Assembly (NCBI GenBank): GCA_022819745.1 | Contig: JAJEGS010000036.1 | Location: 62,001 to 126,000 of the forward strand | DNA length: 64,000 nt | Origin: Candidatus Latescibacterota bacterium | GTDB taxonomy: Bacteria; Latescibacterota; UBA2968; UBA8231 | Direction: 5' to 3' | Shown here: piece after piece, positions 1 to 64,000 of the stretch | Layout: each line of letters opens with the position of its first letter | Numbering within the stretch: position 1 is the stretch's first letter | Program-made: the position numbers and the translations under genes | The notes under the pieces: generated by a model | Seen by the model: only the letters and a program-made list of their open reading frames with translations | What the model was told of the DNA's origin: nothing | Database searches by the model: none

Positions 1-2
1 TC

Positions 3-950
3 GGCACGGCTGCTGGCGACTTCGACGGCGATGGCTGGACCGACTTATACGCGGTCAACATCGGCCAGCTCAACCGCCTCTATCGCAACCTCGGCGATGG
101 CACCTTTGTCGATGTGGCCGAGCGCGCTGGAGTCCTTTTTCCAGTGGAAGGCGGGTACGTGGCGTTCTTTTTTGATCTTGACAACGACGGTCATCTCGAC
201 CTATTTGCTTCAACTATGAGCGCCTTTCCCGATGTCCTCAACAGCATGGTCACCGGTGAGGCCATAGAGCCGAACCGGCCCTTTCTCTATCGCAACCTCG
301 GCGACGGCACCTTTGCCGACATCGCGGTCGCTGCGGGACTCAAGCGCTCTTTCGGCAGTATGGGCGCGGGCCTTGGCGATCTAGACAACGACGGCTTCGT
401 CGATATCTATCTGGCCAACGGCGGTCCGCAAATGGCCCGCCTCGAACCCAACGCGCTCTACCGCAACCTCGGCGACGGCACTTTCGCCGACATCACGGCC
501 ACTGCGGGCACCGGCAGCCTCGGCAAGGGCCACGGGGCCACCTTCGCCGACTTCGATCAAGACGGCGACTTAGACCTCTACGCCGGCTTGGGCGGCCACT
601 ACGACGCCGATACGTGGGACAATGCGCTCTACCGCAACGACGGCCCGGTGCAGCACTACCTATCCATCGAACTCGTGGGCGCGCAGACCAATCGCAGCGC
701 CATCGGTGCGCGCGTGGCCGCCTTTGCCGCCGGCCGCGCCATTCGCGCTCAGCGCCAGAGCGGCTTTGGCTTCGGCAGCAGCAACGAGCCGCTCCTGCAC
801 CTCGGGCTGGGGTCGGCTACTCGCGTCGATAGCCTGCACGTGCTCTGGCCCGGCCAGCCCCCACAGCGCTTCTTTGACCTGCCCGTCGATTGCCGCATCC
901 GCATCGCACAACGCGAGGCGCACTACCAGATGCTCAGGAGGCCACCATGA
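3..950 (+). CDS. FG-GAP/VCBS repeat protein with C-terminal ASPIC/UnbV domain (5' end outside window)
   Basis: The reading frame is open from the left edge, so the N-terminus lies upstream. The visible 315 residues contain repeated calcium-type blades such as DFDGDGWTDLY, DLDNDGHLDLF, DLDNDGFVDIY and DFDQDGDLDLY, each next to a YRNLGDGTF turn; this is the FG-GAP/VCBS beta-propeller pattern. The last ~80 residues (HLGLGSATRVDSLHVLWPG) match the ASPIC/UnbV domain that closes CRTAC1-like proteins. Members of this family are usually secreted or surface proteins and their substrates are mostly unknown. The stop codon overlaps the ATG of the next gene by 4 bases (ATGA), so the two are probably translationally coupled. 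Family assignment is firm; a precise role cannot be given. Confidence 0.9.
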   Translation, partial: GTAAGDFDGDGWTDLYAVNIGQLNRLYRNLGDGTFVDVAERAGVLFPVEGGYVAFFFDLDNDGHLDLFASTMSAFPDVLNSMVTGEAIEPNRPFLYRNLGDGTFADIAVAAGLKRSFGSMGAGLGDLDNDGFVDIYLANGGPQMARLEPNALYRNLGDGTFADITATAGTGSLGKGHGATFADFDQDGDLDLYAGLGGHYDADTWDNALYRNDGPVQHYLSIELVGAQTNRSAIGARVAAFAAGRAIRAQRQSGFGFGSSNEPLLHLGLGSATRVDSLHVLWPGQPPQRFFDLPVDCRIRIAQREAHYQMLRRPP

Positions 951-3900
951 AACTCTTAGCGTTTCTCGTCCTCTGCTTGGCACCGCTGATCTCAGCCGAC
1001 GCCCAAAAGGGCCACCGCGTCACTAGCCGCTCGGTAGTGGTCAACAGGGCCGCGCACTGGCAAAATTGGCAGCTCCCCACCCACGCCGTGCAGGTGTCGC
1101 CGGACGGCACAGTCCAGCCGCACTTTTTTCGCGAGCACTTCAATTTGCTCGATGATTTAGCAACCTACACCCGTCCCATTATCGATCTGCGTCGCCGCAG
1201 CAACCAGACCGCCATCCTCAACATCGATAGCACCCAGACCCGCGACGTGAAAGGCGAGATCATCGCCGACCGCAAGGGCAACCCCATTTACTCCTATTTC
1301 TTTCGCCCGGGCATCAGCCGCGTCGGCTCAAATGCGGCGGCCGCCGCCAACATCCTCGACGACGATCCAACCACCTTCTGGGAACCCGATCCGCAGGCAC
1401 CGATCGACGACTGGTGGATTGAAATAGATTTGGGCCGCGTCGTAGCGGTTGATTCCCTCGTCATCCACTTCGTCGAGGAAGAGTTGGGCGATCCCTTCTT
1501 CCAGTTCCGCGTCCTCGCCGCACCCGACCAAGAGCCGGTGTGGGAAAACGCCGACAAAATCACCTTTGAACGCGTCGCCAACACCAAGGCTCCCAACCGC
1601 GAGCAGCGCACCTTTCGCATCGGTCTCGAACAGCTCAAAGCCGACCCCAACTGGCAGGGCAAGCTGGTGGAGACCATCCGCATCGTGGTCAGCGATACCC
1701 GTGGCCAGCGCGGCGAGCGCATCAGCGAAGAGGAGTGGCAAGCCCTGCCAGCCGACGAGCGCGGCGCGATCGTCTATTTTATCCGCGACGAACAGGGCTT
1801 TGAAGAGCCAGTCGAGCGCGCCGTCTATGAAAGCCTCGATGCCCAGCGCCAAGGCCGCTTGGATTACTACCGGCGCGAGCGGCCGCGTCTAGCCGGAATC
1901 GAGGTATACGGATTTGGCGACAACATCAGCGGCGGCTTGGTGGCCGGCGGCGGCAACCTCAATCTGACGGGTGACGGTTTCCTGCCGGGGCCGGCTTTTG
2001 ACGCGGATTTCAACACCAATTTCCTGCACCTCGTTTGGTCGCCGACCATCGACCGCGGCGTGCTCACCGTTGACATGGGCGCGACGTTTTGGCTCGACGC
2101 CATGCGCATTTCCTCGACTCGGCCCTATCCCCGTATCGATGGCTATTTGATCCGTGGCTCCGACGGTTCGCGCGACACGCGCGGCAAAATCAAGTGGGCG
2201 CGCCTCAGCCCCCGCTTCCGCGAGGACAATAGCTCCGACAACTTTGAACACATCATCGACACCTATACCCCCAGCCCCAAGCTCCGCTTCCTCGAAATAA
2301 GTATCGTCTCGGCGGACCCGCGCCGCCGAGGTGGGTACAACACCGGACCGACCATTGCCGAGTACCAGCTTTTTTCCACCGGCTACCCGGCACAAGTAGT
2401 GCTGACCTCCGACCTGATTGCACTGCCTGGGGTGCGCAACTTCGGGGCCATCACTTGGGAGGCCGAGACGCCCCCGGGCACGACCGTGGCCATCCGCACC
2501 CGCACCGGCGACCTGCTGGGCAAGGTCATTCGCTACTTCGACAAAACGGGCAACGAAATCACCTATGACGCCTGGAAAAACCTCTTGGCCCGACTCAAGG
2601 GGCCAGCCGACACTACTTTCGTGCCCACCAGCGGCTGGAGCCCGTGGAGCCGCGCCTACCAGCAGCCCGGCGACATCGTCACCTCCCCCGGCCTGCGCAA
2701 ATACATGCAGTTCCAAGTCGAGATGATTACCACCGACCGCGAGGCCGCGGCTTTGATCCGCTCGCTCGCAGTCGAACTGCTCAATCCCGTGGCCGAGCGC
2801 ATCGCGGCCGAGCTGTGGCCGGCCTCGGTGGAGGTCTCCGGTGCACGGGAGACTTTTGACGTCTTTGCCCAGCCCTACTTCATCGAGTCGCCTGCGGCCT
2901 CGCGCAGCGCTGGTTTCAACGAAATCCTGTTGACCATGCCGGCTTCGGAAAACCTCGAACTCTTGGAGCTTGGCATCATTAGCCCAGACGGCGAAAAGGT
3001 CTTTCGCCTTGGGGACGAGGGCGGTGTGCTCACGGCTGACGACCAAACGCAAGTCGCGATTTTGGCCAACGGCGGGGACTCGATCAGGGTGCGCCTAGAC
3101 GACGCGCTCAACATCCTGCCCGCGGCCAGCCGCACGTACAATCGCGTTACCCTTGAGGGCGAAGAGGTGCCTGTGACCCAAGACGGCTTGCCGCTTACGG
3201 GCGCGGCGTACGGCACCCTCGACGAAGACGAACGGGGGGCCATCCGCTACTTCCGCCGCGACGGCGACCAGCTCAGCGAGATCGACCAAACCAGCTACAA
3301 AGATCTGCCCAGCGAGGAACAAGGCCCCGTCCGCTACTTCCGCATTTTGCGCGGCGACGGCGCTCAATTCCCCTTTGACGCGCGCGGCGACTCCCTCGAC
3401 TCGCGTGCGTACAACCGCCTTGCCGCGGCCGAGCGCGGCATTGTGACCGGGCCGGGCCAGCGCTTCCGTTTGCGCCTTTCAGCGCCGGTCTTTCTCAACG
3501 GCACAACCTTGCGCCTTTTCGTGCGCAATGCAGCAAGCGCCGACGCCGAGGAGGCGTGGCAGGCGGTTGAAGCGGGCGACGCCGACGAAGGTGTTACCAG
3601 CAACACGCTGTCGATCAACGTCCCCATTGACAGCGATCTCGTTCATGGTCTCGCAGTCGGCCCCAACCCCTTTACCCCCAACGGCGACGGGATTAACGAC
3701 GCGGCTGAAATCTCGCTGGATATCTTCAAGCTCACTTCGAGTCGCCTCCTCCAAGTGCGGATTTACACGCTCGATGGGCGACGGATTTGGCAGCGCGAGG
3801 AAATGGTGCTGAGCGGCCGCACCTCTGTGCGTTGGGACGGCGTAGATGACCACGGCCGCCGTGCGCCGCCCGGACTGTACCTGTGCCAAGTCCAACTCGA

Positions 3901-3958
3901 CGCCGACGCCACAGGGCGGCCTACTACTCAAGCGCGGATTATCGCCGTGGCCTACTAG
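947..3958 (+). CDS. Secreted discoidin-like / FlgD-Ig C-terminal surface protein, 1003 aa
   Basis: Start chosen at the ATG overlapping the previous stop because AGGAGG lies 5 bases upstream and the product begins with a clear signal peptide (MKLLAFLVLCLAPLISADA). Residues ~125-245 look like an F5/8 discoidin beta-sandwich (DDPTTFWEPDP, WWIEIDLGRVV). Residues ~490-600 hold a module shared with two paralogues at 12379 and 14615 (ITWEAETPPGT, IRTRTG, SPGLRKYMQF). Residues ~905-1003 are a FlgD-Ig domain opening with NPFTPNGDGIND and ending in the tripeptide VAY. Two regions (residues 258-311 and 750-831) contain copies of a short repeat of the form YxxLxxxERGxIxYF. Likely exported to the cell surface; TPNGDG and FlgD-Ig tails mark type IX cargo in Bacteroidota, and that role here is inference. 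No enzymatic motif seen. Confidence 0.85.
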   Translation: MKLLAFLVLCLAPLISADAQKGHRVTSRSVVVNRAAHWQNWQLPTHAVQVSPDGTVQPHFFREHFNLLDDLATYTRPIIDLRRRSNQTAILNIDSTQTRDVKGEIIADRKGNPIYSYFFRPGISRVGSNAAAAANILDDDPTTFWEPDPQAPIDDWWIEIDLGRVVAVDSLVIHFVEEELGDPFFQFRVLAAPDQEPVWENADKITFERVANTKAPNREQRTFRIGLEQLKADPNWQGKLVETIRIVVSDTRGQRGERISEEEWQALPADERGAIVYFIRDEQGFEEPVERAVYESLDAQRQGRLDYYRRERPRLAGIEVYGFGDNISGGLVAGGGNLNLTGDGFLPGPAFDADFNTNFLHLVWSPTIDRGVLTVDMGATFWLDAMRISSTRPYPRIDGYLIRGSDGSRDTRGKIKWARLSPRFREDNSSDNFEHIIDTYTPSPKLRFLEISIVSADPRRRGGYNTGPTIAEYQLFSTGYPAQVVLTSDLIALPGVRNFGAITWEAETPPGTTVAIRTRTGDLLGKVIRYFDKTGNEITYDAWKNLLARLKGPADTTFVPTSGWSPWSRAYQQPGDIVTSPGLRKYMQFQVEMITTDREAAALIRSLAVELLNPVAERIAAELWPASVEVSGARETFDVFAQPYFIESPAASRSAGFNEILLTMPASENLELLELGIISPDGEKVFRLGDEGGVLTADDQTQVAILANGGDSIRVRLDDALNILPAASRTYNRVTLEGEEVPVTQDGLPLTGAAYGTLDEDERGAIRYFRRDGDQLSEIDQTSYKDLPSEEQGPVRYFRILRGDGAQFPFDARGDSLDSRAYNRLAAAERGIVTGPGQRFRLRLSAPVFLNGTTLRLFVRNAASADAEEAWQAVEAGDADEGVTSNTLSINVPIDSDLVHGLAVGPNPFTPNGDGINDAAEISLDIFKLTSSRLLQVRIYTLDGRRIWQREEMVLSGRTSVRWDGVDDHGRRAPPGLYLCQVQLDADATGRPTTQARIIAVAY

Positions 3959-3993
3959 TTATTGCTGGAACGCCTAAGGCCGATTATCATTGA

Positions 3994-4098
3994 GAATTAC
4001 GAATTAGGAATTGAGAATTGCGAATTAGAGTTTACCAAGCAGTGCGAGGTGGGAAGCGGTTGGGTCCATTCGTAATTCCCAATTCTTAATTCCTAATT
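3994..4098. repeat. AT-rich imperfect inverted repeat between two surface-protein genes
   Basis: The arm at 4002-4026 (AATTAGGAATTGAGAATTGC...) is nearly complementary to 4074-4098, with a ~47-base loop; the left arm also contains a short direct repeat of GAATT(A/G). It fills the gap between the surface protein and the beta-barrel gene. It may act as a transcription or mRNA-stability hairpin, or be a mobile palindromic element. The composition is much more AT-rich than the flanking genes. Confidence 0.6.
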
Positions 4099-4113
4099 GA
4101 AGGAGGGATTGCA

Positions 4114-6774
4114 GTGAACCGGAAATGGATGTTCTGGACGGCAATAGCCATGCTGTGGCTCGGCAGTGCTGCCGGAGCCCAGGAATACGGCGCTCGCACC
4201 GGCACGGTCAAAAGAGGCGGAGTGGTTTCCTTTGAGCCACAGGGCCCCGGCGTCCTGTTCGGTGCCCTCGACCCGGCCAAGCGCAGGTGGTACGTGCCGC
4301 AGGAGCTTTTTAACGAATACCAGTGGCGGCAGTGGGAATACTCCAACTACGCCCGCGATCACTACCAGCGCTACGTCAGCTCCATCCGCGAAGGCGATTA
4401 CTACTACGACCTCTACGGCAACCTCATCACCCGAGGCTGGCTGGTTTTCAACAACTCACAGACCCAACCTCGACAGTTTGGCTCTTCGGTGCTGAAGTCC
4501 AGAAATTTCGAGGGCTGGTTTAGCGGCTTGGTCATCTCGGCTGACTCCAAGGGCCAGCACCACTACGCCTTGACGGCCGGCACCAAGATCCGCTCGACCC
4601 TGACGCCGATGACCTTCTCTAAGCCGCGCTGGGACGGCATTCAATTCGACTACGCAGCCGACAAATACCAAGGCACCTTGATCTACTCGCGCCTCAGCCG
4701 CCCTGGCGGCACGTCAACCAACGATCAAGAGAGCTTGGTCACCAACGCCACATCCATGTTCGGCAGCCGCGCCACCGCGCAGGTGGGCGATTTCGCCACC
4801 TTGGGGCTGACCATGGTCAACGCCCACCAATCCAACACCCTCATCGACGGCTTTACCGGCAACCCCTTCACTGGCGAGCTTTCGGTCGATCAGAATCAGA
4901 CCGTCTCGATCATCGAGATCGTCCTGCGCGACGATAGCCCCGAGGACGGTGTCGGCGGCGCGGCCTTCTTCAGCGCCGGTTCGGACATCATCATCACTTA
5001 TCTCGACGGCACGCAAGACAACGGCAAGGCCATTCGCTTTGAACCGATCATCGAGGGCGGCCTCGTGGGAGAGGGCTTCCTTTCAGCCGATGGCACTGAG
5101 GAGATCCGCCTGCGCTACGACTTTGACAGCCCGGCCTTTGTCAACCGGGCCTCGGGCACTAAAGAAGAAATCAAAAAGGTCGAGTTCCGCCTCGTGCTGG
5201 GCAACGACTATCAAGTGTGGGTCACCTCCGACAGCCAGCTCAACGCCAGCGGCGAGTCCGTGCTCTTGCTCGTCTCCCAAGCCGAGGGCAACGTCCAAGA
5301 CAACACCAATTTGCAGATCGTCAGTTTCGACTACGGCCTGCCGACCTCCACCCAGATCTGGGGAGCAACCCTAGAGCTGCAAAAGGTTCTCGGCTTCGAC
5401 TTCTACGGCGAGTACGACCTCAGCTACAATTACACCAAGTATCCCAATGTAGTAGCCAAGACCCACACCACCTTCTCGGGCATCCGCGGCGACCGCGCCG
5501 CCTCTGCGTGGATGATGAACCTCTCGCGGGTCGCGTTTCCCTTCTTCTTCTTCGGCGAGGCATACAGCATGGATCCTCGCTATTCCACCCGCACATTCAC
5601 CGCTCAAGGAGATGGCTTTATCGACTACGAGGACGAACGCATCCACGTAGTCGAACTGGTCGAAGACAACGACGACCAAGACGAATTTCCCGACACCGTG
5701 CGCAAGGACTGGCAGACCGGCGACCCGAGCGTCTTCCCCGGCTGGGACGAGAACAACGACTTCATCTCGGATTTCAACCAGAACGACAACCGCTTCTTGA
5801 GCAACCTCATCCCGGACTACGAGGAGCCGTTCCTGCGCCACAACGTCGATCGGCCTGAATTCCTCTTCGGCATCGACCTGAACAACAACTTGTGGGTCGA
5901 TCGCTTTGAAAACGACGAACTGCCCGACTATCCCTACAAGAAAGATCACCAAGGATACAACGCCTACGGCGGCATCCACTTCACCCCAGAGCTGCGGCTG
6001 ATGGTCGGCGTCTTGCGCGAGGATCTCATTTCTTCCAACCAAAAAAACCACGCCAATTACGTCCTGCTGACCCTCGACCGCGACACCCCTGCTTGGGGTC
6101 GCTTCCGCGTCTTTGAGATGCTCAAGTCCACGACCGACGACATTCCCGACGACCTCTTGCAGTGGCTGCCCAACGCCAATATCCGCACTGGTGAACCGAC
6201 CAAAGTCGAGGATCCTCTCATCGCTCGCGACGCTTGGATCAACAGCCTGTGGGTCGGCCACGACTACAAGCTGCGCGGCCTGCTGACGGCCAATTACCTC
6301 AAATACGATCTGTACCACCAGCGGCTGAGTGCCAATGAGCGCGCGCTGTTGGGCCTGCGCGAGCGCGACTTTTTCTTTGGCCTAATCAACAAAATCAGCT
6401 ACCGCTTCGACTTTGGGCACCTGTGGCTAGAGCCGCGCTGGAAAAGCGAGTACCGCCGTCAGAGCCGCGACCTGATTTCAGCCGACGAACGCACCGAACT
6501 GGCCGAAATCGGCGGCTTCGTCCTCGGCTTTCCTCTGCTCAGCCACACGACCTTGCTGAGCGGGTTGGAGATGACCTTCCTCAACGATATGGAGCGCGAC
6601 TCCAACGACTTCAACGGCCTAGTTTGGGCCTTGCAGTTGTCCAATATATCCGACTATCTCGGCTACAAGGTTACGACCCATGCGGGCATGAAAATCGACC
6701 GCCGCCAGCCTCGGGGCGAGGATGCCGTGATTATTAATCAGATCTTTATTTCGATCTACGCGGGCTTGCAGTAG
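4114..6774 (+). CDS. Probable outer-membrane beta-barrel surface protein, 886 aa
   Basis: A GTG start is supported by AGGAGG ending 7 bases upstream and by the signal peptide that follows (MNRKWMFWTAIAMLWLGSAAGA). I recognise no named family. The middle (~residues 180-420) is beta-rich with a DGTQDNGKAIRFEPI stretch. The segment around residues 500-620 is very rich in Asp/Asn with EF-like loops (DFNQNDNRF, DLNNNLWVDRFEND), suggesting calcium-binding extracellular loops. The last 250 residues alternate hydrophobic and polar residues in strand-like blocks (YRFDFGHLWLEPRW, LLSHTTLLSGLEMTFL), and the C-terminus IFISIYAGLQ could be a closing beta strand. It lies downstream of a FlgD-Ig protein on the same strand, so a shared envelope role is likely. 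Outer-membrane location is inferred from composition only. Confidence 0.6.
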   Translation: MNRKWMFWTAIAMLWLGSAAGAQEYGARTGTVKRGGVVSFEPQGPGVLFGALDPAKRRWYVPQELFNEYQWRQWEYSNYARDHYQRYVSSIREGDYYYDLYGNLITRGWLVFNNSQTQPRQFGSSVLKSRNFEGWFSGLVISADSKGQHHYALTAGTKIRSTLTPMTFSKPRWDGIQFDYAADKYQGTLIYSRLSRPGGTSTNDQESLVTNATSMFGSRATAQVGDFATLGLTMVNAHQSNTLIDGFTGNPFTGELSVDQNQTVSIIEIVLRDDSPEDGVGGAAFFSAGSDIIITYLDGTQDNGKAIRFEPIIEGGLVGEGFLSADGTEEIRLRYDFDSPAFVNRASGTKEEIKKVEFRLVLGNDYQVWVTSDSQLNASGESVLLLVSQAEGNVQDNTNLQIVSFDYGLPTSTQIWGATLELQKVLGFDFYGEYDLSYNYTKYPNVVAKTHTTFSGIRGDRAASAWMMNLSRVAFPFFFFGEAYSMDPRYSTRTFTAQGDGFIDYEDERIHVVELVEDNDDQDEFPDTVRKDWQTGDPSVFPGWDENNDFISDFNQNDNRFLSNLIPDYEEPFLRHNVDRPEFLFGIDLNNNLWVDRFENDELPDYPYKKDHQGYNAYGGIHFTPELRLMVGVLREDLISSNQKNHANYVLLTLDRDTPAWGRFRVFEMLKSTTDDIPDDLLQWLPNANIRTGEPTKVEDPLIARDAWINSLWVGHDYKLRGLLTANYLKYDLYHQRLSANERALLGLRERDFFFGLINKISYRFDFGHLWLEPRWKSEYRRQSRDLISADERTELAEIGGFVLGFPLLSHTTLLSGLEMTFLNDMERDSNDFNGLVWALQLSNISDYLGYKVTTHAGMKIDRRQPRGEDAVIINQIFISIYAGLQ

Positions 6775-6799
6775 GGGGCGGTTTGAAACCGCCCCCTAC
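6771..6799. repeat. Perfect palindrome, GTAGGGGGCGGTTT family
   Basis: A 14-base arm is followed by one G and its exact complement (GTAGGGGGCGGTTT / AAACCGCCCCCTAC). It begins inside the stop codon region of the upstream gene. Related palindromes with GTAGGG and CCCCTAC ends occur at 12312-12342 and 22725-22750, so this is a dispersed element rather than a gene-specific terminator, although it could stop transcription here. No T-tract follows. Confidence 0.7.
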
Positions 6800-6841
6800 C
6801 CGGATGCGTAACAGTAGTTATGAATGATGTAAAATTGCTAC

Positions 6842-9055
6842 ATGACTAGACGCTGGATGTTCATGGGGGTGGCGGCCGTTTTCGCGCTCGCCCTCTCAGC
6901 GCGCCTGTACTACCTCCACGAAATACGCGCCAGCCCGCTTTTCACCGCGCCCGTCGTTGATGCCCGCACCTATACCGAAGAGGCTCGCTACTTCAGCGAA
7001 GTCTCCTTTGCAGGTCGGCCCGCGCCCTTCTGGCAACCGCCGCTCTACCCCGCGCTGTTAGGCGTCCTCTTTGCCCTCGCCGGGGACGACCTCTACCTGC
7101 CGCGTCTCATCCAAGCCGTCATCGGCGCACTCGTCTGCGTCCTCATCTGCCTGTTGGGGTACCGGGTCTTTGGCGCGGGGGTTGGACTCGGCGCGGGTTT
7201 TGCCGCGGCATTGTACGGTCCCCTCATCTACTTTGGCGGCGAGTTGCTGCCGACTCTGCTGGCCTGTTGCCTCAATTTGCTCATACTGTTGCTCGCAATC
7301 GGCGAGGGTGGTTGGGTGCGCTGGCTAGCCGCCGGTGTGCTGCTGGGCCTGTCCGCGCTCGCCGTGGCCAACGTACTGCTCTTTGCGCCCGTGCTGTTGG
7401 GCTATCTCTACTGGCGGCAGCGGCGGCTGCGCCCGGCGGCTTTTCTGCTCTTAGGCTGTGCGCTGGTCATCGCGCCGGTTGCGTATCGCAACTGGGTGGT
7501 CGGCGGCGATCTAGTGTTCATCTCGCACAACGCAGGCATCAACTTTTACATCGGCAACAACGCCGACTACGAGCAAACGACCCGCATTCGCCCAGGGCGG
7601 GATTGGGTCGAGTTGGTGGAAATGCCCGAGCACCGCGCCGGTATTGAACAGCCTTCGGCCAAGTCGCGCTACTTCTTTGCCCAATCTTGGCAATACATAA
7701 CCTCTGCGCCGCTCGATTTCACGAGCTTGCTGGCGTACAAGGGCTACCTATTTCTGCGCGGCGACGAAATTCCGCGCAATCGCGACCTCTACTTCGCCCG
7801 CAACGACTCTTCGCTTTTGTCGATCCTGCTGTGGAAAAAGGGACTGGCGTTTCCCTTTGGTTTGATCGCTCCGCTGGCGCTCTTGGGACTTTTCGCCGTT
7901 CTGCGGACCTCTGAGTCTCCCGAGGGGCGCTTGCTGGCGCTCTTTGTGGCTTGCTATGCGCTTTCCGTGGTCCTGTTCTTCGTCACCGGGCGCTATCGCC
8001 TGCCAGCCGTGCCCGTGCTGTTGCTGTTTGCAGCGTGTGGGGTACGCACCCTATGGCACCGTCCTTGGCCCGCGCTCGCCGCCTGTGCCGCCCTGTTGGT
8101 TTTTTGCAATGTGGCCACGGGCGCGATGGACCTAGAGGGCGATGCCCACGAGCACTACTATCTCGGCTACGCGTACGAGGAACGGGACATGCCAGCCCAC
8201 GCTGCTCGCCACTACCGCCACGCCATTGATCGCGATTCCACTTTCGCCGACCCACTCCTTGCACTCGCGGCGCTCCACGGCGAGGCCAAGCGCTACGACA
8301 AGGCCATTGAACTCTATCGGCGCTACCTTAAAACGCAGCCTCACGACGCGGACGTGCGCTTTCTCCTCGGCCACACCGCGTTGCTCGCGCAGCGCTACGA
8401 CGAGGCCGCGGCCGCGTACTCCGAGGTCGCAGCGGCGCGTCCCAACTGGGCAGCCGCGCACGGCGGCCTTGGCTACGCCCTCCTGATGGCAGATCAACCC
8501 CAACGCGCCGCCCAAGCGTATAGCCGCACGCTCGAACTGAACCCAGACTCAACGCTCGTGCGCTATCAACTGGCCCGCCTGTACGCGGAGCAGGGACAAA
8601 ACCGCGAGGCCATTGCCGAATTAGAGCAACTCGTGCAGCGCGAGCCGCATGTGACCGAATATCCAACCCGCCTCGCCGACTTGCTCATCCAACTTGAACA
8701 AGGGACGGGCATGGCCCTCGGGCAGACGGACCGGCTAGTGGAGGCAGAAAAACTCTTGCGCCGCACCATTGCGCTCGACGCCAAGGCCGCGCATCCCCAT
8801 TGGAGCTTGGGGATGCTCTACGCCCGCCAAGGGCGCTATGCCGAGGCCGTGCCCCTGTTTGAGCATTTGCTCCAAATTGCGCCGCGCGACTATCAGGCTC
8901 ATCTGTTCCTCGGGCACCTCTACCAACGCACTGGACGCCAAACCGACGCGGAGTCCCAATTTGCGGCCTTTAGCCGCAGCCAGCGCGCCTACCGCATGGA
9001 AAAGGTGGCGCGGCGGGAAATGGAAGCCCAGATCGAACAACTTTTTGGCGATTGA
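6842..9055 (+). CDS. Multi-pass membrane glycosyltransferase-like (GT-C/PMT-ArnT type) protein with C-terminal TPR repeats
   Basis: 737 aa. The N-terminal ~430 residues have about ten hydrophobic helices. After the first comes DARTYTEEARYFSE, then FWQPPLYPALLGVLFAL, the pattern of dolichyl-phosphate-mannose/ArnT-type GT-C enzymes where an Asp in the first periplasmic loop is catalytic. Residues ~430-720 are tetratricopeptide repeats (YYLGYAYEERDMPAHAARHY, AAHGGLGYALLMADQPQRAA, LYARQGRYAEAVPLF). GT-C enzymes transfer sugars from lipid-linked donors to acceptors outside the inner membrane; the TPR tail suggests a protein-binding role. It is followed after 21 bases by another membrane/TPR fusion on the same strand, probably an operon. 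Substrate unknown. Confidence 0.8.
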   Translation: MTRRWMFMGVAAVFALALSARLYYLHEIRASPLFTAPVVDARTYTEEARYFSEVSFAGRPAPFWQPPLYPALLGVLFALAGDDLYLPRLIQAVIGALVCVLICLLGYRVFGAGVGLGAGFAAALYGPLIYFGGELLPTLLACCLNLLILLLAIGEGGWVRWLAAGVLLGLSALAVANVLLFAPVLLGYLYWRQRRLRPAAFLLLGCALVIAPVAYRNWVVGGDLVFISHNAGINFYIGNNADYEQTTRIRPGRDWVELVEMPEHRAGIEQPSAKSRYFFAQSWQYITSAPLDFTSLLAYKGYLFLRGDEIPRNRDLYFARNDSSLLSILLWKKGLAFPFGLIAPLALLGLFAVLRTSESPEGRLLALFVACYALSVVLFFVTGRYRLPAVPVLLLFAACGVRTLWHRPWPALAACAALLVFCNVATGAMDLEGDAHEHYYLGYAYEERDMPAHAARHYRHAIDRDSTFADPLLALAALHGEAKRYDKAIELYRRYLKTQPHDADVRFLLGHTALLAQRYDEAAAAYSEVAAARPNWAAAHGGLGYALLMADQPQRAAQAYSRTLELNPDSTLVRYQLARLYAEQGQNREAIAELEQLVQREPHVTEYPTRLADLLIQLEQGTGMALGQTDRLVEAEKLLRRTIALDAKAAHPHWSLGMLYARQGRYAEAVPLFEHLLQIAPRDYQAHLFLGHLYQRTGRQTDAESQFAAFSRSQRAYRMEKVARREMEAQIEQLFGD

Positions 9056-9076
9056 TCCGCAGAAAGCGACTTATTT

Positions 9077-12000
9077 ATGCAACACGCGAGCCGCTGGGCT
9101 GTTTTCGGGCTGTTCTTTTTTTCTGGAGCCTGCGCCCTCATCTATCAAATCACTTGGATGCGGCTCTTTCGGCTCGCCATGGGCAATACGGTATTTACGT
9201 CAGCTACGGTGCTGACCGCGTTTATGGCCGGGCTGGCGCTGGGCAGTTGGGTGGCCGGACGCCTCGCCGACCGCACGGGCCGCCCCCTACGTGCATATGC
9301 CTATCTAGAAGTGCTCATCGGTCTTTGCGGCTTGGCCATGGTGCCGGCCTTCAATGCCCTAGAGCCGGTCTATGGCTGGCTCTATCACGGGCTAGATGGA
9401 ACCGGCGTCTGGCTCGGCGTGGGGCGCTTCCTCGTATCGGCGGCCCTGTTGGCGCTGCCCACTACGCTGATGGGCGCGACGCTGCCGCTTTTGAGCCGCT
9501 TTACGACCCAACGGCTAGAGAGCATGGGGCGCGACTTGGGGAGACTCTACGCGCTCAACACCCTTGGGGCTGCGCTGGGGGCCGCGCTGACGGGGTTCCT
9601 GTTGGTACCTGCCCTCGGGGTGCAGACTACGCTGTGGGCGGCGGCCGGGGCCAATTTGCTCATCGGTGCGCTGGCCTTTGCCCTCCCCGATGCGCCGTCC
9701 GTCAGCGCACCGGCGGACGAACCTTCGGCTGAGCCTAGGACTTCGTCGGGCTCAGTCGAGTCGTCGAAGCCTGCGCCAAGTCGCGGCGATGTGGCCGCGC
9801 TTTGGGCACTGGGGCTGACGGGTTTTGCTTCCATGATCTACGAGGTGAGTTGGACGCGCACTCTCTCGCTGCTCATCGGCTCCTCTGTGTATGCGTTTAC
9901 CTTGATGCTGGTGGCCTTTATCTGTGGGCTGGGGCTGGGCAGCATGGTGTTGGCCGGGTGGATCGACCGCCGTGCGCGGCTGTTTCGCACTCTCGCCATC
10001 TTGGAACTGGCTGTCGGCCTAACGGCCCTGCTGGTTGAGCCGCTCTTTGGACTGCTGCCCCTCGCGGTCGTCGAGTTGGTCAACCGCTATGCTGGCTCCT
10101 TTGGGTTGCTGCATCTGAGCGAATTTCTCATGGCATTCGGCCTCATGTTCCTGCCGACTTTTGCGGCCGGCGGCATCTTCCCGGCCGCGGCCAAGCTCTA
10201 CACTCGGCACCTCGCCAAGGTGGGCAAGTCGGTCGGCGACGCGTACGCAGCCAATACACTGGGAGCCGTGCTGGGAGCCTTTGCCGGAGGCTTCCTCTTG
10301 ATCCCGCTCATCGGGGTGCAGGCGAGCATTCTCGCAGCTACCACGCTCAACATAGGACTGGGAATTTATTTCCTCTGGCGCGACGGCTTGTTGAGCCGTC
10401 CACTATTCCGCGTGTTGGCACCCGGTCTGCTGCTCTTGCCCCTAGCGGTTTCGCGCCTCCCCGCTTGGGACGTGGCCCTGCTCAACAGCGCCCCGTACCT
10501 CTACGCCGGGCAGTACCAGAGCGCGGCCCGCCTCGCCGGGCAAGGCGTGGCTCAGGCTATTGGGCAAGGTCGTCGCTTGCTCTATGCCGAGGAAGGCATG
10601 ACCGCGACAGTGACCGTGTGGGATTTGCGCGGCGAGCGCTTCATGCGGGTCAACGGCAAGGTGGTCGCCTCATCGCAGGGCAAGGACTTGCGCTCGCATT
10701 CGCTTTTGGCACACCTGCCGCTGCTGCTGCACGAGGATCCCCAACAAGTGCTGCTGATCGGCCTCGGCTGCGGCATCAGCTTGGGCGCGGCCCAGCGCCA
10801 CCCGGTCGCGGCTATCGACTGCGTCGAACTGTCGCCCGAGGTCGTGGAGGCGACCGAACTCTTCAGCGAGGTCAACCAAGATGCGCTCGCCGACCCGCGC
10901 ACGCGGATGATCGTCGGCGACGGCCGCAATCACCTCTCGCTTGCTGAAGACCGCTACGACGTCATCATCTCGCAACCTTCGAGCTTGTGGATTGCCGGCA
11001 TGGCCGATCTATTCACCCGCGAATTTTTCCACGACTGCCGCCAAAAGCTCGCGCCGGGAGGATTAATCGGCGTTTGGCTCCAAGCCTACGCGCTAGAGCC
11101 GGAAGATGTGCAAACCATTGTCGCTACCTTTGCCGACGCCTTTCCACACGTGGCCATGTGGGAGCTAATGCCTGGGATCGACTATCTGCTCGTCGGCTCG
11201 ACCGCGCCGGTGGAGGTGGGGTTGGACCGGCTCGCTACGCGCTTGGAGCGGCCCGGCGTGCGGCGCGACTTGGCGCGCAGTGGCGGGGGCGACGCACTCG
11301 ACTTGCTCTGCTCGTATGTCATGGGACACCAAGGAATCCAAAAGCTAGCCGGCGACGCTCCGCTCAACACCGACGACAATGCCCGGTTGGAATTTGCGGC
11401 TCCGAGGGGCCTGTACCGCGACCTGAGTCGCGGGCGCGGGCTGTTTTCCCTCGCCGATCTAGCGGCTGTTCGCCGCGCCGATTTGGAATTTGTGCATCCG
11501 ACCGCGACGCCACAGCTAGCGCGCGCTTGGGCGGCGCGACACCTCGCGCTCGAAGGGCTGATACACGAGCGGCGCGGCGAGTACTCCGAAGCCCTCGCAC
11601 AGATGGGCAAAGCCGCTCGGCTACGGTCCGAAGACATAGAAGTGCGGCGCGTCTTGCCCGAACTGAGTTTCAAACTAGCCGAAGACGCCATCCGCCGGGG
11701 CCGCTTCCAACAGGCCGTGCGCCTGTACGACGGGTTGCTTGCCGCGCTGCCTGACCACTCCGTGGGACACTACCGCAAGGGCGAGTTGCACGAACACCTG
11801 CGACAATGGGACGCTGCGGCCGCGGCCTATCAGCGCACGACCGAACTAGCCCCGACCTTTGTCGCCGCCCATCTGCGGCTGGGGGCCATCCACACCCGCA
11901 ACCGCGCCTTCGACCAAGCCGCAGAAACCTATCGTCGCGGTCTAGCGACCCTACCTGAACACCTCGGGCTGCTCAACAACCTCGGCACCACCTTCTTGAT

Positions 12001-12295
12001 GCAGGAGCGCTTTGCCGAAGGGCTGAGCGTCTTTCGCCAAGCCTTGGCCATAGACTCCACGGACGCCCGCGTGTGGAACAACCTCGGCACGGCCTTTCTA
12101 AAGCAGCGGCAATTTGCCGAGGCGCAGCACTATTTGGCGGGAGCGGTACAGCGGCGGCCCGAGGACGCGATCTTGTGGCTCAAGCTGGCGGACGCCTATC
12201 GGGGAGCAGGGGATGCGGAAAAGGCGCGGCAGGTGTTGGCAGAGGCACCCGATGACCTGCGGGTGCGGAAGATGATTGAGCAGTTGAGGGAGTGA
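9077..12295 (+). CDS. Spermidine-synthase-like membrane protein fused to TPR repeats, 1072 aa
   Basis: Three parts are visible. Residues 1-~460 are hydrophobic helices in two similar halves (ITWMRLFRLAMGNTVFTSAT; SWTRTLSLLIGSSVYAFTL), the transporter-like domain found in fused-MFS spermidine synthase proteins. Residues ~490-740 hold a Rossmann methyltransferase-like fold with LLIGLGCGISLG, CVELSPEVVEA and VGDGRNHL, as in spermidine/spermine synthases; the usual EPSxPW loop reads QPSSLW. From ~790 to the end are TPR units (AYQRTTELAPTFVAAHLRL, LNNLGTTFLMQERFAEGL). The function of fused-MFS spermidine synthases is largely unproved; genuine polyamine synthesis should not be assumed. The linker between the two membrane halves is encoded by a palindromic repeat (see 9723-9769). 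Likely co-transcribed with the gene 21 bases upstream. Confidence 0.8.
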   Translation: MQHASRWAVFGLFFFSGACALIYQITWMRLFRLAMGNTVFTSATVLTAFMAGLALGSWVAGRLADRTGRPLRAYAYLEVLIGLCGLAMVPAFNALEPVYGWLYHGLDGTGVWLGVGRFLVSAALLALPTTLMGATLPLLSRFTTQRLESMGRDLGRLYALNTLGAALGAALTGFLLVPALGVQTTLWAAAGANLLIGALAFALPDAPSVSAPADEPSAEPRTSSGSVESSKPAPSRGDVAALWALGLTGFASMIYEVSWTRTLSLLIGSSVYAFTLMLVAFICGLGLGSMVLAGWIDRRARLFRTLAILELAVGLTALLVEPLFGLLPLAVVELVNRYAGSFGLLHLSEFLMAFGLMFLPTFAAGGIFPAAAKLYTRHLAKVGKSVGDAYAANTLGAVLGAFAGGFLLIPLIGVQASILAATTLNIGLGIYFLWRDGLLSRPLFRVLAPGLLLLPLAVSRLPAWDVALLNSAPYLYAGQYQSAARLAGQGVAQAIGQGRRLLYAEEGMTATVTVWDLRGERFMRVNGKVVASSQGKDLRSHSLLAHLPLLLHEDPQQVLLIGLGCGISLGAAQRHPVAAIDCVELSPEVVEATELFSEVNQDALADPRTRMIVGDGRNHLSLAEDRYDVIISQPSSLWIAGMADLFTREFFHDCRQKLAPGGLIGVWLQAYALEPEDVQTIVATFADAFPHVAMWELMPGIDYLLVGSTAPVEVGLDRLATRLERPGVRRDLARSGGGDALDLLCSYVMGHQGIQKLAGDAPLNTDDNARLEFAAPRGLYRDLSRGRGLFSLADLAAVRRADLEFVHPTATPQLARAWAARHLALEGLIHERRGEYSEALAQMGKAARLRSEDIEVRRVLPELSFKLAEDAIRRGRFQQAVRLYDGLLAALPDHSVGHYRKGELHEHLRQWDAAAAAYQRTTELAPTFVAAHLRLGAIHTRNRAFDQAAETYRRGLATLPEHLGLLNNLGTTFLMQERFAEGLSVFRQALAIDSTDARVWNNLGTAFLKQRQFAEAQHYLAGAVQRRPEDAILWLKLADAYRGAGDAEKARQVLAEAPDDLRVRKMIEQLRE
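9723..9769. repeat. Imperfect palindrome inside a coding sequence
   Basis: CTTCGGCTGAGCC at 9723-9735 pairs with GGGCTCAG and CGAAG further right, ending at 9769. In the protein it encodes a Ser/Pro-rich linker (SAEPRTSSGSVESSKPAP) between two membrane-helix halves. Such CTTCG...GGCTCAG...CGAAG palindromes look like intergenic repeats, and part of the 33695-33786 element is similar (AGCGGAGTCGAAGC). Confidence 0.55.
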
Positions 12296-12311
12296 GGTAA
12301 GAGGAGGTGGT

Positions 12312-12342
12312 GTAGGGACGGTTCGCGAACCGCCCCTGGTAC
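12312..12342. repeat. Palindrome with CGGTTCGCGAACCG core between convergent genes
   Basis: The core at 12319-12332 is its own reverse complement and is flanked by GTAGGGA and CCCCTGGTAC. It belongs with the similar elements at 6771 and 22725. It lies between the convergent ends of the spermidine-synthase-like gene and a FlgD-Ig gene and could serve as a two-way transcription stop, although there is no T-tract. Confidence 0.65.
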
Positions 12343-12378
12343 AGCGTTTCCTCGGCTGTGCAGCGGGGCGCTGACTTC

Positions 12379-14469
12379 TTAGTACGCCACGCCGACGACG
12401 CGGCTCTGCTGGGCGTCGCCCGAATCCCCAGAGACAAAGACGCGAGCTACGTACAGGCCCGGAGGAACTAGCTGGCCTTGGTCGTCGCGGCCATCCCACA
12501 CTTTGTCTGTGTAACGACCGTTGGCCTCTTCGTCGTCAAAGAGGACGCGTACGCGCCGGCCGCTCAAGTCGTAGAGCGCGACCTCGACCGGCCGCGGGGA
12601 GCTCAGCGCCAGCAGGTTGTAGTGGATGATCGCCTCGTCGTTGATGCCGTCGCCATTGGGGGTAAAGGGATTGGGTGCTGCCTGCACTTGACCCAAGAGT
12701 TGCCCTTCGGCCAATACGGACGGGCTTAGTACCGTGGTACCGGAAAACGCGTCCTCATCCCCTGCGCCCAAAAAGGCCACATTGCCCGGGTCGATGACTT
12801 GGGCGGCACCCGGCTCGGTCGTCAGCCGCGCCGCCGCGGTGAAGTTGGTGCTGTACGTCAGCACGTTGGTCTGGAAGCGGATATGCACCTGCGTCTGGTC
12901 GTCGGCCACCATGGGGAAGCGCACGGCAAAGCGGTCGTCGGCCACCTCGGCAATGGCGAACTCTCCACTAGCCGCGTCGAGGCTGTCGAATTGATGCTCG
13001 GCCACAACCGCGCCAGCGCCATCGATGATCTGCACCGCGTCGATACTCGACACTCGCGCGGGTGTGTCGATCTCAATGGTGTCGAAACCGCGCAGGTCGT
13101 CTGTGCCCATAGCGGCGCGCACGGCAAAGGTAAAGGGCACTTCCTCAGACACCTGTACCTCGCGCGGAAAAACCTCGCCGACTAAGCCGTCGGCAAACGG
13201 CGGCGTCAACAAGTCGAAGCTCAGCGACTTGATCACTCGCGCGGCCTCCAGGTCGCTGCTATTAAAAACGACCTCAAACTGCATGTAGCGGCGCGGACTG
13301 GGCGAGACAATGGGCAGACCCGGACCGTTGGCCGCGTCTGCCGGATAAGGCGTACTGAAGGGACTCCAATTGATCAGGTCGTCGGTCACAGCCCCGGCCA
13401 TCCACTCGCGGCCTGCGGCATCGGTAATGGGCGTCTGCCCCGCCTTTTGGGGAAATTTCCGGTATTCGGCTAGGCCCATCTCTTCCCCGGGGTTTTCCAG
13501 CGAAAAAGGAATGTCGTCGGCGTCTTGCTTGCCGCGCAGCCGACGGGTGTACACAAAGGGCGAGATGTCTGTGCCCGTGCGCGTGCGGATCTGCGCGCTG
13601 GAGAAGCGCGGATCGCCCAACACCTCTTCCACCCAGCGCAGCGTGCCCCACACGGCAGGTTGCCCGGCGTCGAAAATGTCCGACACGTATTGGGCCCGCG
13701 ACAGAAAGCCCTTGCCGAAAATCTCGATCTCGTCGATCTCAAAATCTATCGGCGAAGTCGCCCGCAAGCGCAGGTGCTGGACGTAGCGCGGTGGGTCGAG
13801 CGGCACGTCGATAACCGCGACCTGGTTGTCGGTTTCGGCGATTAGCGGCCTCCAGATAGGCGTGTTCTCGCTGGTCAGGTTCAGGCCGTCGTTGGTAAAA
13901 AGCTCATAGGCCCGCAGGTAATCGTTTTGGAAGGGGGTCGAGGGCGAGGGCACGACCGTGTTGCGCGGATAGATGCGGATTCGCTCTACCCCGAAGCGCG
14001 CTCCTAAGTTGAGCAAGACTAGGATGCCGAGGGAATTCTGATTCTTGCGCTCAAAGGCCAACAACTCGCCGCCCGGCTCGTCCGACAGCAACTCCTTTAG
14101 CATCATCTCCAAGTCGAGCGGCTTGAACGTGCCGCTGAAGTCGAAGACATTGGGCGAGTCGATATCGCCGCCGCGTTCGATGGTGCCGACGGCCACGTTG
14201 TCCCCCTCGGCAATGCGCAGGGGCAGGATGCTGCGGGGAAAGTCATCGCGGGCGAATTCGACTAAGTCGCCAGGCGCGTTGCCCACCAGCAGGTTGTTGG
14301 GGTTCAAGGGGGAGCGGTGCTCGGCGTCAATGGTGATGACGATTGCCTCGCCTTCGCCCTGCCAGTCCAAGTCGCCGCCCTCTCCAATAGAGACCGTGTC
14401 GAGAGCCCAACTTCCGCTCGGCAGCCAGAGCACTAAGACAAGGCCGACTGCGGCACAATGCGCTTTCAT
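12379..14469 (-). CDS. Secreted FlgD-Ig C-terminal surface protein, 696 aa
   Basis: Several in-frame ATGs exist (14496, 14487, 14475, 14469). I choose 14469 because GGAGA sits 6 bases upstream and the protein then opens directly with a signal peptide (MKAHCAAVGLVLVLWLPSGSWA). It is a paralogue of the proteins at 947 and 14615: FLSRAQYVSDIFDAGQPAVWG, WVEEVLGDPRFSSAQIRTRTG, WSPFSTPYP, SPSPRRYMQFEV, VGEVFPREVQVSEEVPF, then NPFTPNGDGINDE and a FlgD-Ig domain ending in GVAY. The 947 and 12379 products share the order discoidin-like part, RTRTG module, FlgD-Ig. It is transcribed divergently from the paralogue at 14615, with ~145 bases between the starts. Exported structural or binding protein; no catalytic motif seen. 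Confidence 0.85.
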   Translation of the reverse strand: MKAHCAAVGLVLVLWLPSGSWALDTVSIGEGGDLDWQGEGEAIVITIDAEHRSPLNPNNLLVGNAPGDLVEFARDDFPRSILPLRIAEGDNVAVGTIERGGDIDSPNVFDFSGTFKPLDLEMMLKELLSDEPGGELLAFERKNQNSLGILVLLNLGARFGVERIRIYPRNTVVPSPSTPFQNDYLRAYELFTNDGLNLTSENTPIWRPLIAETDNQVAVIDVPLDPPRYVQHLRLRATSPIDFEIDEIEIFGKGFLSRAQYVSDIFDAGQPAVWGTLRWVEEVLGDPRFSSAQIRTRTGTDISPFVYTRRLRGKQDADDIPFSLENPGEEMGLAEYRKFPQKAGQTPITDAAGREWMAGAVTDDLINWSPFSTPYPADAANGPGLPIVSPSPRRYMQFEVVFNSSDLEAARVIKSLSFDLLTPPFADGLVGEVFPREVQVSEEVPFTFAVRAAMGTDDLRGFDTIEIDTPARVSSIDAVQIIDGAGAVVAEHQFDSLDAASGEFAIAEVADDRFAVRFPMVADDQTQVHIRFQTNVLTYSTNFTAAARLTTEPGAAQVIDPGNVAFLGAGDEDAFSGTTVLSPSVLAEGQLLGQVQAAPNPFTPNGDGINDEAIIHYNLLALSSPRPVEVALYDLSGRRVRVLFDDEEANGRYTDKVWDGRDDQGQLVPPGLYVARVFVSGDSGDAQQSRVVGVAY

Positions 14470-14614
14470 GTCCATTCTCCGTGCCATTTGCTGCATAAAA
14501 CAATCAAAATACAGCCATAAATCAAGTTAAATGCGGTGTGCTATGCACATATCCGAACTTGCCAAACCTACCTCTCCTTTCTTTATATTACCGACATCTC
14601 AAGGAAGAGACGCC

Positions 14615-16735
14615 ATGCAGTATATCATTGCTTCGTGTTTCCTGCTCGTCCTGTCGATTGCGCCAGCGCACAGCCGGGGAGAATTTCGCGTCGGGGGCGA
14701 CGAGGGCAACCCTTGGCTCAATCTGTTGTCTGAAGAAGGAGCCGGCGAGTACTGGCTCTTCGATCTCGAGGGTCAGCTCGTGAGCACCGAACCCGTGGGC
14801 GTTACGCCCCACGGCGTGGCTGCCGACACCCTCATCGACTTTGCCGACAACGCCATCGGGCCGCGCTTCATTGACCCGGCGGTCAACCTGACCCTGACCG
14901 ACCCCAATTCCTCGTCCATTAAAATTCCCCTGCCTTATATCGGCGGCGAAGCCCAGACCACCGATGGCTGTGGTGCCGTCGATAATCATACTCCCGTAGT
15001 CAAGAAGCAATTCGATGGCGATGTGACCACCGCCCACTTCCGCCGCTTCACTCCAGGCCAGGGCATCTTCAGCGGCGGCAGAATCATCGCCGGGGTAACC
15101 GGCGAAGGCTGGAAAAATTCCGTGGTCATAGATTTTCGTGCGGCCGTGCCCGTCAACCGCATCCGCTTCTTTCCCCGCCTCGGCCAAGAGGACGACCTAT
15201 TGCTCATCAATGAACTTACCGAGCCTCGTCCCCCTTTGGAAACCTTTGGCGTAGATAGCTTTGCCAGCAACTTTCTCGCTTGGTATGAAATCCGCGTCGG
15301 CGACAACAGTGCGCGCTTTGCCAACAGCCCCTGTGACAAAGTCAGCCGCGTCACCAAGGGTCTGCGCTGGGTGCGCAACCAAGATCCCCAGCTCACGGTG
15401 CTCGAATCCAATCGTGAAAATCTCGATCCAGTAATCGAACTGCGCTTCCCCACCGAGTCAATCCGCTGGATCACGGCTCAAGCCTTCCCTTTGCGCGACT
15501 GGGAGGTCGCCGAATTCGAGGTGTACGGCGAGGGCTTTGTCGAGGAGACCGTCCTCGTCACCCAGATCCTCGACTTTGGCCAGCCAATCAATTGGGGCAA
15601 AATTCGCTGGGATGCCGACGTGCCCGAGGGCACCCGCATCGAGGTTCGCACTCGCACCGGCAACACCCCCGATCCCAGCCTCTACTTCGACGAAAACATC
15701 AACGGCGACATCCGCCCGATCACCTTGGCCGAGTACGAAAAGCTCGACCCGTCCGGCCGCCTGCCCACCGTGTACGACACCGACAACTGGAGCTTCTGGT
15801 CGCCGCCCTACGACTTTGCTGCGGGCTTGCGCGACAGCGACGAGCCGGCTGAAGCGTGGCGCGACGGCACGCCGCTTTTGTCGCCTGGGCCGAGCCGCTA
15901 CATCCAACTCGCCTTTCGCCTATTCTCCACCTTTACCACTGCACCCCGCATTCGCTCATTTACGCTCCAATTCGGCGATGCACCAGCCGCCCGCCAAATC
16001 CTCGGCGAGGTGTGGCCCATTGCCGTCGATTCTTTCGCGCCCACGGAATTTACGTACGTCGTCCGACCGGAATTTAGCGCCGATGACACCGGCTTCGACC
16101 GACTGGAGATCCGCACCCACGCCCAAGTCCAATCCATCTCTAAGGTCAAACGCGACGGCACCGAACTCGACTTGAACGATTTTGTCCCAGATATCCAAGC
16201 CGACCACTTTGTGGTGTCCTTCCCCCGCTTGCAAGGCGAAGACGACAGCTTTAAACAGCTCGAAGTGAGCTTTGTCGTGCCGATCTTGCGCTTTGGCACC
16301 GAATTTTCGGGCTGGGTCTTCGACAGCAACGACCCCGACCAGATCAAACAGCAAGTTCGTCCGGGCAACGCCACCTTTCGCTTTTCGGGCGACGCCCTCG
16401 CCGTCAACACCCCCGTCGGCGGCCGGCTCCTCGTCGATATTGCCGTGACTTCCAACCCGCTTACCCCGAACGGCGACGGAGTGAACGAGACCGTGGAAAT
16501 CGCCTACAAGCTGCGCGAAGTTACGGCTAGCCGCCCAGTGCGCCTAGCGATCTACAATCTCGCCGGCCAACTCGTAGTCGAGTTGCCGCCCATCACCGCA
16601 CGCAGCGGCGAATTCGCCCATCGCTGGGATGGCCGCGACGACGCCCAACAGCTCGTGCCCCCGGGCACCTATATCTGGCGGTTGCAACTAGAAGAGAAGG
16701 AAGAACGCGCTGGTATTCTCTCAGTCGCTTATTGA
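14615..16735 (+). CDS. Secreted FlgD-Ig C-terminal surface protein, 706 aa
   Basis: The start is placed at the ATG at 14615, 28 codons inside the longest frame, because AAGGAAGAG lies just upstream and a signal peptide (MQYIIASCFLLVLSIAPAHS) follows. Paralogue of the 947 and 12379 products: WYEIRVGDN and VNRIRFFPRLG in the discoidin-like part, ILDFGQPINWGKIRWDADVP, VRTRTGNTPDP, WSFWSPPYDF, SPGPSRYIQLAF, LGEVWPIAVDSFAPTEF, then NPLTPNGDGVNETVEIAY and a FlgD-Ig domain ending SVAY. A strong terminator follows within 30 bases, so this is a single-gene unit or the end of one. Cell-surface location is inferred from the signal peptide and tail. Confidence 0.85.
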   Translation: MQYIIASCFLLVLSIAPAHSRGEFRVGGDEGNPWLNLLSEEGAGEYWLFDLEGQLVSTEPVGVTPHGVAADTLIDFADNAIGPRFIDPAVNLTLTDPNSSSIKIPLPYIGGEAQTTDGCGAVDNHTPVVKKQFDGDVTTAHFRRFTPGQGIFSGGRIIAGVTGEGWKNSVVIDFRAAVPVNRIRFFPRLGQEDDLLLINELTEPRPPLETFGVDSFASNFLAWYEIRVGDNSARFANSPCDKVSRVTKGLRWVRNQDPQLTVLESNRENLDPVIELRFPTESIRWITAQAFPLRDWEVAEFEVYGEGFVEETVLVTQILDFGQPINWGKIRWDADVPEGTRIEVRTRTGNTPDPSLYFDENINGDIRPITLAEYEKLDPSGRLPTVYDTDNWSFWSPPYDFAAGLRDSDEPAEAWRDGTPLLSPGPSRYIQLAFRLFSTFTTAPRIRSFTLQFGDAPAARQILGEVWPIAVDSFAPTEFTYVVRPEFSADDTGFDRLEIRTHAQVQSISKVKRDGTELDLNDFVPDIQADHFVVSFPRLQGEDDSFKQLEVSFVVPILRFGTEFSGWVFDSNDPDQIKQQVRPGNATFRFSGDALAVNTPVGGRLLVDIAVTSNPLTPNGDGVNETVEIAYKLREVTASRPVRLAIYNLAGQLVVELPPITARSGEFAHRWDGRDDAQQLVPPGTYIWRLQLEEKEERAGILSVAY

Positions 16736-16763
16736 CCAACACATACAATTTGGTGCTGTGGCA

Positions 16764-16801
16764 ACGGGCGAGGGTTTTATTCCCTCGCCCGTATTTTTTT
16801 G
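16764..16801 (+). terminator. Intrinsic terminator after FlgD-Ig gene
   Basis: An 11-bp stem ACGGGCGAGGG / CCCTCGCCCGT with a 7-base loop is followed by a run of T (ATTTTTTTT). Nearly the same stem is used by the terminator at 33847-33883. Confidence 0.9.
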
Positions 16802-16820
16802 TGGAAAAGCGAGGAAATGC

Positions 16821-16857
16821 TTGACACGTAAGTTTTTTTTTTTTTAGACTTACGTCA
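16821..16857 (+). promoter_or_regulatory. Candidate promoter with poly-T spacer and flanking inverted repeat
   Basis: TTGACA at 16821-16826 is a perfect -35 box. A TAGACT hexamer at 16845-16850, 18 bases later, is a fair -10. The spacer contains 13 consecutive T. ACGTAAGT (16826-16833) and ACTTACGT (16848-16855) form an 8-bp inverted repeat exactly across the two boxes, so a regulator or a cruciform could control it. The next gene starts at 16936 with AAGGAGG upstream. Confidence 0.5.
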
Positions 16858-16935
16858 TCTTTGGGCTTGGCCCTAGACCCTTAGTGCAGTTTTTTTACAC
16901 AGCATTTCTCACTTCTCCTAAGGAGGGTTTTCGCT

Positions 16936-17838
16936 ATGCAAGAGCGAACCAAATTTGTTTTAGCGGCAGCTTTGGTCATGGGCATGTGCGGTACGTCCTT
17001 TGGCCACGCGCCTGCCGGCGAGCTCTATTTCGCCGTGCAGTTCCCCGACAACCTCGTCCCCACCATGGACGGCGATTTGTCGGACTGGGACGTCGTGCCG
17101 ATCGATCCGTACACGATCCGCAACGACCGTCTCTATTCGCCGGTGGCCGACATCCAGCCCGTGGGCCGTGGCGAGATCGATGTCAGCGACATCAATATCC
17201 GCCATCTCATCGGCTGGAACGACAGCGCAAATAAGCTCTACTACGCGACCGAGGTCTTCGACAATGTCCACAACTTGGACCGCGAAAACCCCTCGGCCTT
17301 CTGGCAGGACGACGCTTGGGAAGTAGAGGTCAACCCCGACCACACGCCGACCGAGGAGCACAACCTTGAAGGCGAGCCGGCCAACAACTTTAGCTACAAA
17401 TGGGCCGTGCCGCCGGTCGAAGGAGCCTATCAGTTCTACCGTCCGGTAAGCGCGCTCGAGTGGCTGGTAGATGGCAGCGACTGGGTGGACTTTGGCTGGG
17501 GCTACGATGGCGAGCAGTTCGGCGAGAGTACCTATTACTACGAATTGGCCATCACGCCGATCACCTCGTTGCCCAACGACGCGTCGGCCACCCCCGATCA
17601 AGCTGTGGTTTTCGACCTCGCGGAAGACGAGATCATTCACACGTCCGTGACCGTGGGCGACTTCGACGAGGCGTGCACCGAGTGCGTGCTCGAAAGCTAT
17701 CAGGGCTTCTGGACCATGTCACCGGAGATGTGCTGCACGGCTACCAACGATGTGTTGCTGGATCAGCTATTGCCGGAGATGGAGTCCGCGACCGCCGTCG
17801 AGGACGTGAGCTGGGGCCAGATCAAGGCCGCTCAGTAG
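16936..17838 (+). CDS. Secreted CBM9-like carbohydrate-binding protein, 300 aa
   Basis: AAGGAGG precedes the ATG and the product has a signal peptide (MQERTKFVLAAALVMGMCGTSFG). The mature part fits the family-9 carbohydrate-binding/DOMON-like sandwich: DGDLSDWDVVPIDPY, then GWNDSANKLYYATEVFDN, then DDAWEVEVNPDH, the usual order of that fold. No catalytic domain is attached, so it probably binds a sugar, heme or related ligand in the envelope. The C-terminus TAVEDVSWGQIKAAQ closely resembles that of the TolB-like protein at 32709 (TSVEARSWGRIKVL), suggesting a common tail. It stands alone between two strong terminators. Confidence 0.7.
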   Translation: MQERTKFVLAAALVMGMCGTSFGHAPAGELYFAVQFPDNLVPTMDGDLSDWDVVPIDPYTIRNDRLYSPVADIQPVGRGEIDVSDINIRHLIGWNDSANKLYYATEVFDNVHNLDRENPSAFWQDDAWEVEVNPDHTPTEEHNLEGEPANNFSYKWAVPPVEGAYQFYRPVSALEWLVDGSDWVDFGWGYDGEQFGESTYYYELAITPITSLPNDASATPDQAVVFDLAEDEIIHTSVTVGDFDEACTECVLESYQGFWTMSPEMCCTATNDVLLDQLLPEMESATAVEDVSWGQIKAAQ

Positions 17839-17860
17839 TATCATTTTTCAACAACCGCAC

Positions 17861-17895
17861 AAAAAAGCCGGTGCCCCTCAGGGTACCGGCTTTTT
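17861..17895. terminator. Bidirectional intrinsic terminator between convergent genes
   Basis: AAAAAGCCGGTGCCC / GGGTACCGGCTTTTT forms a 15-bp stem (one G-T pair) with a 4-base loop. Runs of A before and T after make it work in both directions, serving the CBM9-like gene and the creatininase gene. Confidence 0.9.
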
Positions 17896-17916
17896 GCGTT
17901 TAGGTCGGCAGTGTAC

Positions 17917-18648
17917 TCACTCGCCGATCATTTCCTTCATCTTAGCAGCAACCCAGTCAATGGCCACATCGGCCATCACCCGACCCTTCTTCGGCGTGGC
18001 CAAGTCGCGGCCCGCCTCAAAGTAGATCGGGTCGCGCGGCGCGTAGCTCTCGCTCTGTATCTGGAGATTGGCTCCCTCGTAATCGACCCCTTTCCACTGC
18101 ACGTTCTCGGGAAATGCCGCCATGGCAAACGAGGTCTCAAACTCGGCCGCGTGCGCCGGGCAATCCCCCGACTCCAGCACTTCGGCGACTAATTCCTCCG
18201 AATAAGCCGTCCAATACGAATAAAACTGCACATCCATATCCAGCCGCTTGCTGAACTCCTCGACTTGGCCGCCCAAGGGGCCATTGCCGGCGTGGCCATT
18301 GCATATCAGGATGTGCTCAACCCCGTGCCGCTTGAGCGATTCGCACACGTCGTAGGCCACGGCAAAGAAGGTCTCTGGCCGCAGGCTCAAGGTGCCGGGG
18401 AACTCCATCCAGTGCTCGGATATGCCTATGGACAAAGGCGTGGCCACCACCACTTGCGGATAGAGTTGCAAGGCCGCTTGGTGCGCCACATGCGCCGCAC
18501 TGGCGGTATCGTGCTCCATCGCCAAGTGCTCGTTGTGCTGCTCGGTGCTACCAGTGGGCAGGATTGCCCCCTTGATCAGGCCCTGTTCCAGCCGCTCGCG
18601 CACGTGGCGACGAGTCAATTTCCACAGCCGTACTTCTTCGACGATCAT
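17917..18648 (-). CDS. Creatininase-family amidohydrolase, 243 aa
   Basis: The family signature is present: ILPTGSTEQHNEHLAMEHDT carries the metal-binding Glu, His and Asp, ICNGHAGN is the NGHGGN loop, and CPAHAAEFETS matches the HAGExETS motif with the last metal-binding Glu. The family opens cyclic or linear amides with two metal ions: creatinine, FAPy intermediates of riboflavin and F420 synthesis (ArfB), or mycofactocin precursor (MftE). The sequence alone does not say which. Length is normal. Cytoplasmic. Transcribed leftward into the terminator at 17861; divergent from the gene at 18761. Confidence 0.85.
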   Translation of the reverse strand: MIVEEVRLWKLTRRHVRERLEQGLIKGAILPTGSTEQHNEHLAMEHDTASAAHVAHQAALQLYPQVVVATPLSIGISEHWMEFPGTLSLRPETFFAVAYDVCESLKRHGVEHILICNGHAGNGPLGGQVEEFSKRLDMDVQFYSYWTAYSEELVAEVLESGDCPAHAAEFETSFAMAAFPENVQWKGVDYEGANLQIQSESYAPRDPIYFEAGRDLATPKKGRVMADVAIDWVAAKMKEMIGE

Positions 18649-18760
18649 TGGTTTTCTCCTTTGTTGCGTTGACGAGTATATTCGGAGGCCCTATCATGCA
18701 CAATTAATTGGCCGCCGACAACTCCTTGGCCGTCTCCTACCCTTAAAGCAGAGGAATCTC

Positions 18761-19675
18761 ATGCGCATCGCCTGCTGTTTTTTACTCTTAGCCGCCCTGC
18801 CCCTAGCCGCCCAAACCGACCAGTACGAAGGCTTTACTGGTTTTTGGCTCAAAAACGACCGCGCCGAGGCTTTTACCATCGCCGAACCTTATCCGCGAGT
18901 CCTCGCCTTCCGCCTCAAAGGCGGCGAAAACCCCCTCCACGTCTATCGCGAATACGAATACATCGGCGTGCGCTCGTGGTTTTTTGAGCCGACGCAGATT
19001 CCCGCATCCGGGCTGCCGGCCCTGCAACCGGCTACCGCTGAGATGATCGGTGCGCGCTCCGTGCGCCTCACCGCTGCCCCGGACGATAGCTCGGGCCTAC
19101 AGCTCATCATGGAAGTCGCGCTCGACAGCGAACGGCCTGTGCTCCAGATCCGCCACGGCTTCAAAAACATGCGCACTGCAAAGCGCCGCATCGCCTGTTG
19201 GGCCCTCAACGTCATCCGCCCCGATGCGGGCGTCGGCGTCGTACCTTGGCGCAGCACGGGTCGCCGCAGCCTGCTGTTCTGGCCGAGCACCGACCCCAAC
19301 GAAAGCGGCATCCACCTAGGCCCCCTCGCCCTCGCGCTCGACTATCGGATCAAGCCGCAAAACGGCTGGCACAAGGTCGGCACTAATAGCGACGCCGGTT
19401 GGATCGCCTTTGTATGGAATGGAAATGCGCTCAAATCTACGGTTGCCCACGTAGCCAACGCCGAATACCCCGAAGACGGCGGCACGGTGACGATGTTCAA
19501 CTCCACGCCTGAAGTATTCGACGGCAAGCCGCGTTTTGGCGAGATCGAAAACGTCGGCCCGCTGAGCGAGCTGATGCCGGGTAATACTTTGTGGATGGAG
19601 CAAGAACTGGAGTTGTTTACCGGAATTGAGACCGACGACCCCGAAAGCTGGGTCGAAATGCTGGGGGGCGAATAG
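18761..19675 (+). CDS. Secreted protein, possibly galactose-mutarotase-like (DUF4380-type) fold, 304 aa
   Basis: The longest frame begins at 18533, but I place the start at the ATG at 18761: AGAGGA lies a few bases before it and it gives a signal peptide (MRIACCFLLLAALPLAAQ). The product is beta-rich; PRVLAFRLKGGENPL, LNVIRPDAGVGVVPW and ALDYRIKPQNGW recall the sugar-mutarotase-like sandwich of DUF4380 proteins. No catalytic His/Glu pair could be placed with confidence, so no reaction is assigned. It is convergent with purF, with only 58 bases between the two stops. Confidence 0.6.
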   Translation: MRIACCFLLLAALPLAAQTDQYEGFTGFWLKNDRAEAFTIAEPYPRVLAFRLKGGENPLHVYREYEYIGVRSWFFEPTQIPASGLPALQPATAEMIGARSVRLTAAPDDSSGLQLIMEVALDSERPVLQIRHGFKNMRTAKRRIACWALNVIRPDAGVGVVPWRSTGRRSLLFWPSTDPNESGIHLGPLALALDYRIKPQNGWHKVGTNSDAGWIAFVWNGNALKSTVAHVANAEYPEDGGTVTMFNSTPEVFDGKPRFGEIENVGPLSELMPGNTLWMEQELELFTGIETDDPESWVEMLGGE

Positions 19676-19733
19676 CGGCCCAAGCCTAGAGCAGGATAAA
19701 GCGGATGTACTGGGTCTTTTTAGGATCAGACCT

Positions 19734-21212
19734 TCAAGCCCGCCACAAGTCGAGCTGGGGCCTGTCGCCGATTTGGATCAGCGATCCGGCCGCCTCAAAG
19801 GGCATGCGCCCGCCAATGCAGTACGTACACAAGTCGCGCTCGGGCAGGCCGGCGCGCGCAAAGGCTTCTAACATCCCCTGCTGCGACAAGTAAATCACGG
19901 GCATCCCCATCGCCTCGCCGATGGCCTCGGCCGTGCGTCCACGCGCGATAAACTCGTCGCCCGGCGGCGGGTCCGGCGGCATATCCACCCCAAAGGTGCA
20001 TCCCCTCGGCACGCCATCGTCGCCAATGATGCCAATCGGCGGCGTGTAACTCACCAAATAGGCCTGCTCGACGCCAGCTTCCTCGTAGAGCAGGTCGCAG
20101 GCGCGCTTGGAGTTGTTGCCGCGGATGATGCTGTCATCGATCAGGATCACGGTCTTGCCCTTGAGCTTTTGCGCCATCCCGGGCAAAAGGTGCAGGTTTT
20201 GGTCAATCGAGTTCTTGCGCTCGCCAGCGGTCGAACCTTGGAACGAGCGCTCGCCGCGCATCTTGTAGAACACGGGTTCAAAGGGCAGTTCCGCCTGCTT
20301 GGCGTAGGCGCGGGCCGCCACCTCGGGACAGCGCGGCAGGTACGTAACCAGATCGACGTCGGGTGGCAGAAATTCCTCGCTGAGTATCTCCCCTAGCGAT
20401 TCGCGGATGCGGCGCACGCTGACGCCGTTGATGATCGAGTCGAGGTCGGTGATGTAGTTCCATTCAAAAAAGCAATAGGCGAGGTTGGTCGATACCACAA
20501 CTTCCTTGTGGTAGTTTCCTTCGGGCGTGAGATGGTAGATCGCTCCCGGCTCCAAGTCCTCGACGTATTCGCCGCCGTTTTTGCGGAAGGCGATGTCCTC
20601 CGAGGCCATCACGTACTTGCCGTCTTTCCAGCCGAGCACTCCAGGTTTGATCCCGGTGCGATCGCGGATTGCGATTACGTCGCGCTCGCGCTTGTCGGCG
20701 ATGGCCAAGGTATAGGCACCCGGTACTTCTTTGAGGAAGTTGTGTGCGCCGCGCTCGCGGTAGAGGTAGAGCAGAGCCTCCGTGTCGCAGCTCGAATACA
20801 GGTGCAGGGGAGCCGCCGAGTCTTGGAAGAAGGCCCGGTCAACTTGGCCGTTGTGGACGGCCGCCACGTCGCAATCCCAGATCAGGATGTGGTTGTCGCG
20901 GTGCTCAACCGTGCCGCCGATGACGTGCGGATGCGCCTCTTCGAGGATTTTGTCCTTCGAGCCTCGGGTGGCGTAGCGCACATGGGCCATGTAGGTGTGG
21001 TAATTGGGGCTGAGGAAAATTTTGTGGAGGTCGGTTACGTCGAAGCGCGAGACCCCGCCCTTCCACTTGATCACGTCGATGCGGCCATCGCCTACTGCAG
21101 CAATACCGGCCGCCTCCCGGCCCCGATGCTGTAGCGAATGAATAAAGCGGTAGGCGTCGTGCAGAGAGTGGGCTACGGTCAAACCACAGTTGTGGCGAAC
21201 GACTTCGGCCAT
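19734..21212 (-). CDS. purF: Amidophosphoribosyltransferase (divergent PurF), 492 aa
   Basis: First committed step of purine synthesis: PRPP plus glutamine gives phosphoribosylamine. The start at 21212 has GAGGA ~7 bases upstream and yields MAEVVRHNCGL; removal of eight residues would expose the catalytic N-terminal Cys, like the short propeptide of B. subtilis PurF. The glutaminase domain shows HSLQHRGREAAGI, HVRYATRGS and HNGQV; the PRTase site is ILIDDSIIRGNNS. Four cysteines align with the [4Fe-4S] ligands of B. subtilis PurF: YCFFEW, RGCTFGVDMP, and both in LCTYCIGG. Oddities: TRYST reads VRYAT and HNGNL reads HNGQV, so this is a divergent branch. No other purine gene is in the window. 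Confidence 0.8.
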   Translation of the reverse strand: MAEVVRHNCGLTVAHSLHDAYRFIHSLQHRGREAAGIAAVGDGRIDVIKWKGGVSRFDVTDLHKIFLSPNYHTYMAHVRYATRGSKDKILEEAHPHVIGGTVEHRDNHILIWDCDVAAVHNGQVDRAFFQDSAAPLHLYSSCDTEALLYLYRERGAHNFLKEVPGAYTLAIADKRERDVIAIRDRTGIKPGVLGWKDGKYVMASEDIAFRKNGGEYVEDLEPGAIYHLTPEGNYHKEVVVSTNLAYCFFEWNYITDLDSIINGVSVRRIRESLGEILSEEFLPPDVDLVTYLPRCPEVAARAYAKQAELPFEPVFYKMRGERSFQGSTAGERKNSIDQNLHLLPGMAQKLKGKTVILIDDSIIRGNNSKRACDLLYEEAGVEQAYLVSYTPPIGIIGDDGVPRGCTFGVDMPPDPPPGDEFIARGRTAEAIGEAMGMPVIYLSQQGMLEAFARAGLPERDLCTYCIGGRMPFEAAGSLIQIGDRPQLDLWRA

Positions 21213-21291
21213 AGACGTTCCTCGCGGCAAAATGTCAAGGGAATGTAACAAAAAACTACTGACGACTTCGTCATACGGCAAGGCCGCAGTG

Positions 21292-22656
21292 CTACAATGT
21301 CAGAATCAACCCTTGCGCCAAAAGCGAGTCAACCGTCTGGGCAAATGCCGCAGTCGCCTCCGCGACATCTTGGGCCGTGTGCGCCGACGAGAGCACGCCG
21401 CCGGTGGAGCTCATGTTATCGACTCCGTAAAAGCGCAGATGGCGCTGGTACTCTTCGATCAGCTTGCCCGGCATTCCCTTGAGCCGCTCGGCCTCGGTTG
21501 TGTGCAAATCCGCCCGGCTGTGGGCCTTTTGCACGCGCTGGCGATCGGTTTCAAAATAGACGTGGAAGGTCGAACACACCCCGTACACGTATCCGGCGAT
21601 ACCTCGGCGTTCCAGTACTTCGTCCCAAGCGGTGCGCAGTTCAGCAGCGCGGGCGTTGGCTTGGTCTATCGGCTCGCCCGTGGCCACGCGCTTGAGCACG
21701 GCGATTCCAGCCGCAGCCGAAAGCGGTGCCCCGTTAAAAGTCCCTTGATGCGCCACCCGCGGACGGGCATCGCCCGTCACGTCGAAGAGTTCCATAATGT
21801 CCGCTCGTCCCACCACGGCCCCGCCGGGCATGCCACCGGCGACCACCTTGGCGAAACAAGACAGGTCCGGCCGTATCCCGTAGAGCACTTGCGCACCGCC
21901 CGGACTAAAGCGGAAGCCGGTGACCACTTCGTCGAAAATCAATATCACCCCGCGCTCGCTGGTCATCGTTTGCAGATCGCGCAAAAACTCCGGCGCTAAG
22001 GGCACTCTTCCCCACGATCCTCCCGACGGCTCGATAATCGCCGCGGCAATATCGCCGTCCGCGTCGAGGACATCGGCGACTTGGTTCGCATCTCCCGCCG
22101 GCACGCAGACCACGTGCTCGCGCACCTGCGGCGGAATGCCCAACGAGCCGTCCGCGTCAAAGGGCGGCTGCACGCCGCGCATCACGTCGTCGTGCCACCC
22201 GTGGAAGTGGCCAGCAAAGCGCAGGATCTTGCGGCGGCCGGTAAACGCCCGCGCCAAGCGCAGCGCCAGCAGGGTGGCCTCCGTTCCCGAATTGACCAAG
22301 CGTACGCGCTCGGCTGAGGGGACCAGCGTCTGGATGCGCTCGGCCCACTCGATGTGCAGTGGATGGTCGTTGCCAAAGTGCGTCCCGCGTCCCACCGCCT
22401 CGGCGATAGCCCCTATGACTTCGGCGGGCGCATGCCCCAATAGCAGGGCCCCGTTGCCGAGCAGGAAGTCGATGTACTCGTTGCCATCGACGTCCCACTT
22501 GCGGCCGCCGACCCCCCGCTCGATGTAAAGCGGCACTGGCGTTGCGTAGCGCAGGTCGTGTCCCACCTTGCCGCTGAGCGTCTTGCAGGCGCGGACAAAG
22601 TACTCCTGCGACCGGGGACGCGCCGCGCCGTATTGCTCGTATATCTGGTTGCTCAT
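21292..22656 (-). CDS. Class III aminotransferase, glutamate-1-semialdehyde aminomutase-like, 454 aa
   Basis: PLP-dependent fold-type I enzyme. Visible motifs: KWDVDGNEYIDFLLGNGALLLGH at the N-terminus, VRLVNSGTEATLLALRLARAF for phosphate binding, HFHGWHDD, LIFDEVVTGFRF with the PLP-pyridine Asp, and the Schiff-base Lys in CFAKVVAGGMPGGA. It most resembles HemL-like enzymes, but many act as 2,1-aminomutases or transaminases in other pathways, and nothing next to it is a heme gene. The start at 22656 (MSNQIYEQ) has AAAGG upstream and is preferred to the ATG at 22680. It lies between an SDR gene and purF on the same strand with 80-90 base gaps, so co-transcription is possible but unproved. Confidence 0.85.
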   Translation of the reverse strand: MSNQIYEQYGAARPRSQEYFVRACKTLSGKVGHDLRYATPVPLYIERGVGGRKWDVDGNEYIDFLLGNGALLLGHAPAEVIGAIAEAVGRGTHFGNDHPLHIEWAERIQTLVPSAERVRLVNSGTEATLLALRLARAFTGRRKILRFAGHFHGWHDDVMRGVQPPFDADGSLGIPPQVREHVVCVPAGDANQVADVLDADGDIAAAIIEPSGGSWGRVPLAPEFLRDLQTMTSERGVILIFDEVVTGFRFSPGGAQVLYGIRPDLSCFAKVVAGGMPGGAVVGRADIMELFDVTGDARPRVAHQGTFNGAPLSAAAGIAVLKRVATGEPIDQANARAAELRTAWDEVLERRGIAGYVYGVCSTFHVYFETDRQRVQKAHSRADLHTTEAERLKGMPGKLIEEYQRHLRFYGVDNMSSTGGVLSSAHTAQDVAEATAAFAQTVDSLLAQGLILTL

Positions 22657-22724
22657 GGACCTTTGCCTTTCTTCAATCATACGACACCCAGATTTCCGTT
22701 AGGTGTACCTTGGGGCCGGAGTTT

Positions 22725-22750
22725 GGGCAACCACAAGGGTTGCCCCTACG
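22725..22750. repeat. Palindrome GGGCAACC-ACAAG-GGTTGCCC with CTAC tail
   Basis: An 8-bp stem with a 5-base loop followed by CTACG. The CCCCTAC end links it to the palindromes at 6771 and 12312. It overlaps the last codons of the SDR gene and lies before the aminotransferase. Confidence 0.65.
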
Positions 22751-23495
22751 ACCGTCCGCCGCAGGCGGTAATCGTCTGTCCGGTGATAAAACTGGACTCT
22801 TCGGACAATAAAAAGCGAACCACCGACGCCATCTCCGCCGGATCGGCCATCCGCCCCAGCGGGGTGCTGGCGATGAGCTCGGCGACTTGGCCGGGATTGG
22901 CCGAGCGCGCCAGTTCGGTATCTGTCAGCCCTGGCGCTAGGCAGTTGATCCGCACGTTGTGCTCGGCAAACGCTTGGGCGCATTGCCGGGTGAAGGCGAT
23001 GACTGCCGCCTTGGTCGTAGCGTAGTGGATCATGTTCGGCTTGAGCAGCCAAGCGGCCAGCGAGGAGATATTGACAATCCGCCCAAAGCGCCGCGCAATC
23101 ATCTCGTCCTTGACGGCCCAAGTAGTCAAAAACGGCCCGTGAACGTTGACCGCAAACATCCTTTCCCATTCGGCAAAACCGAACTCGCCGTGCTCTTGGG
23201 TATAGGCGATTCCGGCGTTGTTGACCAGCAGTTCGACCGGCCCAAATGCCGCGCGCACTTGGGCGATCATCTGATCGACTTCTGTCTGCTGCGACACGTC
23301 GGCTTGGACGGCCATGCCCTCGGTGCCGCACGACTCGACCTGCGCCAAAATCTCCTGCGCGGCCTCGGCGTTGTGTTGGTAGTTGATGGCGACCTTGGCT
23401 CCGTGTTCGGCCAGCATTCGGACGATGGCGCGGCCGATGCCGCGACTGCCGCCTGTTACCAAGGCGGTGCGCCCGGCAAATATCGCGGTGGTCAT
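22746..23495 (-). CDS. Short-chain dehydrogenase/reductase (FabG-like), 249 aa
   Basis: NAD(P)-binding motif ALVTGGSRGIGRAI, NNAG motif (LLVNNAGIAY), catalytic Ser in IVNISSLAAW and YATTKAAV (Tyr-x-x-x-Lys) and the PG motif (CLAPGLTDTEL) are all present in the correct order. The C-terminal SSFITGQTITACGG is the usual SDR end. Such enzymes reduce ketones or oxidise alcohols; substrate cannot be read from sequence. It is probably first in a leftward run with the aminotransferase. FabG itself is unlikely because no fatty-acid genes are nearby. Confidence 0.9.
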   Translation of the reverse strand: MTTAIFAGRTALVTGGSRGIGRAIVRMLAEHGAKVAINYQHNAEAAQEILAQVESCGTEGMAVQADVSQQTEVDQMIAQVRAAFGPVELLVNNAGIAYTQEHGEFGFAEWERMFAVNVHGPFLTTWAVKDEMIARRFGRIVNISSLAAWLLKPNMIHYATTKAAVIAFTRQCAQAFAEHNVRINCLAPGLTDTELARSANPGQVAELIASTPLGRMADPAEMASVVRFLLSEESSFITGQTITACGGRS

Positions 23496-23573
23496 GTGCG
23501 TTGGCTTTCTTTAAACGAGTATAGAGGATTTATTCAACCGTTCGTACAAGGTAACTCAAAAAAGTGTTTTTAG

Positions 23574-24437
23574 TTAACCGGCCAAATAGCCCTCTATCTG
23601 GGCGACTTGGTGCAAGAAGAAGTTCTCGCTCCACACTTGCAATCCCTCTTGTTCCTTGGTCGGCAGGAAGCGCTGCACATCGCTGCGGGCGATTCGCCAG
23701 TCAATGGTGCCGATCTTGTCGCGCAGGGCATTTAGTAACCACGCCACAGTGATTTCCTGCTTTTCATTTTTCCAAGGGCCTTGCTGCAAGAGGGCATTGG
23801 CCAAGAGTTCGAGATCGGGCTCAATCCGGCGTCCTACATACCAAATTAAATCATACCAATCTCGACCTTTGGTATAGGTGCGGCACAATAGCGCATGGGA
23901 TTTGGTAGCGAAACCCGAAGCTAGGGACTGAACGGTGATAGGAGCCGTCACCGGGAATGAGAGATAACTGGTTTCAAAACGGGAGCCCGCTGGGGGATTG
24001 GTATCGATTTCGAGCTTTACCCGAATTTTTTTTTGCGCCTGCCGCCTGTAGGGAAGCCCTAGGGGCATCACTTTGCCGATAGAATCCGTTTTTACAAAGG
24101 CTTTGCGCATGGCCTTATCCACATCCGATTTGTCTTGGATTTCAAAGTCGATCCCCTCTTGGGCGCAATCGCGCTGCACCCTTGCCAAATAAGGCTGCCA
24201 AACAAAGTGCGGATTGGGCTTTTTTAACAAGAAATCTAGGTCTTGTGAAAAACGGTTTATACCATAGACGATGCGCAGGCACGTTCCGCCGTGAAACATG
24301 GCCTCCGCAAACAGTCCGGCGCGGGACAAGCTGGCTAGGATATAGTGCTGCATCAACTCCTGCAATGCGTTTTCCTGTTCCACTGCATTGCCTAAATCGT
24401 ATTCGCCGAGTTTGGCCGCGACCACGTCATGAAACAT
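23574..24437 (-). CDS. AbiEii-type nucleotidyltransferase toxin, 287 aa
   Basis: The nucleotidyltransferase core is seen at AMFHGGTCLRIVYG followed by FSQDLDFLL, which supplies the GG and DxD residues, and at ALLCRTYTKGRDWYDLIWYV, the conserved lysine/arginine-DxxD block of AbiEii/AbiGii. AbiEii toxins are type IV abortive-infection toxins; a characterised relative pyrimidylates tRNA acceptor stems. It overlaps the preceding antitoxin-like gene by 11 bases, the normal AbiE order (antitoxin first). Length is close to the family average. Function as toxin is inferred from family and pairing. Confidence 0.85.
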   Translation of the reverse strand: MFHDVVAAKLGEYDLGNAVEQENALQELMQHYILASLSRAGLFAEAMFHGGTCLRIVYGINRFSQDLDFLLKKPNPHFVWQPYLARVQRDCAQEGIDFEIQDKSDVDKAMRKAFVKTDSIGKVMPLGLPYRRQAQKKIRVKLEIDTNPPAGSRFETSYLSFPVTAPITVQSLASGFATKSHALLCRTYTKGRDWYDLIWYVGRRIEPDLELLANALLQQGPWKNEKQEITVAWLLNALRDKIGTIDWRIARSDVQRFLPTKEQEGLQVWSENFFLHQVAQIEGYLAG

Positions 24438-25086
24438 GGTTCACCGCCTTTTCGAGTCCTTCCAGATAGGCCCTCGTCCTGCGATTGCACACGGCAGCGC
24501 AAATTTCTTCGCTATGTGCAAAGGAGATCTGGGCCAGATCGTCTTCCTCAATCCGCAGGGACTCGGTACAATAACTCAGACCATCCCGCTTCCAGCTAAT
24601 TTCTCGGTGGAGGTACACGGCGTCGGCAATGGCGCGCAACGGCGAGGCAATAAACGCCCACTCGCCTCCCTCTAGCGGGGTCGCCTCAACGCCGGCCCGG
24701 GGATGGGGCGATGGAACTCGATCAAAGGAGAAGACGCCTAGGGGGGTTGAAACGGTCCGACTCCGCGCAGTGGTAACGCTGCTGATCTGATAGACAGCTT
24801 CGGGAATGAGACCGTGGTGCCAAAGAGCGGTTTCAAGGCTGATATGCGAAGGGGTATGCAGCATGGCTGCAAGGGCAAAGGGGTGGAGTTCGGACCTGCG
24901 GAACACTTTGTCCAAAATAAAAAGCCCCCGTTTGAGGCGCAGAATCTCGCCAGCGCGGGTAGCCCGGTGAATCAACTGCTTTCTGGCCCCTATGGACGCA
25001 TCGGCGAACAGATTGCCTACGACAGTATAGTCGAAGAGGCCTCCTGGGGGAGATAATCGGATAATCTGTTCGGTTAATTGTTGCAT
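24427..25086 (-). CDS. AbiEi-type antitoxin / transcriptional regulator, 219 aa
   Basis: N-terminal winged-helix segment (IIRLSPPGGLFDYTVVGNLF, RATRAGEILRLKRGLFIL) and a C-terminal domain with HPFALAAMLHTPSHISLETAL, typical of AbiEi antitoxins that both neutralise AbiEii and repress their own promoter. It overlaps the toxin gene by 11 bases. A perfect 9-bp inverted repeat lies 8 bases upstream of its start (25094-25118), the place expected for an autoregulatory operator. The pair is an independent cassette bounded by SDR and thioredoxin-type genes. Confidence 0.8.
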   Translation of the reverse strand: MQQLTEQIIRLSPPGGLFDYTVVGNLFADASIGARKQLIHRATRAGEILRLKRGLFILDKVFRRSELHPFALAAMLHTPSHISLETALWHHGLIPEAVYQISSVTTARSRTVSTPLGVFSFDRVPSPHPRAGVEATPLEGGEWAFIASPLRAIADAVYLHREISWKRDGLSYCTESLRIEEDDLAQISFAHSEEICAAVCNRRTRAYLEGLEKAVNHVS

Positions 25087-25093
25087 TTTGTCT

Positions 25094-25118
25094 TTAAGTT
25101 ACGAAATAAGTAACTTAA
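25094..25118 (-). promoter_or_regulatory. Candidate operator of the AbiE cassette
   Basis: TTAAGTTAC (25094-25102) and GTAACTTAA (25110-25118) form a perfect 9-bp dyad with a 7-base centre, directly before the antitoxin start at 25086. AbiEi proteins are known to bind inverted repeats upstream of abiE; binding here is inferred. Confidence 0.6.
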
Positions 25119-25122
25119 GAGC

Positions 25123-25156
25123 AAAAAAGGGGCCGGGAACAATCCCGACCCCTTTG
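25123..25156 (-). terminator. Intrinsic terminator of the GntR/ABC/TlpA cluster
   Basis: On the minus strand a 13-position stem (AAAGGGGTCGGGA / TCCCGGCCCCTTT, one mismatch) with a 4-base loop is followed by six T. It lies 25 bases past the stop at 25181. Confidence 0.85.
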
Positions 25157-25180
25157 CTTGAACTTCGGCTAGTCTGGCGA

Positions 25181-27235
25181 TTAGCCGCCCGCTGCTTTGG
25201 TGCTCTCTGCGATTTTGGCGACGATCCCTTGAGTATCGTACACTCCGCGCAGCCGTTCCGCGATTCGCCCTTGTGCATCCACCACGTAATACGAAGGCAA
25301 ACTGCGGATGCTATAGGCTTTTGCTACGTCCGCACCCCATCCAGCCGCCCGCAGATGGACGCCTTTGATTTCGTGTTTAGCAATCGCCTCTCTCCAGGCT
25401 TCCTCATCGTCGTCTAACGAGATGTTGAGGAAGACGACCGGCTGCTCGGCTGTCTCTTCCTTGATTTTTCGCAGGTCGGACAGATCGCCAATGCACGGCC
25501 CGCACCAACTCGCCCAAAAGTCGATGAATATCGCCTTCCCTTTGAACTGGCTCAGCGATACTGGCTGGCCGTCGAGGTCGTCGAGCGTGAAGTCGGGCGC
25601 AGGTTGCCCTGGTTGTAGAACCAGGGCCTTACCTAACGCCGCTTCGATAGCTTCGTTGTACTCTGGGTAGGGGTTGGTTTCTTTGAATTTCTCCCACTTT
25701 CTATGGACGAACGCAAAGTCTTTGCCGCGCTCAAACCCAGCTATCAACTCGCCGGCCAAAAACCAGTAGAGTACTCTCCCTTCCAGTTTTTGCTTGGCCA
25801 AATCGTATGATCGCCAATGCCCAAGCCAAGTCCGGGCATTTTCGTCGGCGTAGATCGAGTCGAGTTGAGCTTGGGCCGCCGCCGATAAACCCAGTGCCGA
25901 TAGATCGAGTTTCTCGGATAGCTTGAGCCGTTGGCGATGTTCGTACAGGGAGTCGAACTGGGCTTGAGCCGAATCCGAAAGACCAAACCCCGATAGATCG
26001 AGTTTCTCAGATAGTTTAGGCGGCTCTTTCCTCAAGGAATCCATCGGTACTTCAGACGGGATGTAGAACGCGATCGTCCCTCCCGTCGTATCCACCCTAG
26101 GTGCCTCTTCCTGACTTGGAGAGATGATGCTGGATCTATGTCCTTCCTTTTCGTACAGGGAGTCGAGGTGGGCTTGAGCGGCGGCTTTCGAAATACCAAA
26201 CTTCGACAAATCGACCATCTGCGACAGCTTGAGCCGGCGGCCGTCTTTTTCGTATAGGGAGTCGAGTTGGGTCTGCATCGAATCCGACAAACCCAACGCC
26301 GACAAATTGACCATCTTCGACAGGCTGGGATTTAGGCCGTCTTTTTCGTATAGGGAGTCGAGTTGGGTCTGTACTGAATCCCACCACTCAAAACCCGATA
26401 GATCGTACGTCTCGGATAGCTTGGGATATTTTGGTCCGGTACCCTTGTTTGATTCCCAATCCAAGGTGCGCTCCAAAAACGTGCGATATTCGCCCGTGCC
26501 AATGGCCTTTTCATCGACTAGGGGAATGTCTCGTAGAAAGTCGTAGTACTCCAGAGTGATGTCCCTGTTATCGTGGTGATTGGCAGATCTGTAATTCGTC
26601 GGGTAGGAGATCATCTCCCTAGCCCACTCGTAGTTGAAGCGGGCCGTTGCATAGTCGATAAACCCCGGAGAAAGCTCATACTTTTCACGCGCCTTGGCGA
26701 GCCACTCAAACTCATCCTGCCGTCGCTGCTCCGCTTGGCGAATGAAATCTTCCAACGCCAGCCCCTCGTAGTCGGGGCGGTAGTCGAGATAGTCGGGCAG
26801 AATCTCGGCTATGAAGCGGTTATTGTCCGCGCCTTGGCCGCTGAACTCAAGGGAGGAGGAGAAATGGCCTTCATTCATCTCGATGTGCAGACTGTCCCCA
26901 GGTTCGACAAAGAGGATCAACTGAGCGCGCGGCCCAAAGACGAAAGACCGCAGCCCCTCCAGCCATTTCCACTTGGGAGGTTGTGGGTCTTTGTAGCGTC
27001 CCATGACGAGCGTCCCTCGGGGAACCGGAAAGGTGAGGGCGAAGCGGTTTTCGCCGTCCAACGCGACGAGGTGTTCAGACCTTGTTGGCGACAGCGAGGA
27101 CGTGTAACGAAATTCGATTTCCCGCGCTGGGGGGTTGTGTGTCTTCCCCGTGATGGTCGCGGCGTGTGGTGCTTGGGCCAGCCCCACGCTCGCTGTGCTG
27201 AGCAGGGCGACGAGGATGCTGAGGTATAGTTTCAT
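25181..27235 (-). CDS. Exported TlpA-like thioredoxin-domain protein with five internal repeats, 684 aa
   Basis: Signal peptide (MKLYLSILVALLSTASVGLA), then a DUF4369-like beta domain (residues ~25-125; FVEPGDSLHIEM). Residues 268-466 hold five copies of a ~32-residue unit with consensus KLSexxDLSxFGLSDSxQxQLDSLYE. Residues ~540-684 are a TlpA/AhpC-type thioredoxin fold with the active site WCGPC (577-581), preceded by GQPAPDFTLDDLDG and followed by the cis-Pro loop (IRSLPSYYVVD). TlpA-like proteins reduce or remodel disulfides outside the cytoplasm; the repeats may be a spacer or a binding surface. It follows the second propeller-permease gene by 75 bases and ends at a terminator, so it is probably the last gene of that unit. 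Repeat function unknown. Confidence 0.8.
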   Translation of the reverse strand: MKLYLSILVALLSTASVGLAQAPHAATITGKTHNPPAREIEFRYTSSLSPTRSEHLVALDGENRFALTFPVPRGTLVMGRYKDPQPPKWKWLEGLRSFVFGPRAQLILFVEPGDSLHIEMNEGHFSSSLEFSGQGADNNRFIAEILPDYLDYRPDYEGLALEDFIRQAEQRRQDEFEWLAKAREKYELSPGFIDYATARFNYEWAREMISYPTNYRSANHHDNRDITLEYYDFLRDIPLVDEKAIGTGEYRTFLERTLDWESNKGTGPKYPKLSETYDLSGFEWWDSVQTQLDSLYEKDGLNPSLSKMVNLSALGLSDSMQTQLDSLYEKDGRRLKLSQMVDLSKFGISKAAAQAHLDSLYEKEGHRSSIISPSQEEAPRVDTTGGTIAFYIPSEVPMDSLRKEPPKLSEKLDLSGFGLSDSAQAQFDSLYEHRQRLKLSEKLDLSALGLSAAAQAQLDSIYADENARTWLGHWRSYDLAKQKLEGRVLYWFLAGELIAGFERGKDFAFVHRKWEKFKETNPYPEYNEAIEAALGKALVLQPGQPAPDFTLDDLDGQPVSLSQFKGKAIFIDFWASWCGPCIGDLSDLRKIKEETAEQPVVFLNISLDDDEEAWREAIAKHEIKGVHLRAAGWGADVAKAYSIRSLPSYYVVDAQGRIAERLRGVYDTQGIVAKIAESTKAAGG
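25838..26434 (-). repeat. Five-copy ~96-bp coding repeat
   Basis: Encodes residues 268-466 of the TlpA-like protein. Copies 1-3 are contiguous, then a ~40-residue insert, then copies 4-5. The DNA TTTCGTA(C/T)AGGGAGTCGA recurs at each copy, showing recent duplication. Confidence 0.8.
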
Positions 27236-27310
27236 CAGACTTTTCCGTGGTCGAAAATTTTCTTGAAATAGGAACTCCGTCCCTCAAAGCCGACTTTCCC
27301 TAGTCTTGCC

Positions 27311-29197
27311 CTAGTCCAAACGGTACGCCAGCAGCGCACCACCCCAGGTCGCGTAAAGATACCCATTGGCCACGGATAGATCTTCGAAGCCCCAACGTTC
27401 CCTGTCGGGTCCTTCGGGGCCGACCAAGGGATCACCTTCGATCAGCGCCCCGTACTCGGCTATAGTCCACGCTCTCACTTCATCGTATGGCCGGCCGTAG
27501 GCTACTCCATCGGCTAGGCCATAGGCTACTCCATCGGCAATCAGCAACTGCTTATCAAGTCGGTTTCTATCGCTCCGAGACAACGGCAGGTATCCTACTT
27601 CGCGCAGTTGATCGGAACTGGTGATATCGAACTCGACCAACTCTTGCGGCCAAAAGCGCTCGACATATAGCTTGTCGCCATCGATAGCTACCAACTTAGG
27701 CCCGTAGTAAGACCGAGGCCGAAAGGACTCTAGCGTATGCCGCTCGGCCTCGCGCAAAGCACGCGCATCGGCCACATCGATGACCACCAATTCGTGCTTG
27801 GTCCCTATGTAAGCGCGACTTCCGCGCACCCGTACATGGCATCGGCGCCTCCATACTGAGGGATCGTTGAAGGGATCGGGTATGGTCATTATCGCCTGCT
27901 CATCGCCCACTACCGGCATTCCCTCCACGTCGAGGGCGAACGCCTCGGCAATCAAGGCATCGCCCCGCTCCCGGATGAGGAGTAAACCGCCGTCTGTGGC
28001 TCCCCAATACTGGTAGGCCCACTTCCTCTTTTTAATGGCGGCGAACATAAGATGGCCCTTGAACTTGGGAGCGGCTGGGTCGCTGACGTCGAAGACGGCT
28101 ATCCCAAGGCTGTCGCTGGGTAGCCCCTTGCGCCATCCGACGCTATAGACCAGCGAATCGACCACACATATTTCGGTAAAGCTCAACGCATGGGAGTCTA
28201 GCCTAGTGCTGCCGAGCAGACGCATCTGCTGCGGGTTGCTCAAGTCGGCGATGGAGATACCTCTTTGTCCGTTAGTCATGTAGGCGAGCCCGCCTTTGAT
28301 GGCTAGGTCCTTATAGAACTGCTGGTCGGGAGCCTCTAGCACTCCCGTAGGCACTTGTTGGCTGGCAAAAGGGACCTCGACGTAGGAGATCACAAAAACG
28401 GCGGCAATTGCTGCACTCCACCCTATCGCCACCATGCGCCACGAGAGCATTGCCTCGCGGTAACGGCGAAACAGCACCACCGCCACCGCCAGTGCCGCCG
28501 CTGTCAAACCCAGACTGGCCAAGACCGTTACCCAAAACCGAGCCGAGTCCGTCGCCAAGCGCACCAAATGCCCTTGATCATCCAAGCCGATTGCGACGAG
28601 TGGATAGTGATTGAGAATCGGAAAAATGGCCGTTGCCGGGCCGGTGACGATCCCCCCCAACACCACGGCCAGCCCAATACCCACGGCGGCACCCTTGAAG
28701 GGATGATCGGTCACCACCGAGCCGATAAAAATTAGGGCGTAGAGCAGCGAAAATTGAGTAAACGACAGGGCGACCATGGACGCATAGTCAATGCTCTGCA
28801 CGGTGACTAGCTGATATGACCGCCACTCTCGGCCCACTTCGAGATTGTCTAGACCCAGATATACCGTCGCCCAAGCCGCTAGCGCGACCAACAGCAGCCC
28901 GCCAAGCCCCACCAAGAACTTGACGGCCAGCACGGTCGCGCTCGACATCGGTTTGTCTAAAAGGAAGGACAGGGTCCCAGCGCTGCGCTCGTGGGCGATG
29001 GCGTCCATGGCCAGTATGATCGCCATCCACACCAGAATACCTCTAGGAGCAGTTAGGAGGAAATTCTCTGAGAAGAAGCGGTTGAAATCGGCATGGTGTC
29101 GCATCAGATAGACCAGCGCGGCGAGCGCGACGATTCCTAGCACCTTGGGCAGGATTTCGCGGCCCTCTTTCCACAACAGTGCGTATAAGGCACTCAT
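27311..29197 (-). CDS. ABC-2 type permease fused to LVIVD-type beta-propeller, 628 aa (copy 2)
   Basis: The start is placed at 29197 rather than at the first ATG of the frame (29293): it overlaps the previous stop (ATGA), AAGGAGG is 7 bases upstream, and MSALYALLWKEGREILPKVL aligns with the start of the neighbouring paralogue. Residues 1-~270 carry six hydrophobic helices with the ABC-2 loop AHERSAGTLSFLLDKPMSS. From ~300 the chain is soluble and blade-like (GISIADLSNPQQMRLLG, IAVFDVSDPAAPKFKGHL, LVVIDVADARALREA, LVEFDITSSDQLREVGYLPL), the LVIVD repeat pattern of a beta-propeller. With the ATPase at 31074 it should form an exporter whose propeller faces outside. A 24-bp tandem duplication (27493-27540) doubles ADGVAYG near the C-terminus. 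Cargo unknown. Confidence 0.8.
   Translation of the reverse strand: MSALYALLWKEGREILPKVLGIVALAALVYLMRHHADFNRFFSENFLLTAPRGILVWMAIILAMDAIAHERSAGTLSFLLDKPMSSATVLAVKFLVGLGGLLLVALAAWATVYLGLDNLEVGREWRSYQLVTVQSIDYASMVALSFTQFSLLYALIFIGSVVTDHPFKGAAVGIGLAVVLGGIVTGPATAIFPILNHYPLVAIGLDDQGHLVRLATDSARFWVTVLASLGLTAAALAVAVVLFRRYREAMLSWRMVAIGWSAAIAAVFVISYVEVPFASQQVPTGVLEAPDQQFYKDLAIKGGLAYMTNGQRGISIADLSNPQQMRLLGSTRLDSHALSFTEICVVDSLVYSVGWRKGLPSDSLGIAVFDVSDPAAPKFKGHLMFAAIKKRKWAYQYWGATDGGLLLIRERGDALIAEAFALDVEGMPVVGDEQAIMTIPDPFNDPSVWRRRCHVRVRGSRAYIGTKHELVVIDVADARALREAERHTLESFRPRSYYGPKLVAIDGDKLYVERFWPQELVEFDITSSDQLREVGYLPLSRSDRNRLDKQLLIADGVAYGLADGVAYGRPYDEVRAWTIAEYGALIEGDPLVGPEGPDRERWGFEDLSVANGYLYATWGGALLAYRLD
27493..27540 (-). 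repeat. 24-bp perfect-frame tandem duplication in propeller-permease gene
   Basis: Two adjacent 24-base copies differ at only two or three positions and encode ADGVAYGL-ADGVAYGR. It is in frame and lies in a blade loop, so it probably lengthens one turn without breaking the protein. Confidence 0.75.
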
Positions 29198-31077
29198 AGC
29201 CGACCTCCTTGGGCCTGCTCTAGTGGGAACACCATGAGCGAACGCCCAATTAGGGTGTAGAAATGACCGCGGACGAGATGGAGCCGTCTCCAACCACGAC
29301 TAAAAGAAGACCAAGAGTGTAGCTCGTCGGGCCAATAGCCCACGTACTCGTAGGTGTGATAAGGGGTCTGCCGATACACAGATAATCCATTCGATCCCGT
29401 ACTGTACACCCACCCGTCGATTACTTTTATGGTAGTTCTAGCACTAAAAGACCAGTATCCGATTTCGCGTGGCGTATTGGGATCGGTGATGTCGAAGGCT
29501 ACCAAGTCTCCGGGCCAGTACCGCTGGACGTAGAGCGTGTTGCCCTCACGGGTTATCAGGCGGCTCTTGTGAGCATCGTAATCCTTGTTGTAGTCGCTCA
29601 TTTCCACCCGCACGGTCTCTTGTAGTGCCTCTAGATTCCGGGCGTCCACCGCGAGAAAACCTTCTTTATATCCTACCCATATCCGCTCATTGTGTATGTG
29701 TATGGACAGTTTGTGGTTCCACCAACCGGACATGGGGTCATTCTTGTAGTCTGCTGGTAGCTCTTCGACGACCAGGTCGTCTGCCCGTGCTGGCAGCCCT
29801 TCCGCATCTAACGCAAACGACACTATTCCCAGCTTGCCGCCCCAGCGTCCGTTGAGGATCAGCCCTTCGCCGCAGCGACCCCAGTCCCAAGATGCCTCTA
29901 TATCGTCGCCAATTATCCGGTGTCCTTTGAAGACCGGGTGGGCCGGATCTCCGATACTGAAGACGGCGATGCCGAGGCTGTCAGCGGGCAACCCCTTGCG
30001 CTGGCCGAGGAGGTAGGCCAGCGAATCCACGACCGCGATCCGGCGCATTGACCACAACGGCACCTCTACGGTGGCTAGTAGCTCAGGCTTAGTAGGATCG
30101 CGCAAATCCACGACCGCCAAGCCCCCTTCAGTCGCCACATATCCCCGCTCCCCGACGACGGCCAAATCGAGATAGGCTCCCTCTTCGGGAGTCAGTACAC
30201 TCAGCGGGCCCGGTTTCGGTGGCCTAGACTCAGGGGTTAGATCCATCACCGTTATGAAGGCGATCAGGGCCAGCCAGCCAGAGACAATGGGCTTCCAGCC
30301 GAGACCAGCTCCGCGAAAGCGGCGCAAAAGTGCTATGGAAACGGCCACACCCACCGCCATCGCCGCCGCTGTCGCGCCTAACCGAAAAAAATAAAGCCAA
30401 GGATCGCCCACCATGCGGACGATCTTACCCTTGCCGCTTCCTATATTGAAGTAGAAGGATGGCTTGAGCGCGGGGAAATGTTTGAACACGTTGCTGGCCT
30501 CTATACCTATACCCAAGACGATCAGCAGCACAACACCCAAGGCGGCCCCTTTGAGTGGGTGATCAGCCACCATTGAGCTGGCGAAAATCAGGCTATAGAT
30601 CGCCAGCCCCGATGTAAGGGAGACTAGCAACATGTTGACATAGCCTACCTCCTCAACGAGCCGCTTTAGATGGGGAGACCAAGCACCGCTACTGCCGTAG
30701 CCGTAGCGATAGCCGTCAGATCCCAGCCCTTCCAAGTCCACATACACCGTCGCCCAAGCCCCGGCAGCTACCACTAACAGGGCCGCTGCGCCGATGACGT
30801 ATTTGGGCAGCAACACTTCCGCAGCCGACAAGGGCTTGCCCAGCAAAAACGCTAGAGTGCCCTTGCTGCTTTCCTTGGCTATCGAGTCCATTCCCAGCAC
30901 GATACCACAGACCACTACAAAGATCGTAATCCACTCATTAAAGTTTCGGGCGAATTCCGCGTTGAACTCCGCGTTCTGCCGCAGCGCCACCACCACCGCG
31001 CATAGCCCCAACCCCACCAGCACCTTCGGCAGTTCCTCGCGGCCTTCCTTCCACAGCAATGCGCGCCAAGCCCTCAC
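29194..31077 (-). CDS. ABC-2 type permease fused to LVIVD-type beta-propeller, 627 aa (copy 1)
   Basis: GTG start overlapping the ATPase stop by 4 bases (GTGA). Residues 1-~275 are the ABC-2 permease: LLWKEGREELPKVLVGLGL at the N-terminus, the loop KESSKGTLAFLLGKPLS, and six hydrophobic helices. Residues ~290-627 contain propeller blades (GLAVVDLRDPTKPELLATVE, IAVFSIGDPAHPVFKGHRII, FLAVDARNLEALQE, LVAFDITDPNTPREIGYW), matching LVIVD repeats. It is clearly a paralogue of the next gene, with which it overlaps by 4 bases; together with the ATPase they make a heterodimeric exporter. ABC-2 permeases normally end after the sixth helix, so the propeller is an addition. Substrate cannot be read from sequence. 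Confidence 0.82.
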   Translation of the reverse strand: MRAWRALLWKEGREELPKVLVGLGLCAVVVALRQNAEFNAEFARNFNEWITIFVVVCGIVLGMDSIAKESSKGTLAFLLGKPLSAAEVLLPKYVIGAAALLVVAAGAWATVYVDLEGLGSDGYRYGYGSSGAWSPHLKRLVEEVGYVNMLLVSLTSGLAIYSLIFASSMVADHPLKGAALGVVLLIVLGIGIEASNVFKHFPALKPSFYFNIGSGKGKIVRMVGDPWLYFFRLGATAAAMAVGVAVSIALLRRFRGAGLGWKPIVSGWLALIAFITVMDLTPESRPPKPGPLSVLTPEEGAYLDLAVVGERGYVATEGGLAVVDLRDPTKPELLATVEVPLWSMRRIAVVDSLAYLLGQRKGLPADSLGIAVFSIGDPAHPVFKGHRIIGDDIEASWDWGRCGEGLILNGRWGGKLGIVSFALDAEGLPARADDLVVEELPADYKNDPMSGWWNHKLSIHIHNERIWVGYKEGFLAVDARNLEALQETVRVEMSDYNKDYDAHKSRLITREGNTLYVQRYWPGDLVAFDITDPNTPREIGYWSFSARTTIKVIDGWVYSTGSNGLSVYRQTPYHTYEYVGYWPDELHSWSSFSRGWRRLHLVRGHFYTLIGRSLMVFPLEQAQGGRL

Positions 31078-31970
31078 GATGGAAGTCCCCCTTGCGGCGT
31101 CACGTGTTCGACGAAACTCTCCTCCAAGCTCAAGTCGATCACCTCAACAACTTGTCCGCCCGCCTGTTCGATCTGCGCTTTGGCCTCGTCGCCATAGTCG
31201 AAAATCGTCAACAGCCGCTGGCGTCCCTCGCCCTGCACGCCGCGCAGCCCGGTCACCCCGGCAAAATCCACCGCGTCCTCAGTCCGCACCAGCACCCGTT
31301 TAACCTGCTGCCGCACCGCGTCCAACTCGCCGCAAACCAAGAGCTTGCCCTGGTCGATAATGGCGACTTGGTCGGCCACCCGCTCGACTTCGTGGACTAA
31401 ATGCGATGAGAAAAACACCGTCCGGCCTTCCGCGCTGATGACTTGGATGATGCTTTCGAGCACATCGCGGCGCACGATCACGTCCAGCCCCGAAGCCGGC
31501 TCGTCGAGGATCAACAACTCCGGGTCGTGGCCCAGCACCAAAGCTAGATTGAGTTGGGCGTTCATGCCCCGCGACAGGTGCTTGATCTTTTGCTTGGGGT
31601 CCAGCCCAAAGTGCTCGATCAGTGCGGCGACTTTCTGCTGATCCCAGCGCGGATACAACTGCCCGGCAAACCACGCCACCTCCTCGACCTTCATCCAGTC
31701 GTACAGCACCGGATTGTCCGAGATGTAGCCCACTCGCTCCTTGAGTTCCTTTTCGTGGATGTGCGGATCTTGACCCAGCACCTCCACCGCGCCGGCGGTA
31801 GGTTTGAGCATATTCATCAGTATTTTGATGGTCGTGGTCTTGCCGGCCCCATTGCGCCCTAGAAAGCCGAAGATACTGCCCTCGGGCACCTCTAAGTCTA
31901 GCCCATCTACCGCTCGGTGATTGCCAAAGGTCTTAACCAAGCCTGCGATGCGAATCGCCGCTGCTGCCAT
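31074..31970 (-). CDS. ABC transporter ATP-binding protein, 298 aa
   Basis: Walker A GRNGAGKTT, Walker B LLILDEPASGLD, Q-loop and the switch His (FFSSHLVHEVERVA) are intact. The signature reads LSRGM instead of LSGGQ, common in the YtrB/CcmA-type exporters this protein resembles. The N-terminus (IRIAGLVKTFGNHRAVDGLD) is standard. It lies between a YtrA-type GntR regulator and two ABC-2 permeases with 4- to 11-base spacing, so one operon. It powers export by the two propeller-bearing permeases. Confidence 0.92.
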   Translation of the reverse strand: MAAAAIRIAGLVKTFGNHRAVDGLDLEVPEGSIFGFLGRNGAGKTTTIKILMNMLKPTAGAVEVLGQDPHIHEKELKERVGYISDNPVLYDWMKVEEVAWFAGQLYPRWDQQKVAALIEHFGLDPKQKIKHLSRGMNAQLNLALVLGHDPELLILDEPASGLDVIVRRDVLESIIQVISAEGRTVFFSSHLVHEVERVADQVAIIDQGKLLVCGELDAVRQQVKRVLVRTEDAVDFAGVTGLRGVQGEGRQRLLTIFDYGDEAKAQIEQAGGQVVEVIDLSLEESFVEHVTPQGGLPS

Positions 31971-31981
31971 AGTTGCTTCTC

Positions 31982-32401
31982 CTATTGGCTGCTGAATTTT
32001 TCTAGGGTTTCCTCAAACACTCGGCGCAGGCTCGCCGCATCCAGCCCAAGCTGCGTCCCTTCCACCAGTGCTTTTTCCATTAGGTTGCGAACGATATTCA
32101 GCCGCTCTTCAGTACTCATAGAAACTCCCTTTTCAGCGACATACGTTCCCATGCCGCGCCTTTTGTAGATGACGCCCTCGCGCTCCAATTCGAGATAGGC
32201 GCGGGCGACGGTGTTCGGGTTGATTAGCTGGGCGCTGGCCACGGCTCGCACCGAGGGCAGCTCGTCGTCGGCTTTGAGGGTGCCGGTGGCGATGTGGTAC
32301 TTGATCTGCTCGATCAGTTGCAAGTAGATCGGCACCCCTCCAGCGGTATCGAGGCGCAGATGCAGCGCATCCCCTCTACGTGCAATTTTGCGTTTAGCCA
32401 T
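31982..32401 (-). CDS. GntR-family (YtrA subfamily) transcriptional regulator, 139 aa
   Basis: Winged helix with the GntR N-terminal pattern PIYLQLIEQIKYHIATGTL, LPSVRAVASAQLINPNTVA and LEREGVIYKRRGMGTYV. The short C-terminal helical tail without an effector domain defines the YtrA subfamily, which usually represses the ABC operon it heads. Here it is the first gene, 11 bases before the ATPase. A TACAAT -10 box and the dyad AGTGATTTACTG lie upstream, consistent with self-repression (inferred). Confidence 0.9.
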   Translation of the reverse strand: MAKRKIARRGDALHLRLDTAGGVPIYLQLIEQIKYHIATGTLKADDELPSVRAVASAQLINPNTVARAYLELEREGVIYKRRGMGTYVAEKGVSMSTEERLNIVRNLMEKALVEGTQLGLDAASLRRVFEETLEKFSSQ

Positions 32402-32415
32402 AAGCGTCTTCTCGA

Positions 32416-32435
32416 ATTGTACGAGTGATTTACTG
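32416..32435 (-). promoter_or_regulatory. Candidate promoter -10 box and GntR operator
   Basis: On the minus strand TACAAT (32421-32416) is a good -10 box 15 bases from the start codon. Immediately upstream AGTGATTTACTG (32424-32435, plus-strand reading) is a dyad AGT-N6-ACT in the -10/-35 spacer. The same 12 bases recur at 33786-33797 beside the TolB-like gene promoter. No good -35 is seen. Confidence 0.45.
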
Positions 32436-32482
32436 ATGTTACGCAGTTGTGTCTTTATCCTGCTATATTCCCCGTATGGACA

Positions 32483-32640
32483 AACAACTCTTCCGGCGAC
32501 CTACTCGAATTTATCCCCGGCCACGGCTGCACTACCATCAACCTCCACGACCACCTCTACGCACTGCGCGCCAATCGGCTGGAGGCGATTGGGGAAATCG
32601 CTGGCTGCGGCAAAGTCTGCTTACTACCAAAGTTTCGCCA
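32483..32640 (+). pseudogene. C-terminal remnant of a D-threonine aldolase / DSD1-family PLP enzyme
   Basis: A stretch of about 45 residues in one frame (DLLEFIPGHGCTTINLHD, then LYALRANRLEAIGEIAGCGK) matches the C-terminal zinc-binding end of D-threonine aldolase/D-serine dehydratase-like enzymes, including the His and Cys of the HxCxTxNLHD motif. No start region, PLP-lysine domain or terminator for it exists here, and the frame runs on without similarity. It is therefore read as a broken gene left in the 307-base gap between the GntR gene and the TolB-like gene; the rest of that gap holds only short repeats. Confidence 0.55.
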
Positions 32641-32708
32641 TGCTGAACTGAGGAGGCGATTGTCAGGCGACCCCTTCGGCCACCGCCTTGCTCTCCTCCT
32701 CGCAGCCA

Positions 32709-33647
32709 TTAACGGGTACCTGTTGAAAGCAGCACTTTGATCCGTCCCCACGACCGAGCCTCAACGCTCGTCGCAGTAGCCGAAGGAGAAACGGGTTGCC
32801 AAGCGGGATAATCTCCGCCCAAACCGTTGGTCAGATTGACCAAGTTGCTCCCGTCTATATCAACAACCCAAACTTCCTGGTCCCCTTGCTCGTTATCGGC
32901 AGAGAAAGCGATTTTCATGCTGTCGGGCGACCAAGTAGGCCCAGGAGTGGTCGGTCTAAACTGGCCGGGTTCAAGGTCTGCTTGTTGATAGGGTAGATCA
33001 GGAAGAGGAATCACCCGGAAATCTATCCGGTTCAGGATATCTTCTATCGGCTCAGAAGGCTGCGGGACCTCACCGGGAGCGAAGATAGCTAGGTATAGGT
33101 AGGCATCGCCCTCAGAGTCCTGCAACACGACATCTGCTAGTTTGGTTCCGTCCGGAGAAAGACCACGATTATCGATGGAACCTTTGACTATCCAAGCCGC
33201 CTCCCTCCAATCCATAAGTGAGGAGCCACTGCCGTCCAGCGCGACAACGAACACTTCAGGGTCCCCTATGCGGTGCTTTATGAAGTAAATGAGACTTCCG
33301 TCTTCAGCCCAAACCATATCGTTATATCCGGGATTTGTTAGAGATCCCATTTGTTGCGGATTGCCGCCATCGGCGTCCATCACCCAGACGTCACCAATGG
33401 AATAATCGGCACCAACGTCGAGGTAGGCGATCTTCGTGCCATCTGGAGACCAAGCTGGGCTAACGCAACGCCCGTGCCGACCTTGGGTTAAGTTGACGGG
33501 GTCGCTCCCATCCGCATTCATAATCCACACGTCTTCGTATCCATCGCGACCAGAGATAAATGCGATTTTACCGTCGGCTTGCCCCCAGCCAGCGACGGCC
33601 AGCCCCAGCGTTGCCAAGCAGGCGATCAGTAGGGATCGATGGGTCAT
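32709..33647 (-). CDS. Exported TolB-like beta-propeller protein, 312 aa
   Basis: Signal peptide (MTHRSLLIACLATLGLAVAG), then repeated WD40-like PD40 blades: IAFISGRDGYEDVWIMNADG, PAWSPDGTKIAYLDVG, DVWVMDADGGNPQQ, PTWSPDSMKIAFSADNEQG, EVWVVDIDGSNLVNLT. This is the TolB C-terminal propeller pattern, but there is no TolB N-terminal domain and no tol/pal genes nearby, so it is a stand-alone propeller and not TolB itself. The C-terminus TSVEARSWGRIKVL resembles the tail of the CBM9-like protein at 16936. A TTGACA-16-TATTAA promoter lies at 33808-33835 on the same strand. Confidence 0.8.
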   Translation of the reverse strand: MTHRSLLIACLATLGLAVAGWGQADGKIAFISGRDGYEDVWIMNADGSDPVNLTQGRHGRCVSPAWSPDGTKIAYLDVGADYSIGDVWVMDADGGNPQQMGSLTNPGYNDMVWAEDGSLIYFIKHRIGDPEVFVVALDGSGSSLMDWREAAWIVKGSIDNRGLSPDGTKLADVVLQDSEGDAYLYLAIFAPGEVPQPSEPIEDILNRIDFRVIPLPDLPYQQADLEPGQFRPTTPGPTWSPDSMKIAFSADNEQGDQEVWVVDIDGSNLVNLTNGLGGDYPAWQPVSPSATATSVEARSWGRIKVLLSTGTR

Positions 33648-33694
33648 AACGTAGCTCCTTTCATGGATTAATCGGTTTTTTCCTTTTTAAGATC

Positions 33695-33786
33695 TGACGT
33701 TACGCACAGGCTCCTAGGTATGAGATGCTGAGCTAAGCGAAGCGGAGTCGAAGCATCTATTACCTCGATGCCCATGCGTAACATCA
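33695..33786. repeat. ~92-bp imperfect palindrome (REP/MITE-like)
   Basis: Outer arms TGACGTTACGCA and TGCGTAACATCA pair with one mismatch; inner arms AGGTATGAGATGCT and AGCATCTATTACCT pair with two; the centre is GAGCTAAGCGAAGCGGAGTCGA. End sequence TGCGTAACA also occurs at 6805-6813 and, inverted, at 32434-32445. It lies between the TolB-like promoter and its gene and has no coding potential. Confidence 0.65.
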
Positions 33787-33807
33787 GTGATTTACTGTCT
33801 TAAATCA

Positions 33808-33835
33808 TTAATACAGTATAAAAAAGGTTTGTCAA
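33808..33835 (-). promoter_or_regulatory. Candidate promoter for the TolB-like gene
   Basis: Minus strand: perfect TTGACA (33835-33830), 16-base spacer, TATTAA (33813-33808). The dyad AGTGATTTACTG follows at 33797-33786, about where transcription would start. The leader then runs through the 92-bp palindrome before the start codon at 33647. Confidence 0.55.
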
Positions 33836-33846
33836 GCACTTTTGGC

Positions 33847-33883
33847 AAAAAAAGCGGGCGAGGGATAAAGTTCCCTCGCCCGC
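33847..33883 (-). terminator. Intrinsic terminator of the PII gene
   Basis: Minus strand: GCGGGCGAGGG / CCCTCGCCCGC, 11-bp perfect stem, 8-base loop, then seven T. The stem differs from the 16764 terminator by only the terminal base pair. Confidence 0.92.
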
Positions 33884-33925
33884 ATTGGGGTTAGTTGTTG
33901 TTTTTCTAGTTGGTCGTCCCGCCCG

Positions 33926-34264
33926 CTAAATAGCCGCGTCGCCGGTCTCCCCGGTGCGGATGCGCACGACCTCATCGACCGACAGTATGAAAATTTTGCC
34001 ATCGCCGATCTGACCCGTGCGCGCCGCCCCGCACACAGCATCTACGCACTGCTCGGCGAGGTCGTCCTTCACCACCACCTCGACCTTGATTTTGGGCGTA
34101 AAATCGACGACGTACTCGGCACCGCGATAGATCTCCTTGTGGCCCTTCTGGCGGCCAAACCCCTTGACCTCGCTGACTGTTATGCCTTGGATGCCCAACT
34201 TGCTCAGCGCCTCTTTGATCGCGTCCAGCGCATTGGGCCGCACTACGCACATTAGCATTTTCAT
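33926..34264 (-). CDS. glnB: PII family nitrogen regulatory protein, 112 aa
   Basis: Full-length PII: MKMLMCVVRPNALDAIKEAL at the N-terminus, the T-loop with Tyr51 (KEIYRGAEYVVDF), the B-loop AARTGQIGDGKIFIL and the C-terminal RIRTGE. PII trimers sense ATP/ADP and 2-oxoglutarate and regulate ammonium transport and glutamine synthetase; Tyr51 is the uridylylation site in proteobacteria. No amtB or glnA lies in the window, so GlnB versus GlnK cannot be decided. Single-gene unit with its own terminator; divergent from the ABC importer, with 117 bases between. Confidence 0.9.
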   Translation of the reverse strand: MKMLMCVVRPNALDAIKEALSKLGIQGITVSEVKGFGRQKGHKEIYRGAEYVVDFTPKIKVEVVVKDDLAEQCVDAVCGAARTGQIGDGKIFILSVDEVVRIRTGETGDAAI

Positions 34265-34381
34265 ATCGCCATCTCCTCGCGCTTATGTTAGAGCTTCTAA
34301 GGTAGGCTGCCGCATCCTCTGGCGCAATAACTGGGATCGCTTTAGACTTTTAACTTTCCTTTTTCGCTACCCTAGCTCAAT

Positions 34382-36346
34382 ATGATGATTGTGAATGCAG
34401 TGCCGGCTGTCGGCCTGCTCGCGCTTTTAGCTATAGCTGGCCGCGAAAGTCAAGCGGCACCCCCAGCGGCCGAGGGCGATATACCTCGGACAGCGTGGCC
34501 CGAAAGCTGGTTCCACCCGCCGCGCACGGCCTCGGAAGTCGGCTTAACTTCCTTCCATCAGTCGCCCATGCTCGACGAACTCGTGGCTGCTGGCGAGTTG
34601 CCGCCAGTGGAGGAGCGGCTCCCCGACGACCCGATTGTCGTCGAGCCAATCGACGGGATTGGGACCTACGGGGGCACCGCGCGGCTGTTCCTCGCTGGTG
34701 AACAGCTCCTCAACGTGCCCGAGGGGACCCTGCGTCCGGGGCCACAGCTCCAGCTAACCCTGCCCAACTTTGCCGCGCGGGTCGAGTACCACAACGACGC
34801 GCAGACCCTGACGGTCTTCCTCCGGCCAGGTCACAAGTGGTCCGACGGCCACCCGGTGACAGCCGACGACTTTGTCTTTTGGTTCGATCGCGTCCACATG
34901 AACAAAAGCCTCACGCCCGTAGTGTCGCCGCGCTTTAAGGGAGCCCGCATCGAAAAACACAGCCCCCACGTCTTTAGCTATCACTTTCCCCAGCCGATGC
35001 CGCTTTTTGTCAAGCACCTCGCCCACAACAGCTCGCATCTGTCGGCCCCAGCGCACTTTATGCACCGCTATCATCCCGACTTTACCGACGCGGATCAGCT
35101 AGAGCGCGAAGCAGTGGAACTCGGCGTGCAAGACTGGCGCACCTACTTCCAAGCCGTTCTCAACACGCGCGACCTAATGGTCTTTCACAAGCCGGTGCAA
35201 ACCGCTTACGTGGTGGTCAGTAAGACTTCGACGCGCGTCCGCTACCGCCGCAACCCTTACTACCCCAAAGTAGATCCAGCCGGCAATCAACTGCCCTATA
35301 TAGATTACCTCGAAGTCCAGCGAGTTGACAGCCCCGAGATCATGGCAGCTAAAGCGGCCACCGGGCAGGTCGATTTTGCCGGGCGGCAGTTTAAGACCGC
35401 CGACATCCCGCTGTTTAAGCGCTTTGAGCAGGACAACGGCTACGAGACCTACCTCTGGCCTCGTCCCTACGGCTCGGACGTGACCTTCATGATCAATATG
35501 ACCCACCCTGACGAGCGGCTCAGACAGATTTTTCAGGACGTGCGCTTTCGCCGCGCCCTCTCGCTGGCTATCAACCGCGTGGAGATCAACGACATTGCCT
35601 ATTACGGGCAGGGGGTCCCACGCCAGTTGACGGTCGTATCTTCGAGCCGCTACTTTGAGCCTTCCTTTGCCACCGCTTGGGCCGAGCACGATCCGCAACG
35701 CGCCCGCGCCCTGCTCGACGAGATGGGGCTGATTGACCGCAACGGCGATGGCCGGCGCGACCATCCCGATGGCCGACCGCTCGAAATCACGCTGGAGTAC
35801 ACGATCGGGGAGACGCCGAAGCAAGTCACGGTGGACTTGGCGACCGCTCACTGGCGCGAAGTGGGGCTGCACATCAACCGCAAGCAAATAAGCGGCGCAC
35901 TGCAAGGCATCCGCACCCGAGGCGGGGTTATGGACATGAGCATCTGGCACGCCGATCGCAACGCCGACATCCTCTTTCCCATCGAGCCTTTTTGGTACGT
36001 GCCCATGCACGTGGGGCAGGAGGTGACCCAGTGGCCGGAGTGGTCGCGGTGGTACCGCTCGGACGGAGCGCGCGGCTGGATGCCGCCCGACAAGGTCCGG
36101 GACCTAATCGCTTGGTGGGAGGTGCTCCGCCGTACATCAGACCTCCAAGAGCGCATCGCCATGGGCAAGAAAATTCTCCAGAGCCAAGCCGAAAACCTGT
36201 GGGCACTCGGCGTCATCGGCCTAGGGCCACATCCCGTCATCGTTAGCAACCGGCTGCGCAATGTCCCTCGCCAAGGCTATTGGGGATGGGACTCGCGCTG
36301 GTCTTGGCCCTACTATCCAGAGACTTGGTATCTGCAACAAGACTGA
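34382..36346 (+). CDS. ABC transporter substrate-binding protein, family 5 (peptide/nickel type), 654 aa
   Basis: N-terminal signal sequence (MMIVNAVPAVGLLALLAIAG) with no lipobox. The SBP_bac_5 fold is recognised at LRPGHKWSDGHPVTADDFVFW, the family's KFSDGxPVTAxDVxFS motif, and by the paired VRYRRNPYY/PKVDPAGNQLPYID and VRFRRALSLAINR segments. It should capture a peptide, opine or similar oligomer in the periplasm and pass it to the permeases 3 bases downstream. At 654 residues it is longer than DppA (~535). Ligand unknown. Confidence 0.88.
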   Translation: MMIVNAVPAVGLLALLAIAGRESQAAPPAAEGDIPRTAWPESWFHPPRTASEVGLTSFHQSPMLDELVAAGELPPVEERLPDDPIVVEPIDGIGTYGGTARLFLAGEQLLNVPEGTLRPGPQLQLTLPNFAARVEYHNDAQTLTVFLRPGHKWSDGHPVTADDFVFWFDRVHMNKSLTPVVSPRFKGARIEKHSPHVFSYHFPQPMPLFVKHLAHNSSHLSAPAHFMHRYHPDFTDADQLEREAVELGVQDWRTYFQAVLNTRDLMVFHKPVQTAYVVVSKTSTRVRYRRNPYYPKVDPAGNQLPYIDYLEVQRVDSPEIMAAKAATGQVDFAGRQFKTADIPLFKRFEQDNGYETYLWPRPYGSDVTFMINMTHPDERLRQIFQDVRFRRALSLAINRVEINDIAYYGQGVPRQLTVVSSSRYFEPSFATAWAEHDPQRARALLDEMGLIDRNGDGRRDHPDGRPLEITLEYTIGETPKQVTVDLATAHWREVGLHINRKQISGALQGIRTRGGVMDMSIWHADRNADILFPIEPFWYVPMHVGQEVTQWPEWSRWYRSDGARGWMPPDKVRDLIAWWEVLRRTSDLQERIAMGKKILQSQAENLWALGVIGLGPHPVIVSNRLRNVPRQGYWGWDSRWSWPYYPETWYLQQD

Positions 36347-36349
36347 GCC

Positions 36350-37333
36350 ATGATTAACTATATCATCCGTCGCGTCCTAATTATGATCCCCACCCTGCTG
36401 GCCGTTTCGGTGCTGGTATTTGTCGTCATCCAGTTGCCGCCCGGGGACATCATCACGTCGCGCCTGCAAGAGCTACAGGCCGAGGGCCAAGACATCTCCG
36501 AGGAACAAATCGCCGCCCTGCGCGCCCGCTACCACCTCGACGATCCGATGGTTATCCAATACTTCAAGTGGATGGGCGGCTTCCTCCGAGGCGACATGGG
36601 CTATTCGGTGATGTACGGCCAGTCGGTCAACAACCTGATCTGGGAGCGGCTTGGCTACACCTTGCTGATTACCTCGACCGCGACCTTGTTGACTTGGCTG
36701 GTCGCCTTTCCGGTGGGCATCTATTCGGCCCTGCGCCAGTACTCGGTGCTCGACTACACAGCGACCCTCGCGGCCTTCGTCGGTCTGGCGACGCCCAACT
36801 TCCTGCTGGCGCTGGTTTTGATGTATTTGGGATACGAGTGGTTTGGAATCGCCGTGGGCGGGCTGTTTTCCCCCGAGTACGCGAGTGCGCCGTGGAGCTT
36901 GGCCAAGTTCGGCGATTTGCTCGGGCATCTGTGGATCCCGGCCGTGGTCGTCGGCACGGCCGGCATGGCCGGGCTGATGCGGATCATGCGCGCCAATCTC
37001 CTCGACGAGCTAGGCAAGCCCTACGTGACCACGGCACTGGCCAAGGGCCTTGGTCCGGTCCGCTTGGTGATTAAGTACCCATTGCGGATTGCCATCAATC
37101 CCTTTATCAGCACGGTCGGCTGGATGCTGCCGCACCTGATCTCCGGCTCGGCCATCACTAGCGTAGTGTTGAGCCTGCCGACGACTGGCCCCTTGCTGCT
37201 CGACTCCCTCCGCAACCAAGACATGTATTTGGCGGGCAGTTTCCTGCTCATGCTCAGCGTTCTGACGATAATAGGTACCCTGCTGTCGGACATTCTCTTG
37301 GCCATTGCCGACCCGCGCATCCGCTATGAGTGA
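36350..37333 (+). CDS. ABC transporter permease, DppB/OppB type, 327 aa
   Basis: Starts with the family hallmark YIIRRVLIMIPTLLAVSVLVFV followed by an extracytoplasmic loop, and contains the EAA loop near AGLMRIMRANLLDELGKPYVTTALAKGL. Six hydrophobic helices can be seen. It is three bases after the binding-protein gene and overlaps the next permease by 8 bases, so it belongs to one operon with them. Confidence 0.92.
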   Translation: MINYIIRRVLIMIPTLLAVSVLVFVVIQLPPGDIITSRLQELQAEGQDISEEQIAALRARYHLDDPMVIQYFKWMGGFLRGDMGYSVMYGQSVNNLIWERLGYTLLITSTATLLTWLVAFPVGIYSALRQYSVLDYTATLAAFVGLATPNFLLALVLMYLGYEWFGIAVGGLFSPEYASAPWSLAKFGDLLGHLWIPAVVVGTAGMAGLMRIMRANLLDELGKPYVTTALAKGLGPVRLVIKYPLRIAINPFISTVGWMLPHLISGSAITSVVLSLPTTGPLLLDSLRNQDMYLAGSFLLMLSVLTIIGTLLSDILLAIADPRIRYE

Positions 37334-38432
37334 AGACCGCCCCACAACCCAACTAGCCGACGCCTCGCAGTGGCGTCTGATGTGGATGCGCTTCCGCCGC
37401 CATCGGCTGGCTCTGGCCGGCAGCGCGGTGCTGGTTGCGCTCTACGGCCTCGCGGTTTTGTGCGAATTTGTCTCGCCTTACCAGCCCGATCAGCGCCACG
37501 CGCAATACGTCCTCTGCCCGCCGCAGTCGATTCGCTTCTTCGACGGCGAGGGGCGCTTCCACTGGCGGCCCTTTGTCCACGGCGTGCGGCAAGACACAGC
37601 CGCTGGCCCGTGGCAGCGCGAATATCTCGTCGATACTGAGGCCGTGTATCCGATCCGCTTTTTCGCGCGCGGCCCGGCCTACGAGTTTTGGGGGCTTTTC
37701 AACGCGGACTTGCACCTGTTCAGCGCGGGCAGCGGGCCGTTGTTTCTCTTTGGCACCGACGACTTGGGCCGCGATCTGTTCAGCCGAATCATACATGGGG
37801 CGCGCATTTCGCTCACCATTGGGCTAATCGGCGTGGCTCTGACCTTCCTCATCGGCATCCTGCTTGGGGGAGTAGCGGGTTATTACAGCGGCTGGGTCGA
37901 TGTGGTAGTGCAGCGGATGATCGAGGTCCTGATGGCCGTGCCGCAGCTACCGCTGTGGATGGCGTTGAGCGCGGCGCTGCCAGCGCACTGGCCGCCGCTG
38001 CATATTTACTTCGGCGTCACCATCATCCTTTCGCTGATGGGCTGGACCGGGTTGGCGCGGGTGGTGCGCGGCCGCTTTCTGTCGCTGCGCGACGAGGATT
38101 TCGTGGTCGCCGCCCGCCTATCGGGCACCCACGAGTTGAAGATCATTTTCAAACACCTACTGCCGTCGTTCCTCAGCCACGTGATCACCTCGGCCACTCT
38201 AGCGGTGCCGGGCATGATTCTCGGCGAGACCGCGCTGAGTTTTTTGGGGATTGGGCTGCGGGCACCCGTGGTTAGCTGGGGGGTGCTGCTGCAAAAGGCG
38301 CAGAACTTTCAGGCCGTGGCCATGGCACCGTGGCTGTTGCTGCCGGGGCTTTTCGTGGTCATCGCGGTCTTAGCTTTCAACTTGGTCGGCGATGGGATGC
38401 GCGACGCGGCCGATCCGTATGCGAGCCATTAG
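37326..38432 (+). CDS. ABC transporter permease, DppC/OppC type, 368 aa
   Basis: The start at 37326 overlaps the previous gene by 8 bases and gives MSEDRPTTQ; an upstream ATG at 37305 lies deeper in the preceding gene and is not favoured. First helix HRLALAGSAVLVALYGLAVL, then a ~100-residue extracytoplasmic insert, then FGTDDLGRDLFSRIIHGAR and the EAA loop (DEDFVVAARLSGTHELKIIF). The large insert resembles the longer OppC/YejE-like permeases. Partner of the 36350 permease. Confidence 0.92.
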   Translation: MSEDRPTTQLADASQWRLMWMRFRRHRLALAGSAVLVALYGLAVLCEFVSPYQPDQRHAQYVLCPPQSIRFFDGEGRFHWRPFVHGVRQDTAAGPWQREYLVDTEAVYPIRFFARGPAYEFWGLFNADLHLFSAGSGPLFLFGTDDLGRDLFSRIIHGARISLTIGLIGVALTFLIGILLGGVAGYYSGWVDVVVQRMIEVLMAVPQLPLWMALSAALPAHWPPLHIYFGVTIILSLMGWTGLARVVRGRFLSLRDEDFVVAARLSGTHELKIIFKHLLPSFLSHVITSATLAVPGMILGETALSFLGIGLRAPVVSWGVLLQKAQNFQAVAMAPWLLLPGLFVVIAVLAFNLVGDGMRDAADPYASH

Positions 38433-38519
38433 TTGCCTTTTGGCGCGTCGAGAAAACTCCGGCCCAACGAATCCTCGTAGCCATTTTCTTGGTGGTTATT
38501 TGTGGTGTATATTAGGTGT

Positions 38520-38723
38520 ATGTCCCGCACCAACGTAAATATCGACGATCAGGCGTGCGCAGAGGTAATGCGCCGCTATCGGCTGACGACCAAGAGGGAG
38601 GCGATCAACTTCGCGCTACGCTCACTCGCGGCCGAGCCCCTGTCCATTGACGAGGCTCGTCAGCTTCGCGGGTCGGGTTGGGAAGGCGATCTCGACGCGC
38701 TGCGCTCTAGTCGGACGACGTGA
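38520..38723 (+). CDS. VapB-type ribbon-helix-helix antitoxin, 67 aa
   Basis: Start at the ATG at 38520 gives [20 protein letters not shown], the RHH DNA-binding strand and helix of the VapB (DUF2191) family, followed by [23 protein letters not shown] box at 38508-38513 ends 6 bases before the ATG, so a leaderless transcript is possible; no Shine-Dalgarno is seen. It overlaps the PIN toxin gene by 4 bases (GTGA). The pair sits between two genes of the peptide-importer operon. Confidence 0.85.
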
Positions 38724-39106
38724 TTCTGATCGACACTTCAGCTTGGGTCGAATTTCTGCGCGACACCGACTCCGCAGTCTGCATCCGCGTCGACGTCCTA
38801 TTGGCGCACGAGATTGCCATCTGTGATGCCGTGCGGATGGAGGTCTGCGCCGGTGCGCGGGACGAATCTCATCTGCAAAGTCTACGCCGACTGCTCGCAC
38901 GAGCAGTCACCATCCCGACGCTGCCGACGGACTACGATGATGCCGCAACTCTCTACCGCCGTTGTCGGCAGGAAGGGGAAACCGTGCGCAAACTAATTGA
39001 CTGTCTCATCTCCTCTGTAGCCATACGCGCGGGTATTCCCATTCTGCACAACGATTCCGACTTCAACGCGATCGCACGCCATACGGAGTTGCAGATCGAC
39101 GTGTGA
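38720..39106 (+). CDS. VapC-type PIN-domain ribonuclease toxin, 128 aa
   Basis: GTG start inside the antitoxin stop. PIN motifs: [14 protein letters not shown] (first Asp), AVRMEVCAG (Glu), [11 protein letters not shown] (Asp) and [10 protein letters not shown] (last Asp), the full set of acidic residues for metal-dependent RNA cleavage. Length is normal for VapC. Known VapC toxins cut tRNA or the 23S sarcin-ricin loop; the target here is unknown. Confidence 0.9.
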
Positions 39107-39180
39107 TATGGGTTGCAGTTCACGAGTCTCTGCTTGACCTTAGAAGCACAACTCACGAGTTAGGAAAGAAGTAACCACTT

Positions 39181-40188
39181 ATGACCGCTCCCCTACTCGA
39201 CGTCCACGACCTGAGCGTGCGCATCACTCGCGACGAAGGCGTGGTGCGGCCGCTCAACGGCGTCAGCTTCCGCATCAACACTGGCCAAGCCGTGGGCATC
39301 GTCGGCGAAAGCGGCTGCGGCAAAACCATGACCTCCAACGCCCTGCTGCAGATTTTGCCGCCAGCAGCCGAGATTACCAGCGGCCACATCCGCTACCGCC
39401 GCAAGCTGGACGAGCGCGAGATTGACCTCGCCGCGCTCGAAGCGCACAGCGACGAGATGCATCAGATCCGAGGCGGCGACATCTCCATGATCTTCCAAGA
39501 GCCAATGACCGCGTTCTCGCCGGTGCACACTATTGGCAACCAAATCGCCGAGATGATCCAACTCCACGACTCGCTATCCTCAGAGGCAACGCGGCAGCGC
39601 GTCGTCGAGCTGTTGCACCTAGTCGGCATCCCCGATCCGCAGGACCGCGCCGACGACTACCCCTTCCAGCTTTCGGGCGGAATGCGCCAGCGGGCAATGA
39701 TTGCCATGGCGCTGGCGAGCAATCCGCGGCTCCTAATCGCCGACGAGCCAACCACAGCGCTCGACGTGACCGTCCAAGCGCGGGTACTCAAGCTAATCCA
39801 GCGGCTTCAGCGCGAGCTAGGACTGGCGCTCATGCTAATCACTCACGATCTAGGCGTGATCGCGCACACGGTCGAATACGTCTATGTGATGTACATGGGA
39901 CGGATTGTCGAAGAGGGACCGGTAGCCGCAATTTTCGACAGCCCGGCGCATCCTTATACCGCAGCCCTGTTGCAATCCATCCCCAGCCTGACGGGCAAAC
40001 GCCGGCACATCGAGCCGATTGAGGGCAGCGTCCCCAGCGCGTACGCCCTGCCCGAGGGATGCCCCTTCCACACCCGCTGCACGCAAAAGGTCGGCCCCAT
40101 TTGCGAGCAGCAAATGCCCGCGTCCGCAGAAGTGGGGCCACATCACCGCGCCCGTTGTTTCATCCACACCGAAGAAGGAGGGGACTAG
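39181..40188 (+). CDS. Peptide ABC transporter ATP-binding protein, DppD/OppD type, 335 aa
   Basis: Walker A GESGCGKT, signature [19 protein letters not shown], Walker [13 protein letters not shown], switch His in LITHDLGV, and the C-terminal oligopeptide extension ([12 protein letters not shown] ... CPFHTRC). It continues the operon of the 34382-38432 genes after the VapBC insertion and is followed by its partner ATPase after 4 bases. Confidence 0.93.
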
Positions 40189-40192
40189 CCCA

Positions 40193-41206
40193 ATGTCCAA
40201 CAGGGCTACAGACGCCCTCCTGCAAGTACGAGGGTTAAAAAAGCACTTTCCCGTGCACCGGGGGCTTTTACAGCGACAAACGGGTTGGGTAAAGGCCGTG
40301 GATGGTGTGAGCTTCTCGCTCGCCCAAGGCAAAATTTTGGGGCTGGTCGGCGAGAGCGGGTGCGGCAAGACCACCACCGGGCGGATGATTCTCCGCGCCC
40401 TAGACCCAACCGCCGGGGAGATCCTCTTTCGGCAACAGGACGGGCAGGTCGTCGATATGGCCCAACTCGGCCGCCGCGAAGTCGTCCAAGCGCGCCGGCA
40501 GATGCAGATGATCTTCCAAGACCCGTACTCGTCCCTAAATCCGCGGATGCCCGTGCGCGATCTAATCGCCGAGCCGCTCCGGTCTTATGGCTGGTCGGCG
40601 CGCGACAGCCACACGCGCGTAGGTGAACTGATGGAGCGCGTGGGACTCGACCCCAGATACGCGCGCCGCTATCCGCACGCCTTCTCCGGCGGCCAGCGGC
40701 AGCGCATCGGCATTGCCCGCGCCCTGGCCTTGAGCCCGTCGCTCATCGTCGCCGACGAGCCAGTCTCCGCGCTCGACGTCAGCGTGCAAGCACAGATTCT
40801 CAACTTGCTCCGCCAATTGCAGACCGACCTCGACCTCACCTTGCTCTTTATCGCCCACGACTTGAGCGTGGTGCGCTATCTCTGCGACGAAGTGGCCGTC
40901 ATGTACCAAGGCCGAATCGTCGAACAGGCCGCAACCGAAACCCTCTTTACCCAACCGCAGCATCCCTATACGGCCATGTTGCTAGAGGCCGCACCCGCAC
41001 CCGACCCCCACGTCTCGTGGATGGAAGAAGACGAAGACGCCAGCGAGTCTGGCGAACCAACGCCGACCGACGACCAAGGATGCGCGTTCGCGCCGCGCTG
41101 CCGCTACCAAAGCGACCTGTGCAGCCAGCAAATGCCCGCGCTGGAAGGCGAGTCGCACCTAGCCGCCTGCCACCACAAAGACGAGTTGGAACTGCACGGC
41201 GTGTAG
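40193..41206 (+). CDS. Peptide ABC transporter ATP-binding protein, DppF/OppF type, 337 aa
   Basis: The frame is open from 40019 but the real start is the ATG at 40193: it is 4 bases after the DppD stop and follows GAAGGAGGGGA. Motifs: LKKHFPVHRGLL (typical DppF N-terminus), [43 protein letters not shown], and HPYTAMLLEAAP with CRYQSDLC at the C-terminus. Completes the importer. Convergent with the PhyH gene, with only 6 bases between stops and no visible terminator. Confidence 0.93.
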   Translation: MSNRATDALLQVRGLKKHFPVHRGLLQRQTGWVKAVDGVSFSLAQGKILGLVGESGCGKTTTGRMILRALDPTAGEILFRQQDGQVVDMAQLGRREVVQARRQMQMIFQDPYSSLNPRMPVRDLIAEPLRSYGWSARDSHTRVGELMERVGLDPRYARRYPHAFSGGQRQRIGIARALALSPSLIVADEPVSALDVSVQAQILNLLRQLQTDLDLTLLFIAHDLSVVRYLCDEVAVMYQGRIVEQAATETLFTQPQHPYTAMLLEAAPAPDPHVSWMEEDEDASESGEPTPTDDQGCAFAPRCRYQSDLCSQQMPALEGESHLAACHHKDELELHGV

Positions 41207-41212
41207 TATTCT

Positions 41213-42025
41213 TTATTTGGCTGCGTAATACGGTTCCGCGTCAAATCCCGGATACCGCGTCGCCATCCCCGCGATAAAATCTTCCGTCCACAGCGCGTCG
41301 CCCGGCGGCGGGAAGCCCAGCAGTTCGCGCTGGCGCGGGGTGGCTTCGGCCATGAAGCGGTTCATGGCTGCACCTTGGGCACCGCTTTTATACGTGAAGG
41401 TGCGACCGCCATCCCAAGGGCGGTCCTTGCGGGTGAAGCCCACCCACATGACCGGGCGGTGTCCCGCTGGCGCAGTGAAATCCGAGGCAGCGTGGCGAGT
41501 GAAGACGCTGTAGAGGCACACCGAGCCGCCGGATACGATCATCGGCACGGCTTCCGCGTCTGAGCGGCCCTTGGGCACCATGCGGATCGGGGCCATCCCT
41601 TCCTCGACGTCGTCGAAGCAGTAGAAACACACCAAATTCATAAAGTCGTCTGGCTCGATGATTGGCCCCAGTGTGTTGTTGCCGTAGTCGATGTGGAAAT
41701 TGGTTCCGTATTCCTCGCCGGCGTATTTCATGCCTAGGTGGCCCTCGCAGAGCCGAATCTCGCGCGTGCCTAAGACCCGCTCAGCCGCGTCAGTCAGATC
41801 GGGATGGACGGTGACGTGATTGAGACCGGAGTGGTCCCAAGGGAAGAGTCTTTGCTGAGGGGTATCGTTGCGGCGGTCGTTGGCTAGGTATTGGTCGTAG
41901 GGCGGGGCAAAATGAGTGAAGAAGCCGTCGAGCGCGGCTTGCTGTTCGTCTTTAGTAAGGAAGTTTTCGACGATCAGAAAGCCCTGTTCTTTGTACGTAG
42001 CAAGTTGGGCGTCGGTGATGTGCAT
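41213..42025 (-). CDS. Phytanoyl-CoA dioxygenase (PhyH) family protein, 270 aa
   Basis: Fe(II)/2-oxoglutarate oxygenase fold. The start LATYKEQGFLIVENFLTKDE is the PhyH N-terminus; FHIDYGNNT supplies the His-x-Asp iron pair, and the distal His is probably in VFTRHAASDF with the nearby 2-oxoglutarate Arg in GHRPVMWVGFTRKD. The family hydroxylates diverse small molecules, so no substrate is named. It follows the aldolase gene by 3 bases on the same strand, suggesting joint transcription. Confidence 0.87.
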   Translation of the reverse strand: MHITDAQLATYKEQGFLIVENFLTKDEQQAALDGFFTHFAPPYDQYLANDRRNDTPQQRLFPWDHSGLNHVTVHPDLTDAAERVLGTREIRLCEGHLGMKYAGEEYGTNFHIDYGNNTLGPIIEPDDFMNLVCFYCFDDVEEGMAPIRMVPKGRSDAEAVPMIVSGGSVCLYSVFTRHAASDFTAPAGHRPVMWVGFTRKDRPWDGGRTFTYKSGAQGAAMNRFMAEATPRQRELLGFPPPGDALWTEDFIAGMATRYPGFDAEPYYAAK

Positions 42026-42028
42026 TTG

Positions 42029-42943
42029 CTATTGCTTGTCGGCGTAGATCCCCACAATGCGCTGCAACAGGTCCAGGGCCTGCCCGCGCTCGCGCTGGAA
42101 GGCGTTGCGGCCGATGATGGAGCCAAAGCCGCCGCCATCGCGGATGCCGGTAATTTCCTCGATAATTTCCTCTTCGCCCTTGGCTGGGCCGCCAGAAAAG
42201 ATCACCACGCGCCGCCTGTTGAACGCCGATTGCACCACATGACTCACGCACTCGGCCAAGGTGCCAGCCGGCACATCCGCATACGCCTTGCGGGCCTCGT
42301 CCTGCTCAATGTGAGCCGTAGGCGGTTTGACCTTGATAACATGGGCCCCTAGCTGGGCGGCAATTTGAGCGGCGTACGCAGTGACGTCGAGCGCGGTCTC
42401 TCCGTCCTTGCTCAAGTCCGTGCCGCGCGGATAAGACCAGACCACCACGATCAAACCATGCCGCTTGGCCTCTTCGGCCAAGGCTTGCAGCTTCTCGTAC
42501 ATCTCCTGACGCAGGGCCGAACCCGGATAGACCGTGTAGCCGATGCCGACACAACCCAAGCGCAGGGCAGCGGCAATGGAGCCGGTGAGCGACTGAGTGG
42601 GGTCTGCGTCGGAGTGGAGGTTTTCGCGGTTGTTGAGCTTGAGGATCAGCGGCAGATCGCCGGCGTAATCGCGCGCACCCGCTTCGAGAAACCCGAGCGG
42701 AGCGGCGTATGCACTGAGACCAGCATCAATAGCCAACTCAAAGTGATAGCGCGGATCATACGCGGGTGGGTTGGGAGCGAAGCTGCGCCCAGGGCCGTGC
42801 TCAACGCCCTGATCTACGGGCAGAATGACCAGCTTGCCCGTGCCGCCGAGCGCGCCGTGGTTGAGCAGACGCGCCAAGTTGGTCAAGGTGCCGGGATTGT
42901 CGCTGCCATACCAGCTTAGAATTTCGCGGATGCGCTCTTGCAT
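42029..42943 (-). CDS. fbaB: Class I fructose-bisphosphate aldolase (FbaB/DhnA type), 304 aa
   Basis: The start at 42943 (MQERIREILSWYG) has GAGAGG 7 bases upstream; the longer frame to 43030 would run into the tRNA terminator. Motifs of the archaeal-type class I aldolase: LVILPVDQGVEHGPGRSF, YPRG, the Schiff-base Lys in AHVIKVKPP, IFSGGPAKG, and GGGFGSIIGRNAFQR for phosphate binding. It cleaves fructose-1,6-bisphosphate (glycolysis/gluconeogenesis) in the cytoplasm. Related enzymes of aromatic biosynthesis (ADH synthase, LsrF) share the fold, but the DQG and GGPAKG motifs favour FBA. Confidence 0.85.
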   Translation of the reverse strand: MQERIREILSWYGSDNPGTLTNLARLLNHGALGGTGKLVILPVDQGVEHGPGRSFAPNPPAYDPRYHFELAIDAGLSAYAAPLGFLEAGARDYAGDLPLILKLNNRENLHSDADPTQSLTGSIAAALRLGCVGIGYTVYPGSALRQEMYEKLQALAEEAKRHGLIVVVWSYPRGTDLSKDGETALDVTAYAAQIAAQLGAHVIKVKPPTAHIEQDEARKAYADVPAGTLAECVSHVVQSAFNRRRVVIFSGGPAKGEEEIIEEITGIRDGGGFGSIIGRNAFQRERGQALDLLQRIVGIYADKQ

Positions 42944-42979
42944 TTTGTACCTCTCTCGCATGTGGGAATAGAGAATTGA

Positions 42980-43025
42980 CAAAAAGAAAAGCTCCTCAAT
43001 CGCGCAAAGCGCGCTAAAGGAGCTT
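42980..43025 (-). terminator. Terminator after tRNA-Asp
   Basis: Minus strand: AAGCTCCT / AGGAGCTT outer stem with an inner GCGC-TTT-GCGC hairpin, followed by TTCTTTTT. It lies directly after the tRNA 3' end and upstream of the aldolase start. Confidence 0.8.
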
Positions 43026-43032
43026 AACAAAA

Positions 43033-43109
43033 TGGCGGGGACGACGAGACTCGAACTCGCGACCTTCGGCGTGACAGGCCGACGTTCTAACCAACTGAAC
43101 TACGCCCCC
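43033..43109 (-). tRNA. tRNA-Asp (GTC)
   Basis: A 77-base cloverleaf read on the minus strand: acceptor GGGGGCG / CGTCCCC (one G-T pair), D arm GTTCAGTTGGTTAGAAC, anticodon stem TCGGC/GCCGA with loop CTGTCAC giving anticodon GTC at 43075-43073, T arm GCGAGTTCGAGTCTCGT, discriminator G and an encoded CCA end (43035-43033). Confidence 0.97.
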
Positions 43110-43146
43110 GTTTACTCAAAGAAGGTAAAAGCCAGATCAAAGGCTG

Positions 43147-43680
43147 TCAATGGACGACCGAGGCTTTGGCCTGCGCAGCGCTCTCTTTTCTCAACCGCTT
43201 GAGCGCACCGCGCATGAGCTGGCGCTTGAGCGGGCTGAGGTGGTCGATGAAGAGCTTGCCGTCGAGGTGGTCGATTTCGTGCTGGAGGGCGCGGGCGTAA
43301 AAGCCTTCGCCCTCAGTTTTGAAAGGCTGACCATTCAAGCCAATGGCCTCGACCTCGACCCAAGCATAGCGCTTGACATCGCCGTACAAGTCGGGAAAGC
43401 TCAGACAACCCTCCTCGCCGATTTGCTCGCCTTCGTGGCCTGTGATCTTGGGATTGATTAAGGCCATGGGTTGGCAGTCCGGCTGATGGACAGTCACATC
43501 GACGACGCAGACCCGCTTGAGGACGCCAATCTGCGGGGCGGCAAGCCCGACCCCCTCCGCGGCGCGCATGGAATCGAAGAGGTCGGCGACAAGGGTGCGA
43601 ATGGCGTCATCTACTTCTGCAACTCGCGCACACTTCTGGCGGAGACACTGCGCTCCGAACAGCGCGATTTCGCGTTTCAT
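43147..43680 (-). CDS. def: Peptide deformylase, 177 aa
   Basis: All three metalloprotease motifs are present: GVGLAAPQIG, EGCLSFP (metal-binding Cys) and QHEIDHLDG (two His and the catalytic Glu). It removes the formyl group from nascent N-terminal Met in the cytoplasm. It overlaps the LarE gene by 4 bases (ATGA), so the two are coupled. Type I PDF by motif; the C-terminal tail is Lys/Arg-rich. Confidence 0.95.
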   Translation of the reverse strand: MKREIALFGAQCLRQKCARVAEVDDAIRTLVADLFDSMRAAEGVGLAAPQIGVLKRVCVVDVTVHQPDCQPMALINPKITGHEGEQIGEEGCLSFPDLYGDVKRYAWVEVEAIGLNGQPFKTEGEGFYARALQHEIDHLDGKLFIDHLSPLKRQLMRGALKRLRKESAAQAKASVVH

Positions 43681-44726
43681 GTGTCCAAGGGGTCTAATTC
43701 GAGGGCAATATAGTGCAGGCCCAAATCGGCGAGTGCAGCCACTAGGGCCGAGCGCAACGGGGCCTCAGCGAGGCGGGCGATGGCTGCTGTGGGCAAGCGC
43801 AGGATGAGCATCTGGTCGCGCTGTTCGTACGCAGCCGGCAGCAGCGAATGCGCTGCGAGTAGCGGATTGACCCGCGCAAAGAGCGGCTCGTCGGATTCGG
43901 AGTCGGCGATGGAGAGCAGCACCTCGTTCATGCTGCCGGAGCGAAAGCCGCACAGATCAACGGTAGTTTGCAGATAGCCAATTTCCCGCAAGTGCTCCAT
44001 CAAAGATCGACGCGCATCCGAATCGCCCAGCAGGCGCGTCAAGCCCTCAGCGGGCAACTCAATGCGCGACAGCGTCTCGTGGTGGCGGGCGCGAACCTGA
44101 TCGAAGCCACAAACCTCGCGTAGATAGCGTTCCGCATGGTCAATTTGGCGCAGGCCCTCGGCGGTAACGGGCGTGCCGTAGGGGAAGCGCGACGAGAGGC
44201 AAGCCATGGCCGGGCGGTCCCACACCGTCAGCCCCCAGCGCTTGGCTAGGGCGCGCACGTCGTCCTTGGTCAGGCCCGCTTCGGCTAAGGGCGCGTGTAC
44301 GCCGCGCTCGCGAGCAGCCGCAGCCCCGGGGCGAAAATCGCCGATATCGTCGGCGTTTTGGCCGTAGAGGATGTAATGGACGTTGAGGGTGCGCGCGAGC
44401 TGCTCCATGTGGGTGAACAGCTCTTGCTTGCAGTAGTAACAGCGGTTGGGCGCGTTTTTGGCGTAGTCGGGATTGTCCAGCTCGCGAGTCTTGACCACCT
44501 CGTGGCGGATGCCGAACTCGCGGGTGATCTCGGCGGCCTTCTCCAACTCGCCGGTGGCGTAGCTCTCAGAGTCCGCAGTAACGCAGATGGCACCCTCGCC
44601 CAAAACCCGCTGGGCTGCTACCGCCAGCGTGGCGCTATCGACCCCGCCCGAATAGCCGACCAGCACCTGTCCCATCGGGCGCAGAATGCTTTCGAGGTGC
44701 GCTAGTTTTTCGTCTAGGGAAATCAT
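43677..44726 (-). CDS. larE: LarE-like ATP-dependent sacrificial sulfur transferase, 349 aa
   Basis: PP-loop ATPase with VGYSGGVDSATLAVAA, then ICVTADSESY, NRCYYCKQELF, YGQNADDIGDFRPG and ACLSSRFPYGTPV. The last is the LarE block whose Cys donates sulfur in Lactiplantibacillus LarE. LarE thiolates pyridinium dicarboxylate mononucleotide on the way to the nickel-pincer cofactor. LarB and LarC are not in this window, and there is no LarA, so the cofactor pathway must be completed elsewhere or the protein has another role. Middle gene of a leftward run: ATP-grasp-like protein, LarE, deformylase. Confidence 0.87.
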   Translation of the reverse strand: MISLDEKLAHLESILRPMGQVLVGYSGGVDSATLAVAAQRVLGEGAICVTADSESYATGELEKAAEITREFGIRHEVVKTRELDNPDYAKNAPNRCYYCKQELFTHMEQLARTLNVHYILYGQNADDIGDFRPGAAAARERGVHAPLAEAGLTKDDVRALAKRWGLTVWDRPAMACLSSRFPYGTPVTAEGLRQIDHAERYLREVCGFDQVRARHHETLSRIELPAEGLTRLLGDSDARRSLMEHLREIGYLQTTVDLCGFRSGSMNEVLLSIADSESDEPLFARVNPLLAAHSLLPAAYEQRDQMLILRLPTAAIARLAEAPLRSALVAALADLGLHYIALELDPLDT

Positions 44727-44731
44727 GACGG

Positions 44732-46180
44732 TCAGAAAGGGGACTTTTCCGCGGACGCGGCGCAGGGCATGATCGCAGCGTCAACCATGCCATGCAAAAT
44801 CTTCTTGTCGGCTGGGAACACTAGGGCTTGGATGCCGCACAGGCGCGGCGCATCGCCGATGACGTAGTAATAAGGACGCAGCATCACCCGGCCCCGCATG
44901 GGCACGACCTCGTCGCGGTGGAAGTCGTAGTAGCGCACGGTGCGGCGGGCGGCCTTGTGGAACTCCTGCAAGATATAGGGCTGGTGATCGAAGCGGTCGA
45001 GGGCTTCTTGCACGCGCTCGGCCCATTCGGCTTCGGACAAATCGTGACCGATAGACACGCCCTTGCTCTCATACGCTATGTTGGAAAAACCCGAGGGCTT
45101 GAGCACCAGTTCGCGCTGCTTCTTGGTTAGGTGCTTCAACTGCTGCCAGTCGCTGACGGGCTGGCCGCCAATATCGAGGCCGGGAATGATGGCGTGCGGC
45201 GGCAGCGGCCGCGCATCGACAATCCACGAGCGCGGGATCAGGCTGTCTAAGGCGGCAAAAGGCTCCTTGCCCAAGGTGCGACGCCAATAGGATTTGAGCG
45301 CGGGGTGGTGATAAAACGCCAACCAGAGCTTTTCTTCGAGATATGCCTTCGGCGGCGGGGTCAGGCACAGGGCGTTTTTCTTGGTGAAATAGGTAAAAAG
45401 CTCGGCCTTGGGAATGTTTTTGAGGTCGAACAGCTCGAAGAAGCGATAGGCCGCGTCAATGCGCCAAGGGGTTTGCTCGTCAGCGCCTTGAAGGAAGAGG
45501 CCATTTTCGTCAAAGCGGGCCTCGCGCGGATGGGCACTGCGGGCCGGTTTGCCAGCCGCTCGCAAGCGCTCGACCAGCCATTCCATTTCTCGGCGATAGG
45601 CCTCGGACTCGTCCGAGACGAAGAGGGCGAAATGCGGCTCATCCACCTTGGCGGCAGCGGCAATAGCTTCGTAGAATGAGTCGATCAGGCCGCGGGCACC
45701 GCCGATGATGTCGTACCCGAGATCCGCATAGACCTCCGAGACTTGGGCGGTGAAGCCCATGCCGCCGGGGATGGCGTCTAGCTCGACTAGCTTGAAGCCG
45801 TCCTCGGTGAGCAAAAGATCCGGGCGGATGACCAAGGGCAACTGGGACTTGATGCGATTCCAGAGGCCCATTTCGCGCACAGAACTGGGTTTGCCCAAGT
45901 CCAAGTATTCGTGGATCCAAGGCGGCTCAATGCCTTTGACGCTCTGGTGGTAGAGCTGATTGGAGGCCTTGTAAAACTGATGGAGGACGCCGCCGAGTTG
46001 GTCTAGGTAGCGGTGTTGCGCTGGCGAGAGCCAGAACGGCTCTGGGGCAATGCGCCACGGCAGATTGCTGTCCGGGTGTAAATGGGTGCGGTCGCCTTCA
46101 AAAAGGCCACCGGCGGGACAATGGGCATTGATGTGGAGGCAGAGCGCTTTGAGGTCGGGTGCAGTACTGGGCAGGGACAT
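44732..46180 (-). CDS. Putative ATP-grasp-fold enzyme, 482 aa
   Basis: I do not recognise a named family. Two segments suggest an ATP-grasp ligase: LLLTEDGFKLVELDAIPGG, which resembles the metal/ATP-binding strand-loop, and QRELVLKPSGFSNIAYES, which has the lysine-glycine lead-in, with QPYILQEFH and the downstream arginine-rich VRYYDFH. The arrangement recalls glutathionylspermidine-synthase-like or permuted ATP-grasp proteins, but the match is weak. No signal peptide; cytoplasmic. It is 5 bases upstream of the LarE gene and should be in the same operon, which hints at a shared but unknown small-molecule ligation. Confidence 0.55.
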   Translation of the reverse strand: MSLPSTAPDLKALCLHINAHCPAGGLFEGDRTHLHPDSNLPWRIAPEPFWLSPAQHRYLDQLGGVLHQFYKASNQLYHQSVKGIEPPWIHEYLDLGKPSSVREMGLWNRIKSQLPLVIRPDLLLTEDGFKLVELDAIPGGMGFTAQVSEVYADLGYDIIGGARGLIDSFYEAIAAAAKVDEPHFALFVSDESEAYRREMEWLVERLRAAGKPARSAHPREARFDENGLFLQGADEQTPWRIDAAYRFFELFDLKNIPKAELFTYFTKKNALCLTPPPKAYLEEKLWLAFYHHPALKSYWRRTLGKEPFAALDSLIPRSWIVDARPLPPHAIIPGLDIGGQPVSDWQQLKHLTKKQRELVLKPSGFSNIAYESKGVSIGHDLSEAEWAERVQEALDRFDHQPYILQEFHKAARRTVRYYDFHRDEVVPMRGRVMLRPYYYVIGDAPRLCGIQALVFPADKKILHGMVDAAIMPCAASAEKSPF

Positions 46181-46311
46181 CGAATAGGCTCGCTAAGATG
46201 TATGCCCATTAATTTAGGATGAATGGTACGCTAGGTCAACGACGGGCCTGTTGGCCTTTGGCAAGAACAAGCCGACACCGCATATTTGCTCAGGTGACGA
46301 AGGAGCGCGAT

Positions 46312-47142
46312 ATGGAGCTGATAGGCAGGCGTTGCCTAGTGACCGGCGGCGGGCGCGGCATTGGCCGGGCTATTGCCTTGGCCTTGGCGCGAGAAGGGGC
46401 ACACGTGGCGATTTTGGCCCGCACCGGACCAGAGCTAGACGAGACAGCCGCGCTTTTGGCAGACCAAGGCCAAACAGCGTTGAAACTACGGGCGAATGTG
46501 GGGCGGCGCGAGGAAGTAGATGCGGCCATTGAGCATGTGCTCTCAGCTTGGGGCAGGGTCGATGTGCTGGTCAACAACGCGGGAATTCAGGGGCCTATAG
46601 GGCGGGTGGAAGAGGTCGATCCAGACGCTTGGATGCAGGTGGTACAGGTCAACCTCGGCGGCTGTTTCTACTGCACTCGCAAGGTCTTACCGGCCATGAT
46701 CGCCCAGCACTACGGCAAGATCATCAACCTCTCAGGCGGCGGCGCGGTGGGGCCGCGGCCCTTCTTTAGCGCGTATAGCGCCTCCAAGGCCGCAGTCGTG
46801 CGCTTTAGCGAGAACTTGGCTGGAGAAGTGGCTGAGCACGGCATTGACGTCAACGCCATTGCCCCCGGAGCGGTCAACACGCGGATGCTAGACCAACGTC
46901 TAGCGGCCGGCGCGGCCGTAAGCGCAGAGGAACGCGAGCAGGACCAGCGCCTGCTGTGCGAGGGAGACGCTACGGGCGAGCGAGCGGCCGCGCTAGCCGT
47001 CTATCTGGCCTCGGCGCGCTCAGATGGGCTGACGGGACGGCTGCTATCCGCAGTTTGGGATCCATGGGAAACCTTCGATGTCGAGGCGATTATGGCCACC
47101 GAGACCTTTGCGGTGCGGCGCGTAACACCGCAGGAGGACTGA
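46312..47142 (+). CDS. Short-chain dehydrogenase/reductase, 276 aa
   Basis: The start at 46312 follows AAGGAGC by 6 bases and gives MELIGRRCLVTGGGRGIGRAI; the frame is open 31 codons further up but without a better signal. Motifs: TGGGRGIG for the cofactor, NNAG (VLVNNAGIQG), catalytic NLSGGG and YSASKAAV, and NAIAPGAVNT. The C-terminal region lacks the usual GQ.I.VDGG close and instead has LTGRLLSAVWDPWETF, seen in some sugar- and polyol-linked SDRs. The next gene starts one base after its stop, so the two enzymes likely act on one substrate. Confidence 0.9.
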   Translation: MELIGRRCLVTGGGRGIGRAIALALAREGAHVAILARTGPELDETAALLADQGQTALKLRANVGRREEVDAAIEHVLSAWGRVDVLVNNAGIQGPIGRVEEVDPDAWMQVVQVNLGGCFYCTRKVLPAMIAQHYGKIINLSGGGAVGPRPFFSAYSASKAAVVRFSENLAGEVAEHGIDVNAIAPGAVNTRMLDQRLAAGAAVSAEEREQDQRLLCEGDATGERAAALAVYLASARSDGLTGRLLSAVWDPWETFDVEAIMATETFAVRRVTPQED

Positions 47143-48162
47143 GTGTACAAAGTGGGGATCGTCGGAGCGGGCCGCATGGGGCAGCGGCGGGCGGCCACAG
47201 CCCATGCCCACCCCGAGTCCGCAGTAACCCTAATCTACGACGAGCACGCACCCGCCGCAGCCGAATTGGCCGCCGAATGCGGAGCCGCGGTGGCGGCTTC
47301 GCGGGAGGAGCTAATCGCGGCCGATCTCGACATCGCGGTGGTCGCGACGACGCACGACGCCTTGGCCCCCATCAGCACCGCCGCCCTCTTGGCCGACAAA
47401 CACGTCTTGTGCGAAAAGCCGCTGGGGCGCAACCCCCAGGAAGCCCGGCAGGCCGTCGCCGCGGCCGAGCAAAGCGGGCGCGTGCTCAAGGTCGGCTACA
47501 ACCACCGCTATCACCCCGCTGTCCAAAAGCTGCACGAGGTCTGCACGGCGGGCGAGATCGGCCCACTGCTGAGCATCCGGGCGCGCTATGGCCACGGCGG
47601 GCGGCCCGGTTACGAGCGCGAGTGGCGGACAAATCCCAAGAAGGCGGGCGGCGGCGAGCTTTTAGACCAAGGGGCGCATCTAATCGACTTGGCCAAGTGG
47701 CTCTTGGGGGACTTTGCCGAAGTCACAGGCTATGTTGAGGCCCATTTCTGGGACTCGCCCGTGGAAGACAACGCCTACGGTCTCTTTCGCACGGCCACCG
47801 GGCAGATCGCCTCGCTGCACGCGAGTTGGACCCAGTGGAAAAACCTCTTCAGCTTTGAGGTTTTCGGGCGCGATGGTTATGTCTGCGCCGAGGGCTTAGG
47901 GGGAGCTTATGGGCCGGAACGCGCCGTAGTAGGGCGGCGCAATCCCCAAGGCGGCGTACCGGACAGCGAGTATTTTGACTACCCGGACGAGGATCGCTCG
48001 TGGGAACTGGAGTGGGCCGATTTTTTGCGCGGCCTAGCTGGCGCGGGCACCCCTTATTCGCTTGGACGGGAGGCTTTGGAGACTATCGAGTGGATTTACC
48101 GCTTCTACCGGGCTGCTGCCGAAAAGCGCTCTGTGCGGCGGGAAGAATCTCTAAACATGTAG
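47143..48162 (+). CDS. Gfo/Idh/MocA-family oxidoreductase, 339 aa
   Basis: GTG start directly after the upstream stop. Rossmann motif VGIVGAGRMGQRRAATA, the EKP motif LCEKPLGRNPQEA, and LLDQGAHLIDLAKWLLG of the C-terminal alpha/beta domain. The family oxidises sugars, inositols and related polyols with NAD(P). With the SDR upstream it forms a two-gene dehydrogenase unit. Substrate unknown. An AT-rich region with weak terminator-like features follows. Confidence 0.92.
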   Translation: MYKVGIVGAGRMGQRRAATAHAHPESAVTLIYDEHAPAAAELAAECGAAVAASREELIAADLDIAVVATTHDALAPISTAALLADKHVLCEKPLGRNPQEARQAVAAAEQSGRVLKVGYNHRYHPAVQKLHEVCTAGEIGPLLSIRARYGHGGRPGYEREWRTNPKKAGGGELLDQGAHLIDLAKWLLGDFAEVTGYVEAHFWDSPVEDNAYGLFRTATGQIASLHASWTQWKNLFSFEVFGRDGYVCAEGLGGAYGPERAVVGRRNPQGGVPDSEYFDYPDEDRSWELEWADFLRGLAGAGTPYSLGREALETIEWIYRFYRAAAEKRSVRREESLNM

Positions 48163-48399
48163 AAAAAAACGAGTTACGAATAGTATAGCCGCCGCGCCAT
48201 TAGGTACTGCGGTTATTTTTTTCTCGCGCGCGTTATTTTTTTGAAAATTTTGCGCGAAAATTTCTTACCATTATAGGTAGCTAGACGGTAAACACTACTC
48301 TTTTGTCGATAGAAAGGAAGGAACGCTTTTAGACGAAGTTAAGCACCTCGATTCTTTATTTGTCGTATATCATATACCCTTAACCCCGCAGGAAGTGCT
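48163..48399. other. AT-rich intergenic region with short repeats
   Basis: 237 bases without a gene. GTTATTTTTTT occurs twice, 20 bases apart (48212 and 48232), with CGCGCGCG between. A dyad AAATTTT-GCGCG-AAAATTT lies at 48245-48263, and TTGAAA at 48241 is a possible -35, though no good -10 follows at the right distance. It probably carries the end of the upstream operon and the promoter of the small gene at 48400. Confidence 0.4.
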
Positions 48400-48651
48400 A
48401 TGAGAACAGATCAGGATATTGCCCAAGTGGAACGCATTGCGATGGCTTATCGACGCCTTGCTAACGCTATGATTCTCAGTACTTTACGCGAAATATCCAA
48501 GATGGATGAGGTCGTGGTAGCCCCAGATGGCACCCCGGAGATGGCCTTTGTCGAAAGCTCTAGGATTGATCCTTGGTGCGAGCTGGCTGGCCTCGAACCC
48601 GAAGTCGTGCGCAAGGCCGCTAAACGGCTGATAGAGGAACGACCCTTTTAG
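48400..48651 (+). CDS. Small hypothetical protein, 83 aa
   Basis: AGGAAG precedes the ATG by ~6 bases and a strong terminator follows within 20 bases of the stop, so this is a genuine single-gene unit. The product is helical and charged: IAMAYRRLANAMILSTLREI in the first half and WCELAGLEPEVVRKAAKRL at the end. The latter faintly resembles small phage- or plasmid-borne proteins; I cannot assign a family. No signal peptide or membrane helix. Its base composition is lower in GC than its neighbours, and with the AT-rich leader this could indicate transfer. Confidence 0.6.
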   Translation: MRTDQDIAQVERIAMAYRRLANAMILSTLREISKMDEVVVAPDGTPEMAFVESSRIDPWCELAGLEPEVVRKAAKRLIEERPF

Positions 48652-48669
48652 CACCGCACCGCACAAACC

Positions 48670-48712
48670 AACAAAAAAGCTCCGGGATGAACACTCCCGG
48701 AGCTTTTTTGTT
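48670..48712. terminator. Bidirectional intrinsic terminator
   Basis: A perfect 18-bp stem centred on GCTCCGGGA / TCCCGGAGC, with A-run before and T-run after, and a 7-base loop. Serves the small gene on the plus strand and the LysM amidase (stop at 48714) on the minus strand. Confidence 0.95.
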
Positions 48713-48713
48713 T

Positions 48714-50723
48714 TTAGTAGCCAGCGCGGAGTGTGGAACTCGCGGCGTGGTCGAGGAGGCCGCGCACCACTTTTTCGGCATCGCGGTGGCGCAGATCCTC
48801 AAAGCGCAAGGCCCAGACGTGGTCCCGGTACGCCATGTTGCGCAGTTCGATGAGGACCTTGACGTCAGCGGGGTTGTTGCGCAAGACCCCTAGACCTTGC
48901 CCACGGATGCGGGCACCAGCCCCTAATGCCGGGAGCAGGGAGCGGGCGAACTGGCGCGAGACGCGATCTACGCGGCCGCTCCTGCTGCTTTTGTAGTATA
49001 GAACCAGCGGTGCTTCTGGGTCCTTGGGGGCAACATCGGCGTGGAAGGAAAGAAAGATGCGCCGGCCCCGTGGCGCTTTGGCCAAGGCTTGACGGGCAAT
49101 GCGCACGCGAGTCTCGAGATTGCTACCGCGCGGCCAAGCGCTGAGCTTGTTGGTCTGATTGTAAGCGGCCCAGTTGTACACTTCGTTCTTTTCGTTGACA
49201 AAGGTCTGGGTCGGCGGCTCGCTTTGGCGGATTAGGTGGTTGGGGCTGAGTAGGGTCATGGTTACTTGGGCCCCGTGCAAGCGAGTCAAAACATAGACCC
49301 GCAGTGCGATGTCGAAGACGTACTCGTCCTCTACTACGTAGAGCCTATTGCCGTTGCCGTCGCGAGTAGAAACTATTGCGCCCGGGTCCAGCCCGCCGTG
49401 GCCCGGGTCGAGGACGATGTGCCAGCCTTCTAACCGGGAGCTCAAGCGCCCCATGCTCCCGACCTTGCGCTCGAATTCTCGCCACAGACGCGCTGCTTGG
49501 CGATACGTACGGCGCGGCGAGCTTGGATGGTCTTCGTAATATTTCTTGCTCGGCTGGCGCTTATTGCGGGGTCGAGAGAAGTAGTACGGGCCATTGTCGG
49601 ATGCAATTTTCGGCGTGTCAGAGCGCCGGATCTGCAGGTCGTCCCAATTGATCTCAGACAATTCTACCCAGCGCATTGGCCGCACCTTGAGCCGGTCCCC
49701 CGGATGGATGACGGCATTTCTCTTCAAGTTATTGAGGCGGGTGATTTCAGCTACGCTCATCTGGTGCAGGCGGGCGATCTGCGCGAGGTAATCGCCCCGC
49801 TTCACCACGTATGTGGCCAGTCGTGGACCGCTTGCAGGCGCGGCACTCGGTTCGAGCTTCCGGTCGGAGTAGAGCTTGAGCTCCTGGCCGGGGTAGATGC
49901 GGTTTGACCGGAGGCCGTTGAGTATCTTGAGGCGATAGACGCTGATGCCGTACGCGCGGGCGATTTCCCACAGCGCGTCCCCGCGCTCCACGATGTGTAC
50001 CGTGCTCGCCGCATCTTTGAGGCGGAGCTTCTGGCCGATGAGAATCCGATCGCCAACAAGGGCGTTGAGGCTCTGCAATTGGCTGACCGAGACTCGGTAG
50101 CGCCGGGCGATCTCAGTCAGGGTTTCACCCTCTTTCACCACGTGGACGGCTTCCTCTAACCGCGAAGCGCGCAGGCGGAGCTTTTGCCCGGGCCGAATGA
50201 GGTCGCTTTTGAGCTTGTTGATCTGGCGCAAAAAACCCAAGCCCACGTCAAATCGCAGGGCTATTTTCGAGAGCGTGTCGCCCCGGCGAACCGTGTATTC
50301 GTGCGGTTCTTCGTCTTGGTCGTTGGCCGCAGCCCTCCGCGCAGGCGCGGATGTCTTCTGCAAATAGAGCTTCTGCCCGACGTGGATGACGTTTCCAGCG
50401 AGGCGGTTGAGCGCCTTGAGCTTATAGACCGGGACGGCAAACTGCCGCGCTATTTTCGACAGGGTGTCGCCGCGCCGGACGCGATACCAATCGCCGCTCC
50501 GCACTGGCAGCCCAACTTTGAGACTCTGACTAGTATATATCCTACTGCTGCGGAGCTTATTCCAGCGCTTGATTTGCTTCTGTGAAACTCGGTAGCGCGC
50601 AGCAATCTCAGACAGAGTATCCCCTCGTTTGACCACGTGGACGATAGGACTCCTGCGCTCGGCGGCGTCCAGTGCAAAAGCACACAAGAACAGCGCCACC
50701 AGGATATAGACCGGGCGCGACAT
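48714..50723 (-). CDS. N-acetylmuramoyl-L-alanine amidase with six LysM domains, 669 aa
   Basis: Signal peptide (MSRPVYILVALFLCAFALDA). Six LysM repeats at about residues 28-71, 79-122, 142-185, 193-236, 241-284 and 303-347, each with the pattern VxRGDTLSxIA and GQxLxL. A Lys/Arg-rich linker leads to an Amidase_3 domain (434-end): IVLDPGHGGLDPGAI for the first zinc His, VVEDEYVFDIALRVYVL for Glu, and LSFHADV for the second His. It should cut the stem peptide from glycan strands in the periplasm. Six LysM copies are many for an AmiC-type enzyme. Between convergent terminator and selA (divergent). Confidence 0.92.
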   Translation of the reverse strand: MSRPVYILVALFLCAFALDAAERRSPIVHVVKRGDTLSEIAARYRVSQKQIKRWNKLRSSRIYTSQSLKVGLPVRSGDWYRVRRGDTLSKIARQFAVPVYKLKALNRLAGNVIHVGQKLYLQKTSAPARRAAANDQDEEPHEYTVRRGDTLSKIALRFDVGLGFLRQINKLKSDLIRPGQKLRLRASRLEEAVHVVKEGETLTEIARRYRVSVSQLQSLNALVGDRILIGQKLRLKDAASTVHIVERGDALWEIARAYGISVYRLKILNGLRSNRIYPGQELKLYSDRKLEPSAAPASGPRLATYVVKRGDYLAQIARLHQMSVAEITRLNNLKRNAVIHPGDRLKVRPMRWVELSEINWDDLQIRRSDTPKIASDNGPYYFSRPRNKRQPSKKYYEDHPSSPRRTYRQAARLWREFERKVGSMGRLSSRLEGWHIVLDPGHGGLDPGAIVSTRDGNGNRLYVVEDEYVFDIALRVYVLTRLHGAQVTMTLLSPNHLIRQSEPPTQTFVNEKNEVYNWAAYNQTNKLSAWPRGSNLETRVRIARQALAKAPRGRRIFLSFHADVAPKDPEAPLVLYYKSSRSGRVDRVSRQFARSLLPALGAGARIRGQGLGVLRNNPADVKVLIELRNMAYRDHVWALRFEDLRHRDAEKVVRGLLDHAASSTLRAGY

Positions 50724-50839
50724 AGACTAATATTTGGAATTGGACAACAGGGGAAGGGGTCTTGCAAGTATAAGGTTATTAAGGCTATTGCGCAAAGACT
50801 ACTTGCTGACCACAGAGGGGCAACCTATACTTCGCCTCC

Positions 50840-52222
50840 ATGAATGAAGCTAGGCTGCCTTCGGTAGATCAGGTGCTCAATCGGGTCGCCGATCTCTTGC
50901 AAGAGTACGATCGCGCCTATGTCGTCGAGCAGGTGCGCCGCTGTATCGCGGACGTGCGTCGCCAAGTGCGAGCAGGCACTGTAGATGAGGAGCGAACGGC
51001 CTTGGATGTGCGAATCGAGCGAGCCGTACGGTGCTGTATCGAACAAGAGGCCGCGCCTCGGCTGCACCGCGTCGTCAATGCCACCGGCGTGGTGCTGCAC
51101 ACCGGCTTGGGCCGAGCACCGCTGCCCCAGGCGGCCCAAGAGGCCGTCGCGCGGGTAAGCACCGGCTATTGCAACCTCGAATTCGAACTAGAGTCGGGCA
51201 AACGCGGCGAGCGCGTCGCGCACGTCGAGGCCCTTATATGCTCGGCGACCGCTGCGGAAGCTGTCGCCGTGGTCAACAACAACGCCGCCGCCGTGCTCTT
51301 GCTGCTCGACACCTTGGCACGGGGACGGGAAGTGGTGGTCTCGCGGGGGCAACAAGTCGAGATCGGCGGCTCATTCCGCCTGCCCGAAATCATCGCGGCC
51401 AGCGGAGCCAAACTGCGCGAGGTTGGCACGACGAACCGCACGCACTTGCGCGACTACGAGCGCGCTGTTGGCCCGGAAACCGGTGCTATTTTAGTGGTAC
51501 ATCCGAGCAATTACAGGGTGCAGGGCTATACCGCCGAGGTGGATCTAAAGGACTTGGCCGCCCTGAGCCAGCGCGCAGGAGTGCCGCTGGTCCACGACTT
51601 AGGGAGTGGTGCCTTGGTCGATCTGGAGCAGTGGGGGCTACCGCCCGAGCCGGTAGTCTCCGCCAGTCTTAAGGCCGGAGCGGCCGCGGTCAGCTTTAGC
51701 GGCGACAAAGTGCTGGGCGGGCCGCAAGCCGGTATCATCGCCGGCCAGCGCCTATACGTAGAGCAGATGCGCCAAAATCCGCTCATGCGCGCCCTGCGTT
51801 GCGACAAGCTGATCTACGCCGCGCTCGAAGCGGCGTTGTCGCTCTATCGCCTACCGCCGGACAAGCTAACGCAGGCCTTGCCAGCGCTGGCCATGCTGCG
51901 GGCGACGATTGAGACGCTGGAGGAGCGCGCCCAGAGGCTGTTGTCCTTTTTGCCCGAGGAAGTCTGCCGCGCCCTGCGCCTCAAAGTGGTCGAATCGCTA
52001 GCGCAAGCCGGTAGCGGGTCCCTGCCCCTAGCCGAGATCCCCAGCCGGGCCGTAGCCCTCCAGCCAAGCGCAGTCCGGGTCGAGCAGTTGGGTCGCCAAC
52101 TTAGGCGGCAGGGCGTAGTTGGTCGCATCGCCCGCGAGCGGCTCTTGCTCGACATGCGCACCGTGCACGACGACGAGGTAGAATGGATCGCCCAAGCATT
52201 GTTGCACGTTACCGCGCAGTAA
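50840..52222 (+). CDS. selA: L-seryl-tRNA(Sec) selenium transferase, 460 aa
   Basis: PLP enzyme turning Ser-tRNA(Sec) into Sec-tRNA(Sec). Signatures: LHRVVNATGVVLHTGLGRAPL at the N-terminus, VVNNNAAAVLLLLDTLA, PEIIAASGAKLREVGTTNRT, VHPSNYRVQGY, and the Schiff-base Lys in SFSGDKVLGGPQAGII. Full length. SelB usually follows selA, but here a short lipoprotein gene overlaps its end by 40 bases; selB, selD and tRNA-Sec are not in the window. Its presence implies that this organism makes selenoproteins. Confidence 0.95.
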   Translation: MNEARLPSVDQVLNRVADLLQEYDRAYVVEQVRRCIADVRRQVRAGTVDEERTALDVRIERAVRCCIEQEAAPRLHRVVNATGVVLHTGLGRAPLPQAAQEAVARVSTGYCNLEFELESGKRGERVAHVEALICSATAAEAVAVVNNNAAAVLLLLDTLARGREVVVSRGQQVEIGGSFRLPEIIAASGAKLREVGTTNRTHLRDYERAVGPETGAILVVHPSNYRVQGYTAEVDLKDLAALSQRAGVPLVHDLGSGALVDLEQWGLPPEPVVSASLKAGAAAVSFSGDKVLGGPQAGIIAGQRLYVEQMRQNPLMRALRCDKLIYAALEAALSLYRLPPDKLTQALPALAMLRATIETLEERAQRLLSFLPEEVCRALRLKVVESLAQAGSGSLPLAEIPSRAVALQPSAVRVEQLGRQLRRQGVVGRIARERLLLDMRTVHDDEVEWIAQALLHVTAQ

Positions 52223-52638
52223 GAACTGGGCTGTTGCTAGCCGCTTGGCTGCTCAGCGGCTGCGGCGGCAAAGATCCCACCGCACCGCTTGCACCTGCGC
52301 CTGCACCCTCCGAACCCACCGGCCAGCCCGGGACCGTCGCGGTCGCCAACCACACCGCCTACGATCTCGAAGTGGCGTATCTCAACGAGACCGGTACGAA
52401 CGCGCCGCGGATTGTGCGCACCCATGTGCCGGCCGGCCAGCGCGCGGAGGTTTCGGGCGGAGTGCTGCCAGCCGGTCTAGAAGTGGAATTCGACTTGGTA
52501 CTCGTGCCGCGCACGGCTGACGAGATTCGGGTGCGGCGCAAGGTCCGGGTCTCGATTGACGGCGATTGGGTGTTAAATGTGCGCTTGGCGGACGAATCCG
52601 ACCCCTTCAGCCTAGAGGTAGCCAGCGCGTCTCCATAG
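52183..52638 (+). CDS. Small predicted lipoprotein, 151 aa
   Basis: The ATG at 52183 lies inside the end of selA (40-base overlap) with GAGG just upstream. The N-terminus has a basic stretch, a hydrophobic core and a lipobox: GLLLAAWLLSGCGG, so Cys25 or so should be acylated. A Pro/Ala-rich linker follows, then a ~100-residue beta-rich domain (GTVAVANHTAYDLEVAYLNE ... VSIDGDWVLNVRLADE). No family recognised. The overlap suggests coupling to selA, though a functional link is not obvious. Confidence 0.7.
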   Translation: MDRPSIVARYRAVRTGLLLAAWLLSGCGGKDPTAPLAPAPAPSEPTGQPGTVAVANHTAYDLEVAYLNETGTNAPRIVRTHVPAGQRAEVSGGVLPAGLEVEFDLVLVPRTADEIRVRRKVRVSIDGDWVLNVRLADESDPFSLEVASASP

Positions 52639-52809
52639 GCTGCAAAGAGAGCGCAATATTTTCGCTTGCTTTATCGCGGGGTGGGTTTTACGTTTGATAA
52701 CCCCACGATGAATTTCAGCACTTTCCCCTTACATAATTTCATAGAGCAATTTCTGATAGTCTAGTAGTTGTGCCGTTCGTTTTGGCATAGCTATGAGGAT
52801 CAAAAACCT

Positions 52810-53805
52810 ATGGTGTTGGACATCCGCGACTTGCGCCCACAGGTTGAGCCAGTCGCCGAAACATCGCTAGACCAATTACTCCACGGAGAACAGGCCCAAC
52901 TACATGGGCTGGTGCTTAGCGCGGAGGATTTGGAGCAACTCTTGACCATCGCCGAAGACTCGGGCGACAGCCGACGGCTAGCGGCCATCGACATCTTGAG
53001 CGAGCACCGCTCCTGGCTGTCTTCGCTGCGCCTGCTGCGCCGGATCGTGCGGTTGGCGCACAAGGAACTCGATTCCCGACCAGCCGCGGCCTTGGTACAA
53101 GCACTGCGCCAATGCGACGAAGTCGCCCAATTTCTAACCAGCAAAGAGCGCGCGGTCGCCCGCGAAGCAGCGCGAGGCGTGCCGATCAGCCGCCAGACCC
53201 TCGCGCCGATCATTGAGGCACTAGCGGCGGGCCTTCCAGCCGACATCGCGGCCGTATTGCTCGACAAAATTCGCCGCACGCATCCATCTATGGTGCCCTA
53301 TGCAGTCGATTGCCTCCTCAAGTGCGGTCCCAATGAGAGCCTCTTGCGCGCGTTCTTGGCGCACTTGCCGCAGATACCGCTCTTCGCGCTCTTTATCGAG
53401 GCCGGGTTGCCGCAAACTATGACTTCGACCACTCGCGTCTGGCAACGGGCAGCGCGGATAGCCGCTGAAATCCTCCAAGAGGCCCCATCGGCCAAGCTGC
53501 TGCGCCACCTGCTCAGCAAGTGCGGCGAGGACGCGGCTTTCGCCCGCAACCACGCTCGCTTCCTGCACCGAATCGCCCAACGCGCCGACACCTCGTCGGA
53601 TGCCGATTTAATCGGCCACTTTGAGCGGCTCACCTCTGGTGCCTCCGAGGACAAGGTCGCTCGCCTAGCACAGCTATTAGTCGGATTAAGTGGGAGACTC
53701 GAAGGCCAAGCAGGGCAGCAAGCGGCCGCCTTGCTAGAAAATTGGAAATCTCGCTCGGCTTCGCTCAAACTCAAGATCTATCACTTAGAGCAAGGCATCC
53801 GCTGA
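52810..53805 (+). CDS. Hypothetical helical-repeat (HEAT-like) protein, 331 aa
   Basis: I prefer the ATG at 52810 (MVLDIRDLRPQVE), preceded by a GAGGA some 11 bases upstream, over a TTG at 52768. The product is almost entirely amphipathic helix pairs (LRLLRRIVRLAHKELDSRPA, LAPIIEALAAGLPADIAAVL, AARIAAEILQEAPSAKLLRH), the look of HEAT/ARM-like repeats. No signal peptide. No family recognised; such proteins are usually scaffolds. It is a single gene with its own terminator, preceded by a 170-base AT-rich region that probably holds its promoter. Confidence 0.6.
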   Translation: MVLDIRDLRPQVEPVAETSLDQLLHGEQAQLHGLVLSAEDLEQLLTIAEDSGDSRRLAAIDILSEHRSWLSSLRLLRRIVRLAHKELDSRPAAALVQALRQCDEVAQFLTSKERAVAREAARGVPISRQTLAPIIEALAAGLPADIAAVLLDKIRRTHPSMVPYAVDCLLKCGPNESLLRAFLAHLPQIPLFALFIEAGLPQTMTSTTRVWQRAARIAAEILQEAPSAKLLRHLLSKCGEDAAFARNHARFLHRIAQRADTSSDADLIGHFERLTSGASEDKVARLAQLLVGLSGRLEGQAGQQAAALLENWKSRSASLKLKIYHLEQGIR

Positions 53806-53834
53806 GCATTTGTTCCAATACGAGTCTCCCCAAG

Positions 53835-53869
53835 GGCCGTTCGTCGACGGGCGAACGGCCTTTTTATTT
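53835..53869 (+). terminator. Intrinsic terminator after helical-repeat gene
   Basis: GGCCGTTCG / CGAACGGCC, 9-bp stem, 8-base loop, then TTTTTATTT. It overlaps the last codons of the convergent lptG-like gene. Confidence 0.85.
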
Positions 53870-54937
53870 GTGCACGCGCCACAGCAAGACCAAGGCCAAG
53901 ACGGCAAACAACAGGTTGGCTATCCACGCGCCTAGCCAAGGCGAGAGGATTTGATTCCAACCGAGGGCTTGGCCGGCCTTGACGCAACTGTAATAGACAA
54001 AACAGATCAGGACGCCCAAGCCAAAGCTGTTGGCCAAACCGGCGCGGCGGGCATTGGCACCGAGGGTTGCACCGAGGGCGATGATGATGAAGCTAGTTAG
54101 GGGAAAGGATATTTTCAGGTGCAAATCGACGCGCTGGCGCGTAGCGTCCTCCCCGTTGAGCGTGGCGCGGGCGATGTAGTCGGCCAACTCGGCGTAGTTC
54201 ATTTCCTCGGGGTCCTTTTGCTGGCGAGCAAAGTCGCTGGGTAGCAACGACAAGCTCGGCAGAGATAGGGTATCGAAGGAAGAAGTCGCCACAGCTTCGC
54301 CCTCGGTAAAGCGAAAGCGACGGCCTTCGAAAAGCACCCAAGTGCCCTCCCGCCACTCCATGCGTCGGGCCACCGCGCGCTCCAGCGGAGTGTAGCCGTG
54401 CAGCCGCTCCCAAGACACTTCGTCGGCGCGTTGCCGCCCCGCATCGTAGCTGCGGGCGTACACGAACTGGCTGCCCGCGTCTTGGAGCAGGACTTGGCGG
54501 CGGGAGCCGTCGCTGCGGTGATAGGACTTAATCTCGTCGCTGATTTGATTGTACCGATAGGTAGCAGGCGGGACCACCCAATCAGTAAAGAAAAAGGCCG
54601 CGACCGAAACGGCGAGAGCGCACGCCAAGACTGGGGCCAGTAGGCGATACAGGCTAATGCCAGTGGCCTTCATGGCGGTGATTTCGTTTTGGCGTGCCAA
54701 GCTGGTCAGGGCAAAGAGTGCGCCTAGCAGCGCGGCGATGGGCAGGGTCAAGATGAGCCAGTACGGCAACCGATAGACGTAGTAAAGCAAGATTTGCTCG
54801 GGACGAGCCTCAAAGTCGATAAAGGTGTCGATGTTCTCAGTGAGGTCGATGATCACCGCAATGAGCAACAGGCTGCCCACGGCGATCCCTAGACACAACA
54901 GGAAGCGGCGCGTCAGATAGAGGTCGAGGGTGCGCAT
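53864..54937 (-). CDS. lptG: Lipopolysaccharide export permease, LptG-like (YjgP/YjgQ family), 357 aa
   Basis: Family pattern: MRTLDLYLTRRFLLCLGIAV at the N-terminus, LPIAALLGALFALTSLARQNE after the second helix pair, and two C-terminal helices (LGVLICFVYYSCVKAGQALG, AWIANLLFAVLALVLLWR). Three hydrophobic helices, a ~150-residue periplasmic beta-jellyroll, then three helices. With LptF and the LptB ATPase it pulls LPS from the inner membrane. It is one base downstream of the lptF-like gene on the same strand. Which copy is F and which is G is assigned by order and length and is tentative. Confidence 0.88.
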   Translation of the reverse strand: MRTLDLYLTRRFLLCLGIAVGSLLLIAVIIDLTENIDTFIDFEARPEQILLYYVYRLPYWLILTLPIAALLGALFALTSLARQNEITAMKATGISLYRLLAPVLACALAVSVAAFFFTDWVVPPATYRYNQISDEIKSYHRSDGSRRQVLLQDAGSQFVYARSYDAGRQRADEVSWERLHGYTPLERAVARRMEWREGTWVLFEGRRFRFTEGEAVATSSFDTLSLPSLSLLPSDFARQQKDPEEMNYAELADYIARATLNGEDATRQRVDLHLKISFPLTSFIIIALGATLGANARRAGLANSFGLGVLICFVYYSCVKAGQALGWNQILSPWLGAWIANLLFAVLALVLLWRVHK

Positions 54938-54938
54938 C

Positions 54939-56237
54939 TCAGGTCTCTTGCGCCCCTCGGCGGCCAGCGCGATCGTACGCGACTAACCACAACAACCCCC
55001 ATCCGACAAGGGCGAAAACCCCATTGGGCGCCCACATCGCCAACGGCGGTGGAATATAGCCGCGGTCGGCCAACTCCTCGCCGCCGATGAGGAACATCCA
55101 GTAGATCCAAAAGAAGAACAAGCTGATGCCGACAGAGACGGCCGCGCCGCGCCGGCGAATCAGCGCACCCAATGGGGCACCGACCAGCGCGAAGACCAAA
55201 CAAGCGGCCGGAATGGATAGCTTCTTGTGAATCTCGACCAAGTACTCGTTGATCCGCCCCGCGCGCCGGTCTATGTGCCGCCACTGTCGGCGCAGGGCCT
55301 CGGTCGCCTGTTGCCCTTCTCGCGCTAGCTCACTGGCCGTAGAATCGGCGAACTGGCTTTGGTGCAGTTTGAGGTAGCGCGCGGCAATCGAATCGAGGCG
55401 TCCGTAGGCGCGCTCCTGCTCACCGCGGCGCTCTAGCACCAAGCGGTGCATGGCCGCGATGTCTAGCTCGCGGTCGCTGCGGTAAGACGAGGGGCGGTGC
55501 TCGTAGCGGCGGCGCTCGTCCTTGATGTGCAGCACTTGGCGGGCAAAAGTGCCGTAGAAAAAGCGCTCCTCTTGGCCGGCTTCGACGCGCTGGACATGGC
55601 CTTCCTCCAACTCCAAGCGGATGTAAGCTCCATCGCCCAACAGCGCGAGGCGGCCCTTAGGGGCGTGGACAATCACCGGCGGCCCAGGGCGCGAGGCGTC
55701 GTAGAGTGCGATGCCGGCCAGTTCGTTAGTCTCTGGGTCAATCTGGCGGATCAGTAGGTGATAATCGCCCAAGTCGGGTATGAAGACCCCTTCCCTTTCC
55801 CGCAGCACCAAGGCCGCTTTCGTCCGTTGCAAGCTCGACGACAGGACGCGGGTTTGGTGGTTCCAGTCCGGGAGGATCTGGTCGTTAAAAAGCACCATTA
55901 ACAGGGTGAGCAAAAAAGCGGCTACCAGCACCGGCCGCAGGAGCAGCCAAAAGCTCACCCCGCAGGCTTTGGCCGCGATGATTTCCCCGTCGGCGGCGAG
56001 GCGAGCAAAGGCCATGAGCACGGCGATGAGCACGGCCATAGGCACGGCCAGCGCCACGATCCAAGCCAAGTTAAAGAGCAAAAGTTGGAGCGCCGCCAGC
56101 AGGGTTAGCCCCTTGCTCAACACTTGGTCCATCGTCTGCAATACGACGTCGATCAGCAGGATGAAGAGAATCAGCGCAAAGCCGAGCGCAAAGGGCCAAC
56201 CGTGCTCTTTGAGCACATAGCGGGACAGGGTCGTCAT
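54939..56237 (-). CDS. lptF: Lipopolysaccharide export permease, LptF-like (YjgP/YjgQ family), 432 aa
   Basis: N-terminus LSRYVLKEHGWPFALGFALI, then VPMAVLIAVLMAFARLAADGE, the conserved YjgP/YjgQ loop, and a C-terminal block KKLSIPAACLVFALVGAPLG with RRGAAVSVGISLFFFWIYW. The periplasmic domain is extended by a ~100-residue charged helical section (RLVLERRGEQERAYGRL ...) not typical of E. coli LptF. It is the first gene of the pair. Presence of both subunits shows a diderm envelope with LPS. Confidence 0.88.
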   Translation of the reverse strand: MTTLSRYVLKEHGWPFALGFALILFILLIDVVLQTMDQVLSKGLTLLAALQLLLFNLAWIVALAVPMAVLIAVLMAFARLAADGEIIAAKACGVSFWLLLRPVLVAAFLLTLLMVLFNDQILPDWNHQTRVLSSSLQRTKAALVLREREGVFIPDLGDYHLLIRQIDPETNELAGIALYDASRPGPPVIVHAPKGRLALLGDGAYIRLELEEGHVQRVEAGQEERFFYGTFARQVLHIKDERRRYEHRPSSYRSDRELDIAAMHRLVLERRGEQERAYGRLDSIAARYLKLHQSQFADSTASELAREGQQATEALRRQWRHIDRRAGRINEYLVEIHKKLSIPAACLVFALVGAPLGALIRRRGAAVSVGISLFFFWIYWMFLIGGEELADRGYIPPPLAMWAPNGVFALVGWGLLWLVAYDRAGRRGAQET

Positions 56238-56408
56238 GGGTCGAAAGGGTTACGGGGCTGTGGCGCGCAGCACTCAGGGTACCTCGTTGCAATCGGGGAG
56301 ACCCCGGACGGGCCACGGACTTAGTTTCCTTAAATATAACGACTTAGGCTGCTGTCTAAAAAACGCGCGCCGCATCGCGCAACGGGAATGGTTTTTGCAA
56401 GGGCTTCC

Positions 56409-56437
56409 TTGAAATAATTGCAGCCGCGTGCTATGTT
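56409..56437 (+). promoter_or_regulatory. Candidate promoter upstream of the sprA-like gene
   Basis: TTGAAA (56409-56414), 17-base spacer, TATGTT (56432-56437). The leader to the ATG at 56698 would be about 255 bases. No other good promoter was seen in the 460-base gap. Confidence 0.5.
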
Positions 56438-56697
56438 TTCAGGTAGTTGCCCGCTTCGTCTGGGCAGCGTCCTCCTGTTTTTGGGTCTGGAGACCGCCTA
56501 TCGCGTTTGGTTAATACAGAAGCCGTTCGGCGCATTGCTTTGGCCATGGCCGAATCACCAGTGAAGGCTTCTGAGTCGTTTCCGCTAAACCTCAATTGAA
56601 AGACTGCTCTTTAGTTGAGACTGCCGAGCGCATTCGGCTTGACGCCGCGAACTCTCATCCTTTAGGGGCTTGCGAGCACGTCAAACAATAAACGTCG
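56438..56697 (+). other. Structured 5' leader of the sprA-like gene
   Basis: No gene is seen. Several stems can be drawn in order: TGCCC/GGGCA, AGAAGCC/GGCTTCT enclosing TTCGGC/GCCGAA, CTCAA...TTGAG, and GCCGA/TCGGC. There is no Shine-Dalgarno before the ATG. It may be a regulatory leader or a small RNA; I recognise no known riboswitch or RNA family. Confidence 0.4.
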
Positions 56698-59600
56698 ATG
56701 GGTGTGAATTTAGAGGTGTTTCTCCGCTTTTCCCGCCAAGCGTTTTCCTCGTGGCTGTGTGTTTGCTTGCTCGCGGTAGTGGTACGCGCCGAGCCTGGTC
56801 TGCACTTCGAGCCGTTATACGGCCCGCTTTCCCAACGCTTTGCCGTCCCTAGCCAAACTGCCTTTGGGACTGGCCAGCCGCTCTTGCCCGCCCCCGCCCG
56901 CGCGCTGATCTCGTACCAAGCCGTAGTGGACTCCTTGGGAATGGCCCACTACGGCCGCCGCGTCAGTGGATTCACCGAGGGACCAACAGTCACCGTGACT
57001 CTAGACGACTATCTCCGCATAGAGTACCAAGCGAGGCACCAACGGCTTTGGCACCAGCAAATCCGCCGCGATTTTCGCAGCACAGCTTCCGAGCAGCGCC
57101 AGCGCCGGGGCAGCCGCTTTGAGTGGACGGTGCCCTTTTCCGCGCCCAAACCCCTGCGGCGCTTTATCGGCGACCAAGGCCCCAGCCTCGCACTCAATGG
57201 CTCGCGCACCATAATCATTTCTGGCAAGAGCGAGTGGACCGATGGCGAGGTGCAGACCTCGTTTGGCCGCAGTTCCAAGTTCCCCTCGCTGGGCATCGAA
57301 CAGGAATCCGATTTCACGGTGGAAGGCAAAGTCGGCGAGTTGATCAACATCCGCATCGATCAAGACACCCAAAACCTCGGCTCGGCCTTTGGCTCCGGTT
57401 TGGGCGATCAGCTATCCAATCAGATCAAACTCGACTACGAAGGCGAGGAAGACTCCATATTCCAAGAGGTGCAGGCCGGCAACACCACTTTAGAGCTGCC
57501 CAATACTCGCTTCGTCGGCTTCCGGCAGAAAAACAAGGGCCTTTTCGGCATCCGCGCTAAAGGGCACGTCGGGCCGCTGGCCTTTACGACCGTAGCCAGC
57601 CACGAAAAGAGCAAGTCTAACCGCCAGACCTTCAAGGGCGGAGCGGCCATCGACACGCTTCAGCTCAGAGACTACCAATACATCCGCAATACGTATTTCT
57701 TCTTACACGAATTCTACCGCGCCCACCTTTCCGACTTCCGCAGTTTGTTGGAAGGAGTGCAGTTTGGCCCAGAAAACTTCGTCGATATCAGCCGCCTCGA
57801 GGTCTATATCAACGACTTCAATACGCGGAATGACGCCGAGCTATTCGCCAGACCCGGCGTTGCTTGGGTCGATCCGTCCGACTCCCTCTCCACCATCGAG
57901 TGCTTTGACGCGGCGGACAATCGCCTACGCAACAGCGGCTGCTCTGAGGAGGGGACCTGGCACCGGCTCGACCCGGACGACGACTACTCGGTCGTGGCCG
58001 AGGCGGGTTATATCGTCCTCAACAGGCCCGTATCTGACCCCTATGCCATGGCCGTGCATTTCAAAACCAACGCGCCGGACTTCGACGGCACGCTCCAACA
58101 GGAGACAGCCCGGCTCAAAGCCGGCGCAGAATCCGACTCCTTGTATCTGAAGCTGATCAAAGCCCGCAATCCCCGTCCGGGTTTTCCCACTTGGAATCTA
58201 GAGTGGAAAAACGTGTACCGCATTGCCTCTGGTTTTTCCACTGGCCGCCGCTTCGACCCCAAGACTTTGCAGGTCGATATCGCCAAGGAAGTGCCCGGCC
58301 AAGAGGACCAACTTTCGCAACAGGGTCGCTCCTACTTGCAGATTTTGGGCTTGGACGAGCGCGGCAAAGACCCCGGTAGCGCGCCCGACCGCGTTATCGA
58401 CGCCGACTACATAGGGCTGGACGACATCCGCGGGCACTTGATTTTCCCCGACCAGCGGCCCTTTGATCCACGCTCCAACAAATATCGCGGCCTACTCGAC
58501 GAACCCGTCCCTGCCATCTACGACGAGCAGCAGCAACGCGCCCAGATCGAGGCCAGCCGCTACAAAATCCTCGTCCGCGCCGCCTCCTCAGAGCAGCGCA
58601 TCCGGCTGGGCGGCATCTTCGGCGGCGTCCGGGCCGAGACCGTGGAGGTCCAGCTAAACGGTCGCCCTCTGACGCGAGACACCGACTACCGAGTCGATTA
58701 CACAGGCAGCGTGACGTTTCTCGGCTCGGTCGCTCAGGAAGTGGCAGACCCCGGCGCGGACTTGGAAATCTCCTTTGAATCCGAGGATGTCTTCAACATC
58801 GGCAGCCAGCAAAAGACCCTGTTGGGCTTGCGCACCGAGTACGAGTTCTGGGGCGGCGACGGGCGCGTGGGCAGCACCATGATCTACAACAACGAGCGTT
58901 CGAGCGACCGGCGGGTGCGGGTGGGCAATGAGCCGACGCGCACGGTGATCTGGAACCTCGACTTGCGCGCCCGGCGCGAAGTGCCAATCCTCACCCGCGT
59001 CGTCGATATGCTGCCGCTGGTCAAGACGGCCGTTCCCTCGGAAGTGACCCTTGACGCCGAAATCGCGCAAAGCCGCCCCAATCTCAACACCAAGGGGCGC
59101 GGCTACATCGACGATTTTGAAGACAGCGAGCGGCCCATTTCCCTAATCGTCAACCGCACGCGCTGGGCACCGGCTAGCGCACCGGTTGGCGCGCGCTTCG
59201 GCGCGGAAAATCGCACGCATTTCATCTGGTACAATCCCTACGACGGGGTGCTGCGCACCGACATCTGGCCCAACCAAGAAGAGCAAATCGAAGCCCAAAA
59301 CCGACGCACCGACATCCTAGCGCTAGAGCTGCTGCCGCGCCTCGAAGCCGCCGAGTCTTGGGGCGGAGTCTCCCTCGCCTTTTCGACTGTCAACGACTTG
59401 TCCGAGTCCAAGTTCCTAGAGATTTGGGTCCGGGGCGAAGAGGGCACCTTGCACGTGAACTTAGGGGACCAAATCAACGAGGATTACATCGCCAATGGCC
59501 GCCTCGACACCGAAGACGAGCCTTTCCCCGGACAAGCCGCAGGAGACGGGTTGGTGTCGCGGGAGGAAGACGTGGGCATCGACGGCCGCAACGACGAAGC

Positions 59601-62600
59601 CGAATTGAACTTCTACTTGCGGCTGCAAGACGCTGCGTTCGACACCACCCGCTCCCTAGCCGAGCGGAAGCAGGCCTTTGCCGCGCTCTACCCAGACCCC
59701 GATCCTCTGCGCCCCAATCGCTCATCCGACGACCCCGAGGGAGACAACTGGAAATACGACTCCCAACGCAACAAGAACGATTACAGCCACATCAACGGCA
59801 CCGAGAACAACAAAAAAGATGTCGCAAGCGGCGACCGCCCGGACACCGAAGACCTCAACAACAATGGCGTGCTCGACCGCCGCAACAACTACTACCACTA
59901 CGAAATCGACCTGTCGTCGAGCCATTACGAGGTCGCCGGGACTCAAAACGAAGGCTGGCGTCAGCTCCGCGTGCCCCTGTTCGGCCCCCATGTCGAGCGC
60001 GTGGGCTTGCCCGACTCCACCCGCATCGAATACGCGCGCCTGATGCTTTCAAGCGGGCTGCAGTCGGACGTAGCAGACACCGTGCGAGCCGAGATCGCGC
60101 TGGTGGAAATCGTGGGCAACAAGTGGCAGGAAGACGAAGTAGTGCGGCTCGATGATCGCTTCCCGCTCGGCGACCGCGAGGCCCTCGACGTCACGGTCAT
60201 CGGCACCGACAAGAGCCAGAGCTACCGACCGCCACCTGGCGTGAAAATCCGCCGCAACGTGCAGTCGCGCACCCGCGAACGCGAGCAGTCCCTCGTACTG
60301 GCCTACGAAAACCTAGAGCCTGGGCACCAAATGTCGGCGACTCGCATCCTGCCCCGCTCTGCCAATTACACCAGCTACGAGCGGCTGCGCATGTACGTCT
60401 ATGGCGATTCGAGCGGAACCATTGAATACGCCCACGGCGATTCGAGCGACTTGGTGCTCTTCGTGCGCTTTGGCGTGGATTCGACCAACTACTACGAGAC
60501 CATCAGCCCCATTTTCCCGGGTTGGACCGGAGGGCGCAAGGGCTGGAAGGGCAATCAAGTAGATGTGGATTTGCCGGTCATCTCCCAACTCAAGGCCCTG
60601 CTGCAATCCGGGCAGGCCGATACCACCACGGGCGAGTTCTACTACACTTACCGGGTAATCGACCCGCGCGGGGCACCGCTAGACGGCAAGAGCTTGATCG
60701 CTCAGCGCGAGTTGGAGGCGCTGCACGCGGCTGGCTACGACCCCCAAGTCGAGCGCTTTTCCCTAGACCAAATTTTTGCGCGGTCGGGCCTGCGCAGCGG
60801 CGAGCAAGCCATTTACCGAGTGCGCGGCAACCCGTCAATGCAGTCGATCAAACAACTGAGCATTGGCCTGCGCAACCGCGCTGCAAACCGCGCGTACAGC
60901 GGTCGCATCTTCCTCGACGAGCTGCGCCTCGACGAGGCGCGCAACGATCCCGGGCTGGCCGCGTACGCCCAGCTCAACACCAAGCTAGCCGACTTTGCCA
61001 ACCTCGGCGGCAACGTGCTCTGGCGGCAGGAAAACTTCCGCAGCTTTACCGGCCAAGGAGGCAACAGCACAGACCGCGAAACTGCGTTGTCGGTCTCCAC
61101 CAACGCGCAAAAGCTCCTGCCGAGTAGTTGGGGTTTTTTAATCCCGGTCAAGGTAAATGTTAGCCGTTCGACTAGCTTGCCGCGCTTCGGCCCCGGCTCG
61201 GATGTGGAACTGACCGCCGAAGAAAAGCTAGAGCAACAAGCCGTTCGCTCCAAGGAATTCTACGACGTGTCCATCAGCCGGCGGCAGGGCAAAAACTTCT
61301 TCTTGCGCTGGACCCTCGACCAGATGAACCTGCGGCTGTCGCATTCGCGCGAACACAGTTCAGATCCGGTGCGCCCAATCAACGAGCGCGAAGCCCAGAC
61401 CATGAACTTCAACTACAGCATGCCCCTGCCCAAACCAGAACTGCGGATCATGCGCTGGTTGCCGGAGTTCATGCCCACGGGCTGGACGCGGATGGAGTTT
61501 CGCCCGCTGCCGACGAGCCTGACCTACGCGGTCAACGGCAGCCGGCGCACCTCGCGGCTTTTGCGCCGCGGCGACGACGAACCGACCGCACAGGAGGACT
61601 TTGCGCTCGTCGAAACCTATGCCTCTAAGCTCAATCCGCTCTCTGGTCTATCGGCCAACTACAACCTCAAAATCGACCGAGACTTGCGCAAAAAATTCGT
61701 CCCCGACAAGCGCAGCTTTGGGCGCGAGGTCGGGCGCAGACAAACAGCCGACTTGGGCTTTTCGCTGCGCTTAGTCTCGTGGCTGGACCAAAACTACACC
61801 TTCAAGGCCAATTACGAAGAGCAAAATGACCCAGCGCAGCGGCGCGGAGTGGCCCCGATCGATTCAATCAGCGGCCTGCCGTTCAATACCCTCGACATCG
61901 ACACCCGGAATGACCTCTCGGCCCGTCTCAATCTCAAAATCCCAACCCTGCTCAAGAATTTGGGCAAGGCCCCGGGGCAAAGCCGCAAGGCGCAACAGCG
62001 CGCCGACCGAGACCGCAATCGCAATCGAAACCGAAACATAGACGAGGACGCGCCGACCTCGAAGGAAGGCCAAGCTGAGCAGAAGCAAAGCCAAGCCGAG
62101 GAAGAGCAAAGCCAAGCCGAGGAAGAGCAAAGCCAAGCTGAGGAAGAGCAAAGCCAAGCTGAGGAAGAGCAAAGCAAAGCTGAGGAAGAGCAAAGCAAAG
62201 CCGACCAGAAAAAAAACCAAGCCCAAGAAGAGCAAAGCAAAGCCGACCAGAAGAAAGACCAAGCCAAAGAGGAGCAAAGTAAAGCAAAACCGCCGCAAGG
62301 CCCCAATATCCTCCGCCGCCTCGCCGGATGGACTGGCCGCCTCGTCGAGCCGGTCAACGCCAGTTGGCGGCGCAACACCACCTCGCGCCGCTTCAATTTG
62401 CTGCAGCGGCCTTCGCTCTCCTATCAACTCGGCCTTGAAGACACCCTGCGGGTGCGGCAAGTGACCCAAGGGCTGACCCACCAAGACAATTGGTTGCACA
62501 CATCCTCGTTTGAGGCTGGTTCGGGGATGCGGTTGCCCTTTGGTATTAGTGTCAAAGTCAACTCCAAGGAGCAGACCACCGAGCGCAGCGGCGCTTCGCA

Positions 62601-63264
62601 GCAACGGCTGCGCTTGCGCAACGAGCGGACCTACCCGCGCGTGAGTCTTAGCTGGGGACGAGCCGACCGGATTCCGTTGATAAAGCGAGTGATCAACAGC
62701 GCGCAGGTAAACGCGAGTTTCGAGACCTCGGAGGCCAGCGAGGGCGAGGGCAGTCTCGCGCCCGGCCACCTGCTCTCTGAGGAGACCAAGACCGAGTTTA
62801 GGGCGTCGTGGAATGGCCGTTGGCGCTGGGGACCGACCACGACCATTGAGCGCGTACTCTCCACCTCGGAAAGCCGCGATTTTGAACCAACTGCCGAGGG
62901 AGACAGCGGCGAGCAGCCTCTGCGCGGCACTCGCGACCGAGAGCAGGTGACCACCACCTTCAAGATCACTCATAATCTCAAGCCGCGGCGACTGCCCCTA
63001 ATAGGCCGGCTCAAAAGCGACGTCACCCTCAACTTAGAACAGAAGTTTGAAGGAGAAACGCGCTCCATCGCCACCGGCGACGAAGAGCGCGTCCCCAATG
63101 GCAAAGAAAACCGCTGGCGCACTCAGTTGTCCATGACCTACAACTTCAGCACGAATTTCCGCGGCGAGGGGCGAATTCGCATCGAAAACAACAAAGACCA
63201 CCTCAGAGACAAGACGCGAAAAATCCGCGAAGTGCGGCTTTCGGGCACGTTCTTCCTCCGCTAA
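56698..63264 (+). CDS. sprA: SprA-like giant outer-membrane protein (gliding / type IX secretion translocon family), 2188 aa
   Basis: The SprA N-terminal signature is clear: LDYEGEEDSIFQEVQAGNTT followed by LFGIRAKGHVGPLAFTTVAS, and later YIDDFEDSERPISL and the SPIFPGWTGGRKGWKG region. N-terminal hydrophobic stretch after a basic segment is the export signal. The long C-terminal half has alternating beta strands and ends VRLSGTFFLR, as a barrel should. In Flavobacterium, SprA is a ~2400-aa, 36-strand barrel that is the T9SS translocon. The homologue here is slightly shorter and has a charged tandem-repeat insert (residues ~1795-1864). The three FlgD-Ig surface proteins in this window are natural cargo candidates (inference). 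The GTG/ATG choice is not critical; no Shine-Dalgarno is seen. Confidence 0.87.
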   Translation: MGVNLEVFLRFSRQAFSSWLCVCLLAVVVRAEPGLHFEPLYGPLSQRFAVPSQTAFGTGQPLLPAPARALISYQAVVDSLGMAHYGRRVSGFTEGPTVTVTLDDYLRIEYQARHQRLWHQQIRRDFRSTASEQRQRRGSRFEWTVPFSAPKPLRRFIGDQGPSLALNGSRTIIISGKSEWTDGEVQTSFGRSSKFPSLGIEQESDFTVEGKVGELINIRIDQDTQNLGSAFGSGLGDQLSNQIKLDYEGEEDSIFQEVQAGNTTLELPNTRFVGFRQKNKGLFGIRAKGHVGPLAFTTVASHEKSKSNRQTFKGGAAIDTLQLRDYQYIRNTYFFLHEFYRAHLSDFRSLLEGVQFGPENFVDISRLEVYINDFNTRNDAELFARPGVAWVDPSDSLSTIECFDAADNRLRNSGCSEEGTWHRLDPDDDYSVVAEAGYIVLNRPVSDPYAMAVHFKTNAPDFDGTLQQETARLKAGAESDSLYLKLIKARNPRPGFPTWNLEWKNVYRIASGFSTGRRFDPKTLQVDIAKEVPGQEDQLSQQGRSYLQILGLDERGKDPGSAPDRVIDADYIGLDDIRGHLIFPDQRPFDPRSNKYRGLLDEPVPAIYDEQQQRAQIEASRYKILVRAASSEQRIRLGGIFGGVRAETVEVQLNGRPLTRDTDYRVDYTGSVTFLGSVAQEVADPGADLEISFESEDVFNIGSQQKTLLGLRTEYEFWGGDGRVGSTMIYNNERSSDRRVRVGNEPTRTVIWNLDLRARREVPILTRVVDMLPLVKTAVPSEVTLDAEIAQSRPNLNTKGRGYIDDFEDSERPISLIVNRTRWAPASAPVGARFGAENRTHFIWYNPYDGVLRTDIWPNQEEQIEAQNRRTDILALELLPRLEAAESWGGVSLAFSTVNDLSESKFLEIWVRGEEGTLHVNLGDQINEDYIANGRLDTEDEPFPGQAAGDGLVSREEDVGIDGRNDEAELNFYLRLQDAAFDTTRSLAERKQAFAALYPDPDPLRPNRSSDDPEGDNWKYDSQRNKNDYSHINGTENNKKDVASGDRPDTEDLNNNGVLDRRNNYYHYEIDLSSSHYEVAGTQNEGWRQLRVPLFGPHVERVGLPDSTRIEYARLMLSSGLQSDVADTVRAEIALVEIVGNKWQEDEVVRLDDRFPLGDREALDVTVIGTDKSQSYRPPPGVKIRRNVQSRTREREQSLVLAYENLEPGHQMSATRILPRSANYTSYERLRMYVYGDSSGTIEYAHGDSSDLVLFVRFGVDSTNYYETISPIFPGWTGGRKGWKGNQVDVDLPVISQLKALLQSGQADTTTGEFYYTYRVIDPRGAPLDGKSLIAQRELEALHAAGYDPQVERFSLDQIFARSGLRSGEQAIYRVRGNPSMQSIKQLSIGLRNRAANRAYSGRIFLDELRLDEARNDPGLAAYAQLNTKLADFANLGGNVLWRQENFRSFTGQGGNSTDRETALSVSTNAQKLLPSSWGFLIPVKVNVSRSTSLPRFGPGSDVELTAEEKLEQQAVRSKEFYDVSISRRQGKNFFLRWTLDQMNLRLSHSREHSSDPVRPINEREAQTMNFNYSMPLPKPELRIMRWLPEFMPTGWTRMEFRPLPTSLTYAVNGSRRTSRLLRRGDDEPTAQEDFALVETYASKLNPLSGLSANYNLKIDRDLRKKFVPDKRSFGREVGRRQTADLGFSLRLVSWLDQNYTFKANYEEQNDPAQRRGVAPIDSISGLPFNTLDIDTRNDLSARLNLKIPTLLKNLGKAPGQSRKAQQRADRDRNRNRNRNIDEDAPTSKEGQAEQKQSQAEEEQSQAEEEQSQAEEEQSQAEEEQSKAEEEQSKADQKKNQAQEEQSKADQKKDQAKEEQSKAKPPQGPNILRRLAGWTGRLVEPVNASWRRNTTSRRFNLLQRPSLSYQLGLEDTLRVRQVTQGLTHQDNWLHTSSFEAGSGMRLPFGISVKVNSKEQTTERSGASQQRLRLRNERTYPRVSLSWGRADRIPLIKRVINSAQVNASFETSEASEGEGSLAPGHLLSEETKTEFRASWNGRWRWGPTTTIERVLSTSESRDFEPTAEGDSGEQPLRGTRDREQVTTTFKITHNLKPRRLPLIGRLKSDVTLNLEQKFEGETRSIATGDEERVPNGKENRWRTQLSMTYNFSTNFRGEGRIRIENNKDHLRDKTRKIREVRLSGTFFLR
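62080..62289 (+). repeat. Ten-copy 21-bp in-frame tandem repeat within sprA-like gene
   Basis: Exactly ten 21-base units with the type GAAGAGCAAAGCCAAGCC; each encodes (E/Q)EEQS(Q/K)A-like heptads. Middle units are almost identical, the last ones drift to Lys-rich versions. The encoded heptads predict a highly charged helix or coiled coil. The repeat is preceded by an Arg/Asn run (RDRNRNRNRN). Confidence 0.92.
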
Positions 63265-63299
63265 AGCATATTGCCCGACGCGGCTGTGGGAGGTATTAT

Positions 63300-63665
63300 T
63301 TGTTCAATCAACGCGAGCAACGCGCGCTTATCGGCCTGACAGCGGCCTTGCTCATCGGGATGCTCGTCGCCATCGGCGATTGGTATCGCCCCTCGCAGTC
63401 AGAGGAATTTAGCGTCGTGCCGCGCGCAGTCGCTCCGCCGCCACCGCGCCAAGTGGCAGCAGCCGAGCAGAGGCCGTTGTCGCTCAATTCGGCTACGGTA
63501 GAAGAATTAGTCGCACTGCCGGCAATCGGCCCCAAGATCGCCGCGCGGATCGTCGCCTTCCGCCGCGAGCGCGGTCCTTTTGCACGGCTGGAGCAACTAA
63601 CCGAAGTCAATGGCATCGGCGCGAAGACGCTAGCAAAGCTCCGTCCTTTGCTCATAGTGGAGTAG
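63300..63665 (+). CDS. ComEA-like helix-hairpin-helix protein, 121 aa
   Basis: TTG start with GGGAGG 7 bases upstream gives a membrane anchor (RALIGLTAALLIGMLVAIG), a Pro-rich linker, and a HhH DNA-binding motif pair: LNSATVEELVALPAIGPKIAARIV and FRRERGPFARLEQLTEVNGIG. This is the ComEA domain order (anchor, linker, HhH2), used to bind incoming DNA or, in stand-alone proteins, for uncertain roles. It is directly before a PilM-like gene, which fits a competence/type IV pilus locus running off the window. Confidence 0.87.
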   Translation: MFNQREQRALIGLTAALLIGMLVAIGDWYRPSQSEEFSVVPRAVAPPPPRQVAAAEQRPLSLNSATVEELVALPAIGPKIAARIVAFRRERGPFARLEQLTEVNGIGAKTLAKLRPLLIVE

Positions 63666-63694
63666 AGACCACTTTGTAGAAGAAGGGGTTGGGA

Positions 63695-64000
63695 TTGTTT
63701 GGATTTGGCAGGACAAAGGCCACTGGGATCCACATCAGCGGCCAGACCATGCGCATCGCCGCCCTAGACGCTAACCGCGCTGGCATCCGGCCGTTAGTCT
63801 TGACAGCCGAAAAGCTGGAGCGCCCCTTCGACCCGGTGTCCCTAGGCGACGAGCAGCAGCGACAAGAGCTAGCTACCAAGTTAGCCGCGCTCGCGGCGAC
63901 TTATAACTTCGACTATAGCACAGCCTGTTTCTCGCTAGACCGGCGCTTGGGTCTCATTCAGCGCCGGCCCCTCGTAGCGAGGATTGAGCGCGAAAACCGC
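63695..64000 (+). CDS. PilM-like type IV pilus assembly ATPase-fold protein (3' end outside window)
   Basis: A frame with no ATG near its start; TTG at 63695 has GAAGGGG ~6 bases upstream (TTG at 63689 is the alternative). The visible part begins FGFGRTKATGIHISGQT and continues MRIAALDANRAGIRPL, then CFSLDRRLGLIQRRPLV, the actin-like fold pattern of PilM. Runs off the right edge. Pilus biogenesis fits the ComEA-like gene upstream. The call is tentative because only ~100 residues are visible. Confidence 0.5.
   Translation, partial: MFGFGRTKATGIHISGQTMRIAALDANRAGIRPLVLTAEKLERPFDPVSLGDEQQRQELATKLAALAATYNFDYSTACFSLDRRLGLIQRRPLVARIERENR

Follow-up and report, generated by a model that had tools for sequence, protein, structure and literature searches.

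The window, by which is meant the whole 64,000-nucleotide stretch of DNA analysed here, belongs to the Latescibacterota and encodes the outer-membrane translocon SprA, three proteins (cargo 1 to 3) that end in a common sorting domain, and a predicted barrel protein termed P6 (Table 1). Gene content was counted in 60 relative genomes, divided into families f1 to f9 (f1, the family of the window, n=25; f2–f4, n=22; f5–f9, n=13), and in 14 control genomes; the nearest genome in this set has 24% of sampled 31-letter words in common with the window. Comparison of SprA loci indicated that public labels for this lineage mix in Gemmatimonadota: depositors labelled the loci at 95–99% identity as either Latescibacterota or Gemmatimonadota, and the labels of more distant relatives, to as low as approximately 50% identity, are mostly Latescibacterota, Gemmatimonadetes or Handelsmanbacteria. 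An earlier note on this DNA had taken the genome to lie outside the Bacteroidota, and these labels agree. Two MAG records, L043 and L035, whose titles name Gemmatimonas phototrophica and Gemmatimonadaceae, also encode a SprA that belongs to this lineage (with 53% and 50% identity, respectively); since L043 sits within the f1 clade of the SprA tree described below, the labels or bins of these records may be wrong.

Table 1. Features of the window, with strand and the basis of each assignment.
Feature	Position	Strand	Basis
Cargo 1, discoidin-like domain and C-terminal sorting domain, ends VAY	947..3958 (ORF 890-3958)	+	PF22633, PF00754, PF13585
Sorting domain (CTD) of cargo 1	3662..3955	+	alignment, PF13585
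P6, predicted outer-membrane barrel of 886 aa, next gene after cargo 1	4114..6774	+	model, structure matches
TPR membrane protein (PMT_2-like), follows P6	6842..9055	+	recurrent P6 neighbour
Cargo 2, ends VAY	12379..14496	-	PF13585
Sorting domain of cargo 2	12382..12681	-	alignment
Cargo 3, ends VAY	14615..16735 (ORF 14531-16735)	+	PF13585
Sorting domain of cargo 3	16436..16732	+	alignment; modelled from 16433
300-aa protein, signal-peptide-like N-terminus (by eye), no Pfam family	16936..17838	+	recurrent P6 neighbour
Two LptF/LptG genes, divergent from sprA (context, outside the route)	53864..56237	-	PF03739, synteny
SprA, outer-membrane translocon of type IX route, 2188 aa	56698..63264	+	TIGR04189, PF14349, PDB 6h3i, tree

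The 2188-aa product had been read as SprA in the earlier note, and this identification was confirmed: the ORF matches the NCBIfam model TIGR04189 with 610 bits (1e-182; cut-off 200), the Pfam family SprA_N (PF14349) at 2.5e-24 and the solved SprA of F. johnsoniae (6h3i) at an E-value of 1.2e-49, and its identity to SprA from Parabacteroides is 22%. The TIGR04189 search detected SprA in 59 of the 60 relatives (58 above cut-off) and in none of the 14 controls. Of the checks that the earlier note had suggested (a SprA tree, structure prediction and a search for porV, porU and gldK–N), the tree showed that SprA follows the lineage, as the 21 lineage rows form a single clade (support 100), families f1 to f9 largely cluster, five KSB1/SpSt rows stand separate and one Parabacteroides row forms a long branch. 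This quick, midpoint-rooted tree, which is a thin test given that a single row represents the Bacteroidota, fits vertical descent of the gene. A recent gain of sprA from the Bacteroidota is not favoured, since the lineage rows form a clade of their own in that same one-Bacteroidota-row tree.

The genes lptF and lptG lie divergent from sprA in most of the fetched stretches, those of KSB1 included. Neighbours of sprA with a Pfam family were LptFG, a CTP-transferase-like (CoaD-like) protein and DprA, while PilM-like, ComEA-like and M28-peptidase-like proteins were identified by eye and others had no family. Just 3' of sprA in one stretch (L027:16956-18877), PilM-like and PilN/O-like proteins were recognised by eye, with no Pfam match; the PilM-like cluster has 16 members across the compared stretches. 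Within the second half of SprA, residues 1789-1864 (window 62062-62289) form a charged low-complexity repeat (QSQAEEEQ...), a region that also gives a match to DevB below cut-off. Separate ORFs of 373-1426 aa in relatives weakly match positions ~570-705 of the SprA model (e.g. G049:C99:5752-5955 and G028:C1:3259676-3259951), possibly representing a shared SprA-like module. Elsewhere in the window (27311-31077, minus strand), two adjoining proteins combine ABC2-type membrane parts with LVIVD repeats, beside an ABC ATPase.

The proteins at 947, 12379 and 14615 do end as the earlier note had described, in a domain of approximately 100 residues with (P/S)NPxTPNGDG near its start, a FlgD-like Ig and a terminal VAY, as evident from their alignment. 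All three exceed the cut-off (27) of the CHU_C model PF13585, the 'Type IX secretion signal domain', with 29.4, 27.5 and 43.6 bits for cargo 1, 2 and 3, respectively, cargo 2 only just doing so; none was above cut-off against the NCBIfam type A and type B sorting-domain models. The proposal that they represent three matched cargo candidates is retained in part, in that all three are present at the stated places (with a Met at 947 and at 14615), but they constitute no special trio, being members of a large paralogous family. The combination of PNGD with a final [VILM][AV]Y is rare where stretches had not been selected for it: it was found in four of 328 genes in 24 f1 stretches (some overlapping), three of these being the cargo genes of the window, and in one of 283 f1 genes outside the window (again with some overlap between stretches).

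The modelled CTD of cargo 3 consists of seven strands and, among solved structures, best matches the sorting domain of P. gingivalis PorU, with the CTDs of PorZ and mirolase also listed; structure prediction supports the suspected kinship to type IX sorting signals. In a comparison of sequence profiles with the PDB, FlgD came first and PorU appeared only at an E-value of 0.33. Discoidin-like domains, as in cargo 1, are also present in the cargo proteins encoded by L192 and L181, and no recognised sugar-binding domain was identified by Pfam in cargo 2 or cargo 3. Full-length relatives of cargo 2 and 3 (approximately 41-45% identity over ~700 aa) are located beside P6 genes in P6-centred stretches, as are relatives of cargo 1, which adjoin P6 genes in such stretches of G005 and G008; in the window itself, cargo 1 adjoins P6 and cargo 2 and 3 have no neighbouring P6. 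By eye, the N-termini at 947 and 4114 are signal peptides apparently cut before Gln (SADA|QKG and AAGA|QEY), a predicted cut which resembles the Q-rule described for Bacteroidetes.

Sorting domains were found in all 60 relatives. Matches to the type A sorting-domain model number 6-22 per genome in f2–f4, which lack a canonical PorU, and from 24 to at least 80 in f1. The PorV family was likewise detected in 60 of 60 relatives, in each case above the family cut-off, as compared to one of the 14 controls, where the match was below cut-off. The genomes of f3, such as G031 and G029, which have neither a canonical PorU nor P6, contain up to 27-30 PorV-family matches. PorU gave matches at an E-value of 0.001 in all 60 relatives, above cut-off in 34 of them, and in two of 14 controls, both below cut-off; canonical (above cut-off) PorU was present in 22/25 genomes of f1, 0/22 of f2–f4 and 12/13 of f5–f9. 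These counts come from relatives, the window itself containing no porU gene. In G001, PorU is matched over its full length (634 bits), and the PorV copy adjoining it scores 158, which is below the cut-off of 250 of the narrower PorV equivalog. PorV adjoins PorU in each of the 15 fetched stretches centred on a canonical PorU, the same porU-porV order being found in Parabacteroides; the pair was not seen in five further stretches chosen for other reasons (20 fetched in all). The ORF usually located 3' of PorV encodes a protein of ~1000 aa, three of three scanned matching a 'T9SS-dependent M6-like inactivated metalloprotease' below cut-off, and also usual behind PorV is a ~1050-aa protein, the one scanned combining a PD40/TolB-like propeller with a peptidase-MA match below cut-off. 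Additionally, the sub-cut-off PorU matches include a relative of ~1900 aa, of which the one scanned (L112) scores below cut-off against both PorU and PorU2 (NF052324) and has a type A-like tail at its end that is likewise below cut-off. PorP/SprF (TIGR03519) was found above cut-off in none of the 60 relatives, with weak matches in nine.

Alignment of the PorU sequences revealed that f1 differs from the other families at the catalytic position. In all 25 f1 sequences (from 21 genomes), a Ser is aligned with the catalytic Cys, in the context AAS and mostly TAASQVG, while the His of the GHG motif is kept; in contrast, Cys occupies this position in nine of nine PorU sequences from f5–f9 and, for the ~1900-aa relatives, in all eight sequences (seven of f1 and one of f3). 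When one Ser-type PorU was aligned to P. gingivalis PorU (6za2), the Ser fell opposite the Cys of TATCDF, where a Cys-type PorU has its Cys. On our reading of the chain numbering, this residue would be C690, and a porU C690A strain has been reported as a catalytic mutant showing co-migration of PorV with RgpB that had kept its CTD (PMC5562754). The Ser form of PorU may cleave by another chemistry or may serve as a scaffold only.

The motor and ring components presented a different picture. Searches that included no Bacteroidota control genome found GldM, GldN and GldL above cut-off in 0/60 relatives each; GldM was also not found in eight further genomes, four of which are labelled KSB1, and GldL gave two very weak matches (E-values 6e-4 and 8e-4). 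GldK was above cut-off in none of the 60 relatives, with weaker matches in 56 of 60 relatives and, below cut-off, in four of 14 controls. Among the matches listed, the weak GldK hits fall on the C-terminal half of the model; such hits, those in controls included, would be expected from FGE-like proteins. Three genomes (G048, G052 and G056) possess SprA and PorU above cut-off and no GldK candidate at all. The neighbourhood of sprA was considered as a possible location of a motor gene and rejected, as its recognised members offer no candidate, although some neighbours are without a family; similarly, no motor-like gene was recognised beside porUV, where again some neighbours lack a Pfam family. 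In a 'plasmid' record of Parabacteroides, which contains sprA as well as porU-porV, no gldKLMN is annotated in 350 of its 388 kb; as the gene table of this record is incomplete, it was left out as a control for GldM. Recognisable motor genes are thus probably missing from the lineage, an absence that is likely rather than proven since the search had no Bacteroidota positive control. Of the search for porV, porU and gldK–N, therefore, the first two genes were recovered, while gldK, gldL, gldM and gldN yielded nothing above cut-off. The type IX-like route which the earlier note had envisaged is supported by PorV (60/60), PorU above cut-off (34/60), the adjacency of PorU and PorV, the sorting domains (60/60) and the CTD fold, with no gldKLMN gene found at cut-off.

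P6 matched no family in Pfam or NCBIfam, and P0006, P0012 and the L099 cluster-12 protein had no Pfam family. The structure modelled for P6, of only middling confidence (pLDDT 68.5, pTM 0.69), matches outer-membrane barrels in general: the best 50 rows of a VIA-align comparison contain many porins, TonB receptors (FhuA, BtuB) and ushers, and SprA and PorP/SprF are not among these 50 rows, which excludes nothing. The idea that P6 is a shrunken SprA was rejected (hhalign probability 0.6%), though weak TIGR04189 matches (model ~580-700) do occur in other ORFs. At an E-value of 0.001, at least 863 relatives of P6 were obtained among 7991 candidates scored, and those with a named organism, among the matches listed, are annotated as hypothetical proteins and come from Latescibacterota or Handelsmanbacteria. 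At an E-value of 1e-20, P6 was detected in 35 of the 60 relatives (f1 25/25, f2–f4 0/22, f5 2/3, f6 4/4 with weak matches, f7 0/2, f8 3/3 and f9 1/1). Two complete genomes of the genus contain 60 and 50 matching places, some f1 genomes have just four or five copies, and the highest per-genome figures read at least 15.

To describe the pairing of P6 with cargo, it was counted from the P6 side, i.e. by recording which gene precedes each P6. The fetched stretches of G005, a complete genome of the same genus, contain 47 ORFs for P6 with a length of 700 aa or more, and a tblastn check revealed none that had been missed. Of these 47, 33 are directly preceded by a PNGD sorting-domain gene in the same orientation, the median distance between the two genes being 17 bases, and all 33 upstream products end in [VILM][AV]Y; nine of the remaining P6 genes follow another P6 and five follow something else, one of these with a CTD gene two positions upstream. 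Among a subset of 14 P6 genes from G008, ten are behind a CTD gene, three behind a P6 and one behind another gene. In other genomes (20 stretches with 25 P6 genes, six of them without an upstream gene in view), a CTD gene precedes P6 in 17 of 19 cases, of which 12 were counted by script and five were added by reading the tails (TPDGD, TPNND, final VIY, and VVF in two f8 genomes); the P6 of L227 is one of the two exceptions. Other recurrent neighbours are the TPR membrane protein and the 300-aa protein of the window, with 10 and 12 relatives, respectively, none of them more than two genes away from a P6; the stretches concerned had been chosen around P6.

Furthermore, P6 and its partner vary together. 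In G005, 30 of the 33 pairs were compared, those with the three weakest P6 matches being dropped: P6 distances correlate with those of the cargo body (r 0.61, p 0.0001) and with those of the CTD (r 0.39, p 0.0001), but the nearest neighbour is common to P6 and cargo body in only 16 of 30 pairs and to P6 and CTD in 11 of 30. This correlation could arise from joint duplication of the pairs alone.

Taken as a whole, we favour the explanation, with a probability of about 0.72, that the genome of the window has a type IX-like route in which P6 anchors the neighbouring cargo at the cell surface. A type IX-like export route in this lineage is well supported; it is not filed as a full type IX system and is likened to one at the outer membrane. 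Cargo proteins would reach the periplasm through the inner membrane by means of a Sec signal peptide, after which, by homology, the C-terminal Ig-like domain would take them to SprA, through which the outer membrane would be crossed. Ordinary sorting-domain proteins would be handled by a PorV-family carrier together with PorU, while the TPNGDG...[AV]Y cargo forms a separate class that would be handed over to P6 upon exit from SprA. P6 would then receive and anchor the adjacent cargo at the surface, in a role such as that of SprF/PorP for type B cargo, and receiver and anchor of neighbouring cargo is its most likely function on the present analysis. The analogy to SprF is one of gene order and barrel fold only, because P6 has no similarity to the SprA profile and no PorP/SprF was found above cut-off. 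A more far-reaching version, in which a motorless (no PorKLMN), carrier-diversified type IX system, possibly ancestral to the motorised form of the Bacteroidota, would pass dozens of TPNGDG...[AV]Y cargo proteins of f1 from SprA each to a cognate P6 encoded next to it, the nucleophile of PorU being Ser or PorU serving as a scaffold without activity, appears to us doubtful, and rather improbable as a complete scheme.

Three other explanations were weighed against this surface-anchoring route. The cargo-P6 pairs might serve nutrient uptake in the manner of SusD-SusC, the cargo being a glycan binder delivered by SprA and P6 an import barrel. Complete genomes of the genus contain dozens of copies that differ from one another, which would suit such a function, as would the discoidin-like domains (cargo 1, L192 and L181) and the large barrel of P6, whose structure matches include TonB receptors alongside many porins. 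However, no Pfam model of a TonB-receptor plug or barrel fires on P6, and cargo 2 and 3 have no recognised sugar-binding domain; uptake pairs are therefore regarded as an unlikely, albeit serious, alternative. Of comparable standing is the proposal that the lineage has an ordinary type IX system, the motor of which has diverged too far to be recognised by the NCBIfam models. A silent profile search without a Bacteroidota genome as positive control is no proof of absence, and GldL did give its two very weak matches, but NCBIfam models score SprA, PorU and PorV at hundreds of bits, G048, G052 and G056 lack any GldK candidate despite having SprA and PorU, and no motor-like gene was recognised beside sprA or porUV (some neighbours having no Pfam family), so that a hidden motor, too, seems possible but unlikely.

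Finally, SprA might have another task, for example in outer-membrane biogenesis given its proximity to lptFG, with the FlgD-like Ig domain being merely structural and the proteins exported or retained by other means. The divergent lptF-lptG arrangement, extending to KSB1, is consistent with this, as are the lack of a motor gene at cut-off and the first place of FlgD structures in the sequence-profile comparison of the CTD, with PorU at E 0.33. Against it, PorU and PorV are present and adjoining as in Parabacteroides, and the structural comparison places the PorU sorting domain at the top, accompanied by the PorZ and mirolase CTDs; we consider such a separate task for SprA highly improbable.

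In the literature, a 2016 survey with models that included GldK–N reported type IX systems only in Bacteroidetes (PMC4793230); type IX genes outside the Bacteroidota have already been suggested for other FCB phyla (PMC11285876). Sorting domains were described in Poribacteria, whose authors, having found no Por structural genes, wrote that a pathway 'remains to be revealed' (PMC3909097), and in large numbers, with the route unexplained, in bins from the Gulf of Mexico (PMC5596340). Databases already label proteins of Latescibacterota as SprA and relatives of cargo 2 as 'gliding motility-associated C-terminal domain-containing'; no type IX study of Latescibacterota was found in the literature searched, which did not extend to subscription papers and preprints. 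As far as this literature goes, three observations are new: the pairing of cargo genes with P6, the replacement of Cys by Ser in PorU, and the lack of a recognised motor in a lineage that possesses SprA, PorU and PorV. Gate, carrier, sortase and tags are found together in a further uncultured lineage, for which no known motor was detected, whereby both the need of SprA for a rotary motor and the question of which part is ancestral become testable. The cargo-barrel pairs, in turn, offer a large natural set for studying carrier-cargo recognition.

Compared to the type IX system of the Bacteroidota, the system described here is alike in SprA, the PorV family, PorU, the adjacent porU-porV genes and an Ig-like CTD whose fold matches the PorU CTD, and unlike in having no GldKLMN or PorP/SprF at cut-off and, in f1, a PorU with Ser in place of Cys. 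As compared to the PorU sortase (6za2) and PorU2 (NF052324), the PorU of the lineage gives a full-length PorU match and keeps the GHG His, with Ser replacing the catalytic Cys in f1. SusC-SusD systems also comprise many paralogous pairs of a barrel and a surface protein, as do cargo and P6; unlike SusC, P6 belongs to no TonB-dependent receptor family in Pfam. In type B cargo systems, the cargo genes are located beside PorP/SprF barrel genes, with several pairs per genome (PMC9143113), and the pairs described here resemble these (SprB-SprF and PG1035-PorP) in their CHU_C-like CTD, in the position of the cargo gene by the barrel gene and in the occurrence of several pairs per genome. The barrels themselves are unrelated, P6 being ~890 aa long as opposed to the 14-stranded, FadL-type PorP/SprF, and the 47 P6 ORFs of G005 compare with 10 PorP-like proteins reported for F. 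johnsoniae (PMC9143113).
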